In this document: one piece after another, positions 1 to 64,000 of the stretch
Layout of the letters: each line of letters begins with the position of its first letter
How positions within the stretch are numbered: position 1 is the stretch's first letter
DNA from: Closterium sp. NIES-65
Lineage: Eukaryota > Streptophyta > Zygnematophyceae > Desmidiales > Closteriaceae
Direction of reading: 5' to 3'
Assembly: GCA_948144175.1 (NCBI GenBank)
Contig: CANXME010000212.1
Span: forward strand, 1,103,501-1,167,500
Length of the DNA: 64,000 nt
Notes under the pieces: generated by a model
The model's input: only the letters and a program-made list of their open reading frames with translations
What the model was told of the DNA's origin: nothing
The model's database searches: none
Program-made: the position numbers and the translations under genes

Positions 1-195
1 GTGCCTGGTGCAGCAGCAGTGCCTGGTGCAGCAGCAGTGCCTGGTGCAGCAGCAGTGCCTGGTGCAGCAGGAGCAGGGTTGGCCACCACCGCAGCAGGAG
101 CTGGTGCTCCGCCAGTGGGCCTGGGCCTACAGCAGTGCCAGGTTCGGCAGCAGTGCCTGGTTCGGCAGCAGTGCCTGGTTCGGCAGCAGGAGCAG
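1..195. repeat. 18-bp tandem repeat
   Basis: At least four near-perfect copies of GTGCCTGGTGCAGCAGCA run from 1 to about 72. A diverged block at about 135-195 has about three copies with the core GTGCCTGGTTCGGCAGCA. The unit is a multiple of three, so reading frames stay open through it. Confidence 0.85.
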
Positions 196-635
196 CGGCA
201 TCATTAGGGGCAGCAGCCGGAGGAGTGGCAGCAGAAGGGGCAGCAGCAGAAGGGGTGGCAGCACAGGAGGCTACAAGCGCAGAAGGAGAAGCAGGAGGGG
301 CGGTGGGAGGAGGAGCATCAGAGCAGCTGGCATGGGCAGAGGCGGGAGAGACGATGAGCAGCTCGATTGCGGAACTCAACTCACACAGCCCCACAGGACA
401 GCATACCCCTGCAGGACAACACACCCCCCAACAAGAGCATTCATTCCTTCTGAAAGTACGATATGAGCACACTCGTGACGCCTCTGAAAGTGTTGTGCCC
501 CTCGCACCATGGAGGCGAATAAGGTCTCTGAAAGGGCTTGCCAGGAGTCGGTTCGTCCAGGGATATTTCAGTTTTTTACAAACAAATTATAGAAAAGCTT
601 GTTCAAACAATCCCCAAAGAGCAGTAGAAGATTAA
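1..635 (+). CDS. Ala/Gly/Pro-rich low-complexity ORF, partial, unrecognised
   Basis: An open frame runs off the left edge. Its first part reads as repeats of the type PGAAAV. A neighbouring frame, open from about 117 to 635, continues as PGSAAV repeats and then a less repetitive tail with Ser, Gln, His and basic residues, ending in a TAA stop. The repeats are encoded by 18-bp units. The change of frame near position 125 means either a frameshift or that only the downstream frame is real. I recognise no domain. The ORF converges tail to tail on the F-box gene that ends at 723. It may be the end of a real gene, the repeat linker of a retroelement, or chance openness of GC-rich repeats. Confidence 0.25.
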   Translation, partial: AWCSSSAWCSSSAWCSSSAWCSRSRVGHHRSRSWCSASGPGPTAVPGSAAVPGSAAVPGSAAGAAASLGAAAGGVAAEGAAAEGVAAQEATSAEGEAGGAVGGGASEQLAWAEAGETMSSSIAELNSHSPTGQHTPAGQHTPQQEHSFLLKVRYEHTRDASESVVPLAPWRRIRSLKGLARSRFVQGYFSFLQTNYRKACSNNPQRAVED

Positions 636-722
636 TGGAATCAAAGCTACCTACTGTTTACTATAATCTGAATAATTTCTGACCACTAAAGTACATGACT
701 ATCAATTGGATACTCTATTTAC

Positions 723-1526
723 TCAAGTCACGGTGTCCCCTTCCACCTTATAGTTGGCTCGAGCTAAAACACGGTTCAAACTCTCTGGGATCTGGATCTT
801 ATGCTTACAACCCCTGATGGTGACCTCTGTGAGGCGGTTAAAGCCCGCCAGGTACTCTGGCAGCGAGGTCATCTTCTCACAGTGGATCAGCCGCAGCTTC
901 CTGATGCGATGAAAACACGCAAAGTTCCCGGGCAGACATGGAAACCTTGAGTCGTGAATCTCCAAGGTCCTCAGCTTTGGCGGGCAGGTGATATTTTCAG
1001 TGCATCCCCTCTGTCCCATGTGGGACAGTCTTAGAAAGCGCAGAGAAGTGCAGGCAGAGAGGCACTTCAAGGTCCTGGAACCTATGGAAAGCTGGTCGAG
1101 AATGAGGATCTCAAGCCTGGGCATTGGTGGGATCGGGTGTTTGCTGCATGGCCGGTGCACCTGCAGAAAAGTCAGGTTCGGGTGCGCAGTCAGCTGAATC
1201 TCGAAACCAGGCTCGGCCCTCTCTAGCATATGCCTCAGGTTCGGCAGAGTCCCAACCTGAGCAGTGGAGTGTATGGCTTGGAAGACCCTAAGGTACGGAA
1301 AGAGGCACTGCGAGTCCGGAACTGGTGGGCAGCGGACGTTCACCAGCTTGAGCTGTGTGATTGTAGAGGAGGACCAGGGGGATAGGCTCTGCTCGTTATA
1401 AGAACGTCCATGGAGAGTCAACGACTCTAGAGCAGGAGGGAGAAACGGTTTAAGAGCCCGGGCTTGTCCCTGACCTTGTTGACCCTGCTCACCTCCCTGT
1501 CCCTGCTGCTCCTGCTGCTCCTCCTC

Positions 1527-1557
<31 letters not shown>

Positions 1558-3758
1558 CGCTGCTGCTGCTGGCGTTCCCTAAACCTCCCCCCGACTACCT
1601 CAGAAATGCACAGGTCCTTGAGGGAAGTCAGATGCCACAGTCCCACCCCGGGCCTGCAGCTCAGGCTCGGAGCAGCCAGGGGCATGTGCAGCCGCGTCAG
1701 GCTTGGCAGGTGCCTGAGGGATGGCGGAGGGGCCAGCCATTGGTCCGACGTGAGAGTCAACGAAGTCAACTGCTTAAACCCCGCGAACCGCGGCTCGTCC
1801 AGAGTCTCACCCTCCTCGTTGCCCACGTTCGCCACGTCAGCAGTTGCCGTTGTACCAGCCCCAGCAGAAGCAGCCTCGTTAAAGCCCATCACTCTCAACG
1901 CGGTTCGCCGCTCCAGCTGCACGCGTCTAGCGCGGCTCTCCTGCCCGCGCGCTGCTGCCCTGCTGCTGCACAGGTCCGTCTCCAGTTCCTCCAGCCGTCT
2001 CAGCGCCCATATCGAGTCCGGAAGCACTCTAATAAATAAATAGCTGTGTGTAATATCGGGTACAAATGACAGGCTGCCATCGAAATTGCGTGAGCCGACC
2101 CGGAGGTTGAGAGACAGCTTTCGAAGCGAATGTTCCAAGCCGGAAAACAGGTCCGGAGAGAGGTTCGGTGCCCGAGCCTGCGGGTGGACCTCGGAGCCAT
2201 ACCTGGGCTCGCGATGGTAACATATGCGAAGCTCTTGTAACACACGCAGTTGCGAAAACGGAGCGGCGGAGGCGAAAAAGTACTCGTTGGCGCAAGTCAC
2301 GTGAAGATGAAGCGAACAGAGGTAAGGGAAGGTGGAAGCGAAGGAGGAGGATGAGAATGAGGCGGAGAGGGGATGATGCAGAGGAAGGGAGAGATGGGAT
2401 AGCCGCTGCCGCTGATGCTTCGAGCCTGGTAGCGTTTCAGTGATTAGGGGTGTCGAGCCTCCGGGACCTGCTGTGTCTGTCGAGCCAACGGAGGAAGAGA
2501 TCGCAGTTACCAGATCGGGCAAGTTGTCACGCACGACGAATCGAAGCATGTCCGCTTGCACGTGGAACGACCGGAGGCGCGGGCAGGAATCAAGAATATT
2601 AACGAGGCCTTGGGTCAGGATTGCGTTGAATGCGTTAAGATGGGATTGGAAGGAAAAATTTTGGGGAAATCGGATCTGGATCCGGCAAGAGCGGAGCGAG
2701 CGACACGTGGCGACCGCGGATAGCGCTTCACACAAACCTTCCTCTCGGAACGCCGAAACACGCGGGCCAGGAAAGTTGTTGATAAAAATTGGAATATTGA
2801 CGGACGTCAGGTTCGGAAACCGTCTAATCAAGGCGCCAATCTGCTTTCCATCGGGAGAAACAATCGCAGAGTCAAGCTGGCGAAAATTCTGCGACAAATT
2901 GAGATCAGACACAAGCGCCGGGGTGAACCAGGGGTTTTTTCTCATGAAGCGTACGTGCTCTGGCATGCACAACTGCGGGTCATCTAGAATCCATAGCTTC
3001 TCTATTCCCGGATGCCACCGTGAAACGAAACTGCAGTTGCTGACGTCACGGAAACAAGGCTCCCAACGCGCGGTCCGCAAGTCGTAAACAACTGAAAAGT
3101 CGCGGGTTCGGCTCTCGAAGACGTCGCGCCACTCCTTGCAGGCCGTGCTAGCTAGGTGCGCGTGTTCGGGTCGCTGCAGCAGTCTAAAAACGTTCTCGAG
3201 AACATCGGCGAAAAGGGTTATTGATTTCGCAGGTCTAGTCGCTAATTGGGTACGATCGCAGCTGCTTTCAGGAAACGAGTACGGGGAGGTTGGGGAAAGG
3301 GGCCGCAGCAATTCCGTTTCGACATCAGGTGAATCTGCTGTTGTGTGCTGCTTCTCTTGCTTCTCTTGCTGCTCCTGCTGCTCCTGCTGCTCCTGCTGCT
3401 GCTCCAGCTGCTCCTGCTGCTGCTCCTGCTGCTCCTGCTGCTCCTGCTGCTGCTCCTGCTGCTCCTGCTGCTGCTCCTGCTGCTGATGATGATGATGACG
3501 ATGATGATTCTCGGTGGAAGCAGAAGGCCATTGCTCCAAAAGGAATGTGCGAATGCTTGGAAACGAGGCCGATCTAATCAGTCGAGGTACTCCTGCCGTA
3601 TCTGTTTCTACATTCGTTTCTGTTCCGAATGCGGATGTTGTTTCTAAGATGGTCTCCGCTGATAGTAAGGTGACCGGCTCAGGGACTTCTGCTGCTGCGG
3701 CTGGTGGATAAGCACCCTGTTCGAAGGCGCCCCCGGGCGGAACCCTAGACGTAGCCAT
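723..3758 (-). CDS. F-box/leucine-rich-repeat protein with poly-Gln/Glu tracts
   Basis: Single uninterrupted frame of about 1,010 codons, likely a substrate receptor of an SCF ubiquitin ligase. The frame opens at 3842, but I prefer the internal Met at 3758 (MATSRVPPGG) because the upstream stretch is weak; the other start would give 1,039 residues. Numbering from 3842, a His-rich segment followed by a Gln/Glu tract lies at about residues 115-165. An F-box-like segment with the core DVLENVFRLL and the usual spacing to CKEWRDVF lies at about 200-245. The rest, about 280-1039, has irregular leucine-rich repeats such as LTSLTLTSDQWL and LRTLEIHDSRFPCLP, with a second Gln/Glu tract near 755-790. 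No frameshift or internal stop is visible, so this is the best candidate for a live host gene. The exact family and substrate cannot be told. Confidence 0.8.
1498..1573. repeat. CTG/CTC trinucleotide array (Gln/Glu codons, inner tract)
   Basis: Imperfect CTG and CTC triplets on the plus strand, which are CAG and GAG codons in the F-box gene on the minus strand. They encode the second Gln/Glu run. Confidence 0.85.
3355..3490. repeat. CTG/CTC trinucleotide array (Gln/Glu codons, N-terminal tract)
   Basis: About 135 bp of CTG/CTC triplets arranged as short blocks, encoding the Gln/Glu run before the F-box. A short ATGATG stretch at 3485-3505 encodes adjacent His codons. Opposite-strand frames read poly-Leu, poly-Cys or Ala/Pro and are shadows. 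Confidence 0.85.
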
Positions 3759-3842
3759 TGCCGTTTTTTGCAAAGTTCCGCGCGTTGTTTTTTGTAGCGC
3801 ACAGATTGAGTGCGAGAAAATGGAGGGAAATGGCCACGACAT

Positions 3843-4988
3843 GAACCCGTTCCCTGCGTAACGGTTCCTCTGGTTGTCAGGCAGGATAAGTCAACTTCTG
3901 GGAACGCTGAAATCTGGCAGGTCAAACTCGTGACGATGCAACAAGGCGAATTGGAGGGAACAATTTGAAATCGGCTGTGAGTTGACGGAATTTGTAGACC
4001 AAGCGGTTCGGCGAAATTGAGTTGCGTTGCGTGTGGTGCAAGCCCGGTTACAGAAGCCCACAGAAGCCCCAGTTTTTACTGGGCGTCGCGTGTGGTGCAG
4101 GCCCGGCGAAATTGGGTTGCGTGCTCGAGCGGCGAAGACTGGCGAGCGCTTCACAATCAACCTGCAAGGTTGAGGGTTTTGCGACAGTATTCGACATAGG
4201 GAAAATATGCCACCAGTATGGAACATGGGACTCGATAACGTTTCTGGGTAAAAAATAAAGCGTACAGTCACAAAGTGTTCCAACGTGTTTGGTAATTGGC
4301 TCGTTCAGTCACTAAGAAGTGGACAGCATCAAGTTCGACAATCGATCGTGCAAAATAGATCTGCTACCGCACTGAAACCCTGCAATAACTCTCCTGAACT
4401 TTCAAAGTCCATCAATAACCGCCCCTAGAGCAAAGTCAATCACCAAAAAGGATACGAGTGCCCACGTCCTAACAGTAGGCATAAATTCAGAGAATTGTAA
4501 GGAAATTGCCTTTTTCCTTGTCAGGGTTGACTGCTACGCGTACAACCCCAACACTTTCGGACTTCACACGTTCGGTTGACAACCACGATTTCGAGGCTGC
4601 CTCGCGGCGCATTTGGTTTTCCCTTCGCCAAACTAGCTAGGTTAGTGGTAGTCACTATATTATCACGTGCCTTTATTCTACATTATCAGTTCATTCAGTC
4701 GCAGCTTCGATATTCGTTTTCCGCGCAACGCTGATTTACAACCCATAAGACCAGGGGTCATAGCTACTTTCCTAGTTCACCCCGCTTTTCAAGGGTAGTT
4801 TAGTAGCACGGGTTCGCTGGTACAATGGACGGCACGACGGTTGGTTGCAGTGTTTGTTAACCCAAACCTGCCTGATTCTAATAGCTCTTGCTTTCCACTT
4901 GCATGAAGGCTACGAAAACCCCTCTGCCAACTAGACGAAATGCGCGACTCATGGACCAGAAGTGGTTAGTGAAGTGCGTTTATATCAA
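3843..4988. other. Upstream region of the F-box gene, no gene seen
   Basis: About 1.1 kb of mixed, moderately AT-rich sequence. A degenerate short duplication (core GCGTGTGGTGCA, near 4030 and 4090) is the only structure I noticed. It should hold the 5' UTR and promoter of the F-box gene, but no promoter motif is convincing. CopA begins at 4994, after the target site GGAGT. Confidence 0.5.
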
Positions 4989-4993
4989 GGAGT

Positions 4994-5125
4994 TCTCAAA
5001 CATTATATATGTTCTGCTTGTGTAGGCTACAGTGGGTTAGCCTATAGGGGGTACACAATTCTAGGGTTTCCTACTTGTACTCATTTCACTGCTAGTTCAT
5101 TCATTCCTGTTCGCTTATTCTCACA
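4994..5125 (+). repeat. CopA 5' LTR
   Basis: 132 bp, matching the 3' LTR base for base except about three positions. It begins TCTCAAACATT where the 3' copy has TGTCAAACATT, so the canonical terminal TG has mutated. It ends in CA. Preceded by GGAGT at 4989-4993. Confidence 0.95.
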
Positions 5126-5143
5126 TGCTATAGAGCGGGTCCT
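5126..5143 (+). promoter_or_regulatory. CopA primer-binding site (initiator tRNA-Met type)
   Basis: TGCTATAGAGCGGGTCC directly follows the LTR. It is a slightly mutated form of the TGGTATCAGAGC site complementary to the 3' end of the plant initiator tRNA-Met used by copia elements. Confidence 0.8.
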
Positions 5144-5199
5144 TCTACGGACCGTTTTTTTTTTTTGGCCCACCGAAGCGCCCCCCGAGGTGCGATTTT

Positions 5200-5860
5200 T
5201 TTTAGCGACCCCTCGGGTCGTCATTTTCCCTGCGGCCCCGCCGCTTTCACTGACGCGGCCCCGCCGCCCTCTCTGACGGGGCCCCGCCGCCGGCCCTTAC
5301 GCGGCCCCGTCGCCGGCTCTCACGCGGCCCCGCAGCAGGCTCTGTCGCGGCCCCGCCCTGGCCTTTACGCGGCCCCGCCGCCTGCTCTCACGCGGCCCCG
5401 CCCCGGCTCCTTCGCGGCCCCGCCGCCTGCTCTCGCGCGGCCCCGCCCCGGCTTCTACGCGGCCCCGCCCCGGCTTTCACGCGGCCCCGCCGACGGCTTT
5501 GTCGCGGCCCCGCCCAGGCCCTTACGCGGCCCCGCCGCCTGCTCTCACGCGGCCCCGCCCCGGCTCCTTCGCGGCCCCGCCGCCTGCTCTTGCGCGGCCC
5601 TGCCCCGGCTTCTACGTGGCCCCGCCCCGGCTTTCACGCGGCCCCGCCGACGGCTCTGTCGCGGCCCCGCCCAGGCCCTTACGCGGCCCCGCCGCCTGCC
5701 CCCGTCGCGGCCCGGTCGCCTCCTGACGGCCCCGCCGTCCCTTCGTGACGGCCCCGCCGTCCCTTCCTGACGGCCCCGCCGTCCCCTCCTGACGGCTCCT
5801 GCCGTCCCCTTCTACCGGCCCCGCAACTGCACCTGCTGGCCCCGCCGCTGCACCTACCGG
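5200..5860. repeat. CopA leader minisatellite, GCGGCCCCGCCG core
   Basis: About 25 imperfect units of 22-23 bp with the core GCGGCCCCGCC and variable spacers. Open frames through it encode Pro/Ala/Arg strings and show no domain. A C-rich run and a CCGAGCCGCC-type repeat continue to about 6220. Related arrays occupy the leaders of CopB and CopF. Confidence 0.85.
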
Positions 5861-6349
5861 CCCCCACCACCCCCCCCCCCTTTTCCCGTCGCCCGTCGCG
5901 GCTCCTTCGGGGGCCAGCAGAGGGGTGGCAGGCGTGTGGCCTCCCCTGCTTCTCCTCCTCCTTCATCGCTCACCTGCAGCAGCCGAGCCGCCCCACCACC
6001 AACCCGCCCTGCACCCGAGCCGCCCAGCAGCCGAGCCGCCCTGCCGCCGAGCCGCCGGGTCGCTGAGCTGCTGAGCTGCAGTTGCTGCCGAGCCGCCCTG
6101 CCGCCGAGCCGCCGAGTCACCGAGCTGCTGAGCTGCAGTTGCCGCCGAGCCGCCCGAGTCGCCCGAGCCGCCGAGCCGCCGAGCTGCCGAGCCGCTGAGT
6201 CGCCGAGCCTACTCTTCCCACCACTGGTGAGCTCTTGCCCTGCTAGCACGCTGCGTGTCGCCTGCTTGCCTGCCTGCCTGCCTTTTGGCTTGCCTGGCTG
6301 CCTGCCTTCCTGCTGCTAGTCCTGCTCCTGCTTCTACTTGCGGAGCCAG

Positions 6350-9300
6350 ATGCAGCCCCAGCGACGCCTGCGTGAGTCCCTCACGCCCCAGCAGCTGCGT
6401 GAGTGGTACGCTGGTTGGGGCTGTAGGGGTGGCGACGCTACTCCTACTTCCACTCCTGCTGCTTCTACTCGTGGTGGCGGCCAGATGCAGCTCCCGCGAC
6501 CCTCTCGCGTGTCTCTCACGCCTCGCCAGCTTCGTGAGTGGTACGCTCAGAGTGGAGGGTCTCTCAGTGCTGTTCGCTGCTCTTACGTGATTCGCACTGG
6601 TACTCGGACTGGTCAGCCTTGTGGGACACATAGTCATACACAGTCCCGCTGCTTCGCCCGTCTGAGCGACGCCTGGCGTACCATGTTTGGCGACGAGGCT
6701 GAGCTTCCCGACTGGGTGGAGTTGCTTAGGCAGAGGGTAGATATATATGCTCTTGACTATGATGCTATTCTCACTGCCATGTATGCATTGCCTACTAGTG
6801 CTGACCGTGCCGGTCACCTGTGCGTCCCGCCTAACCCAGGTATAGGACCTGCTGCTCTAGCTACTGGTGAGGCTGCTGCTCTGGGTGCTAGTGAGTCTCC
6901 TGCTCCAGGTACAGGTGCGGCTGCTGCTCTAGGTGCTAGTGAGTCTGCTTCCTCAGGTGCGGGTGAGGCTGCGCTCTCAGGTACCGCGTTGGCTTCGGCC
7001 TCCCTCACCTTTACACTTGACTCTGGGGCTTCTCGCTCCTTCTTTCGGGACCGCACCACACTCACGCCGCTTGGTCGGCCGGTTGCTGTCTCCCTGGCTG
7101 ACCCCTCTGGGGGTCCTGTCCTCGCTCACTTCTCCACTGTCCTCCCGTGTCCGGCTGCCCCCTCGGGCACCCTGTCTGGCCTGTACCTCCCCTCGTTCTC
7201 GACGAACTTAGTGAGTGGTGCAGACCTACAGGATGCGGGGGTTCACCAGTTCACTCCTGCGAGTCAGCGGGTGACCCACTGCACGGACGCACGCACAGGC
7301 CGGCACCTGGCCACGTTCTCGCGTCGGCCGGGGTCGAGCCTCTACACCCTGACCACTGAGTCTCCTCCTGTCCCCGCGTCCGGTCAGGTAGCAGCGTCGG
7401 GTCAGGTGTTTGCTGCTGCGTCCAGGTCTGGTCCTGAGTCTGCCCCCTGTTCGTGTCGCCTCCTGTCTCACGAGACTCTTCTGTGGCACCACCGTCTAGG
7501 CCACCCCTCCTTGCCCCGTCTTCGGGGCATGGCTTCCCGTGTCCTTGTCTCTGGTCTTCCCCAGTCTCTCCCTCCCCTTCCTTCGGGACCAGGACCTTCC
7601 TGTGTCCCCTGTGTCGAGGGGCGCCTCAGGGCTGCTCCTCACTCCTCCCAGTTTCCCCCGACAGAGGCTCCTCTGCAGATGCTTCACATGGACGTGTGAG
7701 GCCCGGCCCCCGTCCGTGGGCAGGGTCACGAGCGCTACTTCCTGTTGGTGGTTGACGACTACTCGCGTTACACCTCTGTCTTCCCCTTGCGCAGCAAGGG
7801 TGCTCTCACTGAGGTGCTGATCGACTGGATCCGCGAGGCTCGTCTCCAGCTCAGGAGGAGCTTGGGCTCGGACTTTCCTGTTCTGCGTCTGCACTCTGAC
7901 CGAGGTGGGGAGTTCTCCTCTCGCCTTCTGCGAGACTACTGTCGTGCACAGGGGATCCGCCAGACCTTTACGCTTCCGAACTCTCCACAGCAAAATGGGA
8001 TTGCTGAGCGCCGCATTGGCATGGTCATGGATGTCGCTCGTACGTCCATGATGCATGCGGCTGCCCCCCATTTTCTGTGGCCGTTTGCGGTTCGGTACGC
8101 GGCGCATCAGCTCAACCTTCACCCCAGGGTCTCTCGGCCCGCGATGTCCCCAGTGTTACTGTGGACGGGGAAGGTCGGCGATGCGTCTGCGTTCCGTGTC
8201 TGGGGATCTCGGGCTTTTGTCCGCGACTTGTCTGCGGACAAGCTGTCCCCCCGTGCTGCTCCCTGTGTCTTCCTTGGCTTCCCCCCTGACGCTCCAGGGT
8301 GGCAGTTCTACCACCCCTCCTCTCGTCGTGTTCTGTCCTCCCAGGACGTCACATTCGACGAGTCAGTCCCCTTCTACCGCCTCTTCCCCTACCGTACTCC
8401 TTCCCTCCCCCCCCCACCGGACTTCCTGGTACCTGTTCCCCCCCCGGTAGACCCCCTCCCCCCTCAGGTTCCTGCCCCTTCAGGTGTGTCCCAGGTAGAC
8501 ACGGTCGAGCAAGTCGAGGTTGCTGCTGAGTCTGGTCCTGCTGCGGGTGCTGAGCCTGGGGGTGCTGCTGGTAGGGGTGCTGAGCCTGGGGGTGCTGAGC
8601 CTTGGGGTGCGAGGCCGGGGGGTGCTGAGTCTGGGGGTGCTGAGCCGGGGGGTGCTGAGCCGGAGGGTGCTACGTCAGGAGCTGCTGAGCCTGGGGGTGC
8701 TGGGCCTGGAGGTGCGGAGCCTGCGCCTGCTGGACCTGGGGGTTCTCCGGTTCTTCCGTCTCGGCGGGAGCCGCTCTCTCCACAGGAGCTGCGCGAGTGG
8801 TTTGCTCGCCGCTGGAGGCGTGCTGCTGGAGCAGGAGCTTCTTCGCCTGCTGAGGGTGCTGCCGGTCCCGGAGCTGCTGGGCCAGCGGGTCCTACTGGAG
8901 CTGGAGCTACTAAGTCTGGGGGTGCTGAGTCTGGAGCTGCTGAGCCTGGAGGTGCTGAGTCTGGAGCTGCTGAGCCTGGGGGTGCTACGTCTGGAGCTGC
9001 TGTGCCTGGGGGTGCTGAGTCTGGAGCTGCTGAGCCTGGGGTTTCTCCTGCTGCTGCGTCTCGCCGGGAGCCCCTCTCTCCACAGGAGCTGCGCGAGTGG
9101 TTTGCTCGCCGCTGGAGGAGTGCTGCTTGAGCTGGAGCTTCGTCGACCGTCGAGGGTGCTGGTGCTGCCGGTCCCGGAGCTGCTGGGCCTGCGGGTCCTA
9201 CTGGAGCTGGAGCTGCTGAGGGTGTTGGTCCTGAGACTACTGCTGTCTGTCCTGGCGGTGGTTCTGCTGCTGGTGCTGCTGGAGGTCCTGCAGTTGGAGG

Positions 9301-11614
9301 TGTTGGTGGCGCTGGTGCTGTCGCTGAGGGTGCTGGTGCTGTCCCTGCTGAGTCTGGAGCTGCCGCGCGGCCTGGGCCGTACTTCGTTCCGCTCCTACAG
9401 CAGGTTCTTGGTCTTTCTCCTTCGGTAGAGTGTCCACAGCCTATCTAGTCGCAGTCACTGTTGGAGCCTTCCTCTCCTCTGCCTGCTCCCACTCCTTACA
9501 CTGGTCCTACTGGAGGTCTTGCTGAGCGTCGTGAGCCTGCGTCTCGTCCCGCGTCGCCTGTTCGTGCTGCTAGCGCTAGTGGTCGCGGTTCGCGTCAGCG
9601 TCCTCCTCCTGTCCCTGGCACGCACCGGATGTCTCTGCGTCCGTCCACTGCTCCTCTGCGTGCCCCTTTGCCTTCTCCTCCTGAGTCCTCTCTTCCTGCG
9701 CTTGCCGACCCTGAGTCGGACTCTCTTCGCGCTGCCTGTCCTACTGTCACGCGTCTGCTTGCTACTGTCGTCACTGACCCCTCTTTTGAGTCCACTGCTG
9801 CGTCTGCTCTAGTTGTTGAGCTCGTTGACTTTGCTGCTTGCTGTCGTCTCGACTACGCTGCTAGTCTTGTTGCTGAGTCTGCGTCTGTCTGTCCTCCGTC
9901 CGTCGGGGGTGAGTGTGTTCTTGGCACGGACGTCCTAGAGGACAGGCAGGAGGAGTTACAGTGTCTAGCGGCTGCTTCACCTCATCTCGTGTCTGTACTG
10001 CTTGCCCCTGAGGGAGACCCGGATGCACTAGACATCCCGACTCCGCGTTCTTACGCGGAGGCCGTAGAGGGTCCCTACTCCTCTCAGTGGCAGGCAGCTA
10101 TGGATGCAGAGATGGCCTCCTGGAAGTCCACAGGCACCTACGTTGACGCGGTTCCCCCTCCTGGGGCGAACATCGTCAGTGGCATGTGGATCTTCAGGGT
10201 GAAGCGGCCGCCGGGCTCTCCACCTGTCTTCAAGGCACGGTACGTCGCTCGTGGCTTCAGTCAGCGGCAGGGAGTTGACTACTTTCAGACCTTCTCTCCC
10301 ACCCCGAAGATGACCACTCTTCGGGTGCTGCTGCACATAGCCGCTCAGCGCGACTACGAGCTTCACTCTCTCGACTTCAGCACTGCGTTCCTGCAGGGTA
10401 GCCTGCACGAGGAGATCTGGCTGCGCCGTCCACCTGGCTTCACTGGGACTTTCCCTCCTGGCACCCAGTGGAGCCTCCGACGGCCAGTCTACGGTCTCCG
10501 CCAGGCACCGCGTGAGTGGCACGACACACTGAGGACTACGCTTGCGGCTCTTGGGTTTGCTCCTTCTACTGCTGACCCGTCGCTGTTTCTGCGCACCGAC
10601 ACTTCACTGCTGCCGTTCTACATCCTCGTGTACGTCGACGACTTGGTCTTTGCCACAGCGGACACTGCTGGACTCGCCTACGTGAAGTCCGAACTGCTGA
10701 TGAGACACACGTGCACAGACCTGGGTGAACTGCGCAGCTACCTTGGCTTGCAGATCACCCGGGACAGAGCACGCCGCACCATTACCTTGACTCAGTCACA
10801 CATGGTGCAGCAGGTCCTTCAGCGCTTTGGCTTCACGTACTCCTCGCCTCAGGCCACTCCTCTGCCTACTCGCCACTCACTCTCAGCTCTGCCTTCGGAT
10901 GAGTCCGTAGAGTCGAGTGGTCCGTATGCAGAGCTTGTTGGCTGCCTCATGTACCTGATGACCTGCACACGACCTGACCTTGCATACCCTCTGAGCATTC
11001 TTGCACGCTATGTTGCTCCTGGGAGACACACACCAGAGCACATGGCTGCAGCGAAGAGGGTATTGCGCTACCTGTGCAGTACATCGGGCATGGGGCTAGT
11101 GCTTGGAGGGCGGAGTCCAGTGGTCCTTACCGGCCACGCGGACGCTTCTTGGGCTGACGACCAGGCTACGCAGCGGTCGTCACAGGGTTACACCTTCAGC
11201 CTTGGTTCCGGCTCTGTCTCGTGGCGGTCTACTCGCTCGTCTTCGGTTCTCGGCTCCAGTTGTGAGGCTGAGATCTACGCCGGGGCCATGGCTGCACAGG
11301 AGCTTCGCTGGCTCACCTACCTGCTGACTGACCTTGGAGAGCCACCTCGTTCTCCTCCAGTGCTGTACGTAGACAACAAGGCCATGCTGGCCTTGTGTCG
11401 AGAGCAGCGCTTGGAGCACAGAACGAAGCACATTGCTCTCCGCTACTTCCTTGCTCGTGAGCTGCAGCAGCGTGGTCAATTGCGACTTGCGTACGTGGCC
11501 TCTGAGGCCAACACTGCTGATGTGTTCACCAAGGCACTCGCGCCTTGTGACCATCAGCGCTTTTGCACCCAGCTGGGTCTTGTGCCTGTCTTGCCTCACT
11601 TGCTCTCCTCTTGA
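6350..11614 (+). pseudogene. CopA pol polyprotein (protease-integrase-RT-RNase H), three stops
   Basis: One frame is readable from ATG 6350 to the TGA at 11612-11614, broken by TGA 7697-7699 (Trp in CopB), TGA 9128-9130 and TAG 9446-9448 (Gln in relatives). In order: two LTPxQLREWYA modules (about 6355-6550); a Cys/His motif CX13CX4HX4C (about 6575-6650); aspartic protease FTLDSGASRSFF (about 7010); GAG-pre-integrase ETLLWHHRLGHPS (about 7470); integrase Asp and Glu blocks HMDV, HSDRGGEF and NGIAERRIG (7685-8020); a Gly/Ala/Pro linker with two PQELREWFARRWR modules (8530-9125); RT with TAFLQGS and intact YVDD (about 10060-10700); RNase H with ADASWADD, EAEIYAG and a typical tail ending ADVFTKAL. 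The UBN2-type Gag is absent. Each domain looks intact, so decay is slight. Confidence 0.93.
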
Positions 11615-11810
11615 CTTCACTTGTACTGTGACATATATATATACCTGCTCTTGCTTGTCTAGTTTTATATATATGTCTGTACTCCTGCATGTGAGCTGGC
11701 CTCTGGCCCTGCCTTTGTGCTCGGACTGTGTGGTGACTTTGTGATCCACCCTGAGCTTGCTTTGCTTTGCTTGACTGGTCTTGTGACCCCTTGTTCTCCC
11801 CCACTTTGCC

Positions 11811-11820
11811 TATGGGGGTG
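11811..11820 (+). promoter_or_regulatory. CopA polypurine tract
   Basis: TATGGGGGTG abuts the 3' LTR, and the same tract precedes the 3' LTRs of CopB and CopE. It should prime plus-strand DNA synthesis. Confidence 0.8.
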
Positions 11821-11952
11821 TGTCAAACATTATATATGTTTTGCTTGTGTAGGCTACAGTGGGTTAGCCTATAGGGGGTACACAATTCTAGGGTTTCCTA
11901 CTTGTACTCATTTCACTGCTAGTTCATTCATTCCTGTTCACTTATTCTCACA
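11821..11952 (+). repeat. CopA 3' LTR
   Basis: 132 bp beginning TGTCAAACATT and ending TTCTCACA, followed by target duplicate GGAGT at 11953-11957. Confidence 0.95.
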
Positions 11953-11957
11953 GGAGT

Positions 11958-12343
11958 TTCATCCATGTTTTTGGCCCACACTCGGTATTACCCAACAGGC
12001 TCTTGATATGGTCAAGTTGGCGTCCACCAACCGCTTGAACCATTGTCATGTATACATCAAATGAGTTCTTAGTCAATGATCGTTTCAATTGAATATATAA
12101 TATCGCCTACGAATTGGGAGAGGAATAGCTAGAACATACAAGCTGAAATGTAACACCGAATCTCGTGCGACTCGGCTGAAATTTGGACTCGGGATTGCGT
12201 CCAATTTCCAAAGATCGAGCTCATAATTTCAGACTTTGCTGGGTTCATATATTCACACAAATCGTTAGTTACACGGATTTGTAGCGAGTGTAGAAAATTG
12301 TTCATTACATTCACTTGCACTCTTGCTATTTTTGTGAGTGCCC
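11958..12343. other. Non-coding interval before CopC
   Basis: AT-rich 386 bp with no convincing ORF or repeat. It is the flank in which CopA (left) and CopC (right) sit. The last five bases, TGCCC at 12339-12343, are the upstream copy of the CopC target site. Confidence 0.5.
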
Positions 12344-13187
12344 TGTCAACGGGATTAGTGTTTGGCCCCGTCCTCACTTGGGCGGAGCCAACCGCGGGAC
12401 CGCGGGAGAACCGCGGGGCCGCGGGAGGACCGCGGGTGGGCCGCGGAACTGCGGGAGGACCGCGGGTACCGCGGAACCGCGGGAGGACCGCGGGAGGGCC
12501 GCGGAACCGCGGGAGGACCGCGGGTACCACGACACCGCGGGAGGACCGCGGGAGAGCCCGCGGGAGACCATGGGACCGCGGGGACCGCGGTGGCCGCGGT
12601 GGACGACCGGGGGCCAGGGGATACCCGGTCGACCAGGATACCCGGGCGACGTGTGCGAAGGTCGCCGGGAAGTGGTTTCAGCGAGGACGACGTCGGGGGT
12701 GGTATCCCGAGGTCGACGTGGCTGGTGGGCGCCGTCACGGGTGGAGTATCTGCGCTGGGCATGTGACGGGGAGTTGGGCGCCAACCAACTGCTCGCAGGT
12801 GCGTGCACCGGTGTCCCGCGGATGCAGCGCTGTGCAGCCGACTTACTGCAGCGTTGGCACACCGCGGACTGGCAACGTTGGCAAGCCGCGACTCTGCTCT
12901 GCTGGAGCGCAGTCAACCAGGTCGTGCTGGCACACGGTCGACCGTGCTGCGCTGGCAGCCGACCAGCAACCTTGCTAGGTCTGATGTAGTCTGTGTTGCC
13001 AATGTTGATGCAATCATTCTGAACCTTTGTTGTGATGTTTTCCTAGTGGAACTCTTGCCAATTTTCCCCGTGAACTAGCAAGCAGTGTTAGCACTTGGAA
13101 ACGACTAAGGAACGAACGAACGCTACGATCACTCTTACCCCGTGCCTAGCCCGTAGTCTAGCTCCCGTTGCACTACTTATCTCCGCA
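12344..13187 (+). repeat. CopC 5' LTR
   Basis: Begins TGTCAACGGGATTAGTG and ends TTATCTCCGCA. Its last 80 bp match the reverse complement of 30862-30941 with only about three differences, and the CCGCGG-rich block also matches. TGCCC precedes it. Confidence 0.88.
12395..12600. repeat. CCGCGG-rich tandem array inside the CopC LTR
   Basis: Imperfect units of the form ACCGCGGGAGG repeat about 15 times in the upstream (U3) part of the LTR. The same block, inverted, is at about 31440-31620. The relative CopC2 has GTCGAC-rich sequence at the matching place. Confidence 0.85.
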
Positions 13188-13315
13188 TGGTGCGGTGAGC
13201 GTAGAGCGACACCGCGACGAAACCTTCGGTTTAGCTGACTTCTCACTCACCTAGCTGTTCGTAGACTGGCAGCTGTGTTGGACGCCATGGTGGACCCGTA
13301 GTAGAGGCGGGTGTC

Positions 13316-14617
13316 GTGGACACCTTGGAAACACGGCTGGAGGACGCGAGGAGACGTCATGCGGCGAACGAGTACAGGACTCTCCCGCTGACGGTCGTCG
13401 AGGCTGGGATCCGCGCCTTGTGGGCAGCGGAGCACCCCCCTTCTCGGCGTGCATCTCCTCGACCGGTGAACAATGCAGGCGGCGTCGACGCGGGAGCCAA
13501 CGCCGCGGGTGACCAAGTCAGTAGCATCGCGGGAGGCACGTCGAGGCAGCGAGGTGTGATTCGTGCCGATCAAGTCGGCGACGTTCAGGCGCGAGGGATG
13601 CAGTCGTCCGCGGCTGCAGGGGCCCCGCGAAACTACGTCCGAGGCAGACGGAGTGAATTGGCGCCAATGTCGGCGACACACGTGACCGCGGGAGGAATTG
13701 CGCCGAGCTACGGCTACTTCAAGTTCACGCCGAAGAGGATCTCGGACACCCCTCCGCTGGTCGGTCGTCCCGACATCCTCACGTGGAAGGAAGCCATCGA
13801 GCCCCAGCTGGAGATGGCCGGGCTGATAGGCTTCGCCCGCGGGACCGTGGTGACGTCGAAGGAGCACTACCCCGACCTGCGAGCGGAATTTCGCGCCGTG
13901 CATTTGCTGACCTTTACGGTCATTTCGCGGTGCTGCTCGCCGGGCGTACAAATCGCCCTGAAGTCGTGCTGGGAGTACCTCGACGCTGGCCACCGGGCGT
14001 GGCATTTCATTGAGTCAACTTACCAGGTCACCGACGACTTGTTCATCTCCCAGCTTGAGGGGCAGTTGACGCACCTGCGTATGGGTGACGAGGAGACCGC
14101 GACTGACTACTGCAATCGAGCTCGGCGAATCCTTGCCACCATTCGGATGGCTGGCGCGGAATACTCGACGGCTTCGTACGTCATGCACGTCATGCAAGGA
14201 CTCCCGAGCAGCTACAATCTGCTGAAGCGGCTGTCGATGGCGCCGAGCACGCGGGCGACGCTCAACGAGGACACACTGGCCTCGTACATCGTGCAGGACG
14301 AGGCGATGCAGGAGGCTGAGCGGTCCCAAGAGCTCCTCGCGCAAGTCCATTTCGCGGCCCCCGCGAAGCAAGCTGGTCGCCCGGGACAGCGCGGGCAGTC
14401 TGCTGGCAGTCACCGCGGTGGCGGGAAGCCGGCGAAGGACGCTGACAAGCAGAAGTCTGCCAAGGATGGCGGTCGTGGAGGAGGAGGTCGACGTCGGAAA
14501 TGCTGGCTGTGCGGTGATCCCGATCACCTCTCCTTCGAGTGCCCCGACCGCATCGATTCCGACGACGACGACGCGAAGGGAGGCCGCGGAAGGTCTGGAC
14601 CGCGTCGAGGAAATTAG
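13316..14617 (+). CDS. CopC Gag (UBN2-type domain plus CCHC zinc knuckle)
   Basis: Frame of 434 codons, uninterrupted to TAG 14615-14617. The first codon is GTG; the same position in CopC2 (38263-38265) is ATG followed by a matching METLEAQLEDAR sequence, so GTG is probably a mutated start. Residues about 145-330 form the copia Gag fold, with motifs such as TWKEAIEPQLEMAG, LEGQLTHLRMGDEETATDY and MQGLPSSYN. The basic C-terminus carries a classical zinc knuckle CWLCGDPDHLSFEC (CX2CX4HX4C, about 14500-14545) for RNA binding. It should form the virus-like particle core. The TAG aligns with a Lys codon in CopC2, so it looks like a nonsense mutation rather than a programmed gag/pol boundary. Confidence 0.85.
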   Translation: MDTLETRLEDARRRHAANEYRTLPLTVVEAGIRALWAAEHPPSRRASPRPVNNAGGVDAGANAAGDQVSSIAGGTSRQRGVIRADQVGDVQARGMQSSAAAGAPRNYVRGRRSELAPMSATHVTAGGIAPSYGYFKFTPKRISDTPPLVGRPDILTWKEAIEPQLEMAGLIGFARGTVVTSKEHYPDLRAEFRAVHLLTFTVISRCCSPGVQIALKSCWEYLDAGHRAWHFIESTYQVTDDLFISQLEGQLTHLRMGDEETATDYCNRARRILATIRMAGAEYSTASYVMHVMQGLPSSYNLLKRLSMAPSTRATLNEDTLASYIVQDEAMQEAERSQELLAQVHFAAPAKQAGRPGQRGQSAGSHRGGGKPAKDADKQKSAKDGGRGGGGRRRKCWLCGDPDHLSFECPDRIDSDDDDAKGGRGRSGPRRGN

Positions 14618-15105
14618 CCGCGAAAAGAGAAGCAGTCGACGAAATCGACCTCGGGGAAGGACGCCGACTCTTCCGCGGGTGGCAAAGGGCGAGGCGACAA
14701 GTAGGCGTCGTGCTCGCTGGTCGGTATCGTGGAGCCGACTGTCTCGCTAGCGCCGGAAGCTGGCGAGGATTTCCAGGTGGTGGCAGCAGCTGTGCAGGCA
14801 AACCCCGCGGTGGTTCTGCTCGACAGCGGCTGCTCGCACCACTTGATGGGGACGAAGGCGGCCTTCGTCGAATTGGGGCCGAGCGGCGACGTGAAGCACG
14901 TGCGTGGCTTCAATGGGGCGCTGCAGGACGTTCGCGGTCGTGGCACGGTTGCGCTGCAAGGGGAGGCCGGGAAGCGAGTGCTCATCTCCGACGTTCTCTA
15001 CGTCCCAGGCGTGCAGGCGAATCTGCTTTCGGCTTGTCAGCTGAAGGAGAGCGGGGTGACGCTGAAGGACGACGGCGATCGGATGTTGCTCGTCTCCACG
15101 GCGGG
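14618..15105 (+). pseudogene. CopC protease fragment, cut by the inversion breakpoint
   Basis: Same frame as gag, after TAG 14615 and a second stop near 14702. From 14729 it reads the copia protease with active site LLDSGCSHHLMG and a conserved tail through VLYVPGVQANLLSACQL. Homology with CopC2 ends at about LLVSTAG near 15105. The following residues of the family, ending RATYTGRVFCTDL, are found on the minus strand starting near 39083. Confidence 0.85.
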
Positions 15106-15108
15106 CTG

Positions 15109-17598
15109 TGCAATGTCACGCGCGACCTGCGCCCACCCACAAACATAGGACAATGGGCTCAAAGAGGCCGCCGCCCGGATCCCGAACCCTCCGAGTCGCA
15201 CAGGGAGATGCAGCTGCATGCGTACGCGCCTAGACCGGTCGAGGTCCTGCTCCCAAGTGCCTGGTGGGAAAAGCTGCTCGAAACAATCCTCCAAACAGCT
15301 GTCCTAATCCCTAAAAGCCTCAACCACCTCCGGACGCGGCGGCATAGTCCGGGCGAGGTAAATCGGCCGCGCTGAAACTGCAATGGCGAGGAGGTGTGAA
15401 GCCATCTGGGGGTGGTCGAGCAAGGGGAGCCATGGCAGTGGCGCCTGCAACTGTCGAAGCCGCTCCCGTAGCCGGACCACCTCCCAAACCTCCTCCCCAA
15501 TAGGCACGCCCACCACAGTAAGACCCTCATCCACCCGCTGCATCCCCAATGGCAGTGCCCGCTCCACCTCCCTGCCCTCGCACTCCCAAAACCGGCACTT
15601 ATGCGCCTGCACCTCCAGTCCCACCCACTCCAACCGCTCCTACAGCACCCCAAAAGCCTCCAGAATCCTAGCCGTTGGCCCCAAAATATAGGTATCGTTT
15701 GCATAGCTGAGGAAAAGCAGGTCCCCGAACTCCCTAGTAACCGGCTCCATCACCTGCTGCTGCGTGAACGCGAAAAGAAAAGGGCCGAGCAGGTCCCGTT
15801 GCCTCGATCCTCGTGCCGACTCGAGGCTCTGTACGAAAGGGCATGCTCGGAGGTAGAGGTCGCTAGGTGTCCCATAGATAACACGCAAGAATGGGATCAT
15901 CCCTGAGAAAGGCGACTCCCGCAGCCCATCGAACATCGCATGACGGTGAAACGAATTGAAGGCGTTTGCGACGTCTATCTGTAGCGCACACCAGTCGGGG
16001 TGAGTGGCCAGCGCTGAATGGAAAGAATGGGTAAGAATCTCCGCCCCGACTCTGGTGCCCGCTCCCAACTGGTTGCACGGCAGGAAGTAGGAAACCATCG
16101 CAGGGCGGAGCGAAATGCAGAGAGCTCGAGCAAGGATACGAGGAAGCACCTCCCCGATCGCCACCGGCCGGACGTCGCCGATAAGCTTGAAAAGCCCGAC
16201 TAGGTTGGATGCGGCGAGCCAAGGCCGAGCCCGCTCGGGGACCTGTCCCGCCACCCATTGGTTGAACACTTCCAACAGGTGGGAAAGGCAGGAAGGTTCA
16301 GTGAGGAAGGTGTCGCGCAGATGCTTTGTGACCCACCCCAATGGCCCTGCTGCTGAAGCTCGAGCGGCTGTATGGATAGCTCTCGCCAGGATGCCGGTCG
16401 TGAGTGAAGGCCGCTGAGCAGTATCGACGGTGAAATCGCGGACCCACTGTGGTACCTCGCTAGTGCTAGCCGGGTGCTTCTCTCGCAGCGACTGCACCAT
16501 GGCCTCAGGCGGTCGAGCCAACTCCCTTGCTGTAAGGCAGGCCAATCCACGGCTCCACTCCCCCACTTTGCACCGAGATCGGCACCGTGACAGGCGGATG
16601 GCATCCGGGTCCTGGTTAGAGCAAGTGTAGGAAAGTGGGCGAACTGCTGGTCGCGCCGCCACCATGGCAGAGTCGAACAGCTCCTGCCGCCTCCCCTCCC
16701 AGAACGCACCCAGCCGCTCTGTGATCAGCGCCTTCTGACCTATGCATGGCTTGGGAGGCACGGCTAGGATGAGGCGCGGAAACGCTAAGAGTAGGAGGGT
16801 AGCGGCTTCATCTCCCGGTTGGCTCTTCAAGCGCTTTAAGATGCAACAGAGCACGTCTAAGACTCCCGACCTGGCCCGCTGTGGGATCCGGCGCACTGTT
16901 CTCCCTCCAACTGCCTCCACATTGAAAAATGTTTCCCATTCCCAAGACGTAACCCCAGCCCACGCCTCGTCCCCAAACTCCCGCGGCGTCGGTCGCTCCT
17001 GCGTGTCGGTCTCTACAAGAGACGGAATCGAGCCGAGAGCATGTGCACGCCTCTCCGCCTCAGCTGCCCGGCATACCCTCATGTGGTTCGCGACGGCCCC
17101 TCGCATAGCGGAAGTGTGGAAACACGTGTCACACGGGAAACGGGGGCACGGGGAAGGCGGCCTGGGAGGTTCTCCGTCCGCCTCTGACTCCTCCGCAGTC
17201 GCCATGGGGGTACCAAACTCCAAAAGTCGACACCACTCCTCCAACTGCTGCTCCTGGTCGTCCATCGATCCCCCCCCTGCTTGCTGCGCTCCTTGGGGTG
17301 CCCGGGGCACCCTCGGCTGCCCCCCTGGCTGCTGCGCTCCCTGGGGTGCCCCGGTCACCCCAAGCTGCCCCCCTGCCTGCTGCTCTCCCTGGGGTGCTCC
17401 GGGCACCCTCGGCTGCCCTCCTGCCTGCTGCACTCCCTGGGGTGCCCGAGGCACCCTCGGCTGCCCTCCTGCCTGCTGCACTCCCTGGGGTTCCCCGGGC
17501 ACCATCCTCTGCCCTCCTACCTGCTCCACTTCCTGGGGTGCTCCGATCACCCCTGGCTGCTCCTCTGCCTGCTGCTCGCCCTGGGGTGCTCCGGTCAC
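15109..17598 (-). pseudogene. LINE-like reverse transcriptase, two in-frame stops
   Basis: One frame from about 17598 down to 15109, broken by TAG at 15640-15642 and at 15304-15306. The N-terminal part carries 16-residue Gly/Gln/Pro repeats. A finger-like CDTCFHTSAMRGAVANHMRVC lies near 17100. The RT palm follows: LQIDVANAFNSF (motif A, catalytic Asp), GSRQRDLLGPFLFAF (motif B, normally GxRQGDPLGP) and LLFLSYANDTYILGP (motif C, YAND in place of YADD). The thumb and C-terminal part contain LPVRLGGFGIRAAASLSP. The finger before the RT recalls early-branching non-LTR clades such as R2 or NeSL, but I cannot assign a clade, and no endonuclease is visible. The motif B and C changes together with the stops argue against activity. 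Confidence 0.8.
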
Positions 17599-19330
17599 CC
17601 CCGGCTGCTCCCCTGCCTGCTGCTCGCCTTGGGGTGTCGGGTCATCCCCGGCTGCCCCACTAGCTGCTGCTCTCCTTGGGGTGCTCCGGTCACCCCCGGC
17701 TGCCCCCCTGCCTGCTACTCTCCCTGGGGTGCTCCGGGCACCTTCGGCTGCCCTGCTGCCTGCTGCATTCCCTGGGGTGCCCCGGGTACCCTCGGCTGCC
17801 CTCCTGCTTGCTGCACTCCCTGGGGTGCCCCGGGCACCCTCGGCTGCCCTCCTGCTTGCTGCACTCCCTGGGGTGCCCCGGGCACCCCCGGCTGCCCTCC
17901 TGCATGCTGCACTCCCTGGGGTGCTCCGGGCACCCCCGGCTCCCCACCTGCCTGCTGCACTTCCTGGGGTGCACCGGGCACCCTCAGCTGCCCTCCTGCC
18001 TGCTGCACTCCCTGGGGTGCCCCGGGCACCCTCAACTGCCCTCCTGCCTGCTGCACTCCCTGGGGTGCCCCGGGCACCCTTGGCTTCCCTCCTGCCTGCT
18101 GCACCCCCTGGGGTGCTCCAGGCACCCTCGGCTGCCCTCCTGCCTGCTGCACTCCCTGGGGTGCCCCGGGCGCCCTCGGCTGCCCTCCTGCCTGCTGCAC
18201 TCCCTGGGGTGCTCCGGGCACCCCCGGCTGCCCTCCTGCCTGCTGCACCCCCTGGGGTGCCCCGGGCGCCCCTGCCCTCCTGCCTGCTGCACTCCCTGGG
18301 GTGCTCCGGGCACCCCCGGTTGCCCTTTAGCCTGCTGCACTTCCTGGGGTGCTCCGGGCACCCCCGGCTGCCCTCCTGTCTGCTGCACTCCCTGGGGTGC
18401 CCCGGGCACCCTCGGCTGCCCCCCTGCCTGCTGCACTCCCTGGGGTGCCCCGAGCACCCTCGGCTGCCCTCCTGCCTGCTGCGCTCCCTGGGGTGCTCCG
18501 GGCACCCCCGGCTGCCCCCCTGCCTGCTGCACTCCCTGGGGTGCTCCTATCGCCCCCGGCTGCCCCCCTGGCTGCTGCACTCTCTGGGGTGCCCCGGCCA
18601 CCCCCGGCTGCCCCCCTGACTGCTGCTCTCCCTGGGGTGCTCGGGTCACCCCCGGCTGGCCCCCATCCTGCTGCCCTCCCTGTCGTCGCCCCCTTCGGCG
18701 CCGTGCCCGCGACCTTTCGGCTTGGCCTGTGCCGCCCGGGCTAGTGCCCCCCCCGCTGATTCTACACCTGCAACTCCTGCGACTCACTTATCAGCAACCC
18801 CTGTTGTACGCTTCCAGGCAAGGGCTGGTTCCCCTCATAGCACCCTTGCCGCCCTCCCTGCGACTGGGGTTGATTCCCTGTTTGACTCCCCTCCTGCATG
18901 CATACCGGCGGCTCCCATCGCGACTGCTCTTGCGGCTCCTCCATCTCCACCTCCAGCTCCTGCAGCTCCTGCTGCCCCCCAGCCTGCAGCTCTTGCTGCT
19001 CCCCAACCCCCTGCTCCACCTCCATCTCTGCCGCCAACGCCTGTTGCCCTCCCTGGGGTGTCTCAGTCACCCCCGGCTGCCCTCCTGCTTGCTGCTCTCC
19101 CTGGGGTGCTCCGGGCACCCTCAGCTGCCCCCCTGCCTGCCGCTCTCCCTGGGGTGCTCCGGGCACCCTCGGCTGCCCCCCTGCCTGCTGCTCTCCCTGG
19201 GGTGCTCCGGGCACCCTCAGCTGCCCCTTTGCCTGCTGCTCTCCATGGGGTGCCCCGGGCGCCCTCGACTGCCCCCCTACCTGATGAGCTCCCTGGGGTG
19301 CCTCAGTCGCCCCCAGCTGCCCCTCCGCCT
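17270..19330. repeat. 48-bp minisatellite (16-residue units on both strands)
   Basis: About 30 imperfect 48-bp units, each centred on CTCCCTGGGGTGCCCCGGGC, fill 17270-18680 and 19045-19330. A 360-bp non-repeat spacer lies between. On the minus strand each unit encodes [16 protein letters not shown] or a variant. Because the unit is a multiple of three, long ORFs also open in plus-strand frames, for example through 17281-18330 and 17676-19367; I regard those as artefacts. Confidence 0.9.
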
Positions 19331-20936
19331 GCTGTGCGGCAGCCCCGCTTCCAATCCGCCCTTGTGATTTACAGGAACGTCGACTCCCGCCTCGGCCCCG
19401 TGCCCGGGTTCTGCTCGCTTGGCTTACAGCGTCCGGATTAGCGACCTCCTGCTGCTCTCGCGCCGGCAGCTCCCGCTGCCCCCCCCCCCGCCCCCCCCCC
19501 CCCCCCCCCGGCGGCTCCCGCCGCTCTCCTGCCGGCAGCTCCTGCTGCCTTCCCGCCGGCAGCTCCTGCTGCCCTCCTGTTGGCAGCTCCTGCCACTCTT
19601 CTCGTGGCATTTCCACGTCTCGTGGTAGCTCGGCCATTTCCACGTCTGCCGCTTGCTGCTCCCTCGCCGGCAGCTGCCCTTCCCTCGGCAGCTCCGGCTG
19701 CCCTTTCCTTGGCTGCTCCCCTCCACTCTGCAGCTCCTGCTGCCCTTTGATGCACAGCCCCTGCTGCCCTCCGTTCTGCAGCTGCTGCTGCCCTCTTCTC
19801 TTCAGCTCCTGCTGCCCCCCGGCATGTGACTCCACCTCCATCTCTGTCACCAACGCCTGCTGCCCCCCAGCCTGCAGCTCCTGCTGCCCCCCGGCATGTG
19901 ACTCCACCTCCACCTCCGCCACCAACGCTTGCTGCCCCCCAACCTGCGGCTCCTGCTGCCCCCCAGCCTGCAGCTCCTCCTGCCCCCCAGCCTGCGGCTC
20001 CTGCTGCCCCCCAGCCTGCAGCTCCTGCTGCCCCCTAGCCTGCAGCTCCTGCTTCCCCCCAGCCTGCAGCTCCTGCTGCCCCCCAGCCTGCAGCTCCTGC
20101 TGCCCCCCAGCCTGCAGCTCCTGCTGCCCCGCAGCCTGTATCCACTGCTGCTCTCCGCTCTGCTTGGGCTGTTGCCCTCTGCTCGGCAGCTCCTGCTGCC
20201 CTCCGCTCTGCAACCCCTGCTGCCCCGTCCCCACCGGCGGCTGCCGGGCCCTTTCCCAGACCCCCTGCTGCTTGCCCACCGGCAGGTCCCGCCGGCCCCC
20301 CACTTGCGGCTCCTCCTGCCTGTCTTTCCCCGCTGCCCTCCCGCGCTTCCACTCCTATCGCCGTGCAAGACGTGGCACGACCAGAGGGATTGCGACGTCG
20401 GTCGAGCCCGCACTGTGCGGCGTTACCCACTCGGGTCGGCCGCTTCTGCGAGTGTCACGCTGTTGCTGCAAGCGCCTACAGTGCTCTTCCCAAGCTGCCC
20501 TTGCTACCTCCGAAGCCTCCTTTGGAGCTATCGCCACCTCGTCAACCGCACCCTTGTCGCTTATCGCTCCCCCCACCTCTTTGTTGACGACCGCCGGTTC
20601 GGAGCCGTCACTCTGGCCACACCGGGTGTTGGAAGGGTCGTCGAGGGACTGCTCACATGTGAATGCTGAAATTGGACAGCCCGCTGCATAACGCGGTCTC
20701 TTGGGCGGTTTGCCAAATAGGCATAGAAGGTCTTCGTGGTAGAGGCGACGGATGCGTGGGCACCAAATCACACCCTCAGCCTCCCCCCGCCTTTTGTGAC
20801 CAACTAATAGGTGGAGCGACCCACCAGCTGCTACTGTGCTTACCCCCCATTCGCCCCCAAAGGCCCCCGTCATGTCGCAGTGCAGGCCGTCCCCCACCCA
20901 GACCCCGGAATCCCCGGGGTCCAGGTCCTCCGGCAT
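17715..20936 (-). pseudogene. N-terminal region of the LINE-like protein, repeat-rich and broken
   Basis: Minus-strand coding-like sequence upstream of the RT. The frame open from 20936 has a TAG at 20355-20357 and then runs on to a stop at 18762; shorter segments in shifted frames cover 18787-18032 and 18248-17715. The first 190 residues (20936-20355) are non-repetitive, with a Cys/His-containing stretch, and match nothing I know. After that come Gln/Gly-rich repeats of the type QQELQAGG, then acidic EMEVE segments, a poly-Gly run (about 19480-19510) and the 16-residue GAPQG repeats. This would be an unusually repetitive N-terminal domain or first ORF. Function unknown. Confidence 0.5.
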
Positions 20937-20989
20937 GGCTCCAAGCTCTGGCCAAGGCTCGTTCGCTTACTCTATGGTGCTCTTATGGC

Positions 20990-21390
20990 CAGAATTTTCC
21001 CTGCTATGGAGCGGATAACTATGCTATGGCGCGGTCTTCGTTGCTAAGGCGCGGTTCGCTACTTTGGCGCAGATTTCGCTGCTATGGCGCGGGTTCTGCT
21101 GCTATGGCGCGGGTTCTGCTGCTATGGCGCAGATATCACTGCTATGGCGCGGGTGTCGCTGCTGTGGCGCGGATATCGCTGCCATGGCGCGGTTCTCGCC
21201 GCCGTGGAGCGGATTTCTCCGCTGTGGCGCAGATTTCGCTACTGTGGCGCGGATTTCATTGCTATGGCGCGGATTTCCCTGCAGTTGCGCGGGTGTCGCT
21301 GCAGTGCCACAGATTTCGCTGCTATGGCGCGGATATCGTGGCTAGGGCGCGGATTTCGCTGCTGTTGCGCGGTTTTGGCGGCCAGTACGT
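20990..21390. repeat. 20-bp minisatellite
   Basis: About 20 units of 20 bp, consensus GCGCGGATTTCGCTGCTATG with substitutions. The unit is not a multiple of three, and frames crossing it give Trp/Arg/Leu/Cys-rich nonsense. Confidence 0.88.
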
Positions 21391-21399
21391 ATAAAGAGC

Positions 21400-21615
21400 C
21401 TGCTTTGACGCGAATTCTGCTGCCTAGCTGCGCGCCGGGCGGCCTAATTGCTGGCTTCGCGGCTAGATCACGGGCTGGTCGGCTAGATCGCTGCTGAGCG
21501 GCTAAATCGGGGGCCTGGCGGCTAGATCGCGCGCTGGCGGCAAAATCGCGGGCTAGGCGGCTGGATCATCGACGCGGCTGCTAGATCGCGCACTACGGCT
21601 GCTAGATCGCGCACC
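21400..21615. repeat. Degenerate GGCTAGATCGCG-type repeat
   Basis: About eight irregular copies, 20-28 bp apart, of a GGCTAGATCGCG core follow the 20-bp array. No coding sequence is seen. Confidence 0.6.
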
Positions 21616-21899
21616 AAGTCATTCTCATAAGTCACTCCTACAATCTATACAAATAAGATTCACTCAAGAAAGTACTTACCCTTCTCATTGCCTCTCCGAG
21701 CCCTCATCTCTCATCTTATTTGTGCTCTGAACTCCACAACCATTCCACCTTACACAGTTTCACTTATGTCCCAAAGTTGTTTATTCACTTCCTCCTCTTT
21801 CAAGCACATTAAATTCTCATCTATTTGAACTAGAATTTATTAATGCATTCTTATGTTATTCAAGTGTGCAATTATACTCCTTTGTCCTTATATCAATTA
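21616..21899. other. AT-rich interval, nothing recognised
   Basis: About 280 bp with a sharp drop in GC content after the minisatellites. No ORF or repeat is seen. It may belong to the 5' part of CopD. Confidence 0.4.
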
Positions 21900-22182
21900 T
21901 CTACACTATCGTAGTGTTGAGCATGGCGGATAGCGTACACATTGGCATGGCACACCAAGTGGGAGAACTCTTCGTGTTAGACGCTCTCCCAACTGTGGCA
22001 CTGGCTCAAGTGGCTACCTGACAAATTAACTCTCAACGTGGCATAATCGGCTTGGCCACCTCAACCACACCAACATTCAAGCTATGGCAATGAAGGGGAT
22101 TGTACACGGCTTGAATTTTGTGCGCTCGGATGGAGAAGTTAAAAAGTGTCTTGGTTGTTACGGCACGCAAGCCATTCCTACT
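21900..22182 (+). pseudogene. CopD GAG-pre-integrase fragment
   Basis: Shifted frames read LFVLDALPTVALA and then RLGHLNHTNIQAMAMKGIVHGL, the RLGH-type GAG-pre-integrase signature, followed by the Cys pair KKCLGC. Interrupted at 22183 by TRIM1. Confidence 0.7.
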
Positions 22183-22387
22183 TGTTAGAATTATATTGTT
22201 ATAACTGCATGTAGTTGTAGCTGTAGTGTAGTTATCCTAATCATCTTGTTTGGTGGTGCACCTTCTTGTCATGCTTCTTGCCTATTTGTACCTTTGGGTC
22301 TATAGTGACACTCCTCTCTCGACATGTTCCTCTCTAAGTCTCCTCCTACCCCAAACCCTAGTCTTAGCTTAATCTACTATGTTGACA
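22183..22387 (+). repeat. TRIM1 5' LTR
   Basis: 205 bp, TGTTAGAATTATATTG to TACTATGTTGACA. Confidence 0.82.
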
Positions 22388-22403
22388 TGGTATCCGAGCT
22401 GTA
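22388..22403 (+). promoter_or_regulatory. TRIM1 primer-binding site
   Basis: TGGTATCCGAGCTGTA lies next to the LTR, close to the initiator tRNA-Met complement TGGTATCAGAGC. Confidence 0.75.
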
Positions 22404-23329
22404 AGCTCCTGGACCTACGTCTAAATGGGCCCACCCTATCGTAGCAATGACGCCCCTGCTAGCGCACAAGTGCGAATACTGCAAAAGCTTCATGGTCGTT
22501 TCTGCCAGCTCACGGAATGGCAGCTCCTACGCTCGTCGCTCGCCCCGTCGCCCTGCCGCTGCAGTCGCCGCGGCGCCCCGCGTCCCGTCGCCGCGGCGCC
22601 TCGCGTCGGCGCCCCGCGTCCCGTCGCCTCGGCGCCCGCTTCCAGCGCGGACGCCTGCTCCCAACGTCGTCGCGAATGCCACCGCCAGGCGCAAGCGCCG
22701 ACGCCAGCGCAGACGCCAACGCCCGACGCGGACGCCGGTGCCAGGCGCCAGCGCGGACGGCAGAAGCCAGCGCCAGCGGCAGCCCACGCCCCCCTCCCTT
22801 CCGTGGGGACCGCCGTGAGGGGGGAGTGAGGTTGCGGGGGGAGGGTGAGGGGAAAGGGGGAGAGTGTGAGGGAGTGACGAGAGAGATTTTGCCGAGCCAG
22901 CAGCCGCCCCTCCTCCTCTCTCTCTCACTGCCGCGCGTGCTGCCGTGGGGGGGAGGGTGAGGCGGTGGCGGAATTTAGCCGGGCATCTGCTGCTGCCGCC
23001 AGCTGCTACTGTGGCACCTCCAACTGTCGCCCCTGTTGCCACCTGCCCTGTCTTCTGCTGCCTGCTGCTGGGGCCCGGCAGGTGCTGCCGTCGAGCCGCT
23101 GCTGTCCTGCTGCACGTTGCAGCCACGGAGCCTGCTCCTCAGGCGACCTGCCGCCCCTACACTTGCTCCTGCTGTTTCTATCTTGGCTGAGGGGTTGGTG
23201 CAGCTGAATCTGCCACCACTGCACTGGATGCAACTGCTCTTGCCTGCGATTGCTGTTTTCTCTGTCTGTGATGTACCCTTGCAGGTTGTGTCTTCCACTT
23301 GGCTATTCCTGCATGCAGTTATGGGGGGA

Positions 23330-23547
23330 TGTCATAATTATATTGTTATAACTGCATGTAGTTCTAGCTGTAGTGTAATTATCCTAATCATCCTGTTTGG
23401 TGGTGCACCTTCTTGTCATGCTTCTTGCCTATTTGTACCTTTGAGTCTATAGTGAAACTCCTCTTTTGGCACACTCTCTCGACATGTTCCTCTCTAAGTC
23501 TCCTCCTACCCCAAACCCTAGTCTTAGCTTAATCTACTATGTTGATA
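23330..23547 (+). repeat. TRIM1 3' LTR
   Basis: About 218 bp, similar to the 5' LTR but with an extra block of about a dozen bases near 23463 and a terminal GTTGATA in place of GTTGACA. Confidence 0.8.
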
Positions 23548-24288
23548 CTACGGAGTACCGCGCCGAATGGCTCCGAGCCTCTCACACTTGTTCACACGGA
23601 CTTGTGGCATGCGCCACAAGGGCGGCGCGTGCTACATTCTCACGTTCCTCGACAACGCAACACGAATGTGTTGGATACGGCTTCTCAAGCACAAGGGCGC
23701 CTCGTCAATCGTGCTCAAGCAATGAGTGGCGGATATGGAGGCAGAAAGCGGCCTCATGGCGGGGCACTTTCGATCGGATGGATGTGGCGAATACAACGCT
23801 CGGGAGCTGAGCGATTGGATGAAAGGGCGTGGGACCGCGCAGGAGTTCTTGATGTCATACTCGCCTCAACGAAATTGTTTCCTTGGCAACTTGGATTCAC
23901 AACCGTTGCGTGACCAAGGCATTGCCCAACAAGACGCCTCTTGAGGCTTGGAGGGGTACGAAGCCGGACGCCTTCGATCTTCACATCTTCGGGTGCACGT
24001 GCTATTATCATTTACCAGATGTTACTAGGACCAAGCCTGAGGCCAAGATGCTGGTGGCGATGTACTTGGGTTCAATCGCGAACCACAAGGGGTGCTTGTG
24101 TGGGACTTGGAGTAAGGGAAACTCGTAGTGTCGTGCGACGTCGTGTTCTATACCGTGAACTTGCCCTCGGTCATCATTTTCCCCCCACCCTTGGATGTCG
24201 TGGATGAGGTGGATGAATCTCCTACTGCTCATCCTTTTAGTTTGAGTGAGGTTGAGAATGTAATAGGTGCGTGGAGTGAGTAGTGATT
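23548..24288 (+). pseudogene. CopD integrase fragment
   Basis: Broken frames read LVHTDLWHAP (first catalytic Asp block), TFLDNATRMCWIRLLKHKG, then a second Asp block changed to HFRSDGCGEYN, then KTPLEAWRGTKPDAFDLHIFGC and YHLPDVTRTKPEAKMLVAMYLG. The segment with the catalytic Glu is deleted after SYSPQR. Ends where CopE is inserted. Confidence 0.8.
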
Positions 24289-24414
24289 TGTCAAATGTTA
24301 TATGGGTTACATTTATGTAGGCTACAGTGGGTTAGCCTTTAGGGGATACAATACATTAGGGTTGCATACTTGTATCCCCAACTTTTCTCATTCAATCACT
24401 TCTCATTCTTGACA
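24289..24414 (+). repeat. CopE 5' LTR
   Basis: 126 bp, TGTCAAATGTTATATGG to CATTCTTGACA; target site TGATT before it. Confidence 0.93.
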
Positions 24415-24432
24415 TGGTATTAAGAGCTTAGG
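24415..24432 (+). promoter_or_regulatory. CopE primer-binding site
   Basis: TGGTATTAAGAGCTTAGG, a mutated initiator tRNA-Met complement next to the LTR. Confidence 0.75.
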
Positions 24433-24585
24433 TTCTAGACCTAGGACTCACCTAAGGGCCCACCGTTAGAAGCGCCCTCGAGCGCCACATTGACCTAGCG
24501 CTTTCGAGTGCCTTCCTCCTAGTGCGCCCTCGTGCGCCTAGTCTCCTCCTGCTTCTCGTGCGCGGCTCGCTAGTGCCGCGCGCGG

Positions 24586-24589
<4 letters not shown>

Positions 24590-24628
<39 letters not shown>
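24590..24628. repeat. Poly(T) tract of 39 bases in the CopE leader
   Basis: An uninterrupted run of T between two GCGCGCG-rich blocks. It could be an expanded simple repeat or an antisense poly(A) remnant. Confidence 0.95.
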
Positions 24629-25067
24629 CCGCGCGCGTCGACCTCTAGCAGCCAACGCGCGGCCGTTTCTGCGTGCGCGCCGCCCATTAGCCGCCCACGC
24701 TGCCATGCGTCGCCCGCTAGCAGCCCGTCGACCGGCCCTCCTTGCCGCGCGTAGCCCACTAGCGACCGGCAGCCCCGCCCGTAGGCCGCGACGTCGCCCT
24801 CTAGGCCGCCCGCGCGCTAGTTAGGCCCACGCACGGCCACGTCCCGCCCGCTACAGCCGCCCGTGTGCATGCCCCCCCTCGCGCACCGCCACGTAGCCCA
24901 GCCCGAGCCGAACCGCGCCGCCCGAACCGAGCCGCGCCGCCCGAACCGAGCCGCGCCGCCCAAGCCGAGTCTCGCCGGCTCACTGTTCCTGCCGTGCTAC
25001 TGCTTCAGCTGCCACTATTACTGCTACTGCTACTACTGCTACTGTTCCTACTGCTGCTACTGCCACT

Positions 25068-26250
25068 ATGGCTACTCCGTCTGTTCTGACCTTTGATGCT
25101 GAGGGCCGCCCGATTAAGTCTGAGGTTTGGTTAGATGACCTCCACCTGTTCCTCCAGATCACTGCCAAGGACGATGTCTCCCTTTATGACCACACCTCAG
25201 GTGGCGCTCCCGCACCTGCCTCTACTGCTGACAGTACTACTCGCTCCCAGTGGCAGACACGTCCTAGCCCACGCTCGCCTAGCCGTTCGCAGCCACCTGC
25301 CGTTAGATGAGCGCGAGCACTTCGGCCAGCATAAGACCGCTAAGGAGCTGTACGACGCTGTAGTCGCGTGCTACTCCTCCCCTGCCACTGCTGCTATAGG
25401 CCGTCTCTCACTACCCTACCTTTTCCCCGACTTGTCCGCCTTTGCCACTGTAGCCGACCTCATCACCCACCTCCGTACCAGTGATCTCCGCTACCGTGCC
25501 GCGCTCCCGATGTACCTCACACTGTACCATCTGGTCACCCGCCGCCCTGACTCCCTTCGCACTGTCAGGGACCAGTTTCTCGCCCTCTCCCCCACTGACC
25601 TCACTGTCGACCTCCTCGAGAAGGAACTCCTAGTAGCTGAGAAGAGCATTGTAGCTATAGGTGCCTCTCGTGGCGAACCCCGCTCCCCCTTCTTTGAGGG
25701 GTGCTCCCCCTCCCCCTTCCTCCCCTCCATTGCATCTGCTGCTGCTGTCGACTACCTCGGAGCTGAGGGGGTCGGGGCTGCGTCTACTCCTAGTGGGAGG
25801 CGCAAGGGCGGCAGGGGCAAGGGGGGCAGGGGTGGAGGAGGTGGAGGCGGGGGCGGCGGCGGTGGAGGGGGTGGGGGGGGCGGGGGTGGTGGCGGAGGTG
25901 GAAGTGGCGCGGGTGGTGGGGGGGTCAGTGGCCGCACAGGGGGTGGTGGTGGCGGCGGTGGTGGGGGTGGTGGGGGCGGTGGTGGCAGTGGTGGCGGCTG
26001 TGGAGCTGGTGGAGGACGCGGTGGAGCGGTGCAGCGTGGCGGGTTTGGCGGCGGCCAGCGGCAGCAGCAACAGCGTCCTAGCGAGCCTCAGTCGCCCCAG
26101 CAGCTCCGTGAGTGGTAATCTCAGCGTGGGGGATCTGGGGGTGGAGGTACCTGCCCATTCGTCATCCGCACAGGTGACCGCACTGGCCAGACGTGTGGGA
26201 GGTTTCACACGGCGCAGCGCTGTTTCTTTCGCCTCGACGACGCCTGGCGC
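25068..26250 (+). pseudogene. CopE Gag, one frameshift and one stop
   Basis: Begins MATPSVLTFDAEGRP, aligning with CopB Gag (MATPNVLTFDAEGRA). The frame changes near 25255, after which the UBN2-type body continues (HFGQHKTAKELYDAVVACYS, LYHLVTRRPDSLRTVRDQF). About ten residues present in CopB after YRAALP are missing. A glycine tract of about 80 residues encoded by GGN codons covers about 25825-26010. The SPQQLREWY module ends in TAA at 26116-26118 (Tyr codon in relatives), then the Cys/His motif CPFVIRTGDRTGQTCG continues to about 26250. Confidence 0.85.
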
Positions 26251-26261
26251 GAGCAGTTTCC

Positions 26262-29200
26262 TTTTACCGTCTGTTCCCCTACCGCACTGCTCCGCTCCCT
26301 CCCCCGCCTCTCTTCCTCACCCCAGGTGCCCCTTCGGTAGACCCCCTCCCTCCCCAGGGTCCTGCTCCCTAAGGTGTTTCCCAGGTAGACGCAGTCGAGC
26401 ATGTCGAGGTAGCTGTTGACTCTGGTCCTAAGAGGGGTACTGAGCCTGGGGGTGCTGAGTCTGGGGGTGCTGAGACTGAGGGTGGTGAGACTGGGGGTGT
26501 TGAGACTGCAGGTGTTGATCGTGGAGGTGCTGAGACTGAGGGTGGTGAGCCTGGAGGTGCTGAGACTGAGGGTGCTGCGCCTGGGGGTGCTGAGCCTGGG
26601 GGTGCTGAGACTGGGGGTACTAAGCTTGCGGGTGCTGAGCCTGAGGGTACTGGGCCTGGTGGCGCTCCCTCTTCGCAGCAGCTGCATGAGTGGTACTCTC
26701 AGAGTTGCGGCCTCCGGCGTGGGGCTACTGGAGCTGCGGGTACTGTGTTGCGGCCGGAGCCTCCCTCCCCTCAGCGGCTACGTGAGTGGTACGCTCGGCG
26801 CTGCAGCCTCCGCAGTGGAGCTCCTCGTTCTGAGGTGCTGCCTGCTGGAGACAGTGCTGCTACTGGAGGTGCTGTTGGTACTGCTGGAGGTCCTGCTGCT
26901 ACTGGAGGTGCTGCTGGTGCTGCAGGAGGTCCTAAAGCTGTTGGAGGTGCTGCTAGTGCTGGTCCTACTGGAGGTGTTGCTGGTGCTACTGGAGGTACTG
27001 GAGCTGCTGGAGCTACTGGTGGTGCCCCTGGTCATGAGACTGGTGGTACTGTAGGAGTTGGTGCTACTGGAGGTGCTGCTGGGGGTTCTGGTGCTGTCGC
27101 TGCTGGTTCTGGGGGCATTTCTCGGCCACGGCCGTACTTCGTTCCGCTCCTTCAGCAGGTTCTTGTTCAGCCGCCTCCTCCTTGTCCTGCTCCCTCCTTA
27201 GAGTGTCCTCCACCTGTCCAGTCGCAGTCACAGTTACAGCTTGCCTCGCCACTTCCTGGTCCTTCTCCCTACACTGGTCCGACAGGCGGTCTTAAGGAGC
27301 GTCGTGCGTCTGATTCTCGTCCTGTGTCGCCTAAGTCTCGTTCTGCGTCACCTGTTCGTGCTACTCGCACTGGTCGTCGTGTTCCCGCCGTCAGCGTCCT
27401 CCTGGTGTCCCCGGCACTCATCGGATGTCGCTTTGTCTTTCCACTGCTCCACAGCGTGTCCCTCTGCCTTCTCCTCCTGCGTCCACCCTTCCTGCCCTGG
27501 CTGACCCAGAGTCTGAATCTCTACGTGCTGCTAGTCCTACTTTCACGCATCTCCTTGCCACAGTTGTCACCGACCCTTCCTTTGAGTCAGCTGCTGCGTC
27601 TGCCTTAGTTGCTGAGCTTGTCGACTTTGCTGCTCGCTCTCGTCTAGACTACGCTGCGAGTCTTGTTGCTGAGTCTGAGTCTGTCTGTCCTCCGTCCGTC
27701 GGGGGTGAGTGTGCTCTTGGCACGGACGTCCTTGAGGACAAGCAGGAGGAGTTTGAGTGCTTTGCCGCCGCTGTACCTCATCTCGTGTCCATGCTGGTTG
27801 CACCTGAGGGAGTCCCGGATGCTCCAGACATCCCGACCCCGCGCTCTTACCCCGAGGCGATCGCGGGTGAGTACTCCTCTCAGTGACAGACAACCATGGA
27901 TGCAGAGATGGCATTCTGGAAGTCCACTGGCACTTACGTCGACGAGGTTCCCCCTCCTGGGGCGAACATCGTCAGTGGCATGTGGATTTTCAGGGTGCAG
28001 CGGCCGCCTGGTTCTCCGCCTGTCTTCAAGGCTCCGTACATTGCTCAAGGCTTCAGTCAGCAAGAGGGAGTAGACTTCTTCCAGACCTTCTCCCCCACCC
28101 CGAAGATGACCACTCTTCGGGTGCTGCTGCACGTTGCCGCTCAGCGTGACTACGAGCTTCACTCTCTTGACTTCAGCACAGCTTTCTCGCAGGGTAGCCT
28201 GCACGAGGAGATCTGGCTGCGCCGCCCTCCTGGCTTCACTGGGTCGTTTCCTCCTAGTACCCAGTGGAGCCTCCGGCGGCCGGTCTACGGTCTCCTCCAG
28301 GTGCCGGGTGAGTGGCACGACTCACTGGAACTACACTTGCGGCTCTTGGGTTCGCGCCTTCTACTGCCGACCCGTCGCTGTTTCTGCGCACCGACACTTT
28401 GCTGCCGCCGTTCTACATCCTCGTGTACGTCAACGACTTGGTCTTTGCCACTGCTGACACTAAGGCTCTCGCCCACATGAAGTCGGAGCTACAAAGGAGA
28501 CACACGTGCACAGACCTGGGTGAGCTGACAAGCTATCTTGGCTTGCGGATCACCCGGGACAGAGCACGCCGCACCATCACACTGACTCAGTCACACATGG
28601 TGCAGCATGTCCTTCAGCGCTTCGGCTTCACCTGGTCCTCAGCACAGCCGACTCCTCTGGCTACAGGTCACTCACTCTCAGCTCCACCTTCGGACGAGTC
28701 CGTAGAGCCGAGTGGTCCTTACCCAGAGCTAGTTGGCTGCCTCATGTACCTGATGACTTGCACTCGACCTGACCTCACGTACCCTCTTGGCCTTCTAGCT
28801 CGCTACGTGGCTCCTGGTCGACACCGAAAGGTGCATATGGATGCTGCTAAGAGGGTACTGCGCTACGTGTGCAGTACTTCAGGCATGGGGCTCGTGCTTG
28901 GAGGGAGGTGCTCAGTTGTTCTCACTGGGCACTCAGACGCTTCTTGGGTTGACGACCAGGCTACTCAGCGGTCGTCACAGGGTTACACCTTCAGCCTTGG
29001 CTCTGGTTCAGTTTCTTGGCGTTCAACTCCCTCGACTTCAGTTCTCAGCTCCAGTTGTGAGGCTGAGATCTACGCCACAGCCATGGCTGCACAGGAGTTA
29101 CGTTGGCTCACCTACCTGCTGACTGACTTGGGAGAGCGGCCTAGTTCTCCTCCAGTGCTGTACGTCGACAACAATGCTGCCATTGCCTTGTGTGAGGAGC

Positions 29201-29403
29201 ACAGACTGGAGCACAGAACGAAGCACATAGCTCTCTGTTACTTACTGGCTCAAGAGCTGCAGCAGCGCGGTCAGCTTCGTCTGCGTTACGTGACCACTCG
29301 GGCCAACACCGCTGATATATTCACCAAGGCACTTCAGCCTGGTGATCATCAGCGCTTCTACACTGTGCTGGGGCTTGTGCCCACTTTTCCTCACTTGCTG
29401 TAG
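26262..29403 (+). pseudogene. CopE linker, RT and RNase H remnant
   Basis: Starts in the post-integrase segment (LFPYRT), showing that protease and integrase were deleted. A linker of GGAETEGG-type repeats with two LREWY-like modules (near 26680 and 26790) follows, then PRPYFVPLLQQVL, a frameshift near 27370, a TGA at 27884-27886, RT with WIFRVQRPPGSPPVF and DFSTAFSQGS, another frameshift near 28320, YVND in place of YVDD (Asn codon 28431-28433), and a nearly complete RNase H to TAG 29401-29403. The catalytic change and the lesions make it inactive. Confidence 0.88.
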
Positions 29404-29635
29404 GCTTTGTCTGTAATGTGATCTCTATATATATATGTACCTGCCTGTTTACTTTGCTAGGTTGAGATCACCTTGCTGTTTGTGCTGCATATATGCCTCT
29501 GCATGTGAACTGGCCCTGTGGCCCTTTGCTTGTTCTCAGAGTGTGTGGTGACGTTGTGATCCACCCTGAGCTTGCTTTGCCTCTCTTGACTGGTCTTGTG
29601 ACCCTTTGTTCTCCCCCACTTTGCCTATGGGGGTG

Positions 29636-29761
29636 TGTCAAATGCTATATGGGTTACATTTATGTAGGCTACAGTGGCTTAGCCTCTAGGGGGTACTATA
29701 CATTGAAGTTGCATACTTGTATCCCCAACTTTTCTCATTCAATCACTACTCATTCTTGACA
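29636..29761 (+). repeat. CopE 3' LTR
   Basis: 126 bp, TGTCAAATGCTATATGG to CATTCTTGACA, preceded by the tract CTATGGGGGTG and followed by TGATT. Confidence 0.93.
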
Positions 29762-29766
29762 TGATT

Positions 29767-30617
29767 AAGGAAATGTATAGGAAGAGGGTCCTTCCCCAAC
29801 TCCTCGCACTATCACTCCCACCCTCGCATCCATTCGCAGTCAGAGGACTCCTCATCCTAATCCCAAGTACGCTAATTCTTCTCTTGTGGTGGAGGACAAT
29901 GAGGTAGGGGGAGATGTTTTGTGCCTTGAGGCGCACATCGACACCCCATCTACCTACTAAGGTGCCATGAGCTTGTCGGAAGTGGTGGAATAGGAATGTA
30001 CGCTTCACGAGGAGTATGATTTACTCATGGCTAATGATGTCTACGAGCTTGTCCCCAAGCTTCTCGACACTTATTTCCTTGCCGTTGGGGTGCTTGGACT
30101 TATGGTGTCCAACCCCATGGTCGGGCATGTGCGAGCATCACGTCGTCCCCTTCGCTATATCAAGGGAACCACTTGGATGGGGTTGTACTATGAGAAGGGA
30201 CCTGTGGTGCTACAAGAATACATGGATGCGGATTGGTCGGGAGACCCATCCACAGACCAAAGCACCTCGGGCTACATCTTCACCGCCGTGGGTGGTGTAC
30301 TAAGTTGGAAAAGTAAGTGCCAAAACTTAATCGCACTAAGCTCCACAGAAGCGAAATACGTGGCGCTCACTCGTGATGGCACGGAAGCTGTTTGGTTGAG
30401 GCACCTTCTTGCGAAGCTAGAAGGCCTTACTCCCATCTACGTGGATAACCAAGCCGTCATTGGCCTAGCCAAGAATTTCGCCCTCCATGGAAAGACCAAG
30501 CACATTCAAATCCGCCACCACTCCATTCGCAAGCTCGTTGAAAACAACGAGGTAGAGCTTCGGTACATCAAGACCAACTTGCAACCTGCAGACTTTCTTA
30601 CCAAGTCCTTGCCTTGA
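29767..30617 (+). pseudogene. CopD RT/RNase H remnant
   Basis: After CopE the older element resumes. From 30027 a clean frame of about 196 codons gives the copia RNase H domain: LRYIKGTTWMGLYYEKG, YMDADWSGDPSTDQSTSGY, LSSTEAKYVALTRDGTEAVW, IYVDNQAVIGLAKN and the terminal NLQPADFLTKSLP. Its style (DADWAGD-type, TEAKYVA) is the common plant copia type, unlike the ADASWADD and EAEIYAG type of CopA, CopB, CopE and CopF, so CopD is a different lineage. Most of the RT is missing. Confidence 0.88.
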
Positions 30618-30686
30618 TATGGCCTTCATGCTTGTTGTACTAGGGTTGGCTTGCATGCCTAGGTGTGCATGGTATGCAAGGGGGAG

Positions 30687-30861
30687 TGGTGGAAGCGGGG
30701 AGAACTTGTCCCCCACATGAGGACATCCCTTGATTCGGAATAAGGGAAGGTTCCTTCTTGGAAAGAGGGATGACAGCGGATTGCTCGCGTCCCCTCAGCC
30801 AAAATTCCATCTGGTTGGGTCCGAATGTTTGTGAAGGCGGGGCTTGGCAGCCCTACGGGCA
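30687..30861 (+). repeat. Probable CopD 3' LTR, truncated
   Basis: Starts TGGTGGAAGCGGGGAG directly after purine tract AAGGGGGAG and ends at GGGCA, the CopC target site. No partner LTR was found, so this is inferred from position. Confidence 0.5.
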
Positions 30862-31653
30862 TGCGGAGATAACTAGTGCAACGGGAGCTAGACTACGGGC
30901 TAGGCACGGGGCAAGAGTGATCGAAGCGTTCGTTCGTTCCTTAGTCGTTTTCAAGTGCTAACACTGCTTGCTAGTTCACGGGGAAAATTGGCAAGAGTTC
31001 CACTAGGAAAACATCACAAGAATGATTGCATCAACATTGGCAACACAGACTACATCAGGCCTAGCAAGGTTGATAGTCGGCTGCCAGCGCAGCACGGTCG
31101 ACCGCGTGCCAGCACGACTTGGTCGACCGCGCTCCAGCAGAGCAGAGTCGTGGCTTGCCAACGTTGCCAGTCCGCGGTGTGCCAACACTGCAGTAAGTCG
31201 GCTGCACAGCGTTGCATCCGCGGGACACCGGTGCACCTGCTTCGCAGGTGCGTGCAGTTGGTTGGCGCCCAACTCCCCGTCACATGCCCAGCGCAGACAC
31301 TCCACCCGTGACGGCGCCCACCAGCCACGTTGACCTCGGGATACCACCCCCGAGGTTGTCCTCGCTGAAACCACTTCCTGGCGACCTTCGCACACGTCGC
31401 CCGGGTATCCTGGTCGACCGGGTATCCCGTGGCCCCCGGTCGTCCACCGCAGCCACCGCGGTCCCCGCGGTCCCATGGTCTCCCGCGGGCTCTCCCGCGG
31501 TCCTCCCGCGGTGTCGTGGCACCCGCGGTCCTCCCGCGGTTCCGCGGCCCTTCCGCGGTCCTCCTGCGGTTCCGCGGTACCCGCGGTTCTCCCGCGGTCC
31601 CGCGGTCGGCTCCGCCCAAGCGAGGACGGGGCCAAACACTAATCCCATTGACA
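30862..31653 (-). repeat. CopC 3' LTR (inverted relative to the 5' LTR)
   Basis: 792 bp; on the minus strand it begins TGTCAATGGGATTAGTG and ends TTATCTCCGCA. It shares the CCGCGG array and the flanking sequence of 12344-13187. The 52-bp length difference lies mostly in the repeat block. Confidence 0.87.
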
Positions 31654-32100
31654 CTCCCCTGTCGCGTTCACGCTTGGGCCCCCCAGCCCACACGGCAGTA
31701 CTTCTCGGAGAATAGCCCGTCGGCGTGCACACAACGCACAGCACGCCGGTCACCGCACCAGCCATGCAAAAGGGCATGGCACCTACTGCTGCACGTCGTT
31801 GTCACCGTCGCCCACATCGGCCAGGCGCACTTGGCCGATTGCAACGGAGCACCGGTTGAAGGCCGAGTAGTGCAGCGCCTTTGTCAGGAAGTCGGTCGGC
31901 TACTCAGCGATCGGGATGTACTGCAGCAAAAATTTGCCGCGCTTGACCATGTGCTGCAGCCAGGCATGTCGCCGCTCCATGTGCTTGAGGTTGCCCGTCA
32001 ACCCCATGCCCTCGGCGACCGTGATGGCCGACTTGTTGTCCACTCTGAGGACAGCCGGCTTCCCAGCGTCCAGCCGCTGGAACTCCGCGAGGAGGAAGCG
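31654..32100 (-). pseudogene. CopC RNase H C-terminal fragment
   Basis: The minus frame reads FQRLDAGKPAVLRVDNKSA, then SAITVAEGMGLTGNLKHMERR and HAWLQHMVKRGKFLLQYIPIA, with a stop soon after. These match the end of CopC2 pol (33158-33450). The sequence AAGCG at 32096-32100 next to CopC2 would be its target site. Confidence 0.8.
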
Positions 32101-33024
32101 TGCGGGGATAACTACTACAACGGAAGCTAAACTACGCGTGAGGCACGGGTGCTCGTGTGATCTCTGCGTTCTCTGTTCCTTAGTCGTTTCCTTGTGCACA
32201 CACTACTTGCTAGTTCACGGGGAAAGTTGGCAAGGGTTTCACTAGGAAAAGTTCAGAACAATGGTACAATGAAGTTGGCAATATAAGACTACATCAGAGC
32301 TAGCACTCAAGTCGGCCAACTGCCAGCGCAGCTTGGTCGACCGCGTTCCAGCACGACTAGGTCGACCGCGCTCCAGCAGTGCAAGGTCGACGGCGTGCCA
32401 GCGTTGCTCACGCAGAACAGCAGCGCACCCGCTTCGCAGGTGCGCACAGATGAGTGGCGTGCAGAGCCTTGTCACCTACACAGCGCACACACCACGTCAA
32501 CCTCGTGCTGACGACTGCTTCTGATCCGCCACGACAACCTCGGGATGCCACCACCGAGGTCGGGCTCGCCAACTTTGCCTGGGCGACCGTCGCACTCCTC
32601 CGCAGTACTTCGTCACCCACGTAACTTGGTCGACCGGGCAACCACGTCGACCAGCAGCTCCTGTACGTGCCCGTCGACCTCCCAAGTCGACGACCACCTC
32701 CACGTCAACCTCACCCGGTCGACCACGCCCCTGATCGACCAGCTCCAGGTCGATGTCACTCCTGGTCGACCAGCTCCTCGTCGACCAGCACTCCTGGTCG
32801 ACCTGCTCCTCGTCGACCAACGCAGTTGTCAGCTGGCCACCCACGCCAGCCACCCGAAGTCGGCGCCATCCCGAAGTCGGCGCCCGTGCAGTGACCCCCG
32901 TGCAGGTCGACCTCCTCGTCGACCAGCTCGTCCACTGCTGCAGGTCGGCTGCTCCCCTCACACCCGACCACGAAGTCGGCTCCGCCCAAGCGAGGACAGG
33001 ACCAACACACAACTCCCGTTGACA
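32101..33024 (-). repeat. CopC2 3' LTR
   Basis: 924 bp. On the minus strand it starts TGTCAACGGGAGTTGTGTG and ends TTATCCCCGCA. It shares both ends with the CopC LTR, but its middle (32630-32930) is rich in GTCGAC, as CTGGTCGACCAGC-type units, in place of CCGCGG. Confidence 0.88.
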
Positions 33025-33157
33025 CTCCCCTGCCGCGTTCACGCTTGGGCCCCCAGCCCACACGACACACAGCACGTCCTCGGAGAATAGCTCGTCGACG
33101 TGCACCCGACACACAGCACGTCGTCCACCGCTCCAGCCATGTTAGAGGGCATGGCAC

Positions 33158-36100
33158 CTACTGCTGCACGTCGTCAACTTCGTCGCCCACGTCGGCCAAG
33201 CGCACCTGGCCGATAGCGATGGAGCACCGGTTGAAGGCCGGATAGTGCAGCGCCTTCGTCAGGAAGTCGGCCGGCTGCTCAGGTGTCGGGATGTACTGCA
33301 ACGAGAACTTCCCGCGCTTCACCATGTGCTGCAGCCAGGCCTGTCGCCGCTCCATGTGCTTGATGTTGCCAGTCTACCCCATGCCCTCGGCGTCTGTAAT
33401 GGCCGACTTGTTGTCCACCCGAAGGACAGTCGGCTTCCCAGCATCCAGCTGCTGGAACTCTATGAGGAGGAAGCAAAGTCGGCGTCCCTCCTTCCCGACT
33501 TCCGTGGCCGCCACGTACTTCGACTCGGTCGACGACAACGTCGCGCACTTGATGCGCTGGCTCGACCAAGAGACCGCGGCCCCTCCGTAGACGATCACGT
33601 AGCCTCCCGTGCTCGTCCAGTTCTGCTTGTCGCCGGCGTCGTTGGCGTCCACGTAGCCGACTAGCTCCAGCGACTCAGGTCCACCGCCGAACTCCAGGGC
33701 GGTGTCACGCGTGTTGGCGAGGTAGGCAAGGCAGCGGTTGACCTTGCGCCAGTGCTGGTCGCTCCTCACCGTAAGGCCGCTCCCCAGCTTGCTGTAGGTG
33801 AAGGCAACGTCCGGCCTCGTCGTCGTCGCCGCGAACTGCAGCGAGCCGACCTTCTGCCGGTACTCCTCCTCCTGTCGCTCCTGTGCCTCCTCGTCGTCGA
33901 AGGTAAGCTCGGCATAGGCGCCGACCGAGACCGGCGTCTTCGGAGTCCGCCCGGTCTGCTCCTCGTTGATGAAGCGCCTACGCAGCTTGTCGGCGTAGCC
34001 CTGCTGGTGCAGCCACAGCTTCCCCGCCGACCTGTCGCGGACGATCTCCAGCCCAAGGTACTTCTGCACCGGCGAGATCTCACGCAGCTCGAAGGCGGAC
34101 TCCAGCAGCGCCTTCAGCTCCTTCAGCATCTCGGTGCTGCTGCTGGCAGCGAGCAGGTCGTCGACGTAGACCAGCACCCAGCTGCCCACTCCGGCCTCTC
34201 CGACCTTGAAGTAAAGAGCCTCGCCGACCTGGCTCTTCTTCCACCCAGAGCCGACCAACACGTCATTTAGCACCAAGTACCACAGCAGCGGCGACTGCTT
34301 CAGCCCGTACAGGCTCTTCAGCAGCTTGCAGACCCGGCTGGTTCCATCGTTGATGTAGTCCGGCCGAGCCATGTAGAGCACCCTGTCGAGCTTGCTCTGC
34401 AGGAAGGTGTTCTTCATGTCGAGCTGCATTAGGTTGAGGTTGAGGACGGCAACGATGCTGAGGAAGATCCTCAGGGTGACGTAGATGCCCACCAGCGCGA
34501 ACGTCTCGTCGTAGTCGGCGCCGTACACCTGCGTGAAGCCCTTCACGACCAGCCTCGCCTTCTCGCGCTCGACGGTATCATCGACGTGGTACTTCGTTGT
34601 CAGCACCCACCGGTTCTTCATAATGTTGACCCCCGGCGGGCGTTCAACCAGCTCCCAAGTCCCCATGTTGATGAGGCTGCGGATCTCCTCCTCCATGGCG
34701 GCCTTCACCGGCGGGCCCTTCCAGCTCACCAACGCCTCCTTCACCGTCATGGTCGAGATGTCCCAGCGGTGTTCGGGGTCGGCCAGCATGTCCGGGTCGA
34801 GCTCCGGAAAGTCCTCATCGTCCTCGGCGTCGTACAGCAGGTCGTCGTTGTCATCGACGTCGTAGACCGTGGTGAAGGCAGCGGGGACGAAGAAGTCCGG
34901 CGGCCTCCGAACTCTGTCCGATTTCCGGGTTTCCGGCCGAACCTCCACCACGTCACTCTTGGTGGACTCCCCGGCGTCACCGTCTTTGCTGCCCTCGTCA
35001 TCCTGCTGCACCTCGGTCGACCTCCTGGTCAACCTCTCCCCTGTGGTCGGCTCCCCTGCCGACTGCCCGGTCGCCGACTGCTCCGTAGTCGGCTTCACGG
35101 ATACCTGCTCCCCCGTCGGCTGCTGCTCCTCGACCTGCTCCTCCCCTGTCGTCGTCGACGACTTCAATCCCACGTCGACCTGCCGCTCGTCACGTCGGCC
35201 ACCGGCGATGCTCTTGGCCGGCGCCGAAGGCGACGTCCCACTACTCCCCTCATCGCGGGAGGCCGACACCGAGGTCAGCCCACGCAGGTCGGCCACGGGG
35301 GGAGGGGCAGGGGTCGGAGGGGGAGGGGTAGGGGGGTGGACGTCATGGACATCCTCAGCAGCAAGCTCACCGACCTCGGCAAGCAGCGGCAGCGTCGCCG
35401 ACGAGGTGTGAGAGGGCGGGGTGGACGACGAGCGGCCGGACACCGGCCTATGCTTTGACTTCCACTCGGCCAGCGACATTTCCTCGTAGAACACCACGTC
35501 CGACGTGGTGACCACCCGGTGGGCGTTGACGTCGAGGAGCTCCCAGCCCTTGCTCGCCGCCGACACGCCAAGGTGAAGGCCCCACCTGGCTTTCGGCTTC
35601 AACTTTCCACCACGCTGCTGCTCGGGAACAAGGAACTGCGCCATGCAGCCCCACACCCGCGCCAGCGACAAGTCGGGCCTCTGCCCGGTCAGCAGCTGGT
35701 ACGGTGTCGTCCCGGACGGCAGCGGCGACCGCTCTTGGCAGTTGCGGACCTAGACGGCCTGCCGCAGAGCGAGGTGCCACCAGTGGTGCTGCACGCCCAT
35801 GTGCAGTAGCATCGTCCGCACCGACTCCACCACCGTCCTCATTTCCCGCTCCGCCATGCCATTTTGCTGCGGGGTGTACGGGCAGGTCAGGTCGTGGACG
35901 ATCCCCTTGTCGTCCTCGAAGTCGGTGAACTTCTTCCCGAGGAACTCCCCTCCTCGGTGCGAGCGCAACTGCAGCACCGACTTCTTCGTCTGCCTGTCCA
36001 CCAGCTCCAGCCACTTCTGGAATCCCAGCAGCACGTCCGACTTCTTGGCGACCGGCCGCACCCACATGAAGCGGGTCTTGCGGTCCTTCAGCAGCAGAAA

Positions 36101-36725
36101 GTACAGGCTACCATCCTTGGCAGCCACACGGAACGACCCGCACAGGTCGATGTGCACGACGGCCAGCACGTCGTCGGCGTCGGAGCCTTGGTCGGGGAAG
36201 GTATGCCGCGCCAGCTTCCCGCCGACGCACGAGACACATGGTGAGTTGGCGCCCGTCGCCGACTTGAGGTCCAGCCCAATGGCGACCTCGTGCTTCGCCG
36301 AGCTCCTGATGGTGTCCATGCCGACGTGCGCTAGCCTCGCGTGCATCCGGTCCGGCGTCGACTTCGTTTTCGATACGATCGCCCGCAGAGCCACAACCTC
36401 CGGCGTGGGCGACGTTGACGTCGTAGAGCAGGGACGCAGGTCGGTGCAGAGAACTCGCCCAGAGTACATCGCCCGACCGAGCACCTCCCCAACCGCCGAG
36501 ACGAGCGACATGCCGTCCCCATCCTCCTGCAGCTTCACGCCGTGCTCCTTCAGCTGGCCGGCCGACAGCAGGTTGGCCCGCACACCCGGGACGTACAGCA
36601 CGTCGGGGATGAGCACCTGCTTCCCGGCCTCCCCTTGCAGGGCGACGGTGCCACGGCCCTGGACGTCCTGCAGCGCCCCATTGAAGCCGCGCACGTGCTT
36701 GATGGAGCCGCTCGGCTGCAGGTCC
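33158..36725 (-). pseudogene. CopC2 pol (integrase, RT, RNase H) with in-frame stops
   Basis: One minus frame from about 36694 to 33158 with stops at 35750 (TAG) and 33374 (TAG). In order: protease tail; GAG-pre-integrase RMHARLAHVGMDT; Cys pair CVSCVGGK; integrase blocks VHIDLCGSF, LRSHRGGEFLGKKF (the second Asp has become His) and NGMAEREMRTVV; an acidic, Pro-rich linker; RT with WVLTTKYHVDD, DMKNTFLQSKLDRVLYM and YVDDLLAAS; RNase H with YVDANDAGDKQNW, SSTESKYVAATEV and the tail PADFLTKAL. A classical plant copia lineage, apart from CopA, CopB, CopE and CopF. Confidence 0.87.
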
Positions 36726-38265
36726 GACGAAGACCTCCTTCGTCCCCATCAGGTGATGGGAGCAGCCGCTGTCGAGCAGGTTCACCTCCGGGTTCGCCTG
36801 CACAGCTGCCGCCACCGCCTGGAAGTCCTCTCCGGCCTCCGACGCCAGCGAGACGGTCAGCTCCACGACACCGACCAGCGAGCACGACGCCGTCTTGTCG
36901 TCCCGCGCCTTGCCACCAGCAGAGGAGTCGGCGTCCTTCACCGAGGTCGACGTCGTCAACTGCTTCTCCTTACGCGTCTTGTTTCCTCCTCAACGTGGAC
37001 GACGACTGCTCGACCTCCCGCGGCCGCCCTTGTCGTCGTCGTCGGAGTCACTGCGGTCGGGGCACTCGAAGGAGAGGTGGTCGGGGCTGTGGCAGATCCA
37101 GCACTCCCGACGTCGACCTCCTCCTCCTCGACCGCCGTCCTTGGTCGACTTCTTGTCGGCCTCCTTGACCGACTTCCAGCCACCGCTCCCGCCGCCTCTA
37201 GGCTGTCCGCGCTGACCCGGTCGACCACCTTGCTTCGCCGGGGCGACGAAGTTGGCTTGCGCCAGGACCTCCTGCGACCGCTCGGCCTCCTGCATCGCCT
37301 CGTCCTGCAGGATGTACGAGGTCAGGTTGTCCTCGTTGAGCGTCGTCCTCGTGCCCGGCGCCATAGACAGCCTTTTCAGGAGGTTGTAGTTGCTCGACAA
37401 CCCCTGCATGGCGTGGGTGACGTACGACGTCGTCGAGTACTGCGCGCCGGCCATCCTGATGGTGGCAAGAATCCGCTTGGCCCGGTTGCAGTAGTCGGTC
37501 GCCGTCTCCTCGTCGCCCATACGCAGGTGCATCAGCTGCCCCTCCAGCTGGGAGATGAACAGGTCGTCGGTGACTTGGTACGTCGACTCAATAAAGTTCC
37601 ACACCTGGTGGCCGGCGTCGACGTGCTCCCGACACCACTTCAAGGCGATCTGCACGCCCAGCGAGCAGCACCGTGAGATGACCATGAAGGTCAACAGCTG
37701 CACGGCGCGAAACTTCGCACGCAGGTCGGGGTCGTCCGGCGTCTCCACGGAGCCTCGGGCGAAGTTGATCAGCCCAGCCGTCTCCAGTTGGGGCTCGATA
37801 GCTTCCTTCTAGGTGAGGATGTCCTGTCGACCAACGAGCGGCGGGGTGACCAAGATCCTGTCCGGCGAAAATTTGAAGTAGCCGTAACTTGGTGCTATCC
37901 CGGCCGCCATCACCTGGCTCGCCGACATCGGCGACAATCCGCTTCGTCGACCTCCGACGTCGCCCTGCGAGGCCCCTGCAGCCACCGACGACGGCCTTCC
38001 TCGCGCCTGAACGCCGCCGACCTCGTCGGCGTGTATCACACCTCTCTGTCTCGACGTGCCTCCCGCACTGCTGCCGACTTGGCCACCTCCGGCGTTGACG
38101 CCCACGTCGACGTCGCCTTCGTCAAGAAGACGCCGGTCGAGAAGGGTGCAGTGTCGCCCACATAGTGCGAATGTCAGCCTCCACAACCGCCCAGGGAATC
38201 GTTCCATACTCCTGGGCACTATGACGTGTCCTCGCGTCCTCCAGCTGTGCTTCCAGGGTCTCCAT
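36715..38265 (-). pseudogene. CopC2 Gag and protease, frameshifted
   Basis: Gag starts at ATG 38263-38265 with METLEAQLEDAR, shifts frame before about 38120, meets TAG at 37809-37811 (Trp in CopC) and continues with the UBN2 body and zinc knuckle CWICHSPDHLSFEC (CX2CX4HX4C, near 37100). A TGA ends the gag frame near 36988. The protease LLDSGCSHHLMG follows near 36780, then the frame shifts again. Confidence 0.85.
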
Positions 38266-38392
38266 CGCCTTGGCGTCACCTACGCGCAAGCTAGAGACTA
38301 CACTGATGGCGGCCTACATCCACTTAGGTAAGTAGCCTCTACGTCGACCTGACTGAAAGGTAAGTCGTGTGCCGTCCACGCTCACTACACCA

Positions 38393-38590
38393 TGCGGGGA
38401 TAACTACTACAACGGGAGCTAGACTACGGGCGAGGCACGGGTGCTCGTGTGATCTCTGCGTTCTCTGTTCCTTAGTCGTTTCCTTGTGCACACACTACTT
38501 GCTAGTTCACGGGGAAAGTTGGCAAGGGTTTCACTAGGAAAAGTTCAGAACAATGGTACAATGAAGTTGGCAATACAAGACTACATCAGA
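38393..38590 (-). repeat. CopC2 5' LTR remnant
   Basis: 198 bp nearly identical to 32101-32297, cut off at 38590. The following internal bases TGGTGTAGTGAGCGTGG (minus strand) match the site after the CopC LTR (TGGTGCGGTGAGCGTAG). This is a conserved primer-binding candidate that is not the usual initiator tRNA-Met site. Confidence 0.85.
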
Positions 38591-39083
38591 GCCGCTCCAC
38601 CAGCACCAACCACTTCTGGAACTCCAGCAGCACGTCCGACTTCTTGGCGACCGGCCGCACCCACACATAGCGGGTCTTGCGGTCCTTCAGCAGCAAGAAG
38701 TACAGGCTGCCGTCATTGGCAGCCACGCGAAATGGCCCGCAAAATTCGATGTGCACGACAGCCAGGACGTCGTCTGCTTCGGAGCCGTGGTCGGGGAAGG
38801 TGTGTCGCGCCAGCTTCCCACCGACGCACGAAACACACGGTGAGTCGGCGCCAGACACCAACTTGAGGTCCAGCAAAGTGGCGACCTCGTGCTTCGCCGA
38901 GCTCCGTATCGTGTCCATGCCAACGTGCGCAAGCCTCGCGTGCAGCCTGTTCGGGGTTGCCTTCGTTGCCGAGACTATCGCCCGCAGAGCCACCTCCTCT
39001 TTCGCTGGCATCGTTGCCTGTACTGCGCATGGGCATAGGTCAGTGCAGAAGACCCGGCCAGTGTACGTTGCTCGAACCGGGGC
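38591..39083 (-). pseudogene. CopC integrase N-terminal fragment
   Basis: The minus frame reads RATYTGRVFCTDL, then RLHARLAHVGMDTIRSSAKH, CVSCVGGKLARH and the first integrase block VVHIEFCGPF (catalytic Asp replaced by Glu), ending at DVLLEFQKWL. It begins at the residue where the CopC protease piece at 15105 stops. Confidence 0.87.
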
Positions 39084-39440
39084 GTGCAGTTCACCCCTCT
39101 GATAGTAGGGGGATGCGCACGTGGGGAGACGTGGGGGTGTCTCGGCGGTCGTTTTCGGCGGTGGCTTCGTCAGCAGGGGCATGCGCACGTAGGGCTAGCT
39201 GTGTCGCGCGGGGCTTGTCGGGAGGACGACTCTGTGTTTTCGGCGTATCTTTTAGGGTCACTGAAGGCGCTCATCGAGGTGGCGTTACAACGTGCGCAAG
39301 CCCGTGTCATCCTGCTCCGAGCGACATCTTCCATGGGGAAGATTGACGTAGATTTGGTGGACCGGGAGAGGGACGATGTCGATGTGGAAGGCGGGGCTCT
39401 CTGGGTGGAGGCCCCGTACATGGTGGATACGCTGTTGTGA
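39084..39440 (+). CDS. Short ORF, unrecognised, possible LINE 3' tail
   Basis: An open frame of 118 codons ends at TGA 39438-39440, just before a poly-G run. The second half, with ALIEVALQRAQARVILL and IDVDLVDRERDD, looks more protein-like than the first. If the inversion is undone, this follows the LINE C-terminus, so it could be the end of that element. I find no matching family. Confidence 0.25.
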   Translation: MQFTPLIVGGCARGETWGCLGGRFRRWLRQQGHAHVGLAVSRGACREDDSVFSAYLLGSLKALIEVALQRAQARVILLRATSSMGKIDVDLVDRERDDVDVEGGALWVEAPYMVDTLL

Positions 39441-39443
39441 TTT

Positions 39444-39463
39444 GGGGGGGGGGGGGGGGGGGG
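39444..39463. repeat. Poly-G run of 20 bases
   Basis: Twenty uninterrupted G residues, then ATGGGG. It may form a quadruplex or mark an element tail. Confidence 0.95.
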
Positions 39464-40607
39464 ATGGGGTGTGGGAGGGGAACCCTTGATGGGTGTCTTG
39501 ACTGGGCGTTTTGATTGAGTATCTTGAGGGTGGGTCTTATGTGTGTTGCATTTGGGTTCTGTTTGGCAGTTTCACTTTCCTTCTCCCTTTCTTTCTTCTT
39601 TTCTTTTCTCCTTCATTATTGTTGCTAACGTGTTGTCATGACATCCGAAGTGGTACGAGTACCATACTGATATGTTCAGAATGACTTGGTCTTGAGAGCT
39701 TTACTCGAAAAATAGCATCAAGCTTGGTGTTGGGTGATGAGCCTTCCTCAAGCTTGTAGGTCGTGATGAACCAGGGTCCTCGCTAGCATCCGAGGTATGT
39801 GTGATGCATCAGACGGGTCCTCCGGGCAAAAAAAAACCTTTGTCTGATTCTGACTGGCCCATCAGATCAAGCCAAAAAAATCCGTCTAGAAACTAAGACA
39901 AACAGACAAAAATGTCTGATGTCGAGGACCCTATGATGAACCTTAAGTCGTATCCCCGGCTGGTGTCAAGATTGGTTAGTGGCATGACACCAACTCGGAA
40001 AACACATGGAGGAATAAACCTCTTGGTGTCAAGAGGGGATGGTTCTTGAAGTTGAACGGGCACGTCGCAACACCCGCATTGCAAAACTGACAAATCGCCT
40101 ATCACCCAAACATCAGCAAGATTGCAGATCGCTCATACAAATGTTGGCAATCCATCGCATGTAGATCGCCCAATGTTGGCAACATTGATACCAAACTGGA
40201 GCCGCGCGCACGCGCGGCTCCACCTGGTGGCAAGCAAATTTCCCACTTGCCACCAGCCGAGGATACGATCTTGTACGTTAAGCACGTGTAAGGTTAACTA
40301 CTCTTCACTTGATGCTTAACTTTGTAGACTAATGAAAGATACTATGTGAGCATAAGCTTATATTGAAAGAGGTATAGTACAAGCGTTATAGATCCATAAA
40401 GGATAAATAGGCATCCATTGAAGAAGTAACCATCATTAGTAGCCTTGGAAGAGAGTTGTATGAGAGTAGCATCTTTGGAGACAGTGAACTTGATTGTTAG
40501 CAAGGAGCCTTTGTAGTACAAGGGACTTGAGGAGCTTGAAGTACAAGCTTGGAAAGGAGCGTGATGAAGAAGCTTGAATGATATAAATGATGAGAAGGCA
40601 AATGAGC
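39464..40607. other. Intergenic, no gene; contains a hairpin cluster
   Basis: About 1.1 kb of lower-GC sequence without a credible ORF. The only structure noticed is three adjacent inverted repeats at 40172-40256. Confidence 0.5.
40172..40256. repeat. Three adjacent perfect hairpins
   Basis: AATGTTGGCAACATT (6-bp arms, 40172-40186); 11-bp arms GGAGCCGCGCG and CGCGCGGCTCC separated by CA (40198-40221); 11-bp arms CTGGTGGCAAG and CTTGCCACCAG with an 11-nt AT-rich loop (40224-40256). All arms are perfect. Confidence 0.85.
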
Positions 40608-41807
40608 ACCGATGAGTGCCGGCTGATAGGCAAATTTCTAAACGGCCTGGACCAGAGTATGGTGAAGGAGCTCCGCAGCAAGAAGTTCGAGATGGGCCGG
40701 GAGGCCTAGCTTCTGCAAGTTTACGAAGTGGCGTGTTGCTACGAGATGGGGCTGAAGCTGTACGAGCTGGAGCGAGCGGAGACGAGGGGAGGTGAGAGGC
40801 GATGAGGAGTATGGGTGGCTAACACAACACGAGAACGAGCGCGCTGGGAGGAACCGATGGGCGGAGAACGCCACAAGTGCCATCGGTGCGGCCAACCGGG
40901 GCATATTCAGCAGGACTGCGATCAGGCGCCGCGCTGCGACACGTGCGGGGAGCTGGGGCACCTACGGCGGGAGTGCCCGCGCACGCCGGTCTGCAAACAC
41001 TGCGGGAAGAAAGGACACCGAGAGGCAGATTTTTACTCCAAGAAGCCACCAAAAGAGAGGAGTAAGACCAGGGGCGAGCTCGAGGAAGAGATGCGGAAGC
41101 TGCGGGCACAGCTGGAGGAACTGGGAGAGGAAGAGAAACCAGCGGAGGCATTTTATATTGGCGGAGACGAGGACGAGGAGGCCAGCAGTCAAGTCTCTTT
41201 CCAGCTGATGGTGAGGCCGGGAACGCGACAAGAGGCGGCGCGGCAACGGGGCGAAGGGATCTTGCGAGCTGGCATGCCTGAGAATCCGTGGGTAAAGGAG
41301 CAGAGATGCGCGGAGGACCCAGACTTTGAGGACTCGGCATACCAACCCCCTAAGGAGAGGATGGTATGCCAGTCTACGGTATTGGCGGCGGCCAAGGGAT
41401 CTATAGCAGTGGGTGGCATCCAAGTGGACCTGGCTATCATCGACACAGGAGCGCATCACGTGCTCATTGGAAAGGGGCTCGCGGAGCAAATGCGGTTGCA
41501 CGAGGATGGGCGTCTGCTGGAGCGAGGATTTTCGGTCATGACGGCAGAAGGTGGAGAACCAAAGTGGCTCCCGAGGACGCGACACAGGGTGGAAATAGTG
41601 TTGAATCCGGGGGAGAGGGATGAGTGCCAAGTGAAGCTGGACCGCGCGGTGACCGAATCGGAAGACTACGATTTGCTTGTGGGTATGAGGCTGCTATACG
41701 CCGTGGGCTCAACCATCTGCACGTGGCAGGAGAAGGTGGTATATCGCCCGCACTTCTGGGACCCTAAGGGACCGAGAGGGACACTGCCAGTCTGCTTCGT
41801 TTACTAG
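40608..41807 (+). pseudogene. Gyp1 Gag C-terminus and aspartic protease
   Basis: Frame readable from about 40608 with stops at 40707 and 40803, then open 40815-41807. It has three zinc knuckles: CHRCGQPGHIQQDC and CDTCGELGHLRREC, both perfect CX2CX4HX4C, and CKHCGKKGHREADF, whose last Cys is Phe. An acidic, coiled-coil-like stretch follows (KTRGELEEEMRKLRAQLEEL, about 41060-41130). The retropepsin LAIIDTGAHHVLIGKGLAEQM is at about 41430-41490. The knuckles should bind genomic RNA, and the protease would process the polyprotein. Ends in TAG 41805-41807. Confidence 0.85.
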
Positions 41808-41879
41808 GAGCCGAAGGCCGCCTACCAAGCCCGCATGGTGGATCTAGAGGATCAGTTTGGGGAGATGAGCTAGTACGAG

Positions 41880-42960
41880 GCAGAGGCAGAGCTACAAGTG
41901 CGACGACAGCAGGAGGTTTGGGCAGAAAGGAAAGCGGTAATCCTTGGAGAGATACTGGACAAGCGCATCCTGCAGAAGCCGATCAGGATGCTGGAATTGT
42001 TAGGCGGGCTAGGCACCGGCCTGGCCGCAGCGCTGAAGGCGGGATGGCGGATCGAAAAATGGAGCTACGTGGAGGCCAACCCCAGAGTCCGCGAGATGGC
42101 ACGGCACCATGTGGAGATGCTCAAGCGGACATACCCGGGGCAGATTCTGGACGGCGCTACAGAGAAAAACTGGGAAGACGCGGTGCACGATGTGCGAGAA
42201 ATCGCCTAAGCACAGGTGGCTAAATGGGGAAGAGTGGGCGTGCTCATCGCCAGATGGGAGTGCCAAGGAGTATCGTGGGCGGGCCTGGGAGAGGGCATGG
42301 ATGACGAAAGGACAGCGTTGTTCGAGCAACTGATCCGCATCATGAAACTGATGTATAAGAAGCACGGCGAGTACCTCTACCTACTGGAAAACCTGAATTT
42401 TGAGGCGGACCCGCAGGAGAAGGTGCGAGCGGCGCATGAACGGGTGATCACCGCGTTGGGGGCAGGAGTCGCACTCGATGCTGCCTAGGCAGGATCTCGA
42501 GGAAACCGCGATCGGCAATACTGGCAGAACGGTATCTCAGAAGCACGACTGAGGCTGGAGCTGTCGCGGCTGGAGAGGCCGGCAGGGCGACTGGTCAGGG
42601 ATGTACTGGAGCTCAATCGGACCGAGGCGCCTGTGTTGTACTCGGATCACCCCGCGCAGTATCCCTGCAACGAGCCAGGAGAGCCAAGGCAGGCCTGGCC
42701 GACCCTGGTGGCGCACTACGGGTTGCACGCGTTCCGAATGAAAGCGGGCATACCAGGGTCGGGAATGGTGGAGGACCTGAGGACAAGGGAATGGGGAGAA
42801 CCAACGGCGCTGGAGCGAGAGCTGGCTATGGACTTCCTGCCGGGGGCAACGGTGGCGCCAGGAATCCGAGAATGGGAACGACAGCGAGCCTTGGGGGAAG
42901 GAATGGACGTGCAAGCCATGGAGTGGCTGCTGCACACCATAGAGGTGCAACTGCTGTTGT
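41880..42960 (+). pseudogene. Gyp1 C5-cytosine DNA methyltransferase domain
   Basis: In frame between protease and RT. Motif I (S-adenosylmethionine binding) is MLELLGGLGTGLAAALKAGW with EAN further on (41988-42090). Motif IV is RWECQGVSWAGLGEGMDDER, with the catalytic Cys codon at 42261-42263; the usual Pro before Cys is Glu. Motif VI is LLENL (42381-42395). Motif VIII is RDRQYWQN (42510-42533). Motifs IX and X are TALERELAMDFLPGAT and RQRALGEGMDVQAMEWLL (about 42800-42935). The linear I-to-X order excludes the rearranged plant DRM type, and the ending resembles DNMT3/DRM-like enzymes more than DNMT1. Stops TAA 42207-42209 and TAG 42486-42488 break it. It would methylate cytosine in DNA, perhaps the element's own copies. 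Confidence 0.82.
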
Positions 42961-44948
42961 GGGACATGGACACTAGGGTGGAAGAGAAAGAGTGGTGGGC
43001 GGAGGGAGGTGCAGAGAATAGCGAAGCCCAACTACAACTCAAGGCAGAGAAACGCAAGCTAGAGGCCTTGCTGGAGAGCAAGGAGGCTATCCGGAAGGGA
43101 GGGTGGCCCCCAGGGGAGAACCGGGAAGCAGTGCACAGCCGGATGGCAAAAAGAGGGTGTGCAAAGTCTTACATGGTACTGGAGGCACCAGATCGAGAGA
43201 CCCCTACAGAGCAAGCTGTCGCAGCAGCCGGACAAGAGGATAGGACGACACCAGATCAGGAGGCACCTGCAGAGCAAGCTGTCGCAGGAGCCGGACAAAG
43301 GGAGAGGGCGACGCCAGCTCAGGAGGCCCCGGCAGAGCAAGCTGCCGCGGGAGCCGAGCAAGAGGAGGCAACATGGATGATCGGGGTGGGGCTGACTGTA
43401 GAGCAAGCCGAACGCATGAGAGAGATGCTGAAAAGGCACATGAAGGCCTTCGCTTATACGCTGAAGGAGCTGGGAAGGAGCAAGATTGGGGAGATGAAGA
43501 TAGACCTGATCTCAGACACGCCGACCTTCCAACGGAAGCGAAGGATAACCAGAGCGGACGAGGAACTTTGCAAGGAGAAGTGCAAGGAGCTGTTCGAGGC
43601 AGGACTGATTCGGTGGTCAACATCCGAGTATGCAGCAGCGACGGTGATCGCCGCGCGCAAAGATGCGGCGGGAGAAGTCTTGTCCAGGCGGATGTGCGGG
43701 GATTACCGAGACTTGAACAAGATAACCAAGGCCAACCGGTACCCCATGCCCACGCCGGAGGACATATTTGACAAGCTCGTGGGAGCAGTGGTGTTCACCA
43801 CCTTGGATCTGCGACAAGGCTTCAACCAAATCCCGATCAGGGAAGAGGATCGCGCCAAGACAGCATTCCATGGAGTGGACGGGCTCTGGGAATGGAACGG
43901 GATGCCGTTCGGGATGCGGAACTCCTCAGCCTTCTTCCAGCAAGTGATGGATACGGTGCTGAGGGATGTGGACTGTGCAGCCTGCTACATTGATGATGTG
44001 ATCATCTTCAGCAAGGACCCCGAGTCGCACGTGGCGGATGTGGAGAGGGTGCTGCGGGCAATCATGGAAGCAGGGCTGAGTTGCCACCCGGGCAAGTGCA
44101 AGTTTGGAGAGAGAACCGTGAAGTACCTGGGATTCGAGGTGGCAGATGGAACACTGTCAGTCCAAGTCGCGAAGGTGGCGGTCCTGGACAAGGTGGCGGT
44201 GCCAACGGACCGCAGCAGGCTAAGAGCGGTCCTGGGCTTCCTGAACTATTACAGGAAGTTCGTGCCCAACTTCAGCAAGAGGGCAAGCGTACTGAACCAG
44301 CTGCTGAAGGAGAGCACCGCATGGAAGTGGGGAGAGGAAGAAGACGCAGCCCTGAGGGAGCTGCTGGGGGCAGTAAAGACAGGCCCGGTGCTGATGCTTC
44401 CAGAGAAGGACAAGCCGTTCGTGCTCTATACAGACTGGAGCAGCCTGGGCATGGGGGCGGTGCTGTGCCAGGAGACGGACAGGGGAAAAAGAGTGGTGGC
44501 GTTCTCCAGCAGGAGCTACAGCCCCACGAAGGCGAACTACATCTCCTACGAAGGGGAGGGGTTGGCGGCGGTATGGGCTGTGGAACACTTCCGAGTGTAC
44601 CTACAAGGCAGCCCCTTTACCTTGGTGACTGATCACCTGCCCCTGACATGGCTGATGACAAACCAAACACTGACGGGGAGGAACGCTAGGTAGGCGATGA
44701 GGCTGCAAGAGTACGAGTTCAAGATAAGGCACCATCCGGGGAAGACTCTACAGCATGTAGACGGATTGTCGAGGAACCCTCCCCCACCGGAAGGGTGCTC
44801 GCCTGCGGCTTGCCTCGTGGCCCTGGCCAGCGGCATGCGGGAGACCGAAGAGAGGCGGCATCGAGGAAAGGGGGCCGAGCATGTGTGGGAGGACTCAGAA
44901 GTGCTGCGATGGGTGAAGGGAGAGACAGAAGCAGAGGAGGACGTGTAA
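42961..44948 (+). pseudogene. Gyp1 reverse transcriptase and RNase H
   Basis: The frame runs on from the methyltransferase through an acidic linker with three near-repeats of about 22 residues built on QEAPAEQAVAGAGQ (43190-43370). The gypsy RT follows: DYRDLNKITKANRYPMPTPE, TLDLRQGFNQIPI, GMPFGMRNSSAFFQ and intact YIDDVIIFS (about 43690-44010). The gypsy-type RNase H has LYTDWSSLGMGAVLCQ (first Asp kept), SYEGEGLAAVWAVEHFRVYL and VTDHLPLTWL. TAG 44691-44693 sits at a Trp position, after which the typical WAMRLQEYEFKIRHHPG and HVDGLSR continue to TAA 44946-44948. Apart from the stops, the catalytic residues look sound. Confidence 0.9.
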
Positions 44949-45153
44949 GAAAGAGTGAGAGCGCGGGGCAGGCACTATCGATGGTACCAGCAGCAGCTGC
45001 AAGTGGAGTCCAGGGAAGGCTGGAAGATGGTGCCCGCGCCAGGGCTTCGGAAGGCTCTAATCGAGAAGGTGCATGCAGAACTGGGGCACTACGACCATGT
45101 GAGGACGGCCCAGCTGCTAACTACAGGGTGGTGGTGGGCCGGCCTGCAAAGGG
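44949..45153 (+). pseudogene. Gyp1 integrase N-terminal fragment
   Basis: Same frame. HAELGHYDHVRTAQLL is the HH half of the integrase HHCC zinc-binding domain. The frame runs into the CopB insertion site AAGGG (45149-45153). Confidence 0.85.
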
Positions 45154-45285
45154 TGTGGAAACAAAGAACGAGAATGAAATGACTATGAACGAAGTGAGTA
45201 CAAATAGGAAACCCTAATTGGGTTGTACCCCCTATGGGATACCCCACTAAAGCCTACAGAAACAAGTAAGCTATATGTTCTGACA
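45154..45285 (-). repeat. CopB 3' LTR
   Basis: 132 bp. In plus coordinates it starts TGTGGAAACAAAGAACG and ends ATGTTCTGACA. Confidence 0.97.
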
Positions 45286-45297
45286 CACCCCCATAGG
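45286..45297 (-). promoter_or_regulatory. CopB polypurine tract
   Basis: CACCCCCATAGG in plus coordinates, reading CCTATGGGGGTG on the element strand, the same as in CopA and CopE. Confidence 0.8.
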
Positions 45298-45482
45298 CAA
45301 AGTGGGGGAGAACAAGGGGTCACAAGACCAGTCAAGCAAAGCAAAGCAAAGCTTAGGGTGGATCACAAAGTCACCACACATTCCGAGCACAAGTTCAAAG
45401 GCCACAAGGCCAGTTCACATGCAAGATCATATATAGAGATATACAAGAGCAAGAGTATATATATGCGAAGGTACAAGCAAGG

Positions 45483-48400
45483 TCAAGAGGAGAGCAAGTG
45501 AGGCAAGACAGGCACAAGACCCAACTGCGTGCAGCAACGCTGATGATCACAAGGCGCAAGTGCCTTGGTGAAGACATCAGCAGTGTTGGCCTCAGAGGCC
45601 ACGTACGCAAGTCGCAGCTGTCCACGCTGCTGTAGCTCACGAGCAAGAAAGTAGCGAAGAGCAATGTGCTTCGTTCTGTGCTCCAGTCGCTGCTCTCGAC
45701 ACAAGGCCAGCATGGCCTTGTTGTCTACGTACAGGACTGGAGGAGAACGAGGCTGCTCTCCAAGGTCGGTCAGCAGGTAGGTGAGCCAGCGTAACTCCTG
45801 TGCAGCCATAGCCCCAGCGTAGATCTCAGCCTCACAACTGGAGCCGAGAACAGAAGACGAGCGGGTAGCCCGCCACGAGACAGAGCCGGAACCAAGGCTG
45901 AAGGTGTAACCCTGTGACGACCGCTGCGTAGCCTGGTCGTCAGCCCAAGAAGCGTCTGCGTGCCCAGTGAGGACCACTGGACTGCGCCCTCCAAGCACTA
46001 GCCCCATGCCCGACGTAATGCACAAGTAGCGCAACACCCTCTTCGCTGCAGCCATGTGCTCTGGTCGGTGTCTCCCAGGAGCAACAAAGCGTGTGAGAAT
46101 GCTAAGAGGGTATGCGAGGTCAGGCCGTGTGCAGGTCATCAGGTACATGAGGCAGCCAACAAGCTCTGCAAACGGGCCACTCGACTCTACGGACTCATCC
46201 GAAGGCAGAGCTGAGAGCGAGTGGCGAGTAGGCAGAGGAGTGGCCTGAGGCGAGGAGTACGTGAAGCCGAAGCGCTGAAGGACCTGCTGCACCATGTGTG
46301 ACTGAGTCAGGGTAATGGTGCGGCGTGCTCTGTCCCGGGTGATCTGCAAGCCAAGGTAGCTGCGCAGTTCACCCAGGTCAGTGCACGTGTGTCTCTTCTG
46401 CAGCTCGGACTTCACGTAGGCGAGTCCAGCAGTGTCAGCTGTGGCAAAGACCAAGTCGTCGACGTACACGAGGATGTAGAACGGCGGCAGAGAGGTGTCG
46501 GTGCGCAGAAACAGCGACGGGTCGGCAGTGGAAGGAGCAAACCCAAGTGCCGCGAGCGTAGTCCTCAGTGTGTCGTGCCACTCACGTGGCGCCTGGCGGA
46601 GACCGTAGACTGGACGCCGGAGACTCCACTAGGTACCAGGAGGGAAAGACCCAGTGAAGCCAGGTGGGCGACGCAGCCAGATCTCCTCGTGCAGGCTGCC
46701 CTGCAAGAAAGCTGTGCTGAAGTCGAGAGAGTGCAGCTCGTAGTCACGGTGAGCAGCAACGTGTAGCAGAACCCGAAGAGTGGTCATCTTCGGGGTGGGG
46801 GAGAAGGTCTGAAAGTAGTCAACCCCCTGCCGCTGACTGAAGCCACGAGCCACGTAACGCGCCTTGAAGACAGGCGGAGAACCCGGCGGCCGCTTCACCC
46901 TGAAAATCCACATGCCACTGACGATGTTCGCCCCAGGAGGGGGAACAGCGTCAACGTAGGTGCCTGTGGACTTCCAGGAAGCCATCTCTGCATCCATAGC
47001 TGCCTGCCACTGAGAGGAGTAGGGACCCTCTATCGCCTCCGCGTAAGAGCGCGGAGTCGGGATGTCTGGTGCATCCGGGTCTCCCTCAGGGGCTAGCAGT
47101 ACAGACGCGAGACGAGGTGAAACGGCGGCCAGACACTGGAACTCCTCCTGCCTGTCCTCAAGGACGTCTGTGCCAAGGGCACACTCACCCCCGACGGACG
47201 GAGGACAGGCGGACGCAGACTCAGTGACAAGACGAGCAGCGTAGTCTAGACGATAGCGCGCAGCAAAGTCGACAAGCTCAGTGACAAGGGCAGACGCAGC
47301 AGACGACTCGAAGGAGGGGTCAGTTACAGCAGTAGCCAGGAGACGCGTGACAGTAGGACTGGCAGCACGAAGAGCGTCCGACTCCGGGTCGGCAAGAGCA
47401 GGAAGAGAGGAAGCAGGAGGAGAAGGCAAAGGGGCACGCAGAGGAGCAGTGGACGGACGCAGTGACATCCCATGCGTGCCAGGGACAGGAGGAGGACGCT
47501 GACGCGACCCGCGACCACTAGCGCGCTCAGTACGAACAGGCGACACAGGACGAGACGCAGGCTCACGACGCTCAGTAAGACCTCCAGTCGGACCAGCGTA
47601 GGGAGAAGGAGCAGGCAAAGGGGAGGCAGGCTGTAGCTGTGGCTGTGACCGGACAGGCTGCGGACCCTCTAAGGGAGGAGGAGGAGGTGTAAGACCAAGA
47701 ACCTGCTGCAGGAGCGGAACGAAGTACGGTCGGGGCCGCGCGGCGACGCTAGAAACAGCAGGAACAGCACCAGCAGCCCCGGCAGGAGCACCCACTCCAG
47801 CAGCACCTCCAGCAGCACCACCAGAAGCCCCAGAACCTCCAGCCGCAGCACCAGGAGCACTGTCAGTCGGGCCGCCAACGGCAGGCTCAGCGCCAACACC
47901 CTCAGCAGGACCAGCTCCAGGAGAACTCTCAGACTCAGCAGCTCCAGCACCCACAGTACGAGCGCCGGCGGGGCGCGCAGCAGCAGTGCCCTCTGCAGCC
48001 GAAGAACCACCAGCACCAGCAGCACGCCTCCAGCGCCCGGCAAACCACTCACGCAGCTCCTGTGGGGAGAGTGGCTCCCGGCGAGACGAAGCACCCCCAG
48101 GCACAGCACCTCCAGGCTCAGCACCTCCAGACACAGCACCCCCAGGCACGGCACCCCCAGGCTCAGCACCCCCAGGCACAACACCCCCAGACTCGGCACC
48201 TCCAGGCTCAGCACCCCCAGGCACAGCACCCCCAGGCTCAGCACCCCCAGGCTCAGCACCCCCAGACTCGGCACCTCCAGGCTCAGCACCCCCAGACTCC
48301 GCACCCCCAGGCTCAGCTCCCGCAGCAGCACCAGAGTCACCAGTGACCTCGACAGGCTCGACCGCGTCTACCTGGGACACACCTGAAGGGGCAGGACCCT

Positions 48401-51400
48401 GAGGGGGGAGGGGGACTACCGGGGGGGGACCTGGCACCAAGAAGAGCGGGGGTGGGGGGAGGGACGGAGTGCGGTAGGGGAAGAGGCGGTAGTAGGGTAC
48501 CGACTCGTCGAACGTGACGTCCTGGGAGGACAGAACACGTCGAGAGGTGGGGTGGTAAAACTGCCACCCAGGGGCGTCGGGGGGGAACCCCAGGAAGACG
48601 CAGGGAGAAGCACGAGGGGACAGCTTGTCCGCAGACAGGTCGCGAACAAACGCCCGAGATCCCCAGACCCGGAACGCCGACGCATCGCCAACCTTCCCCG
48701 TCCACAGCAGGGCTGGGGAGGTCTCCGGTCGAGAGACCCTGGGGTGGAGGTTGATCTGGTGCGCTGCGTACCTGACCGCAAACGGCCACAGAAAATGGGG
48801 AGCAGCCGCATGCATCATGGACGTACGAGCGACGTCCATGACCATGCCAATGCGGCGCTCAGCAATCCCATTTTGCTGCGGTGAGTCCGGAAGCGTGAAG
48901 GTCTGACGGATGCCTCGCACACGACAGTAGGCACTCAGGAGGCCGGAGGAGAACTCTCCACCTCTGTCCGAGTGCAGACGCAAAACAGGGAAGTCAGAGC
49001 CAAAGCTCCTCCGAAGCTGGAGACGAGCTGCGCGGATCCAGTCGATCAGCACCGCAGTGACCTCACCCTTGCTGCGCAAGGGGAAGAATGTGGTGTAACG
49101 CGAGTAGTCGTCAACCACCAGCAGGAAGTAGCGCTCCTGACCCTGTCCACGGACGCGGGCTGGGCCCCACACGTCCATGTGAAGCGTCTGCAACGGGGCC
49201 TCTGTGGGAGGAAACTGGGAGGAGTGAGGGGCAGCACGCTGGCGCCCCTCGACACAGGGGACACAGGTGGGGCCAGGGCTCGGAGGAAGGGGAGGGAGAG
49301 ACCGGGGAAGACCAGACACAAGGACTCGCGAGGCCATGCCTCTGAGCCGAAGCAGAGAGGGGTGGCCAAGGCGGTGGTGCCAGAGGAGGGTCTCGTGAGA
49401 CAGACGACGACACGAGCAGGGGGCAGACTCAGGACCAGACCTGGACGCTGCAGCAAACACCTGACCAGACGAAGGGACCCTACCAGACTCAGCACCTGGA
49501 GGAGAAGCAGTGGTCAGTGTGTACAGGCTCGACCCTGGCCGACGTGTAAACGTAGCCAGGTGGCGACCTGTATCCTCCTCCGTGCAGTGGGTCACCCGCT
49601 GACGAGCAGGGGTGAACTGGTGGACACCCGCATCCTGGAGGTCAGCACCACTCACCAAGTTTGTCGAGAACGAGGGGAGGTAGAGACCAGTCAGGGTGCC
49701 AGAGGGGGCCGCCGGACACGGGAGGACAGTGGAGAAGCGAGCCAGGACAGGCCCCCCAGAGGGGTCAGCCAGGGACACTGCAACCGGCCGACTCAGCGGC
49801 GTGAGAGTGGTGCGGTCCCTAAAGAAGGAGCGAGACGCTCCAGAGTCAAGGGTGAAGGTGTGAGAGGCCGAAGCCGACACAGTACCTGAGAGGGCAGACT
49901 CACCAGCACCTGAGAGCACAGACGCACTGGCACCTAGAGCAGCAGCGTCACTAGTACCTGACGCGGCAGTACCAATGCCCGGGTCGGGCGGGAAACACCG
50001 GTAACAGTCATCCTCATCACTACCAATCGCAGCATACATAGCAGAGAGAATAGCATCAAAATCAAGATCATAAATAGCTACACCAGCCCTAGACAGCTCT
50101 CCCCAGCGGGGGATCTCAGCTGCCTCCGGAAACTGCTGACGCCAGGCGTCAGTCAGGCGGCCAAAGCAGCGGCGGGCAGTGTGGGCACCTCCACACCTCT
50201 CCCCTGCACGGTCACCGGTGCGGAGAACGTAGGGGCAAGGACCAAGCGCACCACCACGCTGACGCTGCGAGTACCACTCACGGAGCTGCTGAGGGGCGGG
50301 GACGGTGCGAGAGCGCTGCTGCTGCTGTGGCTGCTGCTGCGGCTGCTGCTGCTGCTGCTGCTGGCGCTGACCACCCCCGGAGCTGCTCCGCTGGGACGAG
50401 CCACTCCGACCCCCGCCTCCACTGCCACCCCCGCCTCCACCGCCACCCCCGTCTCCACCTCCACCTCCCCCACCAGGACCGTCGCTCCCACCGCTCCCAC
50501 CGCCTCCTCCGCTACCACCTCCGCCGCCACCTCCGCCTCCACCGCCGCCACCAGTACCTCCACTCCCACCACCACCCCCACCGCCACCCCCACTCCCCCC
50601 GCCACCCCCACCGCCTCCTCCACCGCCCCCTCTAGCTCCACCCGCTCCCTTGCCCCCCTTGCCCTTGCCAGCGCGGCGCCTGCCGCTGGGGGCAGACGCC
50701 GCGCCGACCGACTCAAAACCAGTGAGGTCGGCCGCAGCGGCAGAGGCGACAGAGGGCAGCAGGGGGGAAGGACCACACCCCTCAAAGATGGGGGTGCGAG
50801 GGTCACCCCGAGAGGCTCCTACAGCGACAATACTCTTCTCAGTCGCTAGCAGGGACTCCTCAAGGAGGTCGACAGTGAGAGTGGTGGGACAGACAGAGAG
50901 AAACTGGTCCCTAACGACACGAAGGGACTCAGGGAGACGGGTGACGAGAAAGTAGAGAGTGATGTACATGGGAGGAGGGTTCGCAGCGCGGAACTCAGCA
51001 GGAAGGGCAGCGCGGTAGCGGGTGTCACTAGCACGGAGGTGGGTAACGAGGTCAGCGACAGTGGGAAAGGAAGCGAGGTCAGGGAAGAGAAACGGTAGCA
51101 TGAGGTGGCTAAGGGTAGCGGAGGAAGGGGAGGAGTAGCGTGCAACTACAGCGTCGTACAAGGCCTGAGCGGTCTTGCACTGACTAAAGTGGGCACGCTC
51201 AGAGGAAGGGAGGTGGCGACGCACAGCAAGACGTGCAGCAGCATCGCGGGTCGCCCACTTGGAGCGAACGGCAGAGTCAGCATCAGCAGGTGGGGCAGGG
51301 ACAGCGCCAGAGACAAAGTCAAAGAGAGAGACCTCATCTATCGCATCACACAGTAAGTACAGCTGCAGGTCTTCAATCCAGACGGCAAAGTCAACGGCCC

Positions 51401-51440
51401 TCCCCTCAGCGTCAAAGGTAAGAACATTGGGGGTGGCCAT
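45483..51440 (-). CDS. CopB gag-pol polyprotein with one in-frame TAG in RT
   Basis: The start is taken as ATG 51440 (MATPNVLTFDAEGRA, matching CopE); the frame is open seven codons further up. In order: UBN2-type Gag (to about 50830); a glycine-rich tract of about 90 residues (50390-50640) and a Gln-rich run; one PQQLREWYS module; the Cys/His motif CX13CX3HX4C (about 50160-50240); protease FTLDSGASRSFF (about 49845); GAG-pre-integrase LLWHHRLGHPS; integrase Asp, Asp and Glu blocks (49175, about 48970, about 48870); a GGAEPGGA-repeat linker with one PQELREWFAGRWR module (48000-48340); RT with DFSTAFLQGS and YVDD (46455-46466); RNase H to 45483. TAG 46626-46628 replaces the Gln before WSLRRPVYGLRQ. 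No frameshift is seen. Readthrough or an active sister copy would be needed for function. Confidence 0.93.
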
Positions 51441-51479
51441 GACAGCAGCTGAAAATCTCACCGGGCTGGGAGAGGCGGG

Positions 51480-51950
51480 TAGGTCAGCAGCAGTACGGCT
51501 CCGCAGGCGGCTCGGGCAGCGCGGGCGGCTCGGGCGGCACAGGCGGCTCGGCGGCGGCTCGGGCGGCGGCTCGGCGGCGGCTCGGCGGCGGCTCGGCGGC
51601 GGCTCGGCGGCGGCTCAGGCGGCGGCGGTTGGCGGCGGCTCGGCTGCTGCTGGGCGGCACGGGCGGCTCGGGCGTCACGGGCGGCTCGGCGGCGGCTCGG
51701 GCGGCGGCTCGGCGGCGGCTCTGCGGCGGCTCGGCGGCGGCTCGGCGGCGGCTCGGCGGCGGCTCGGCGGCGGCTCAGGCGGCGGCGGCTCGGCTGCTGC
51801 TGGGCGGCGCGGGCGGCTCGGGCGTCACGGGCGGCTCGGCGGCGGCTCGGGCGGCGGCTCGGCGGCGGCTCTGCGGCGGCTCGGCGACGGCTCGGCGGCG
51901 GCTCGGCGGCTGCTCGGCGGCGGCTCAGGTGGCGGCAGCTGCTGCTGGGC
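51480..51950. repeat. CopB leader repeat 1: GGCGGCTC array with 150-bp duplication
   Basis: Units of GGCGGCTCGGCGGC fill the stretch just upstream of gag. A block of about 150 bp, marked by GCTGCTGCTGGGCGGC at about 51642 and again at about 51792, is duplicated in tandem. Confidence 0.85.
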
Positions 51951-51954
51951 GGAT

Positions 51955-52400
51955 CGGCGGGGCCGTGTAGCAGAGTGGCGGCGGGGCCGCGACCGAAAAG
52001 AGCGGCGGGGCCGCGTAGCAAGGGGCGGTGGGGCCGCGTAGCAGAGGGCGGCGGGGCCGCGTAGCAGAGGGCGGCGGGGCCGCGATCGAAGGGCGGCGGG
52101 GCCGCGTAGCAGAGGGCGGCGGGGCCGCGTAGCAGAGGGCAGCGGGGCCGCGTGGCAAAGGGCGGCGGGGCCGCGATCGAAGGGCGGCGGGGCCGCGTAG
52201 CAGAGGGCGGCGGGGCCGCGAGACAGAGGGCGGCGGGGCCGCGTAGCAGAGGGCGGCGGGGCCGCGTAGCCGAGGGCGGCGGGGCCGCGATCGAAGGGCG
52301 GCGGCGGGGCCGCGTAGCAGAGGGCGGCGGGGCCGCGATCGAAGGGCGGCGGGGCCGCTAGGGAAGGGCGGCGGAGCCGCGAGGGGAAGGGCGGCGCAAC
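51955..52400. repeat. CopB leader repeat 2: 22-23-bp GGCGGGGCCGCG array
   Basis: About 20 units, core GGGCGGCGGGGCCGCG plus a short variable spacer. It is the reverse complement of the CopA leader core, hence homologous, and sits just after the primer-binding site. Confidence 0.87.
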
Positions 52401-52490
52401 GGTCCGCTAGGGGCGACACGACGGGTCGCCAAAAAAAAAAAACGCGCCTCGGGGCGCGGTTCGGTGGGCCCTAGAAGCAGTCCCTAGGAG

Positions 52491-52509
52491 GGAACCTGCT
52501 CTGATTCCA
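52491..52509 (-). promoter_or_regulatory. CopB primer-binding site
   Basis: The element strand reads TGGAATCAGAGCAGGTTCC next to the 5' LTR, the initiator tRNA-Met complement with one change. Confidence 0.85.
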
Positions 52510-52641
52510 TGTGGAAACAAAGAACGAGAATGAAATGACTATGAACGAAGTGAGTACAAATAGGAAACCCTAATTGGGTTGTACCCCCTATGGGATACCC
52601 CACTATAGCCTACAGAAACAAGTAAGCTATATGTTCTGACA
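52510..52641 (-). repeat. CopB 5' LTR
   Basis: 132 bp, one mismatch to 45154-45285; AAGGG follows at 52642-52646. Confidence 0.97.
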
Positions 52642-53760
52642 AAGGGATGTGAAGAGCGTCGTGGCAGAGTGCGAGCTGTGCAGCCAGAACAAGGCCACGC
52701 TGGAAAGGGAGCACCAGGAGCTGCATTCACTCCAGATCCGCGGATTGGGGTATCGGTGGTCGCTGGACCTCGCAGGAGAGTTGCCGCTGAGCCGCAAGAA
52801 TAAGCGGTACGTGCTCGTCATGATCGAGCACGTGTCCAAGTGGGTGGAGGTGCGAGCGCTCAACAGTAAGAGCGCAGAACTGATCGCCGAGGCGTTTACA
52901 GATCAGGTGCTGACGCGAAGGAGCATGAGGTGAGGTCCTGACCAATCAAGGGACAGAATTCAGGGGAGCATTTGATCAGCTACTGAAGCGAGTGGGGATA
53001 ACGCACCGCCGGACCTCGAGGTATCATCCGCAGGCAGACGGACTGACAGAGCGCATGGTGCAGACTATCAAGAAGGGTCTGTGAGCCAACAGTGAGGAAC
53101 ACAAAAGGGATTGGGACCAAGAGCGGCACTGGGTCGTGGCAAGATACAGTTTCAGCAGGCATGCGGCTCTGAGGGACTACTCGCCGTACTACCTACTGTA
53201 CGGGAAGGAGCCAGTGCTGCCGGTGAACGCCCCAAAGACCCCGAGTGCTGTACGAGATCGTGAAGGCAGGAGACCCCGAGAAGTGGGCAGCCCTGGCAGA
53301 TTGCCGAGCAAGGTACCTGAAGAAGATTATGCCTGCGGCACTCGAGAACCTACACACGGCGCAGCTGCGAGACACGAAGAGGTACCAACAGAGGCAGCTG
53401 CAGGTAGGGAGAGGAGGTAGCAAGGGGGTAGAGAGCGGAACCGAGATGTACATCTGGAAGGCCAAAAAGGACACCCTGGACGTGGGCCTCTCGGTGGAGC
53501 GGTGGGTGGTGAAAGAGGTGAGGCCGTCTGGTGTGCTGGTGATCGAGTCCGAGGAAGGCAAGAAGAGGGACGACCATATCACCAACGTGGCGCGGGCGAT
53601 GGGGAGCAAGATGAGAGGAATTCCCGAAGGACCAGCAGCAGGAGCCGAGCAGGTCCCGGAAGGGGGCAAGTGGGTAGATCGCCCAGGAAGCATGAACCTG
53701 AGCAGGCACCCAAAAGAAGGAGGAGGAGAGTGGAAAACAGGGAAGGTAGAGGGAGCATGA
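52642..53760 (+). pseudogene. Gyp1 integrase, catalytic core and C-terminus
   Basis: Resumes with CELCSQNKATLE, the CC half of the HHCC domain. The core Asp block is WSLDLAGELPLSRKNKRYVLVM. A frameshift near 52925 leads to LTNQGTEFRGAFDQLL (second Asp replaced by Asn) and SRYHPQADGLTERMVQTIKKG (the Glu block). A TGA at 53082-53084 and another shift near 53250 follow. The C-terminal segment includes EMYIWKAKKDTLDVGLSVER and ends at TGA 53758-53760. There is no clear chromodomain. It would insert the cDNA, but this copy is broken. Confidence 0.85.
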
Positions 53761-53813
53761 GGTAGAGTAACCGCTGACTCAAAGCAGAAGAGACAAGAGG
53801 GGATAGGGGCCCA

Positions 53814-54406
53814 TGGCATCCGACAGCTGTCGCACGGAACGAGAAAGTACATATGTTTCTGTTCTGAGCGACATGAGTGTACTGGTTCGAAGCGAAACGG
53901 GGCAGCTAGTAGCAAAGGTGTATGGCGAGTGTACATGACAGTTGGAGTACCAGGACATGCTGACAGATGGAGCACTCCTGAGCGAGCACCACGGAATGCA
54001 AGCATGCCGCAAGTACAGTGATGGCAGCTGAGTTGGGGTTTCACGTGAAACAGGGATTGGGGGTGCGGTTGGCGAAGAGCAACTGTGGGGTGAGGTCCGT
54101 GAACGGCGGGGATCATTCTTGTACATAGGTGGGCTGTTGTTTGACGATTGAGATGCCTGCGTGTTGGATGATCTGTTTGTTGCGTGCGTGCGATGTTGGC
54201 GTGTGTGTGCAGGTTCCAGCCTAACCCCTCGCCTGCAGCAAGAAGCCAGCAGCTAGCCAAGATTCACCCTGTACATAGGATGCTAGCAAGCTCTAGACTC
54301 CTTGCTTGTTTGTATGCAGTCTAGTGTAGTGGAATGCGTTCTGCTATCTTCCTAGCAGGAATCAGCCACAATGAGAGAAACCTGTCGTTAGGTCAGTGGA
54401 CTTTTT
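53814..54406 (+). repeat. Putative Gyp1 3' LTR
   Basis: Starts TGGCATCCGACAGCTG after the purine-rich GGGGATAGGGGCCCA. No 5' LTR partner exists in the window, and the right end is set only by the duplicated segment that follows. It has no coding sequence. Confidence 0.45.
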
Positions 54407-54408
54407 GA

Positions 54409-54565
54409 GTGGGTAGATCGGCCGGGAAGCATGAACCAAAACAGGCACCCGAAAGAAGGAGAAGGAGAGTAGAAAACAAGGAAGGTAGAGGGAGCATGAG
54501 GTAGAGTAACCGCTGACTCAAAGCAGAAGAGAGAAGAGGGGAGAGGGGCCCATGGCATCCGACAG
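54409..54565 (+). repeat. 157-bp direct copy of the Gyp1 3' end
   Basis: Repeats 53670-53826 with about ten mismatches, covering the last integrase codons, the purine tract and the first 13 bases of the LTR. It is fused at 54566 to the CopF RT at a shared TGTCG. Confidence 0.85.
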
Positions 54566-57500
54566 TGTGTCGTGCCACTCACGTGGCGCCTGGCGGAGAC
54601 CGTAGACCGACTGCCGGAGGTTCCACCGGGTACCAGGAGGGAACGACCCAGTGAAGCCAAGAGGGCGGCATAGCCAGATCTCCTCTTCTGCAAGAAAGCT
54701 GTGCTTAAGTCAAGAGAGTGAAGCTCGTAGTCACGCTAAGCGGCAACGTGCAGTACACCCAACCACCGCTATTTTCTTTCCGTCTATTTTCAACCCCACT
54801 TGCGCAAGTGGGTATGCACCCTTTCTTGAATCTTTGACCGAGGGCTATGTGGGCGCCAGAAATTTCACACTGATTTCACAGTGAGTTGGTTCCAGACCCC
54901 CAAAAAGGGTAGAAGTGGCACAAGGGTTCGCGACAGCAAAAGTGCCCCTTTTCAGATTTGCTTTCATGCGTTTCTTAACTTTAGAAATCGGGGTGCTTCG
55001 TAGCTCAAGTTCCCTAAGTGCCCAACTGAAATAGTCGAATGCGTGTAGGGCATCTTTGAAACGCGAGAACGGTGCAATGGTTCGGAGTTGAAAATAGCGG
55101 TGGCTAGGTGTAGCACCCGAAGAGTGGTCATCTTTGGGGTGGGGGAGAAGGTCTGGAAGAAGTCTACTCCCTCTCGCTGACTGAAGCCTCGAGCAACGTA
55201 ACGAGCCTTGAAGACAGGCGGAGTACCTGGCGGCCGCTTCACCCTGAAAATCCACATGCCACTGACGATGTTCGCCCCAGGAGGGGGAACCTCGTCGACC
55301 TAAGTGCCTGTGGAATTCCACGATGCCATCTCTGTGTCCATGGCTGACTGCCACAGAGAGGAGTACTCACCCGTGATCGCCTCTGCGTAAGAGTGCGGGG
55401 TCGGGATGTCTGGTGCATCCGGGTCTCCCTCAGGTGCAATCACCATGGACACGAGATGAGGTACAGCGGCGGCAAAGCACTCAAACTCCTCTTGCCTGTC
55501 CTCAAGGACGTCCGTGCCAAGAGCACACTCACCCCCGACGGACGGAGGACAGACAGACTCAGACTCAGCAACAAGACTCGCAGCGTAGTCTAGACGACAG
55601 TGAGCAGCAAAGTCGACAAGCTCAGCAACTAAGGCAGACGCAGCAGCTGTCTCAAAGGAAGGGTCAGTGACAGCAGTGGCCAGGAGACGCACGACAATAG
55701 GACTAGCAGCACGAAGAGAGTCAGACTCCGGGTCAGCAAGGGCAGGAAGAGAGGACGCAGGAGGAGAAGGCAGCGGGACACGCTGGGGAGCAGTGGAAGG
55801 ACGAAGCGCCATCTGGTGAGTGCCTGGGACAGCTGGAGGACGCTGACGTGGGACACGACGACCAGTGCGAGCAACACAAAAAGGTGATGCAGACCGAGAC
55901 TCGGGCGACACAGGACGAGACTCAGACTCATGATGCTCCGTAAGACCGCCTATCGGACCAGTGTAGGGAGAAGGACCAGGGAGTGGCGAGGCAGGCGGTA
56001 GCTGTGACAGAGACTGGACAGGCGGAGGACACTCTAAGGAGGGAGCAGGATAAGGAGGAGGCGGCTGACCAAGAACCTGCTGAAGGAGGGGAACGAAGTA
56101 CAGCTGCGGCCGTGAAGTGCCCCCTGAACCAGCAGAGACAGCACCAGAACCTCCATCAGCAGCTCCAACTCGCTCAGCACCACCAGCAGCTCCAGTTCCT
56201 CCGGCAGCACCAGCAGCACCAGCAGCACCTCTAGCAGGACCAGCACTAGCAGCACCTCCAGCAGCACCAGCACCTCCAGCAGCACCAGTACCTCCAGCAG
56301 CACCAGCCCAAGTACCAGCAGCACCACCAGCAGCTCCAGCAGCTCCAGTACCTCCAGCAGCACCAGCAGCACCTCCAACAGGGCCAGCTCCAGCAGCTCC
56401 AGTAGCACCCCCAGTCCCAGCAGCTCCAGTACCGCCAGTACGAGCACCTCTAGGACCAATGGCTCCAAACCTCCAGCGCCAACCCGAGGGTCAGCATCAA
56501 CACCCACTCCAGTAGGCTCGGCGCCCTTAGCTCCAGCTCCAGTAGCACCTCCAGCTCCCACAGTACCACGGCGGCGGCAACAGTACCGAGAGTACCACTC
56601 ACGCAGCTGCTGGGAAGAGAGAACGCCCCCACGCGCAGCACCCCCAGGCTCAGGACCTCCAGACTCAGCACCCCCAAGGACAACACCCCCAGTCTCAGCA
56701 CCCCCAGGCTCAACACCCGCAGTCTCTGCACCCCAAGGCTCAGCACCCCCACTCGCAGTACCCCCAGACCCAGCACCACCAGGCTCAGCACGCTCAGGCT
56801 CAGCACGCTCAGTACCTCGCGCAGGACCAGAGTCGACAGCTACCTTGACAGGCTCGACCGGGTCTACCTGGAAAACACCTGGGGAGGCAGGGGGTCTACC
56901 AAAGCAGCACCTGGCGTGAGGAAGAGCGGGGCAGTGCGGTAGGGAAAGAGACGGTAAAAGGGGACCGATTCGTCAAACGTGACGTCCTGAGAGGGGAAGA
57001 CACGGCGCGAGGTGGGGTGGTAAAACTGCCAGCCAGGCGCGTCAAGGACAAAGCCCAGGAAGACACAAGGAACGGCATGGGAGGAGAGCTTGTCCACGGA
57101 CGTATCGCGGACAAAGGCACAAGATCCCCAGACACGGAACACAAATGCATCGCCAACCGCTCCCGTCCAACGCAGTGTCGGCGAGGTCTCCGGAACGGAG
57201 ACACGGGGCCAGAGGTTGAGCTGATGCGCGGCGTACCAAACCGCAAACGGCTACAGAAAATGGGGGGCAGCCGCATGGATCAAGGAGGTACGAGCGACCT
57301 CCATGACCAATCCAATGCGGTGCTCAGCAACCCCATTCCGCTGAGGAGAGGCTGGACGCGTGAACGTCTGCTCAATGCCCTCCCCCTGATAGAAGGCCTC
57401 CAAGAGGCCGGAGGAAAACTCACCACCTCTGTCAGAGTGCAGTCGCTGGACGGGAAGGTCCGTGCGAAAGCGCCTCTCCAGCTGGAGACGAGTAGCGCGG

Positions 57501-58948
57501 ATCCAAGGGATCAAGACAGTAGGGACCTCTCCCTTGGTGCGCAAGGGGAAGACCGTGGTGTAACGCGTGTAGTCGTCAAATACAAGTAGGAAGTAGCGTT
57601 CTCCGCCCTGTCCACGGACGCGGGCTGGGCCCCACATGTCCATGTGAAGGGTCTGCAGAGGAGCCTCCGTCGGGGGGAACTCAGAGGAGTGAGGAGTGGC
57701 ACACTGCCGCCTCTTGACAGAGGGAAGGCAAGGAGGGGCAGGGGACGGTGGCAGGGGAGGCGGTGACCTAGGGAGACCAGAGACAAGGAAACGAGAGTGC
57801 ATGCCACGAAGGCGCTGCATCGAAGGGTGCCCAAGGCGTTGGTGCCAAAGGACCGTTCGGTGCGACAGGGTGCGACACGAGCCGGGGGCGGACAATTGAC
57901 TTGACGCCGACGCAGACGCCGCTACCTTAGGGGACTCAGTGGTCAGTGTGTAAAAGTCCGACCCCGGCTGCCGAGTGAAGGTAGCCAGGTGACGACCAGT
58001 CTGGGCACACGTGCAGTGTGTCACACGCTCGTAGGCAGGGGTGAACTGGTGAACACCCACATCCTAGAGCGCAGAACCCGCCACCAAGTTCGTAGAGAAC
58101 GAGGGGAGGTAAAGGCCCGACAGTGTGCCGGACGGGACAGCAGGAGAAGGGAGGGCAGTGATGGAGGTCGCAAGGACCGGACCCCCGGAGGGGTCAGCCA
58201 GGGAGATAGCAACCAGCCTAGGGAGCTGCTCGAGGGCAGTGCGGTCACGAAAGAAACAGCGGGAAGCACCTGAGTCCAGTGTGAAGGTGTGCAGTGCCTC
58301 AGTAGGCGCAGTACCTGAAGGCGCAGACTCACAAGCACCCGAAGCAGCAGACACACATGCACCTAGAGCAGCAGCCCCACCAGGACCAGGGGCAGCAGAC
58401 GCACTAGCACCTAGAGCGGCAGCCTCACCGGCACCTGGAGCAGCAAACTGGATATCGGGGTCAGGCGGCACACACAGGTGACAGGCTCCCTCAGCACTAG
58501 AAGACAACGCATACATTGCAGTGAGAATAGCATCATAGTCAAGAGCAAAGATATATACCCTCTGCGTAAGCAGCTCCACCTAGTCGGGGAGCTCAGCGTC
58601 GTCGCCAAACTCTGTACGCCAAGCGTCGCTCAGACGGGCGAAGCAGCGGGACTCTGTGTGACCATGCGTCCCGCAAGGCTGACCAGTCCGGACACCCGTG
58701 CTAATAACGTACGGGCACCGAGCACTACCCAGCAACCCTCTACTCTGAGCGTACCACTCACGAAGCTGCTGGGGCGAAAGAGTCTCTCGCGGATGACGCT
58801 GCTGCTGCACAGGGCCACTACAAGAAGCTCCCGAACTACCCACTCCAGGACGACTCCCGCTACTGCCACCTCGACAACCCCAACTGGCGTACCACTCATG
58901 AAGCTGCTGGGGCGTGAGGGACAGACGCGAACGGCCCAAGAGCTGCAT
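54566..58948 (-). pseudogene. CopF pol (protease, integrase, RT part), multiply broken
   Basis: Begins MQLLGRSRLSLTPQQLHEWYA, then a second SPQQLREWYA and the Cys/His motif CX13CX4HX4C. TAG 58580-58582 and TAG 58064-58066 interrupt it. Protease FTLDSGASRCFF is at about 58270. GAG-pre-integrase is HRTVLWHQRLGHPS. Integrase blocks are HMDMWGPA, HSDRGGEFSSG and NGVAEHRIG, then TAG 57251-57253. The GGAEPGGAE linker with one SSQQLREWYSRYC module (56570-56850) and a degraded Ala/Gly/Pro repeat follow in shifted frames. RT reads WIFRVKRPPGTPPVF and FSPTPKMTTLRVL, is split by a MITE at 54760-55105, and resumes to 54566. Inactive. Confidence 0.88.
54760..55105. mobile_element. MITE-like inverted-repeat element in CopF RT
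   Basis: Inverted ends with core CCACCGCTATTTTC (left, about 54764-54777) and GAAAATAGCGGTGG (right, about 55089-55102), extended imperfectly on both sides. The flanks GTGCAGTAC and GTGTAGCAC would be an imperfect 9-bp target duplication, which suggests a Mutator-type origin. It interrupts codons that are contiguous in CopA and CopB. An ORF running into it has no recognisable domain. Confidence 0.7.
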
Positions 58949-59049
58949 CTGGCCACGCTAGGAGCAGTAGTAGAAGCAGGAGCAGCAGGAGCAGCAGTAG
59001 CAGTAGCAGCAGGGGCAGGGGAGTGCTCACCAGTGGTGGGAGGGGCAGG

Positions 59050-60040
59050 CGCATGACGGAGGCGACTGCGGGGCCGCTACAGCGTCAAAGACAGGGCCGC
59101 GACGGTCGCTGCTGCAGTGGCGGCTGCTCCAGGGGCCAGGGGCAGCTCCTGCAGTGGCGGCTGCTCCAGTGGCCAGGGGCGGCCGCTCCAGGGACCAGGG
59201 GCGGCTGCAGGTGCGGTTGCTCCGGGGGCCAGGGGCGGCTGCTGCAGTGGCGGCTGCTCCAGGGGCAAGGGGCGGCTGCTGCGGGGGCGGCTGCTCCAGG
59301 GGCGTCTACTCCAAGAGCCAGGGGCGGCTCCTGCAGTGGCGGCTGCTCCAGTGGCCAGGGGCGGCTGCTGCAGGGGCAGCCGCTTCAAGGGTCAGGGGCG
59401 GCTGCTGCAGGGGTGGTTGCTCCAGGGGCGGCTCCTCCAGGGGTGGCTGCTATAGGGGCGGCTGCTCCAGGGGCCCGGCGCGGGGTAGGGCAGGGCAATG
59501 CGGCGGGCAGGGGCGATGCGGCGAGCAGAGCGACGCGGGGGGCAGGGGCGACGCCGCGGGCAGAGGCGACGCGGCGAGCAGGGCGACGCGGCGGGCAGGG
59601 GCGACGCCGCGTCAGCAGCTGGGCGCGGCCGCGTCAGTAGCAGGGCGCGGCCGCGTCATGGTAGGGCGGGGCCGCGACTGCGGCCTGACGGGGCCACGAC
59701 TGCGGCCTGGCGGGGCCGCGACTGCGGCCTGACGGGGCTGCGACTGCGGCCTGACGGGGTCGCGTGCTGGTCTGACAGGCCTGTAGAGGCTGTGTGCGGT
59801 TGGCGAGGGCCTGCAGGGGCTGCGCGCGGTCGGGCAGAAGCTACGCGCGGGCGGCGTGGTCATGCAGGGGCAGCGCGCCGACCTGACGGGCCTGCAGGGG
59901 CGGCTCTCGGGCCTGACGGGCCTGCAGAGGCGGCTCAGGGGCCTGACGAGCCTGCAGAGGCGGCTCGGGGGCCTGACGGACCTGCAGAAGCGGCTCGAGG
60001 GCGCTACTAGCTTGCAGGGGCGGCGCACTGGCCTAGGGCA
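59050..60040. repeat. CopF leader minisatellites
   Basis: Successive arrays: GGGGCGGCTGCTCCAGG-type units (59100-59480), GCGGGCAGGGGCGACGC-type units (59490-59640), GGGGCCGCGACTGCGGCCTG-type units (59650-59770) and CTGACGGGCCTGCAG-type units (59880-60000). Their position, between gag-less pol and primer-binding site, matches CopA and CopB. Confidence 0.8.
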
Positions 60041-60213
60041 GCAGGAGGCAGCGCGAGGGCTGCAGGACGGCGCGCAGGCAGAACGAAGGGCGGGGCGCGT
60101 GACGGCGCACGAGCAGAGAAAGGCGCACGAGGGCGCACATTAGGTAGGGCGCACGAGGGCGCTTCTAGCGGAATAGTGGGCACGTAGGAGTAAGCGGTCC
60201 TAGGTGGCAACCT

Positions 60214-60227
60214 AGGCTCCGATACCA
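60214..60227 (-). promoter_or_regulatory. CopF primer-binding site
   Basis: The element strand reads TGGTATCGGAGCCT next to the LTR. Confidence 0.8.
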
Positions 60228-60355
60228 TGTCAAAATGAACGAGTGATTGCACTAGGAAAGAGTTGGGCACAAATAGGAAACCAGTAACTTACTGTACCCC
60301 ATAGCAACTACCCCACTACAACCTAAACAAACTGTAGTAGACGTAACATTTGACA
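60228..60355 (-). repeat. CopF 5' LTR
   Basis: 128 bp. In plus coordinates it starts TGTCAAAATGAACGAG and ends AACATTTGACA, clearly related to the CopB LTR. No partner was found. Confidence 0.87.
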
Positions 60356-60520
60356 TTAGCAAGTTAGATGATTATCTTTTCCTAATAGTACCATCTGTTC
60401 GTCTGTTCTTGCATGCGTTAGAGAGGCCGCATCTGCTGAAGTTTATGTCCAATCGCAACCTCAACCTCAATTGTTACCCTTCGCAAATAGTTTGCCACCA
60501 TCAAAAGAACGCGACGGGAG
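60356..60520. other. Short non-coding interval
   Basis: No gene or repeat was seen. Confidence 0.4.
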
Positions 60521-60778
60521 ACGCCGTTCAAGGATGATACGAACGGCAGCCGCCTACTGCCGCTCCTGGACGACATCCTTTTGTTGCTTCTCACCCATGC
60601 GACCCACCCCTGCGATTGCCGCAGCGTTGCTCTTTCCTTCTCCCGCCTCCACCGCCTCTTGCGCCGGACGCCGCACTCGCTCCGCCTCGACTTCGTCTCA
60701 CCTTACAAGTATCCGAACGTGCGCAGATGGCTCGAATATTTCGACGATTTTTCGAGGGTACTTACACAGATAACTTAG
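60521..60778 (+). pseudogene. F-box domain fragment
   Basis: An open frame ending at TAG 60776-60778 reads RLLPLLDDILLLLLTHATH, then CDCRSVALSFSRLHRLLRRT and PHSLRLDF. The spacing of the hydrophobic LDDILLLLL helix, the CRSVALSFSRLHRLLR helix and a closing LRLDF fits an F-box. It stops 25 residues later. It may be exon 1 of the gene whose LRR-like part lies at 62.1-63.7 kb, with copia debris in between, but splice sites cannot be confirmed. Confidence 0.5.
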
Positions 60779-61141
60779 CTGACCATGGAGGTTCTGTCGA
60801 GCCAGGGAAGTGCGCTGTTGGCGAGTATCAGTGTTGCCTGCCCTAAACAGGAAACATTGAAGATCATCGAGACGTGAGGGTTGTTCAATATGAACACTGC
60901 TGCGTGGTTGAAGCTAGCAAATCAATACCCGTGAGTGTGCGGATAATCTCGTCCTTGCCCTTGACGCTTGACCCATGCCGTCCATTCAAGCAAAGGTCAT
61001 TCCTTTCATCGCATGTTGAGACACACTCGCGTGGTCATTCAATAAACAGCGCATGGTCGAAGCTCGCAAAGGGATGCTTGTGGGCGTGCTGGTTCTCTCT
61101 TCCTCGTTGCTTTTGACGCTTGCTTCACCTAATGACCTCCT
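60779..61141. other. Non-coding interval
   Basis: No credible ORF. A 25-bp stretch at 61052-61076 recurs exactly at 62036-62060. Confidence 0.45.
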
Positions 61142-61282
61142 TGTCAAATGTTGCATATATGTTTTGTAGATTTCTAGCCTATAGTAGGGTTCACAGTAGG
61201 GGGTTACATGATTGTCTCGACACTTGACTTGTACCCCTCCCCTCCTCCTACTCACACATTCCGCTATGCATCACTCTTGAGA
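61142..61282 (+). repeat. CopG: solitary copia LTR with primer-binding site
   Basis: 141 bp from TGTCAAATGTTGCATATATG to TCACTCTTGAGA, followed at once by TGGTATCAGAGCCGTGTG, a perfect initiator tRNA-Met site. The internal region that should follow on this strand is replaced by minus-strand protease sequence from about 61310. Confidence 0.75.
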
Positions 61283-61299
61283 TGGTATCAGAGCCGTGT

Positions 61300-61990
61300 G
61301 GTCGCGGAAGAAGCACTGAGATGTGCCAGAGTCCAACGTGAAGGACAGGGATGCCTTAGCCGGAGGTGCACCTGGTATGGTAGCTACACAAACACCTAGT
61401 GCAGCAACACAAGCACCTAGACTAAAAAGACAAAAATCTGCACTACCAACGAACAAGGATAGTCATCCATGAACACACGAGCAAACAGATCCATAAGCAT
61501 TATAGTCAACATCGGCATACAGAGCATATTGACGAGCCTTATCCATAGACAGTTCAAATACAGGAATCTTATGGGCTAGGAGCTGTACCTATCGCGAGGC
61601 GCGTCCCGCATGACCTTGTCCCGTGAGGGCATCGAGGTGGCAGAAGCATCGCGTTGCAGAGTGGTCACCACGCTTGTAGATATAAGGATTGTCCGGACCC
61701 GTGAGGATCCAGTAGTCGTAGGGGCCGGAGTCGCGCCCAAGGGGGCGGGGGGCCTAGCTGAGAGAGCTGCTGCTGTGGCCAGTGCTCCCTGGTCCTCCAT
61801 TTCCCCGCTGCTGCGGGGGCCCTCAGTGCTGCTGTGGACCCCACAGCTACGGGGGCCCCCATGGCTGAACCTGCTGCGGTACCTGCCACTGCCGCTGTCC
61901 CTGCTGCTGCTGTTGTCCCTGCTGTAGCTGCTGCTGCTGTGACTCTTGCTGCTGGGCTCTCGGACCACCACTCTTGAGACTCTTTTATAT
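61300..61990 (-). pseudogene. Copia Gag/protease fragment
   Basis: The minus frame contains FTLDSGTSQCFFRDHTAL (protease, about 61310-61360). Further upstream are a decayed Cys/His motif (ILTGPDN and ATRCF, near 61630-61720) and a stretch like VQLLAHKIPVFEL. Same lineage as CopF, more diverged and with many stops. Confidence 0.7.
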
Positions 61991-62010
61991 TGAGAGACAC
62001 CAAAAAACAG

Positions 62011-62065
62011 AAGGTCATCCCTTTAATGGATAATCCATGGTCGAAGCTCGCAAAGGGATGACCTT
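62011..62065. repeat. Nested hairpin
   Basis: Perfect 14-bp arms AAGGTCATCCCTTT and AAAGGGATGACCTT. The 27-nt loop holds a second palindrome ATGGATAATCCAT. Confidence 0.85.
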
Positions 62066-62099
62066 ATGCTTATTCTCTTTCTTCCTTCTTCCTTACTCC

Positions 62100-63233
62100 G
62101 GCCTCCTTCCTCATTCCTTCTTCCTTGTTCCTCCTTCCTCCTTCTTCGTTCCTCCTTCCCCTTCCCTTCTTCCTTTCTTCCTTCCCCTTCCTCCTCATTT
62201 TCTGTCTTCCCCACTATCGGATATCTCTGGCTTTAGAGCCGCCTCAAAAGACCTCCCATCCTCTCTTCCCTCATGTTCACTCTCCCCCTGTCAGCCTCCT
62301 GGCATTTCTCGAGCTCGAACACCCCTTTGCCCATTGCCCAACTTTGGAGCATGTGAAATGAGCCCAAAAATACTATTGAGGCGCCTCAGAAACCCATCGC
62401 CTAAATCGGGACCGTTTGAGACGAGCCCGAAAAAAAACATCTCGCATTATCTCACCCCTCCCATCCTCTTCTCCCTCCCGTTGTCTCCCCTCCCCCTATC
62501 AGCGTCCTGGCATCCCCCAAGCTCGATTCCCCGTTAGCCGGCCTTCCCCTCGTCCTCTTCCCCCTCCCCCCCCCTCCCCCCAAATCTCTCCCTCCCTTTC
62601 GTTCAAGCTTCTTTTCCATTCTTTACCCCCTATTTTTAGCCTCTTGACATCTCTCGAGCTCGACTCTCCATTCGCCCATCGCCCCATCATCTACTAAAAT
62701 TCCACTCACAGCCCCCTCCCTCCCGTCCACGCCTTCCCTTCTCTTCACTCGTTTTTCTTCCCACCCGTTCTTTCCTCCCTCCTATCAGGCTCCTGACGCT
62801 GGACTCTCCATTCGCCCGTCGTCGCCCCAACATCTACCGCCATGCCACTCACAACCCCCTCCCTCCTCTCCATGCCTTCCCTTCCCTTCACTCCCTCTCT
62901 CTCTTCATCCATACCTCAAAATTAAAGCCAGCCACTCGCTGCTCCTCCCTCACCTCCCTCACTCATTGCTTCTCCCTCACCTCCCTCACTCTCTGGAACC
63001 CCGCACCCCCCACTCTCTCCTCCGTCGCCTCCTCCTCCTCCTCTCTCACCCCCACCCTCAAATCCCTCACCCCCCGCTCCGCAAAGCTCCAGTCTTTCCT
63101 TTCCTCCCTTTGCCGCTTCCCCACCCTCACCTCTCTCTCCGTCCTCTCCTACTCCATTGATCCCTTCGAGCTTCACACTCTCTCTCACTCCCTCCACACT
63201 CTCACTCACCTTACCGTCCATGATTGTCCCTTA
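62100..63233 (+). pseudogene. Decayed LRR-like coding sequence, pyrimidine-rich
   Basis: Recurring blocks of 120-205 bp contain the core TCTCGAGCTCGA or relatives (near 62308, 62516, 62660, 62790) and read like CLLTSLELDSPFAH, interrupted by stops. From about 62850 a frame stays open and gives LRR-like pieces FPSLHSLSLF, LTSLTHCFSLTSLTLWNPA, FPTLTSLSVLS and LHTLTHLTVHDCPL up to the MITE at 63234. In style it resembles the LRR part of F-box/LRR proteins. Composition bias weakens the call. Confidence 0.45.
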
Positions 63234-63562
63234 GGACGCGTCACAATTGCAACACCAGATGAGGATCGGGACCACACACCGAAATCGTGAGCATCGATCG
63301 CCATAGCCATATTTCAACCTGCGTGGACACGATCTCCTTTGAGTCTGAATTTGGCAGAGTTATTAATGTTTATGAGCGCTGTAAACTCTTGAAAGGGGTT
63401 TTTGGTGTGGTGTTGACAAAATATTGGACAATCTTATTGGGACTTTAGTTAACGCGAAATCTAACGAAAAAAGGGATACCCTACAATTCGCGACTTCGTG
63501 AAGCTACTGTAGACTCACACATCTATCCCTTGCAATATCGATGTTTCAATTGTGACGCGTCC
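63234..63562. mobile_element. 329-bp MITE in the LRR exon
   Basis: Perfect 16-bp terminal inverted repeats GGACGCGTCACAATTG and CAATTGTGACGCGTCC. It is flanked by TTA (63231-63233) and TTG (63563-63565), a near-perfect 3-bp duplication as made by PIF/Harbinger transposases. It has no coding capacity. Removing it with one flank copy rejoins the LRR reading frame without a shift. Confidence 0.8.
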
Positions 63563-63740
63563 TTGGTCTCCAGCCATCCTCTAGCCGCTCTAGTTCAGGC
63601 AAATCCTTCTCTCCCCTCCCTCTTCCTCCACGGCACCTCCTATCGCCTGTTCAGCTCCCAGAGCTTCCATTCCCTCCTCCACCTCTCTGCACCCCGCTTG
63701 GACGCTCTTGAGCTCTCTAGGCTACCGTCCTTTCTCCCGG
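63563..63740 (+). pseudogene. LRR-like coding sequence after the MITE
   Basis: Continues the frame that stops at 63233: SSHPLAALVQANPSLPSLFL, then SFHSLLHLSAPRLDALELSR. Beyond about 63740 the composition changes to a different, minus-oriented sequence. Confidence 0.5.
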
Positions 63741-64000
63741 GTATGCAAGTAGGAAGGGGAGCAGGAAGGGCAGCAGCAGCAGAAGTAGCAGCACCACTAC
63801 TCGTAGTTGACTCGACAAACGGAAAAGGAATGGAGGAGTATGTGGACATTTGAACAACAGTAGCGGCAATACGAGCAGACCTAGTGGCAGCATGTACAGA
63901 CTTATCCAATCTCATAAAAGCAACCAGCAAGGCCTTCACAACCGCCCCTACTTCTGCCCGGTTGGCCCGCATGCCCCACGGGCTAATACGCTCTATCCTA
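63741..64000 (-). other. Possible minus-strand coding fragment, unrecognised
   Basis: A minus frame is open from about 63972 and contains EVGAVVKALLVAFMRLDKSV and a Ser/Ala-rich tail. It looks protein-like but is cut by the window edge and not recognised. It may be a further retroelement gag. Confidence 0.25.

Follow-up and report, generated by a model that had tools for sequence, protein, structure and literature searches.

The locus described here, from Closterium sp. NIES-65, raises the question of whether a cytosine methyltransferase belongs to a retrotransposon polyprotein and, if it does, how an element so equipped inserts into the genome. The preliminary description had read a C5-methyltransferase (DNMT) domain in one frame with a protease before it and a reverse transcriptase (RT) after it. 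This is confirmed by the frame of the window, by which we mean the whole stretch of 64,000 nucleotides that was analysed, and by open-frame relatives. That reading therefore stands as regards the DNMT in the polyprotein, but it had overlooked in-frame stops, a nested copia, split repeats and a circle-like junction.

A methyltransferase domain within a gypsy polyprotein

The window carries a single degraded Ty3/gypsy element on the plus strand, extending from about 40606 to 45153 and from 52642 to 54564, with the domain order gag-protease-DNMT-RT-RNase H-integrase and interrupted by a nested copia and by in-frame stops. Its features are given below, with the C5 motifs (I, IV, VI, VIII, IX/X) labelled by their usual naming.

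40606..41804, plus strand: nucleocapsid part of gag, with CCHC zinc knuckles, and aspartic protease; Pfam zf-CCHC 3.5e-12 (well above cut-off), gag-asp_proteas 3.7e-4 (below cut-off)
41955..42950, plus strand: predicted DNMT3-like C5 cytosine methyltransferase domain, from sequence searches and family evidence; stops at 42207 and 42486
from about 41991, plus strand: motif I, LELLGGLGTG, counted on the translation
42255..42269, plus strand: motif IV, WECQG, with the Cys codon at 42261 and Glu replacing the usual Pro
about 42387, plus strand: motif VI, ENL, counted on the translation
about 42513-42530, plus strand: motif VIII, RQYWQN, counted on the translation
about 42801-42936, plus strand: motifs IX/X, counted on the translation
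43689..44690, plus strand: reverse transcriptase and RNase H; Pfam RVT_1 1.3e-31, RT_RNaseH 1.1e-28, both well above cut-off
45042..45152, plus strand: start of the integrase (H2C2 zinc domain), severed by the nested copia; Pfam Integrase_H2C2 5.5e-5, slightly below cut-off
45154..52641, minus strand: nested Ty1/copia; LTRs 45154-45285 and 52510-52641, 99.2% identical; target duplication AAGGG at 45149-45153 and 52642-52646
52642..53659, plus strand: rest of the gypsy integrase, from translation and nucleotide homology to relatives
53660..53667, plus strand: polypurine tract AAGGGGGC, immediately 5′ of repeat B1
53669..53825, plus strand: repeat B1, 93% identical to B2 by self-comparison
53822..53831, plus strand: palindrome GACAGCTGTC at the B1/A2 joint (exact match), proposed integrase cutting site
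53828..54407, plus strand: repeat A2, taken as the stretch from palindrome to B2 by analogy with relatives, A1 being absent here
54408..54564, plus strand: repeat B2, whose GACA is the right element end, with GTGT beyond it, from self-comparison and sequence

Gag-protease (with the protease motif DTGA at about 41439), DNMT and RT share one common reading frame, stops included. Downstream of 40806 the translation is broken by TAG codons at 41805, 41871, 42486 and 44691 and by TAA codons at 42207 and 44946. Homology to relatives starts at about 40606, and neither the gag start nor the 5′ repeat A1 was found, the stretch from 38501 to 40900 having been searched for A1. Since there are stops in the polyprotein frame and the gag start and left repeat are missing, this is an old, dead copy, which nevertheless retains B1, the palindrome, A2 and B2.

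The nested element, named copia from its translation rather than by a family search, lies inside the gypsy integrase and is not part of the gypsy. It is nearly intact and young, with LTRs of about 132 bp and an array of 15-bp tandem repeats at 48045-48385. Fragments resembling it are found directly 3′ of the gypsy right end (window 54563-58063), so that an older copia may have been the insertion site of the gypsy. Elsewhere in the window, 15643-20354 holds long frames on the minus strand (968 and 530 aa) that contain short peptide repeats in tandem, and a common NGISVWPRP-H/R-LGGA lead followed by RGRTAG-like repeats is found at 12154-13042 and 31006-31667, possibly representing one dispersed repeat.

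Taken alone, the window DNMT is a marginal call. Its translation, searched with X in place of stops, matched PF00145 with an E value of 4.1e-4 and 20.3 bits (cut-off 22) around motif IV only, and phmmer against PDB returned 19 chains, all DNMT3 and all insignificant (best E 0.14). It is the family of relatives in the same genome that removes the doubt. A PF00145 profile search of the 874-Mb assembly gave 123 scored matches among 901 candidates, many of them in long open frames, and from the 123 we sampled 20 loci, mostly for long open frames, which makes the sampling biased. The Pfam check that had been proposed is thus missed by the window copy itself but passed by its relatives, since all 20 match PF00145 and their loci were above the cut-off in the genome scan. 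All 20 also carry GWECQG, a conservation that is partly selected because the loci were picked by a Pfam match centred on motif IV. Their alignment shows no variation at the catalytic Cys, at the Glu of motif VI or at the arginines of motif VIII, and little or none at the motif I glycines.

A codon-pattern count over the whole genome found GWECQG at 681 sites (haplotype duplicates included), the reversed pattern at 1 and GWPCQG at 2. The 681 sites are an incomplete count of the family because GWECQA variants exist, and the window copy, reading RWECQG, lies outside them; L053 and L054 represent a subfamily with GWECQA as motif IV. In place of the PC dipeptide of C5 motif IV, 20/20 sampled copies have EC, and the Glu ahead of the catalytic Cys is thus genuine and almost fixed in the family. 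Chance similarity or a misframe as the source of the DNMT signal is ruled out by the genome-wide counts.

The DNMT3-like character that had been attributed to the domain was upheld, as DNMT3 came first in both the profile and the fold searches of the relatives. Against PDB, a profile of the 20 copies gave DNMT3A at 3.5e-16, DRM at 1.9e-10, HhaI at 1.1e-7 and Dnmt2-type chains from 7e-4, with no DNMT1 chain among the 59 listed. For an AlphaFold2 model of the L009 DNMT (pLDDT 84.8, pTM 0.87), the best fold match was DNMT3A (E 1.9e-16, TM 0.63 by query and 0.76 by target, rmsd 4.8), and the best 50 of 1634 matches were all DNMT3. The model is poor from the catalytic Cys onward, with residues 103-117 at pLDDT under 50.

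Pfam searches on the proteins of four relatives detected RT, RNase H, H2C2 (above cut-off in 4/4) and an rve (DDE) integrase in all four, a protease (Asp_protease_2 or gag-asp_proteas) in three, and no tyrosine recombinase domain. In the three proteins extending to gag, all domains lie in a single open frame; the fourth protein, L016, has its DNMT in the frame of RT through integrase. The family has the Pol order of Ty3/gypsy elements, PR-RT-RNase H-integrase, with an rve integrase, and its polyproteins encode between protease and RT a predicted enzyme, a DNMT3-like C5-methyltransferase domain. That the DNMT belongs to the gypsy polyprotein in intact copies was borne out by the four scanned proteins, whose open frames rule out a position outside it.

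The family is an abundant Ty3/gypsy with hundreds of copies in the genome, recent insertions among them. Contig pairs C62/C2102, C1639/C2251 and C935/C1798 share an insertion and its flanks, which probably means that both haplotypes are present in the assembly and that copies are overcounted. Copies of rbcL on C40, C75, C97, C162, C824, C1848 and C2174, with equal scores and in both orientations, are likely unresolved plastid assemblies. DNMT homology was also present in five of a small set of seven loci without a listed GWECQG motif (L049, L050, L052, L053, L054). Four of the seven were junction loci fetched without GWECQG nearby; three of these have DNMT homology (L049, L050, L052), and in L051 RT and integrase were found, DNMT and protease were not, and the 5′ side consists of other repeats. 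The other three were RT matches without the listed motif, two of which encode GWECQA while one (L055) is a fragment cut at both sides. In this small search of seven loci, no clear DNMT-free sister element was found. One of them, L049 (about 260-6492), is internally deleted, with gag, protease and DNMT homology and a DNMT frame without the CQ motif; its RT and integrase core was not found. It is flanked by A repeats that are 98.5% identical over 388 bp, and was possibly mobilised by the proteins of other copies.

Repeats, ends and target duplications

Self-comparison revealed, in 11/20 sampled loci, two sets of direct repeats ordered A, coding, B, A, B. Together with its ends the layout is TGTC-A-coding-B-GC-A-B-GACA, at which the internal B-A joint reads GACA-GC-TGTC (with one base changed in L002) and A2 abuts B2 directly without a spacer. 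The identical terminal LTRs that define Ty3/gypsy elements are not found in this family, where A stands at the left, A-B at the right, and an extra B is internal. A polypurine tract occupies the start of B in 15/16 tabulated relatives, as it does in the window, L014 being the exception, and A ends at the start of the leader. No TGG-type tRNA primer site after A was seen by eye in the complete loci. The only two controls from the same genome, the closely related gypsies L044 and L045 of another type, have ordinary LTRs, L045 also showing a 5-bp duplication and a tRNA-type primer site; no CQG motif was found in the longest frame of either.

The ends of the complete loci were set by repeat matching and not by target duplication, and 4-bp target duplications match in 11/11 of them, at 10 independent sites (L013 and L015 being the same site). 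Ten further copies, examined in short stretches, included four complete ones with matching duplications, of which three are independent since C2102 is the same site as L001. Among independent sites with all four repeats, 4-bp duplications were thus found in 13/14; C1798 has the four repeats without a duplication, and its left end is not intact. C935, whose right flank is common with C1798, has B repeats only, and in C1728, C106, C2188 and C1122 the split-repeat structure was not seen in the short stretches examined. The joint pattern TCCGACAGCTGTCR occurs at 448 genome sites, that of the window among them, compared with 16 for two reversed controls.

A repeat-free form, A-coding-B, was found in 6/20 loci (L008, L009, L010, L012, L018, L019). 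In a count of B ends, the joined form of one subfamily occurred at 12 sites. Target duplications are present in L009, L018 and L019; those of L008 and L010 were part of the search criterion, and L012 has its ends and no target duplication. L004 is without B2, L005 is without A1, and L020 gave no clear layout. We give even odds that the repeat-free copies stem from ordinary ones that recombined between B1 and B2, rather than from inserted one-LTR circles. The direct repeats available to such recombination span 85-283 bp in the copies measured, and a deletion of this kind would preserve the target duplication; yet only 2 DNMT changes separate the repeat-free L009 from the repeat-bearing L007, a closeness that leaves little time for it.

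The A-B junction differs even between near-identical copies, and therefore seems to be newly made in each cycle. L007 and C802 differ there although their A repeats are 99.5% and their B repeats 98.4% identical, C802 lacking 14 bases at a AGGAAGGG match. In L003 and L002 (A 98.9%, B 99.2% identical), the A of L003 is longer by about 276 bases and its B shorter by about 14. Other junctions differ by 0-2 bases, one joint is common to L007 and C2100, and the differences include microhomology and extra bases.

Known relatives and the origin of the methyltransferase

The preliminary description had pointed out that retrotransposons with such enzymes were already reported, and this is correct: KnitGypsy-Dnmt3 of Klebsormidium nitens is described as a gypsy by its domains, with DIRS-like repeats and, in its Pol ORF, a Dnmt3-related DNMT under purifying selection (de Mendoza et al. 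2018, PMC5890265). Compared by that published description alone, the likeness covers the gypsy domains, the Dnmt3-related DNMT in Pol and the A-coding-B-A-B repeats, and it is by this equal make-up that we place the Closterium family with the same kind. The two come from different assemblies, that of the present one measuring 874 Mb with 681 motif-bearing sites (haplotype duplicates included), and the K. nitens genome is far smaller. A distinct acquisition had been proposed as possible from the position of the domain, the Glu and the tail; the Glu is real (681 sites against 2), but the distinctness is not supported, given the like make-up published for KnitGypsy-Dnmt3. A literature search for KnitGypsy turned up no paper other than that of 2018 (PMC5890265), and a 2025 paper refers back to the retrotransposon-DNMT finding (PMC12344493).

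As far as published descriptions go, two further groups share parts of this architecture. SymbioDIRS-Dnmt3 of Symbiodinium has Dnmt3 in Pol and A-coding-B-A-B repeats, but a tyrosine recombinase instead of a DDE integrase and an RT of a distant class (PMC5890265). The repeat order A1, B1, A2, B2 is also that of PAT/Ngaro/VIPER elements, which use a tyrosine recombinase, whereas the present family has an rve integrase and 4-bp target duplications (PMC6681497).

Within the genome, we compared the evolution of DNMT and RT by dN/dS in 19 loci (L018, without an RT motif, was dropped), which gave 171 pairs, 16 of them with low synonymous divergence. Six pairs with at least 31 synonymous changes are informative and stand for two contrasts (L002/L003 vs L007/L009, and L004/L005 vs L019); their dN/dS is 0.06-0.11 for DNMT and 0.08-0.11 for RT. 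The other 10 close pairs have few changes, with a scattered DNMT dN/dS of 0.16-0.63 or undefined, and in the 155 saturated pairs DNMT is faster than RT (median pN/pS 0.48 vs 0.28). In the few informative pairs, then, DNMT is constrained like RT. DNMT and RT distances among 12 representatives are correlated (Mantel r 0.95, p 0.0001), which fits a single uptake ahead of the subfamily split.

One may ask whether the DNMT was acquired separately from KnitGypsy-Dnmt3, a DNMT3-like enzyme of phage or virus type being a possible source; we regard this as very doubtful. A phage DNMT3-like enzyme can indeed be aligned with the larger part of the domain (31% identity, hhalign 99.1%) and retains a CQG-S-AG-DPRS-LF stretch that is absent from human DNMT3A, but this stretch is general to C5 enzymes. 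Short-pattern scans confirmed no viral or prokaryotic relative in viral_contigs or genome_contigs, and one origin is simpler because the gypsy backbone and repeat layout are the same as those described for KnitGypsy. Phage C5 enzymes match the element DNMT at 27-34% in the ten matches listed of 300 records, and phage sequences searched with RT-RNase H gave no match. The phage methyltransferases of GA2A (L046 595-1467) and PD114 (L048 695-1684) resemble the element DNMT, and the best solved relatives of the GA2A enzyme are DNMT3A.

A proposed circular DNA stage and the possible role of the methyltransferase

While the principle of a DNMT-bearing gypsy was already known, the unusual ends suggest insertion from a circular DNA intermediate. 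Our best explanation, which we hold to be fairly probable, is that the window contains a dead copy of a DNMT3-bearing gypsy family that would integrate by opening a circle and whose DNMT would methylate its own cDNA. With B at the polypurine tract and A ending at the leader, ordinary LTR reverse transcription would yield an LTR of the form B-GC-A, and thus a linear cDNA bearing it. The cDNA ends would then be joined imprecisely to form a two-LTR circle containing B-GC-A-B-GC-A. Integrase would cut the palindrome GACA-GC-TGTC within one LTR and the opened circle would insert, giving A-coding-B-GC-A-B, at which the A-B joint would be the former joint of the cDNA ends. If the palindrome were cut after each CA, GC overhangs would result and two bases would be lost, matching the observed ends. 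The predicted DNMT, as part of the same polyprotein, may methylate the cDNA before it inserts or as it does so, CG being the probable target. The missing tRNA-type primer site is a gap in this reverse-transcription scheme.

A precedent for parts of this cycle exists, as foamy virus integrase was reported to cleave a palindromic two-LTR circle junction (PMC1180852), and a circle-junction model of retroviral integration, later abandoned, has its history in PMC11054761. Going by what these sources describe, the likeness is that of an integrase acting on the palindrome of joined ends with a loss of two bases (PMC1180852, PMC11054761); the difference is that in the present family the palindrome is internal to the LTR and that the opening of the circle would be recorded in the integrated layout itself. 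Among the matches listed in our literature search, titles and opening abstract lines did not describe circle-opening integration for a retrotransposon.

Alternatively, the circle may be templated, following the templated-circle model of PAT/Ngaro-like tyrosine-recombinase elements: the internal B-A of an A-coding-B-A-B RNA would splint the ends, the junction would be copied, and a DDE integrase would open the circle. This also predicts a circle containing the palindrome, and the repeat order of the family is the split-direct-repeat order published for those elements (PMC6681497), the K. nitens layout having been called the same as DIRS in the text of de Mendoza et al. (PMC5890265). Nonetheless, we find it improbable, since near-identical copies have different junctions (with microhomology, additional bases and, once, a shift of about 276 nt), the polypurine tract begins B in 15/16 relatives, and a tyrosine recombinase is absent from the Pfam matches of four proteins.

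Returning to the two-LTR circle and the methylation of its cDNA, that the enzyme acts on the element's own cDNA was suggested by de Mendoza et al. (PMC5890265), and from sequence we consider self-methylation by the predicted DNMT plausible. A self-methylating transposon hiding from restriction, as had been envisaged for this locus, is not supported. Transitions between repeat copies of 11 loci were counted at 21/618 CG, 18/890 CHG and 19/2961 other C/G sites, an excess that fits methylated genomic copies, although the methylating party may be the host. CpG observed/expected ratios are 0.70-0.81 in the elements, 0.92 and 0.94 in the control gypsies, 0.78 in the nested copia and 0.53-1.06 in the flanks.

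Perhaps the DNMT is kept for DNA binding or packaging rather than for catalysis, which we think unlikely. In its favour, almost every copy has Glu where C5 enzymes usually carry the Pro of PC, the L009 model is poor from the Cys onward, and the DNMT of K. nitens showed no activity in yeast, a result that its authors call inconclusive (PMC5890265). Against it, none of the 20 copies (picked by a motif IV Pfam match) departs from the Cys, the motif VI Glu or the motif VIII arginines, the motif I glycines are invariant or nearly so, and constraint is near the level of RT in the informative pairs.

More tentatively, and with somewhat less than even confidence, we propose that a retrotransposon with a DDE integrase opens its two-LTR circle at a palindrome and that DNMT capture by split-repeat elements is favoured by a circular DNA stage. 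Such integration would be an instance in nature of the abandoned circle-junction model. DNMTs would have been captured repeatedly by such elements (Dnmt3 here and in SymbioDIRS, Dam-like in DIRS) because a circular stage gains from methylation. Symbiodinium LINEs are, however, described as carrying DNMTs too (PMC5890265), so DNMTs can be captured without a circular stage, which would not be the sole cause.

Retrotransposons with an enzyme of the kind that is used to silence them have been known since 2018, and what benefit they draw from it is the question. The hundreds of copies, the recent insertions and the constraint on the DNMT make this family material for testing the role of the enzyme. 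If the circle reading is true, the family would offer a natural integrase system using the palindrome of joined ends, a mechanism that was proposed for retroviruses in the 1980s and then set aside, and it would suggest one reason why methyltransferases gather in split-repeat elements.
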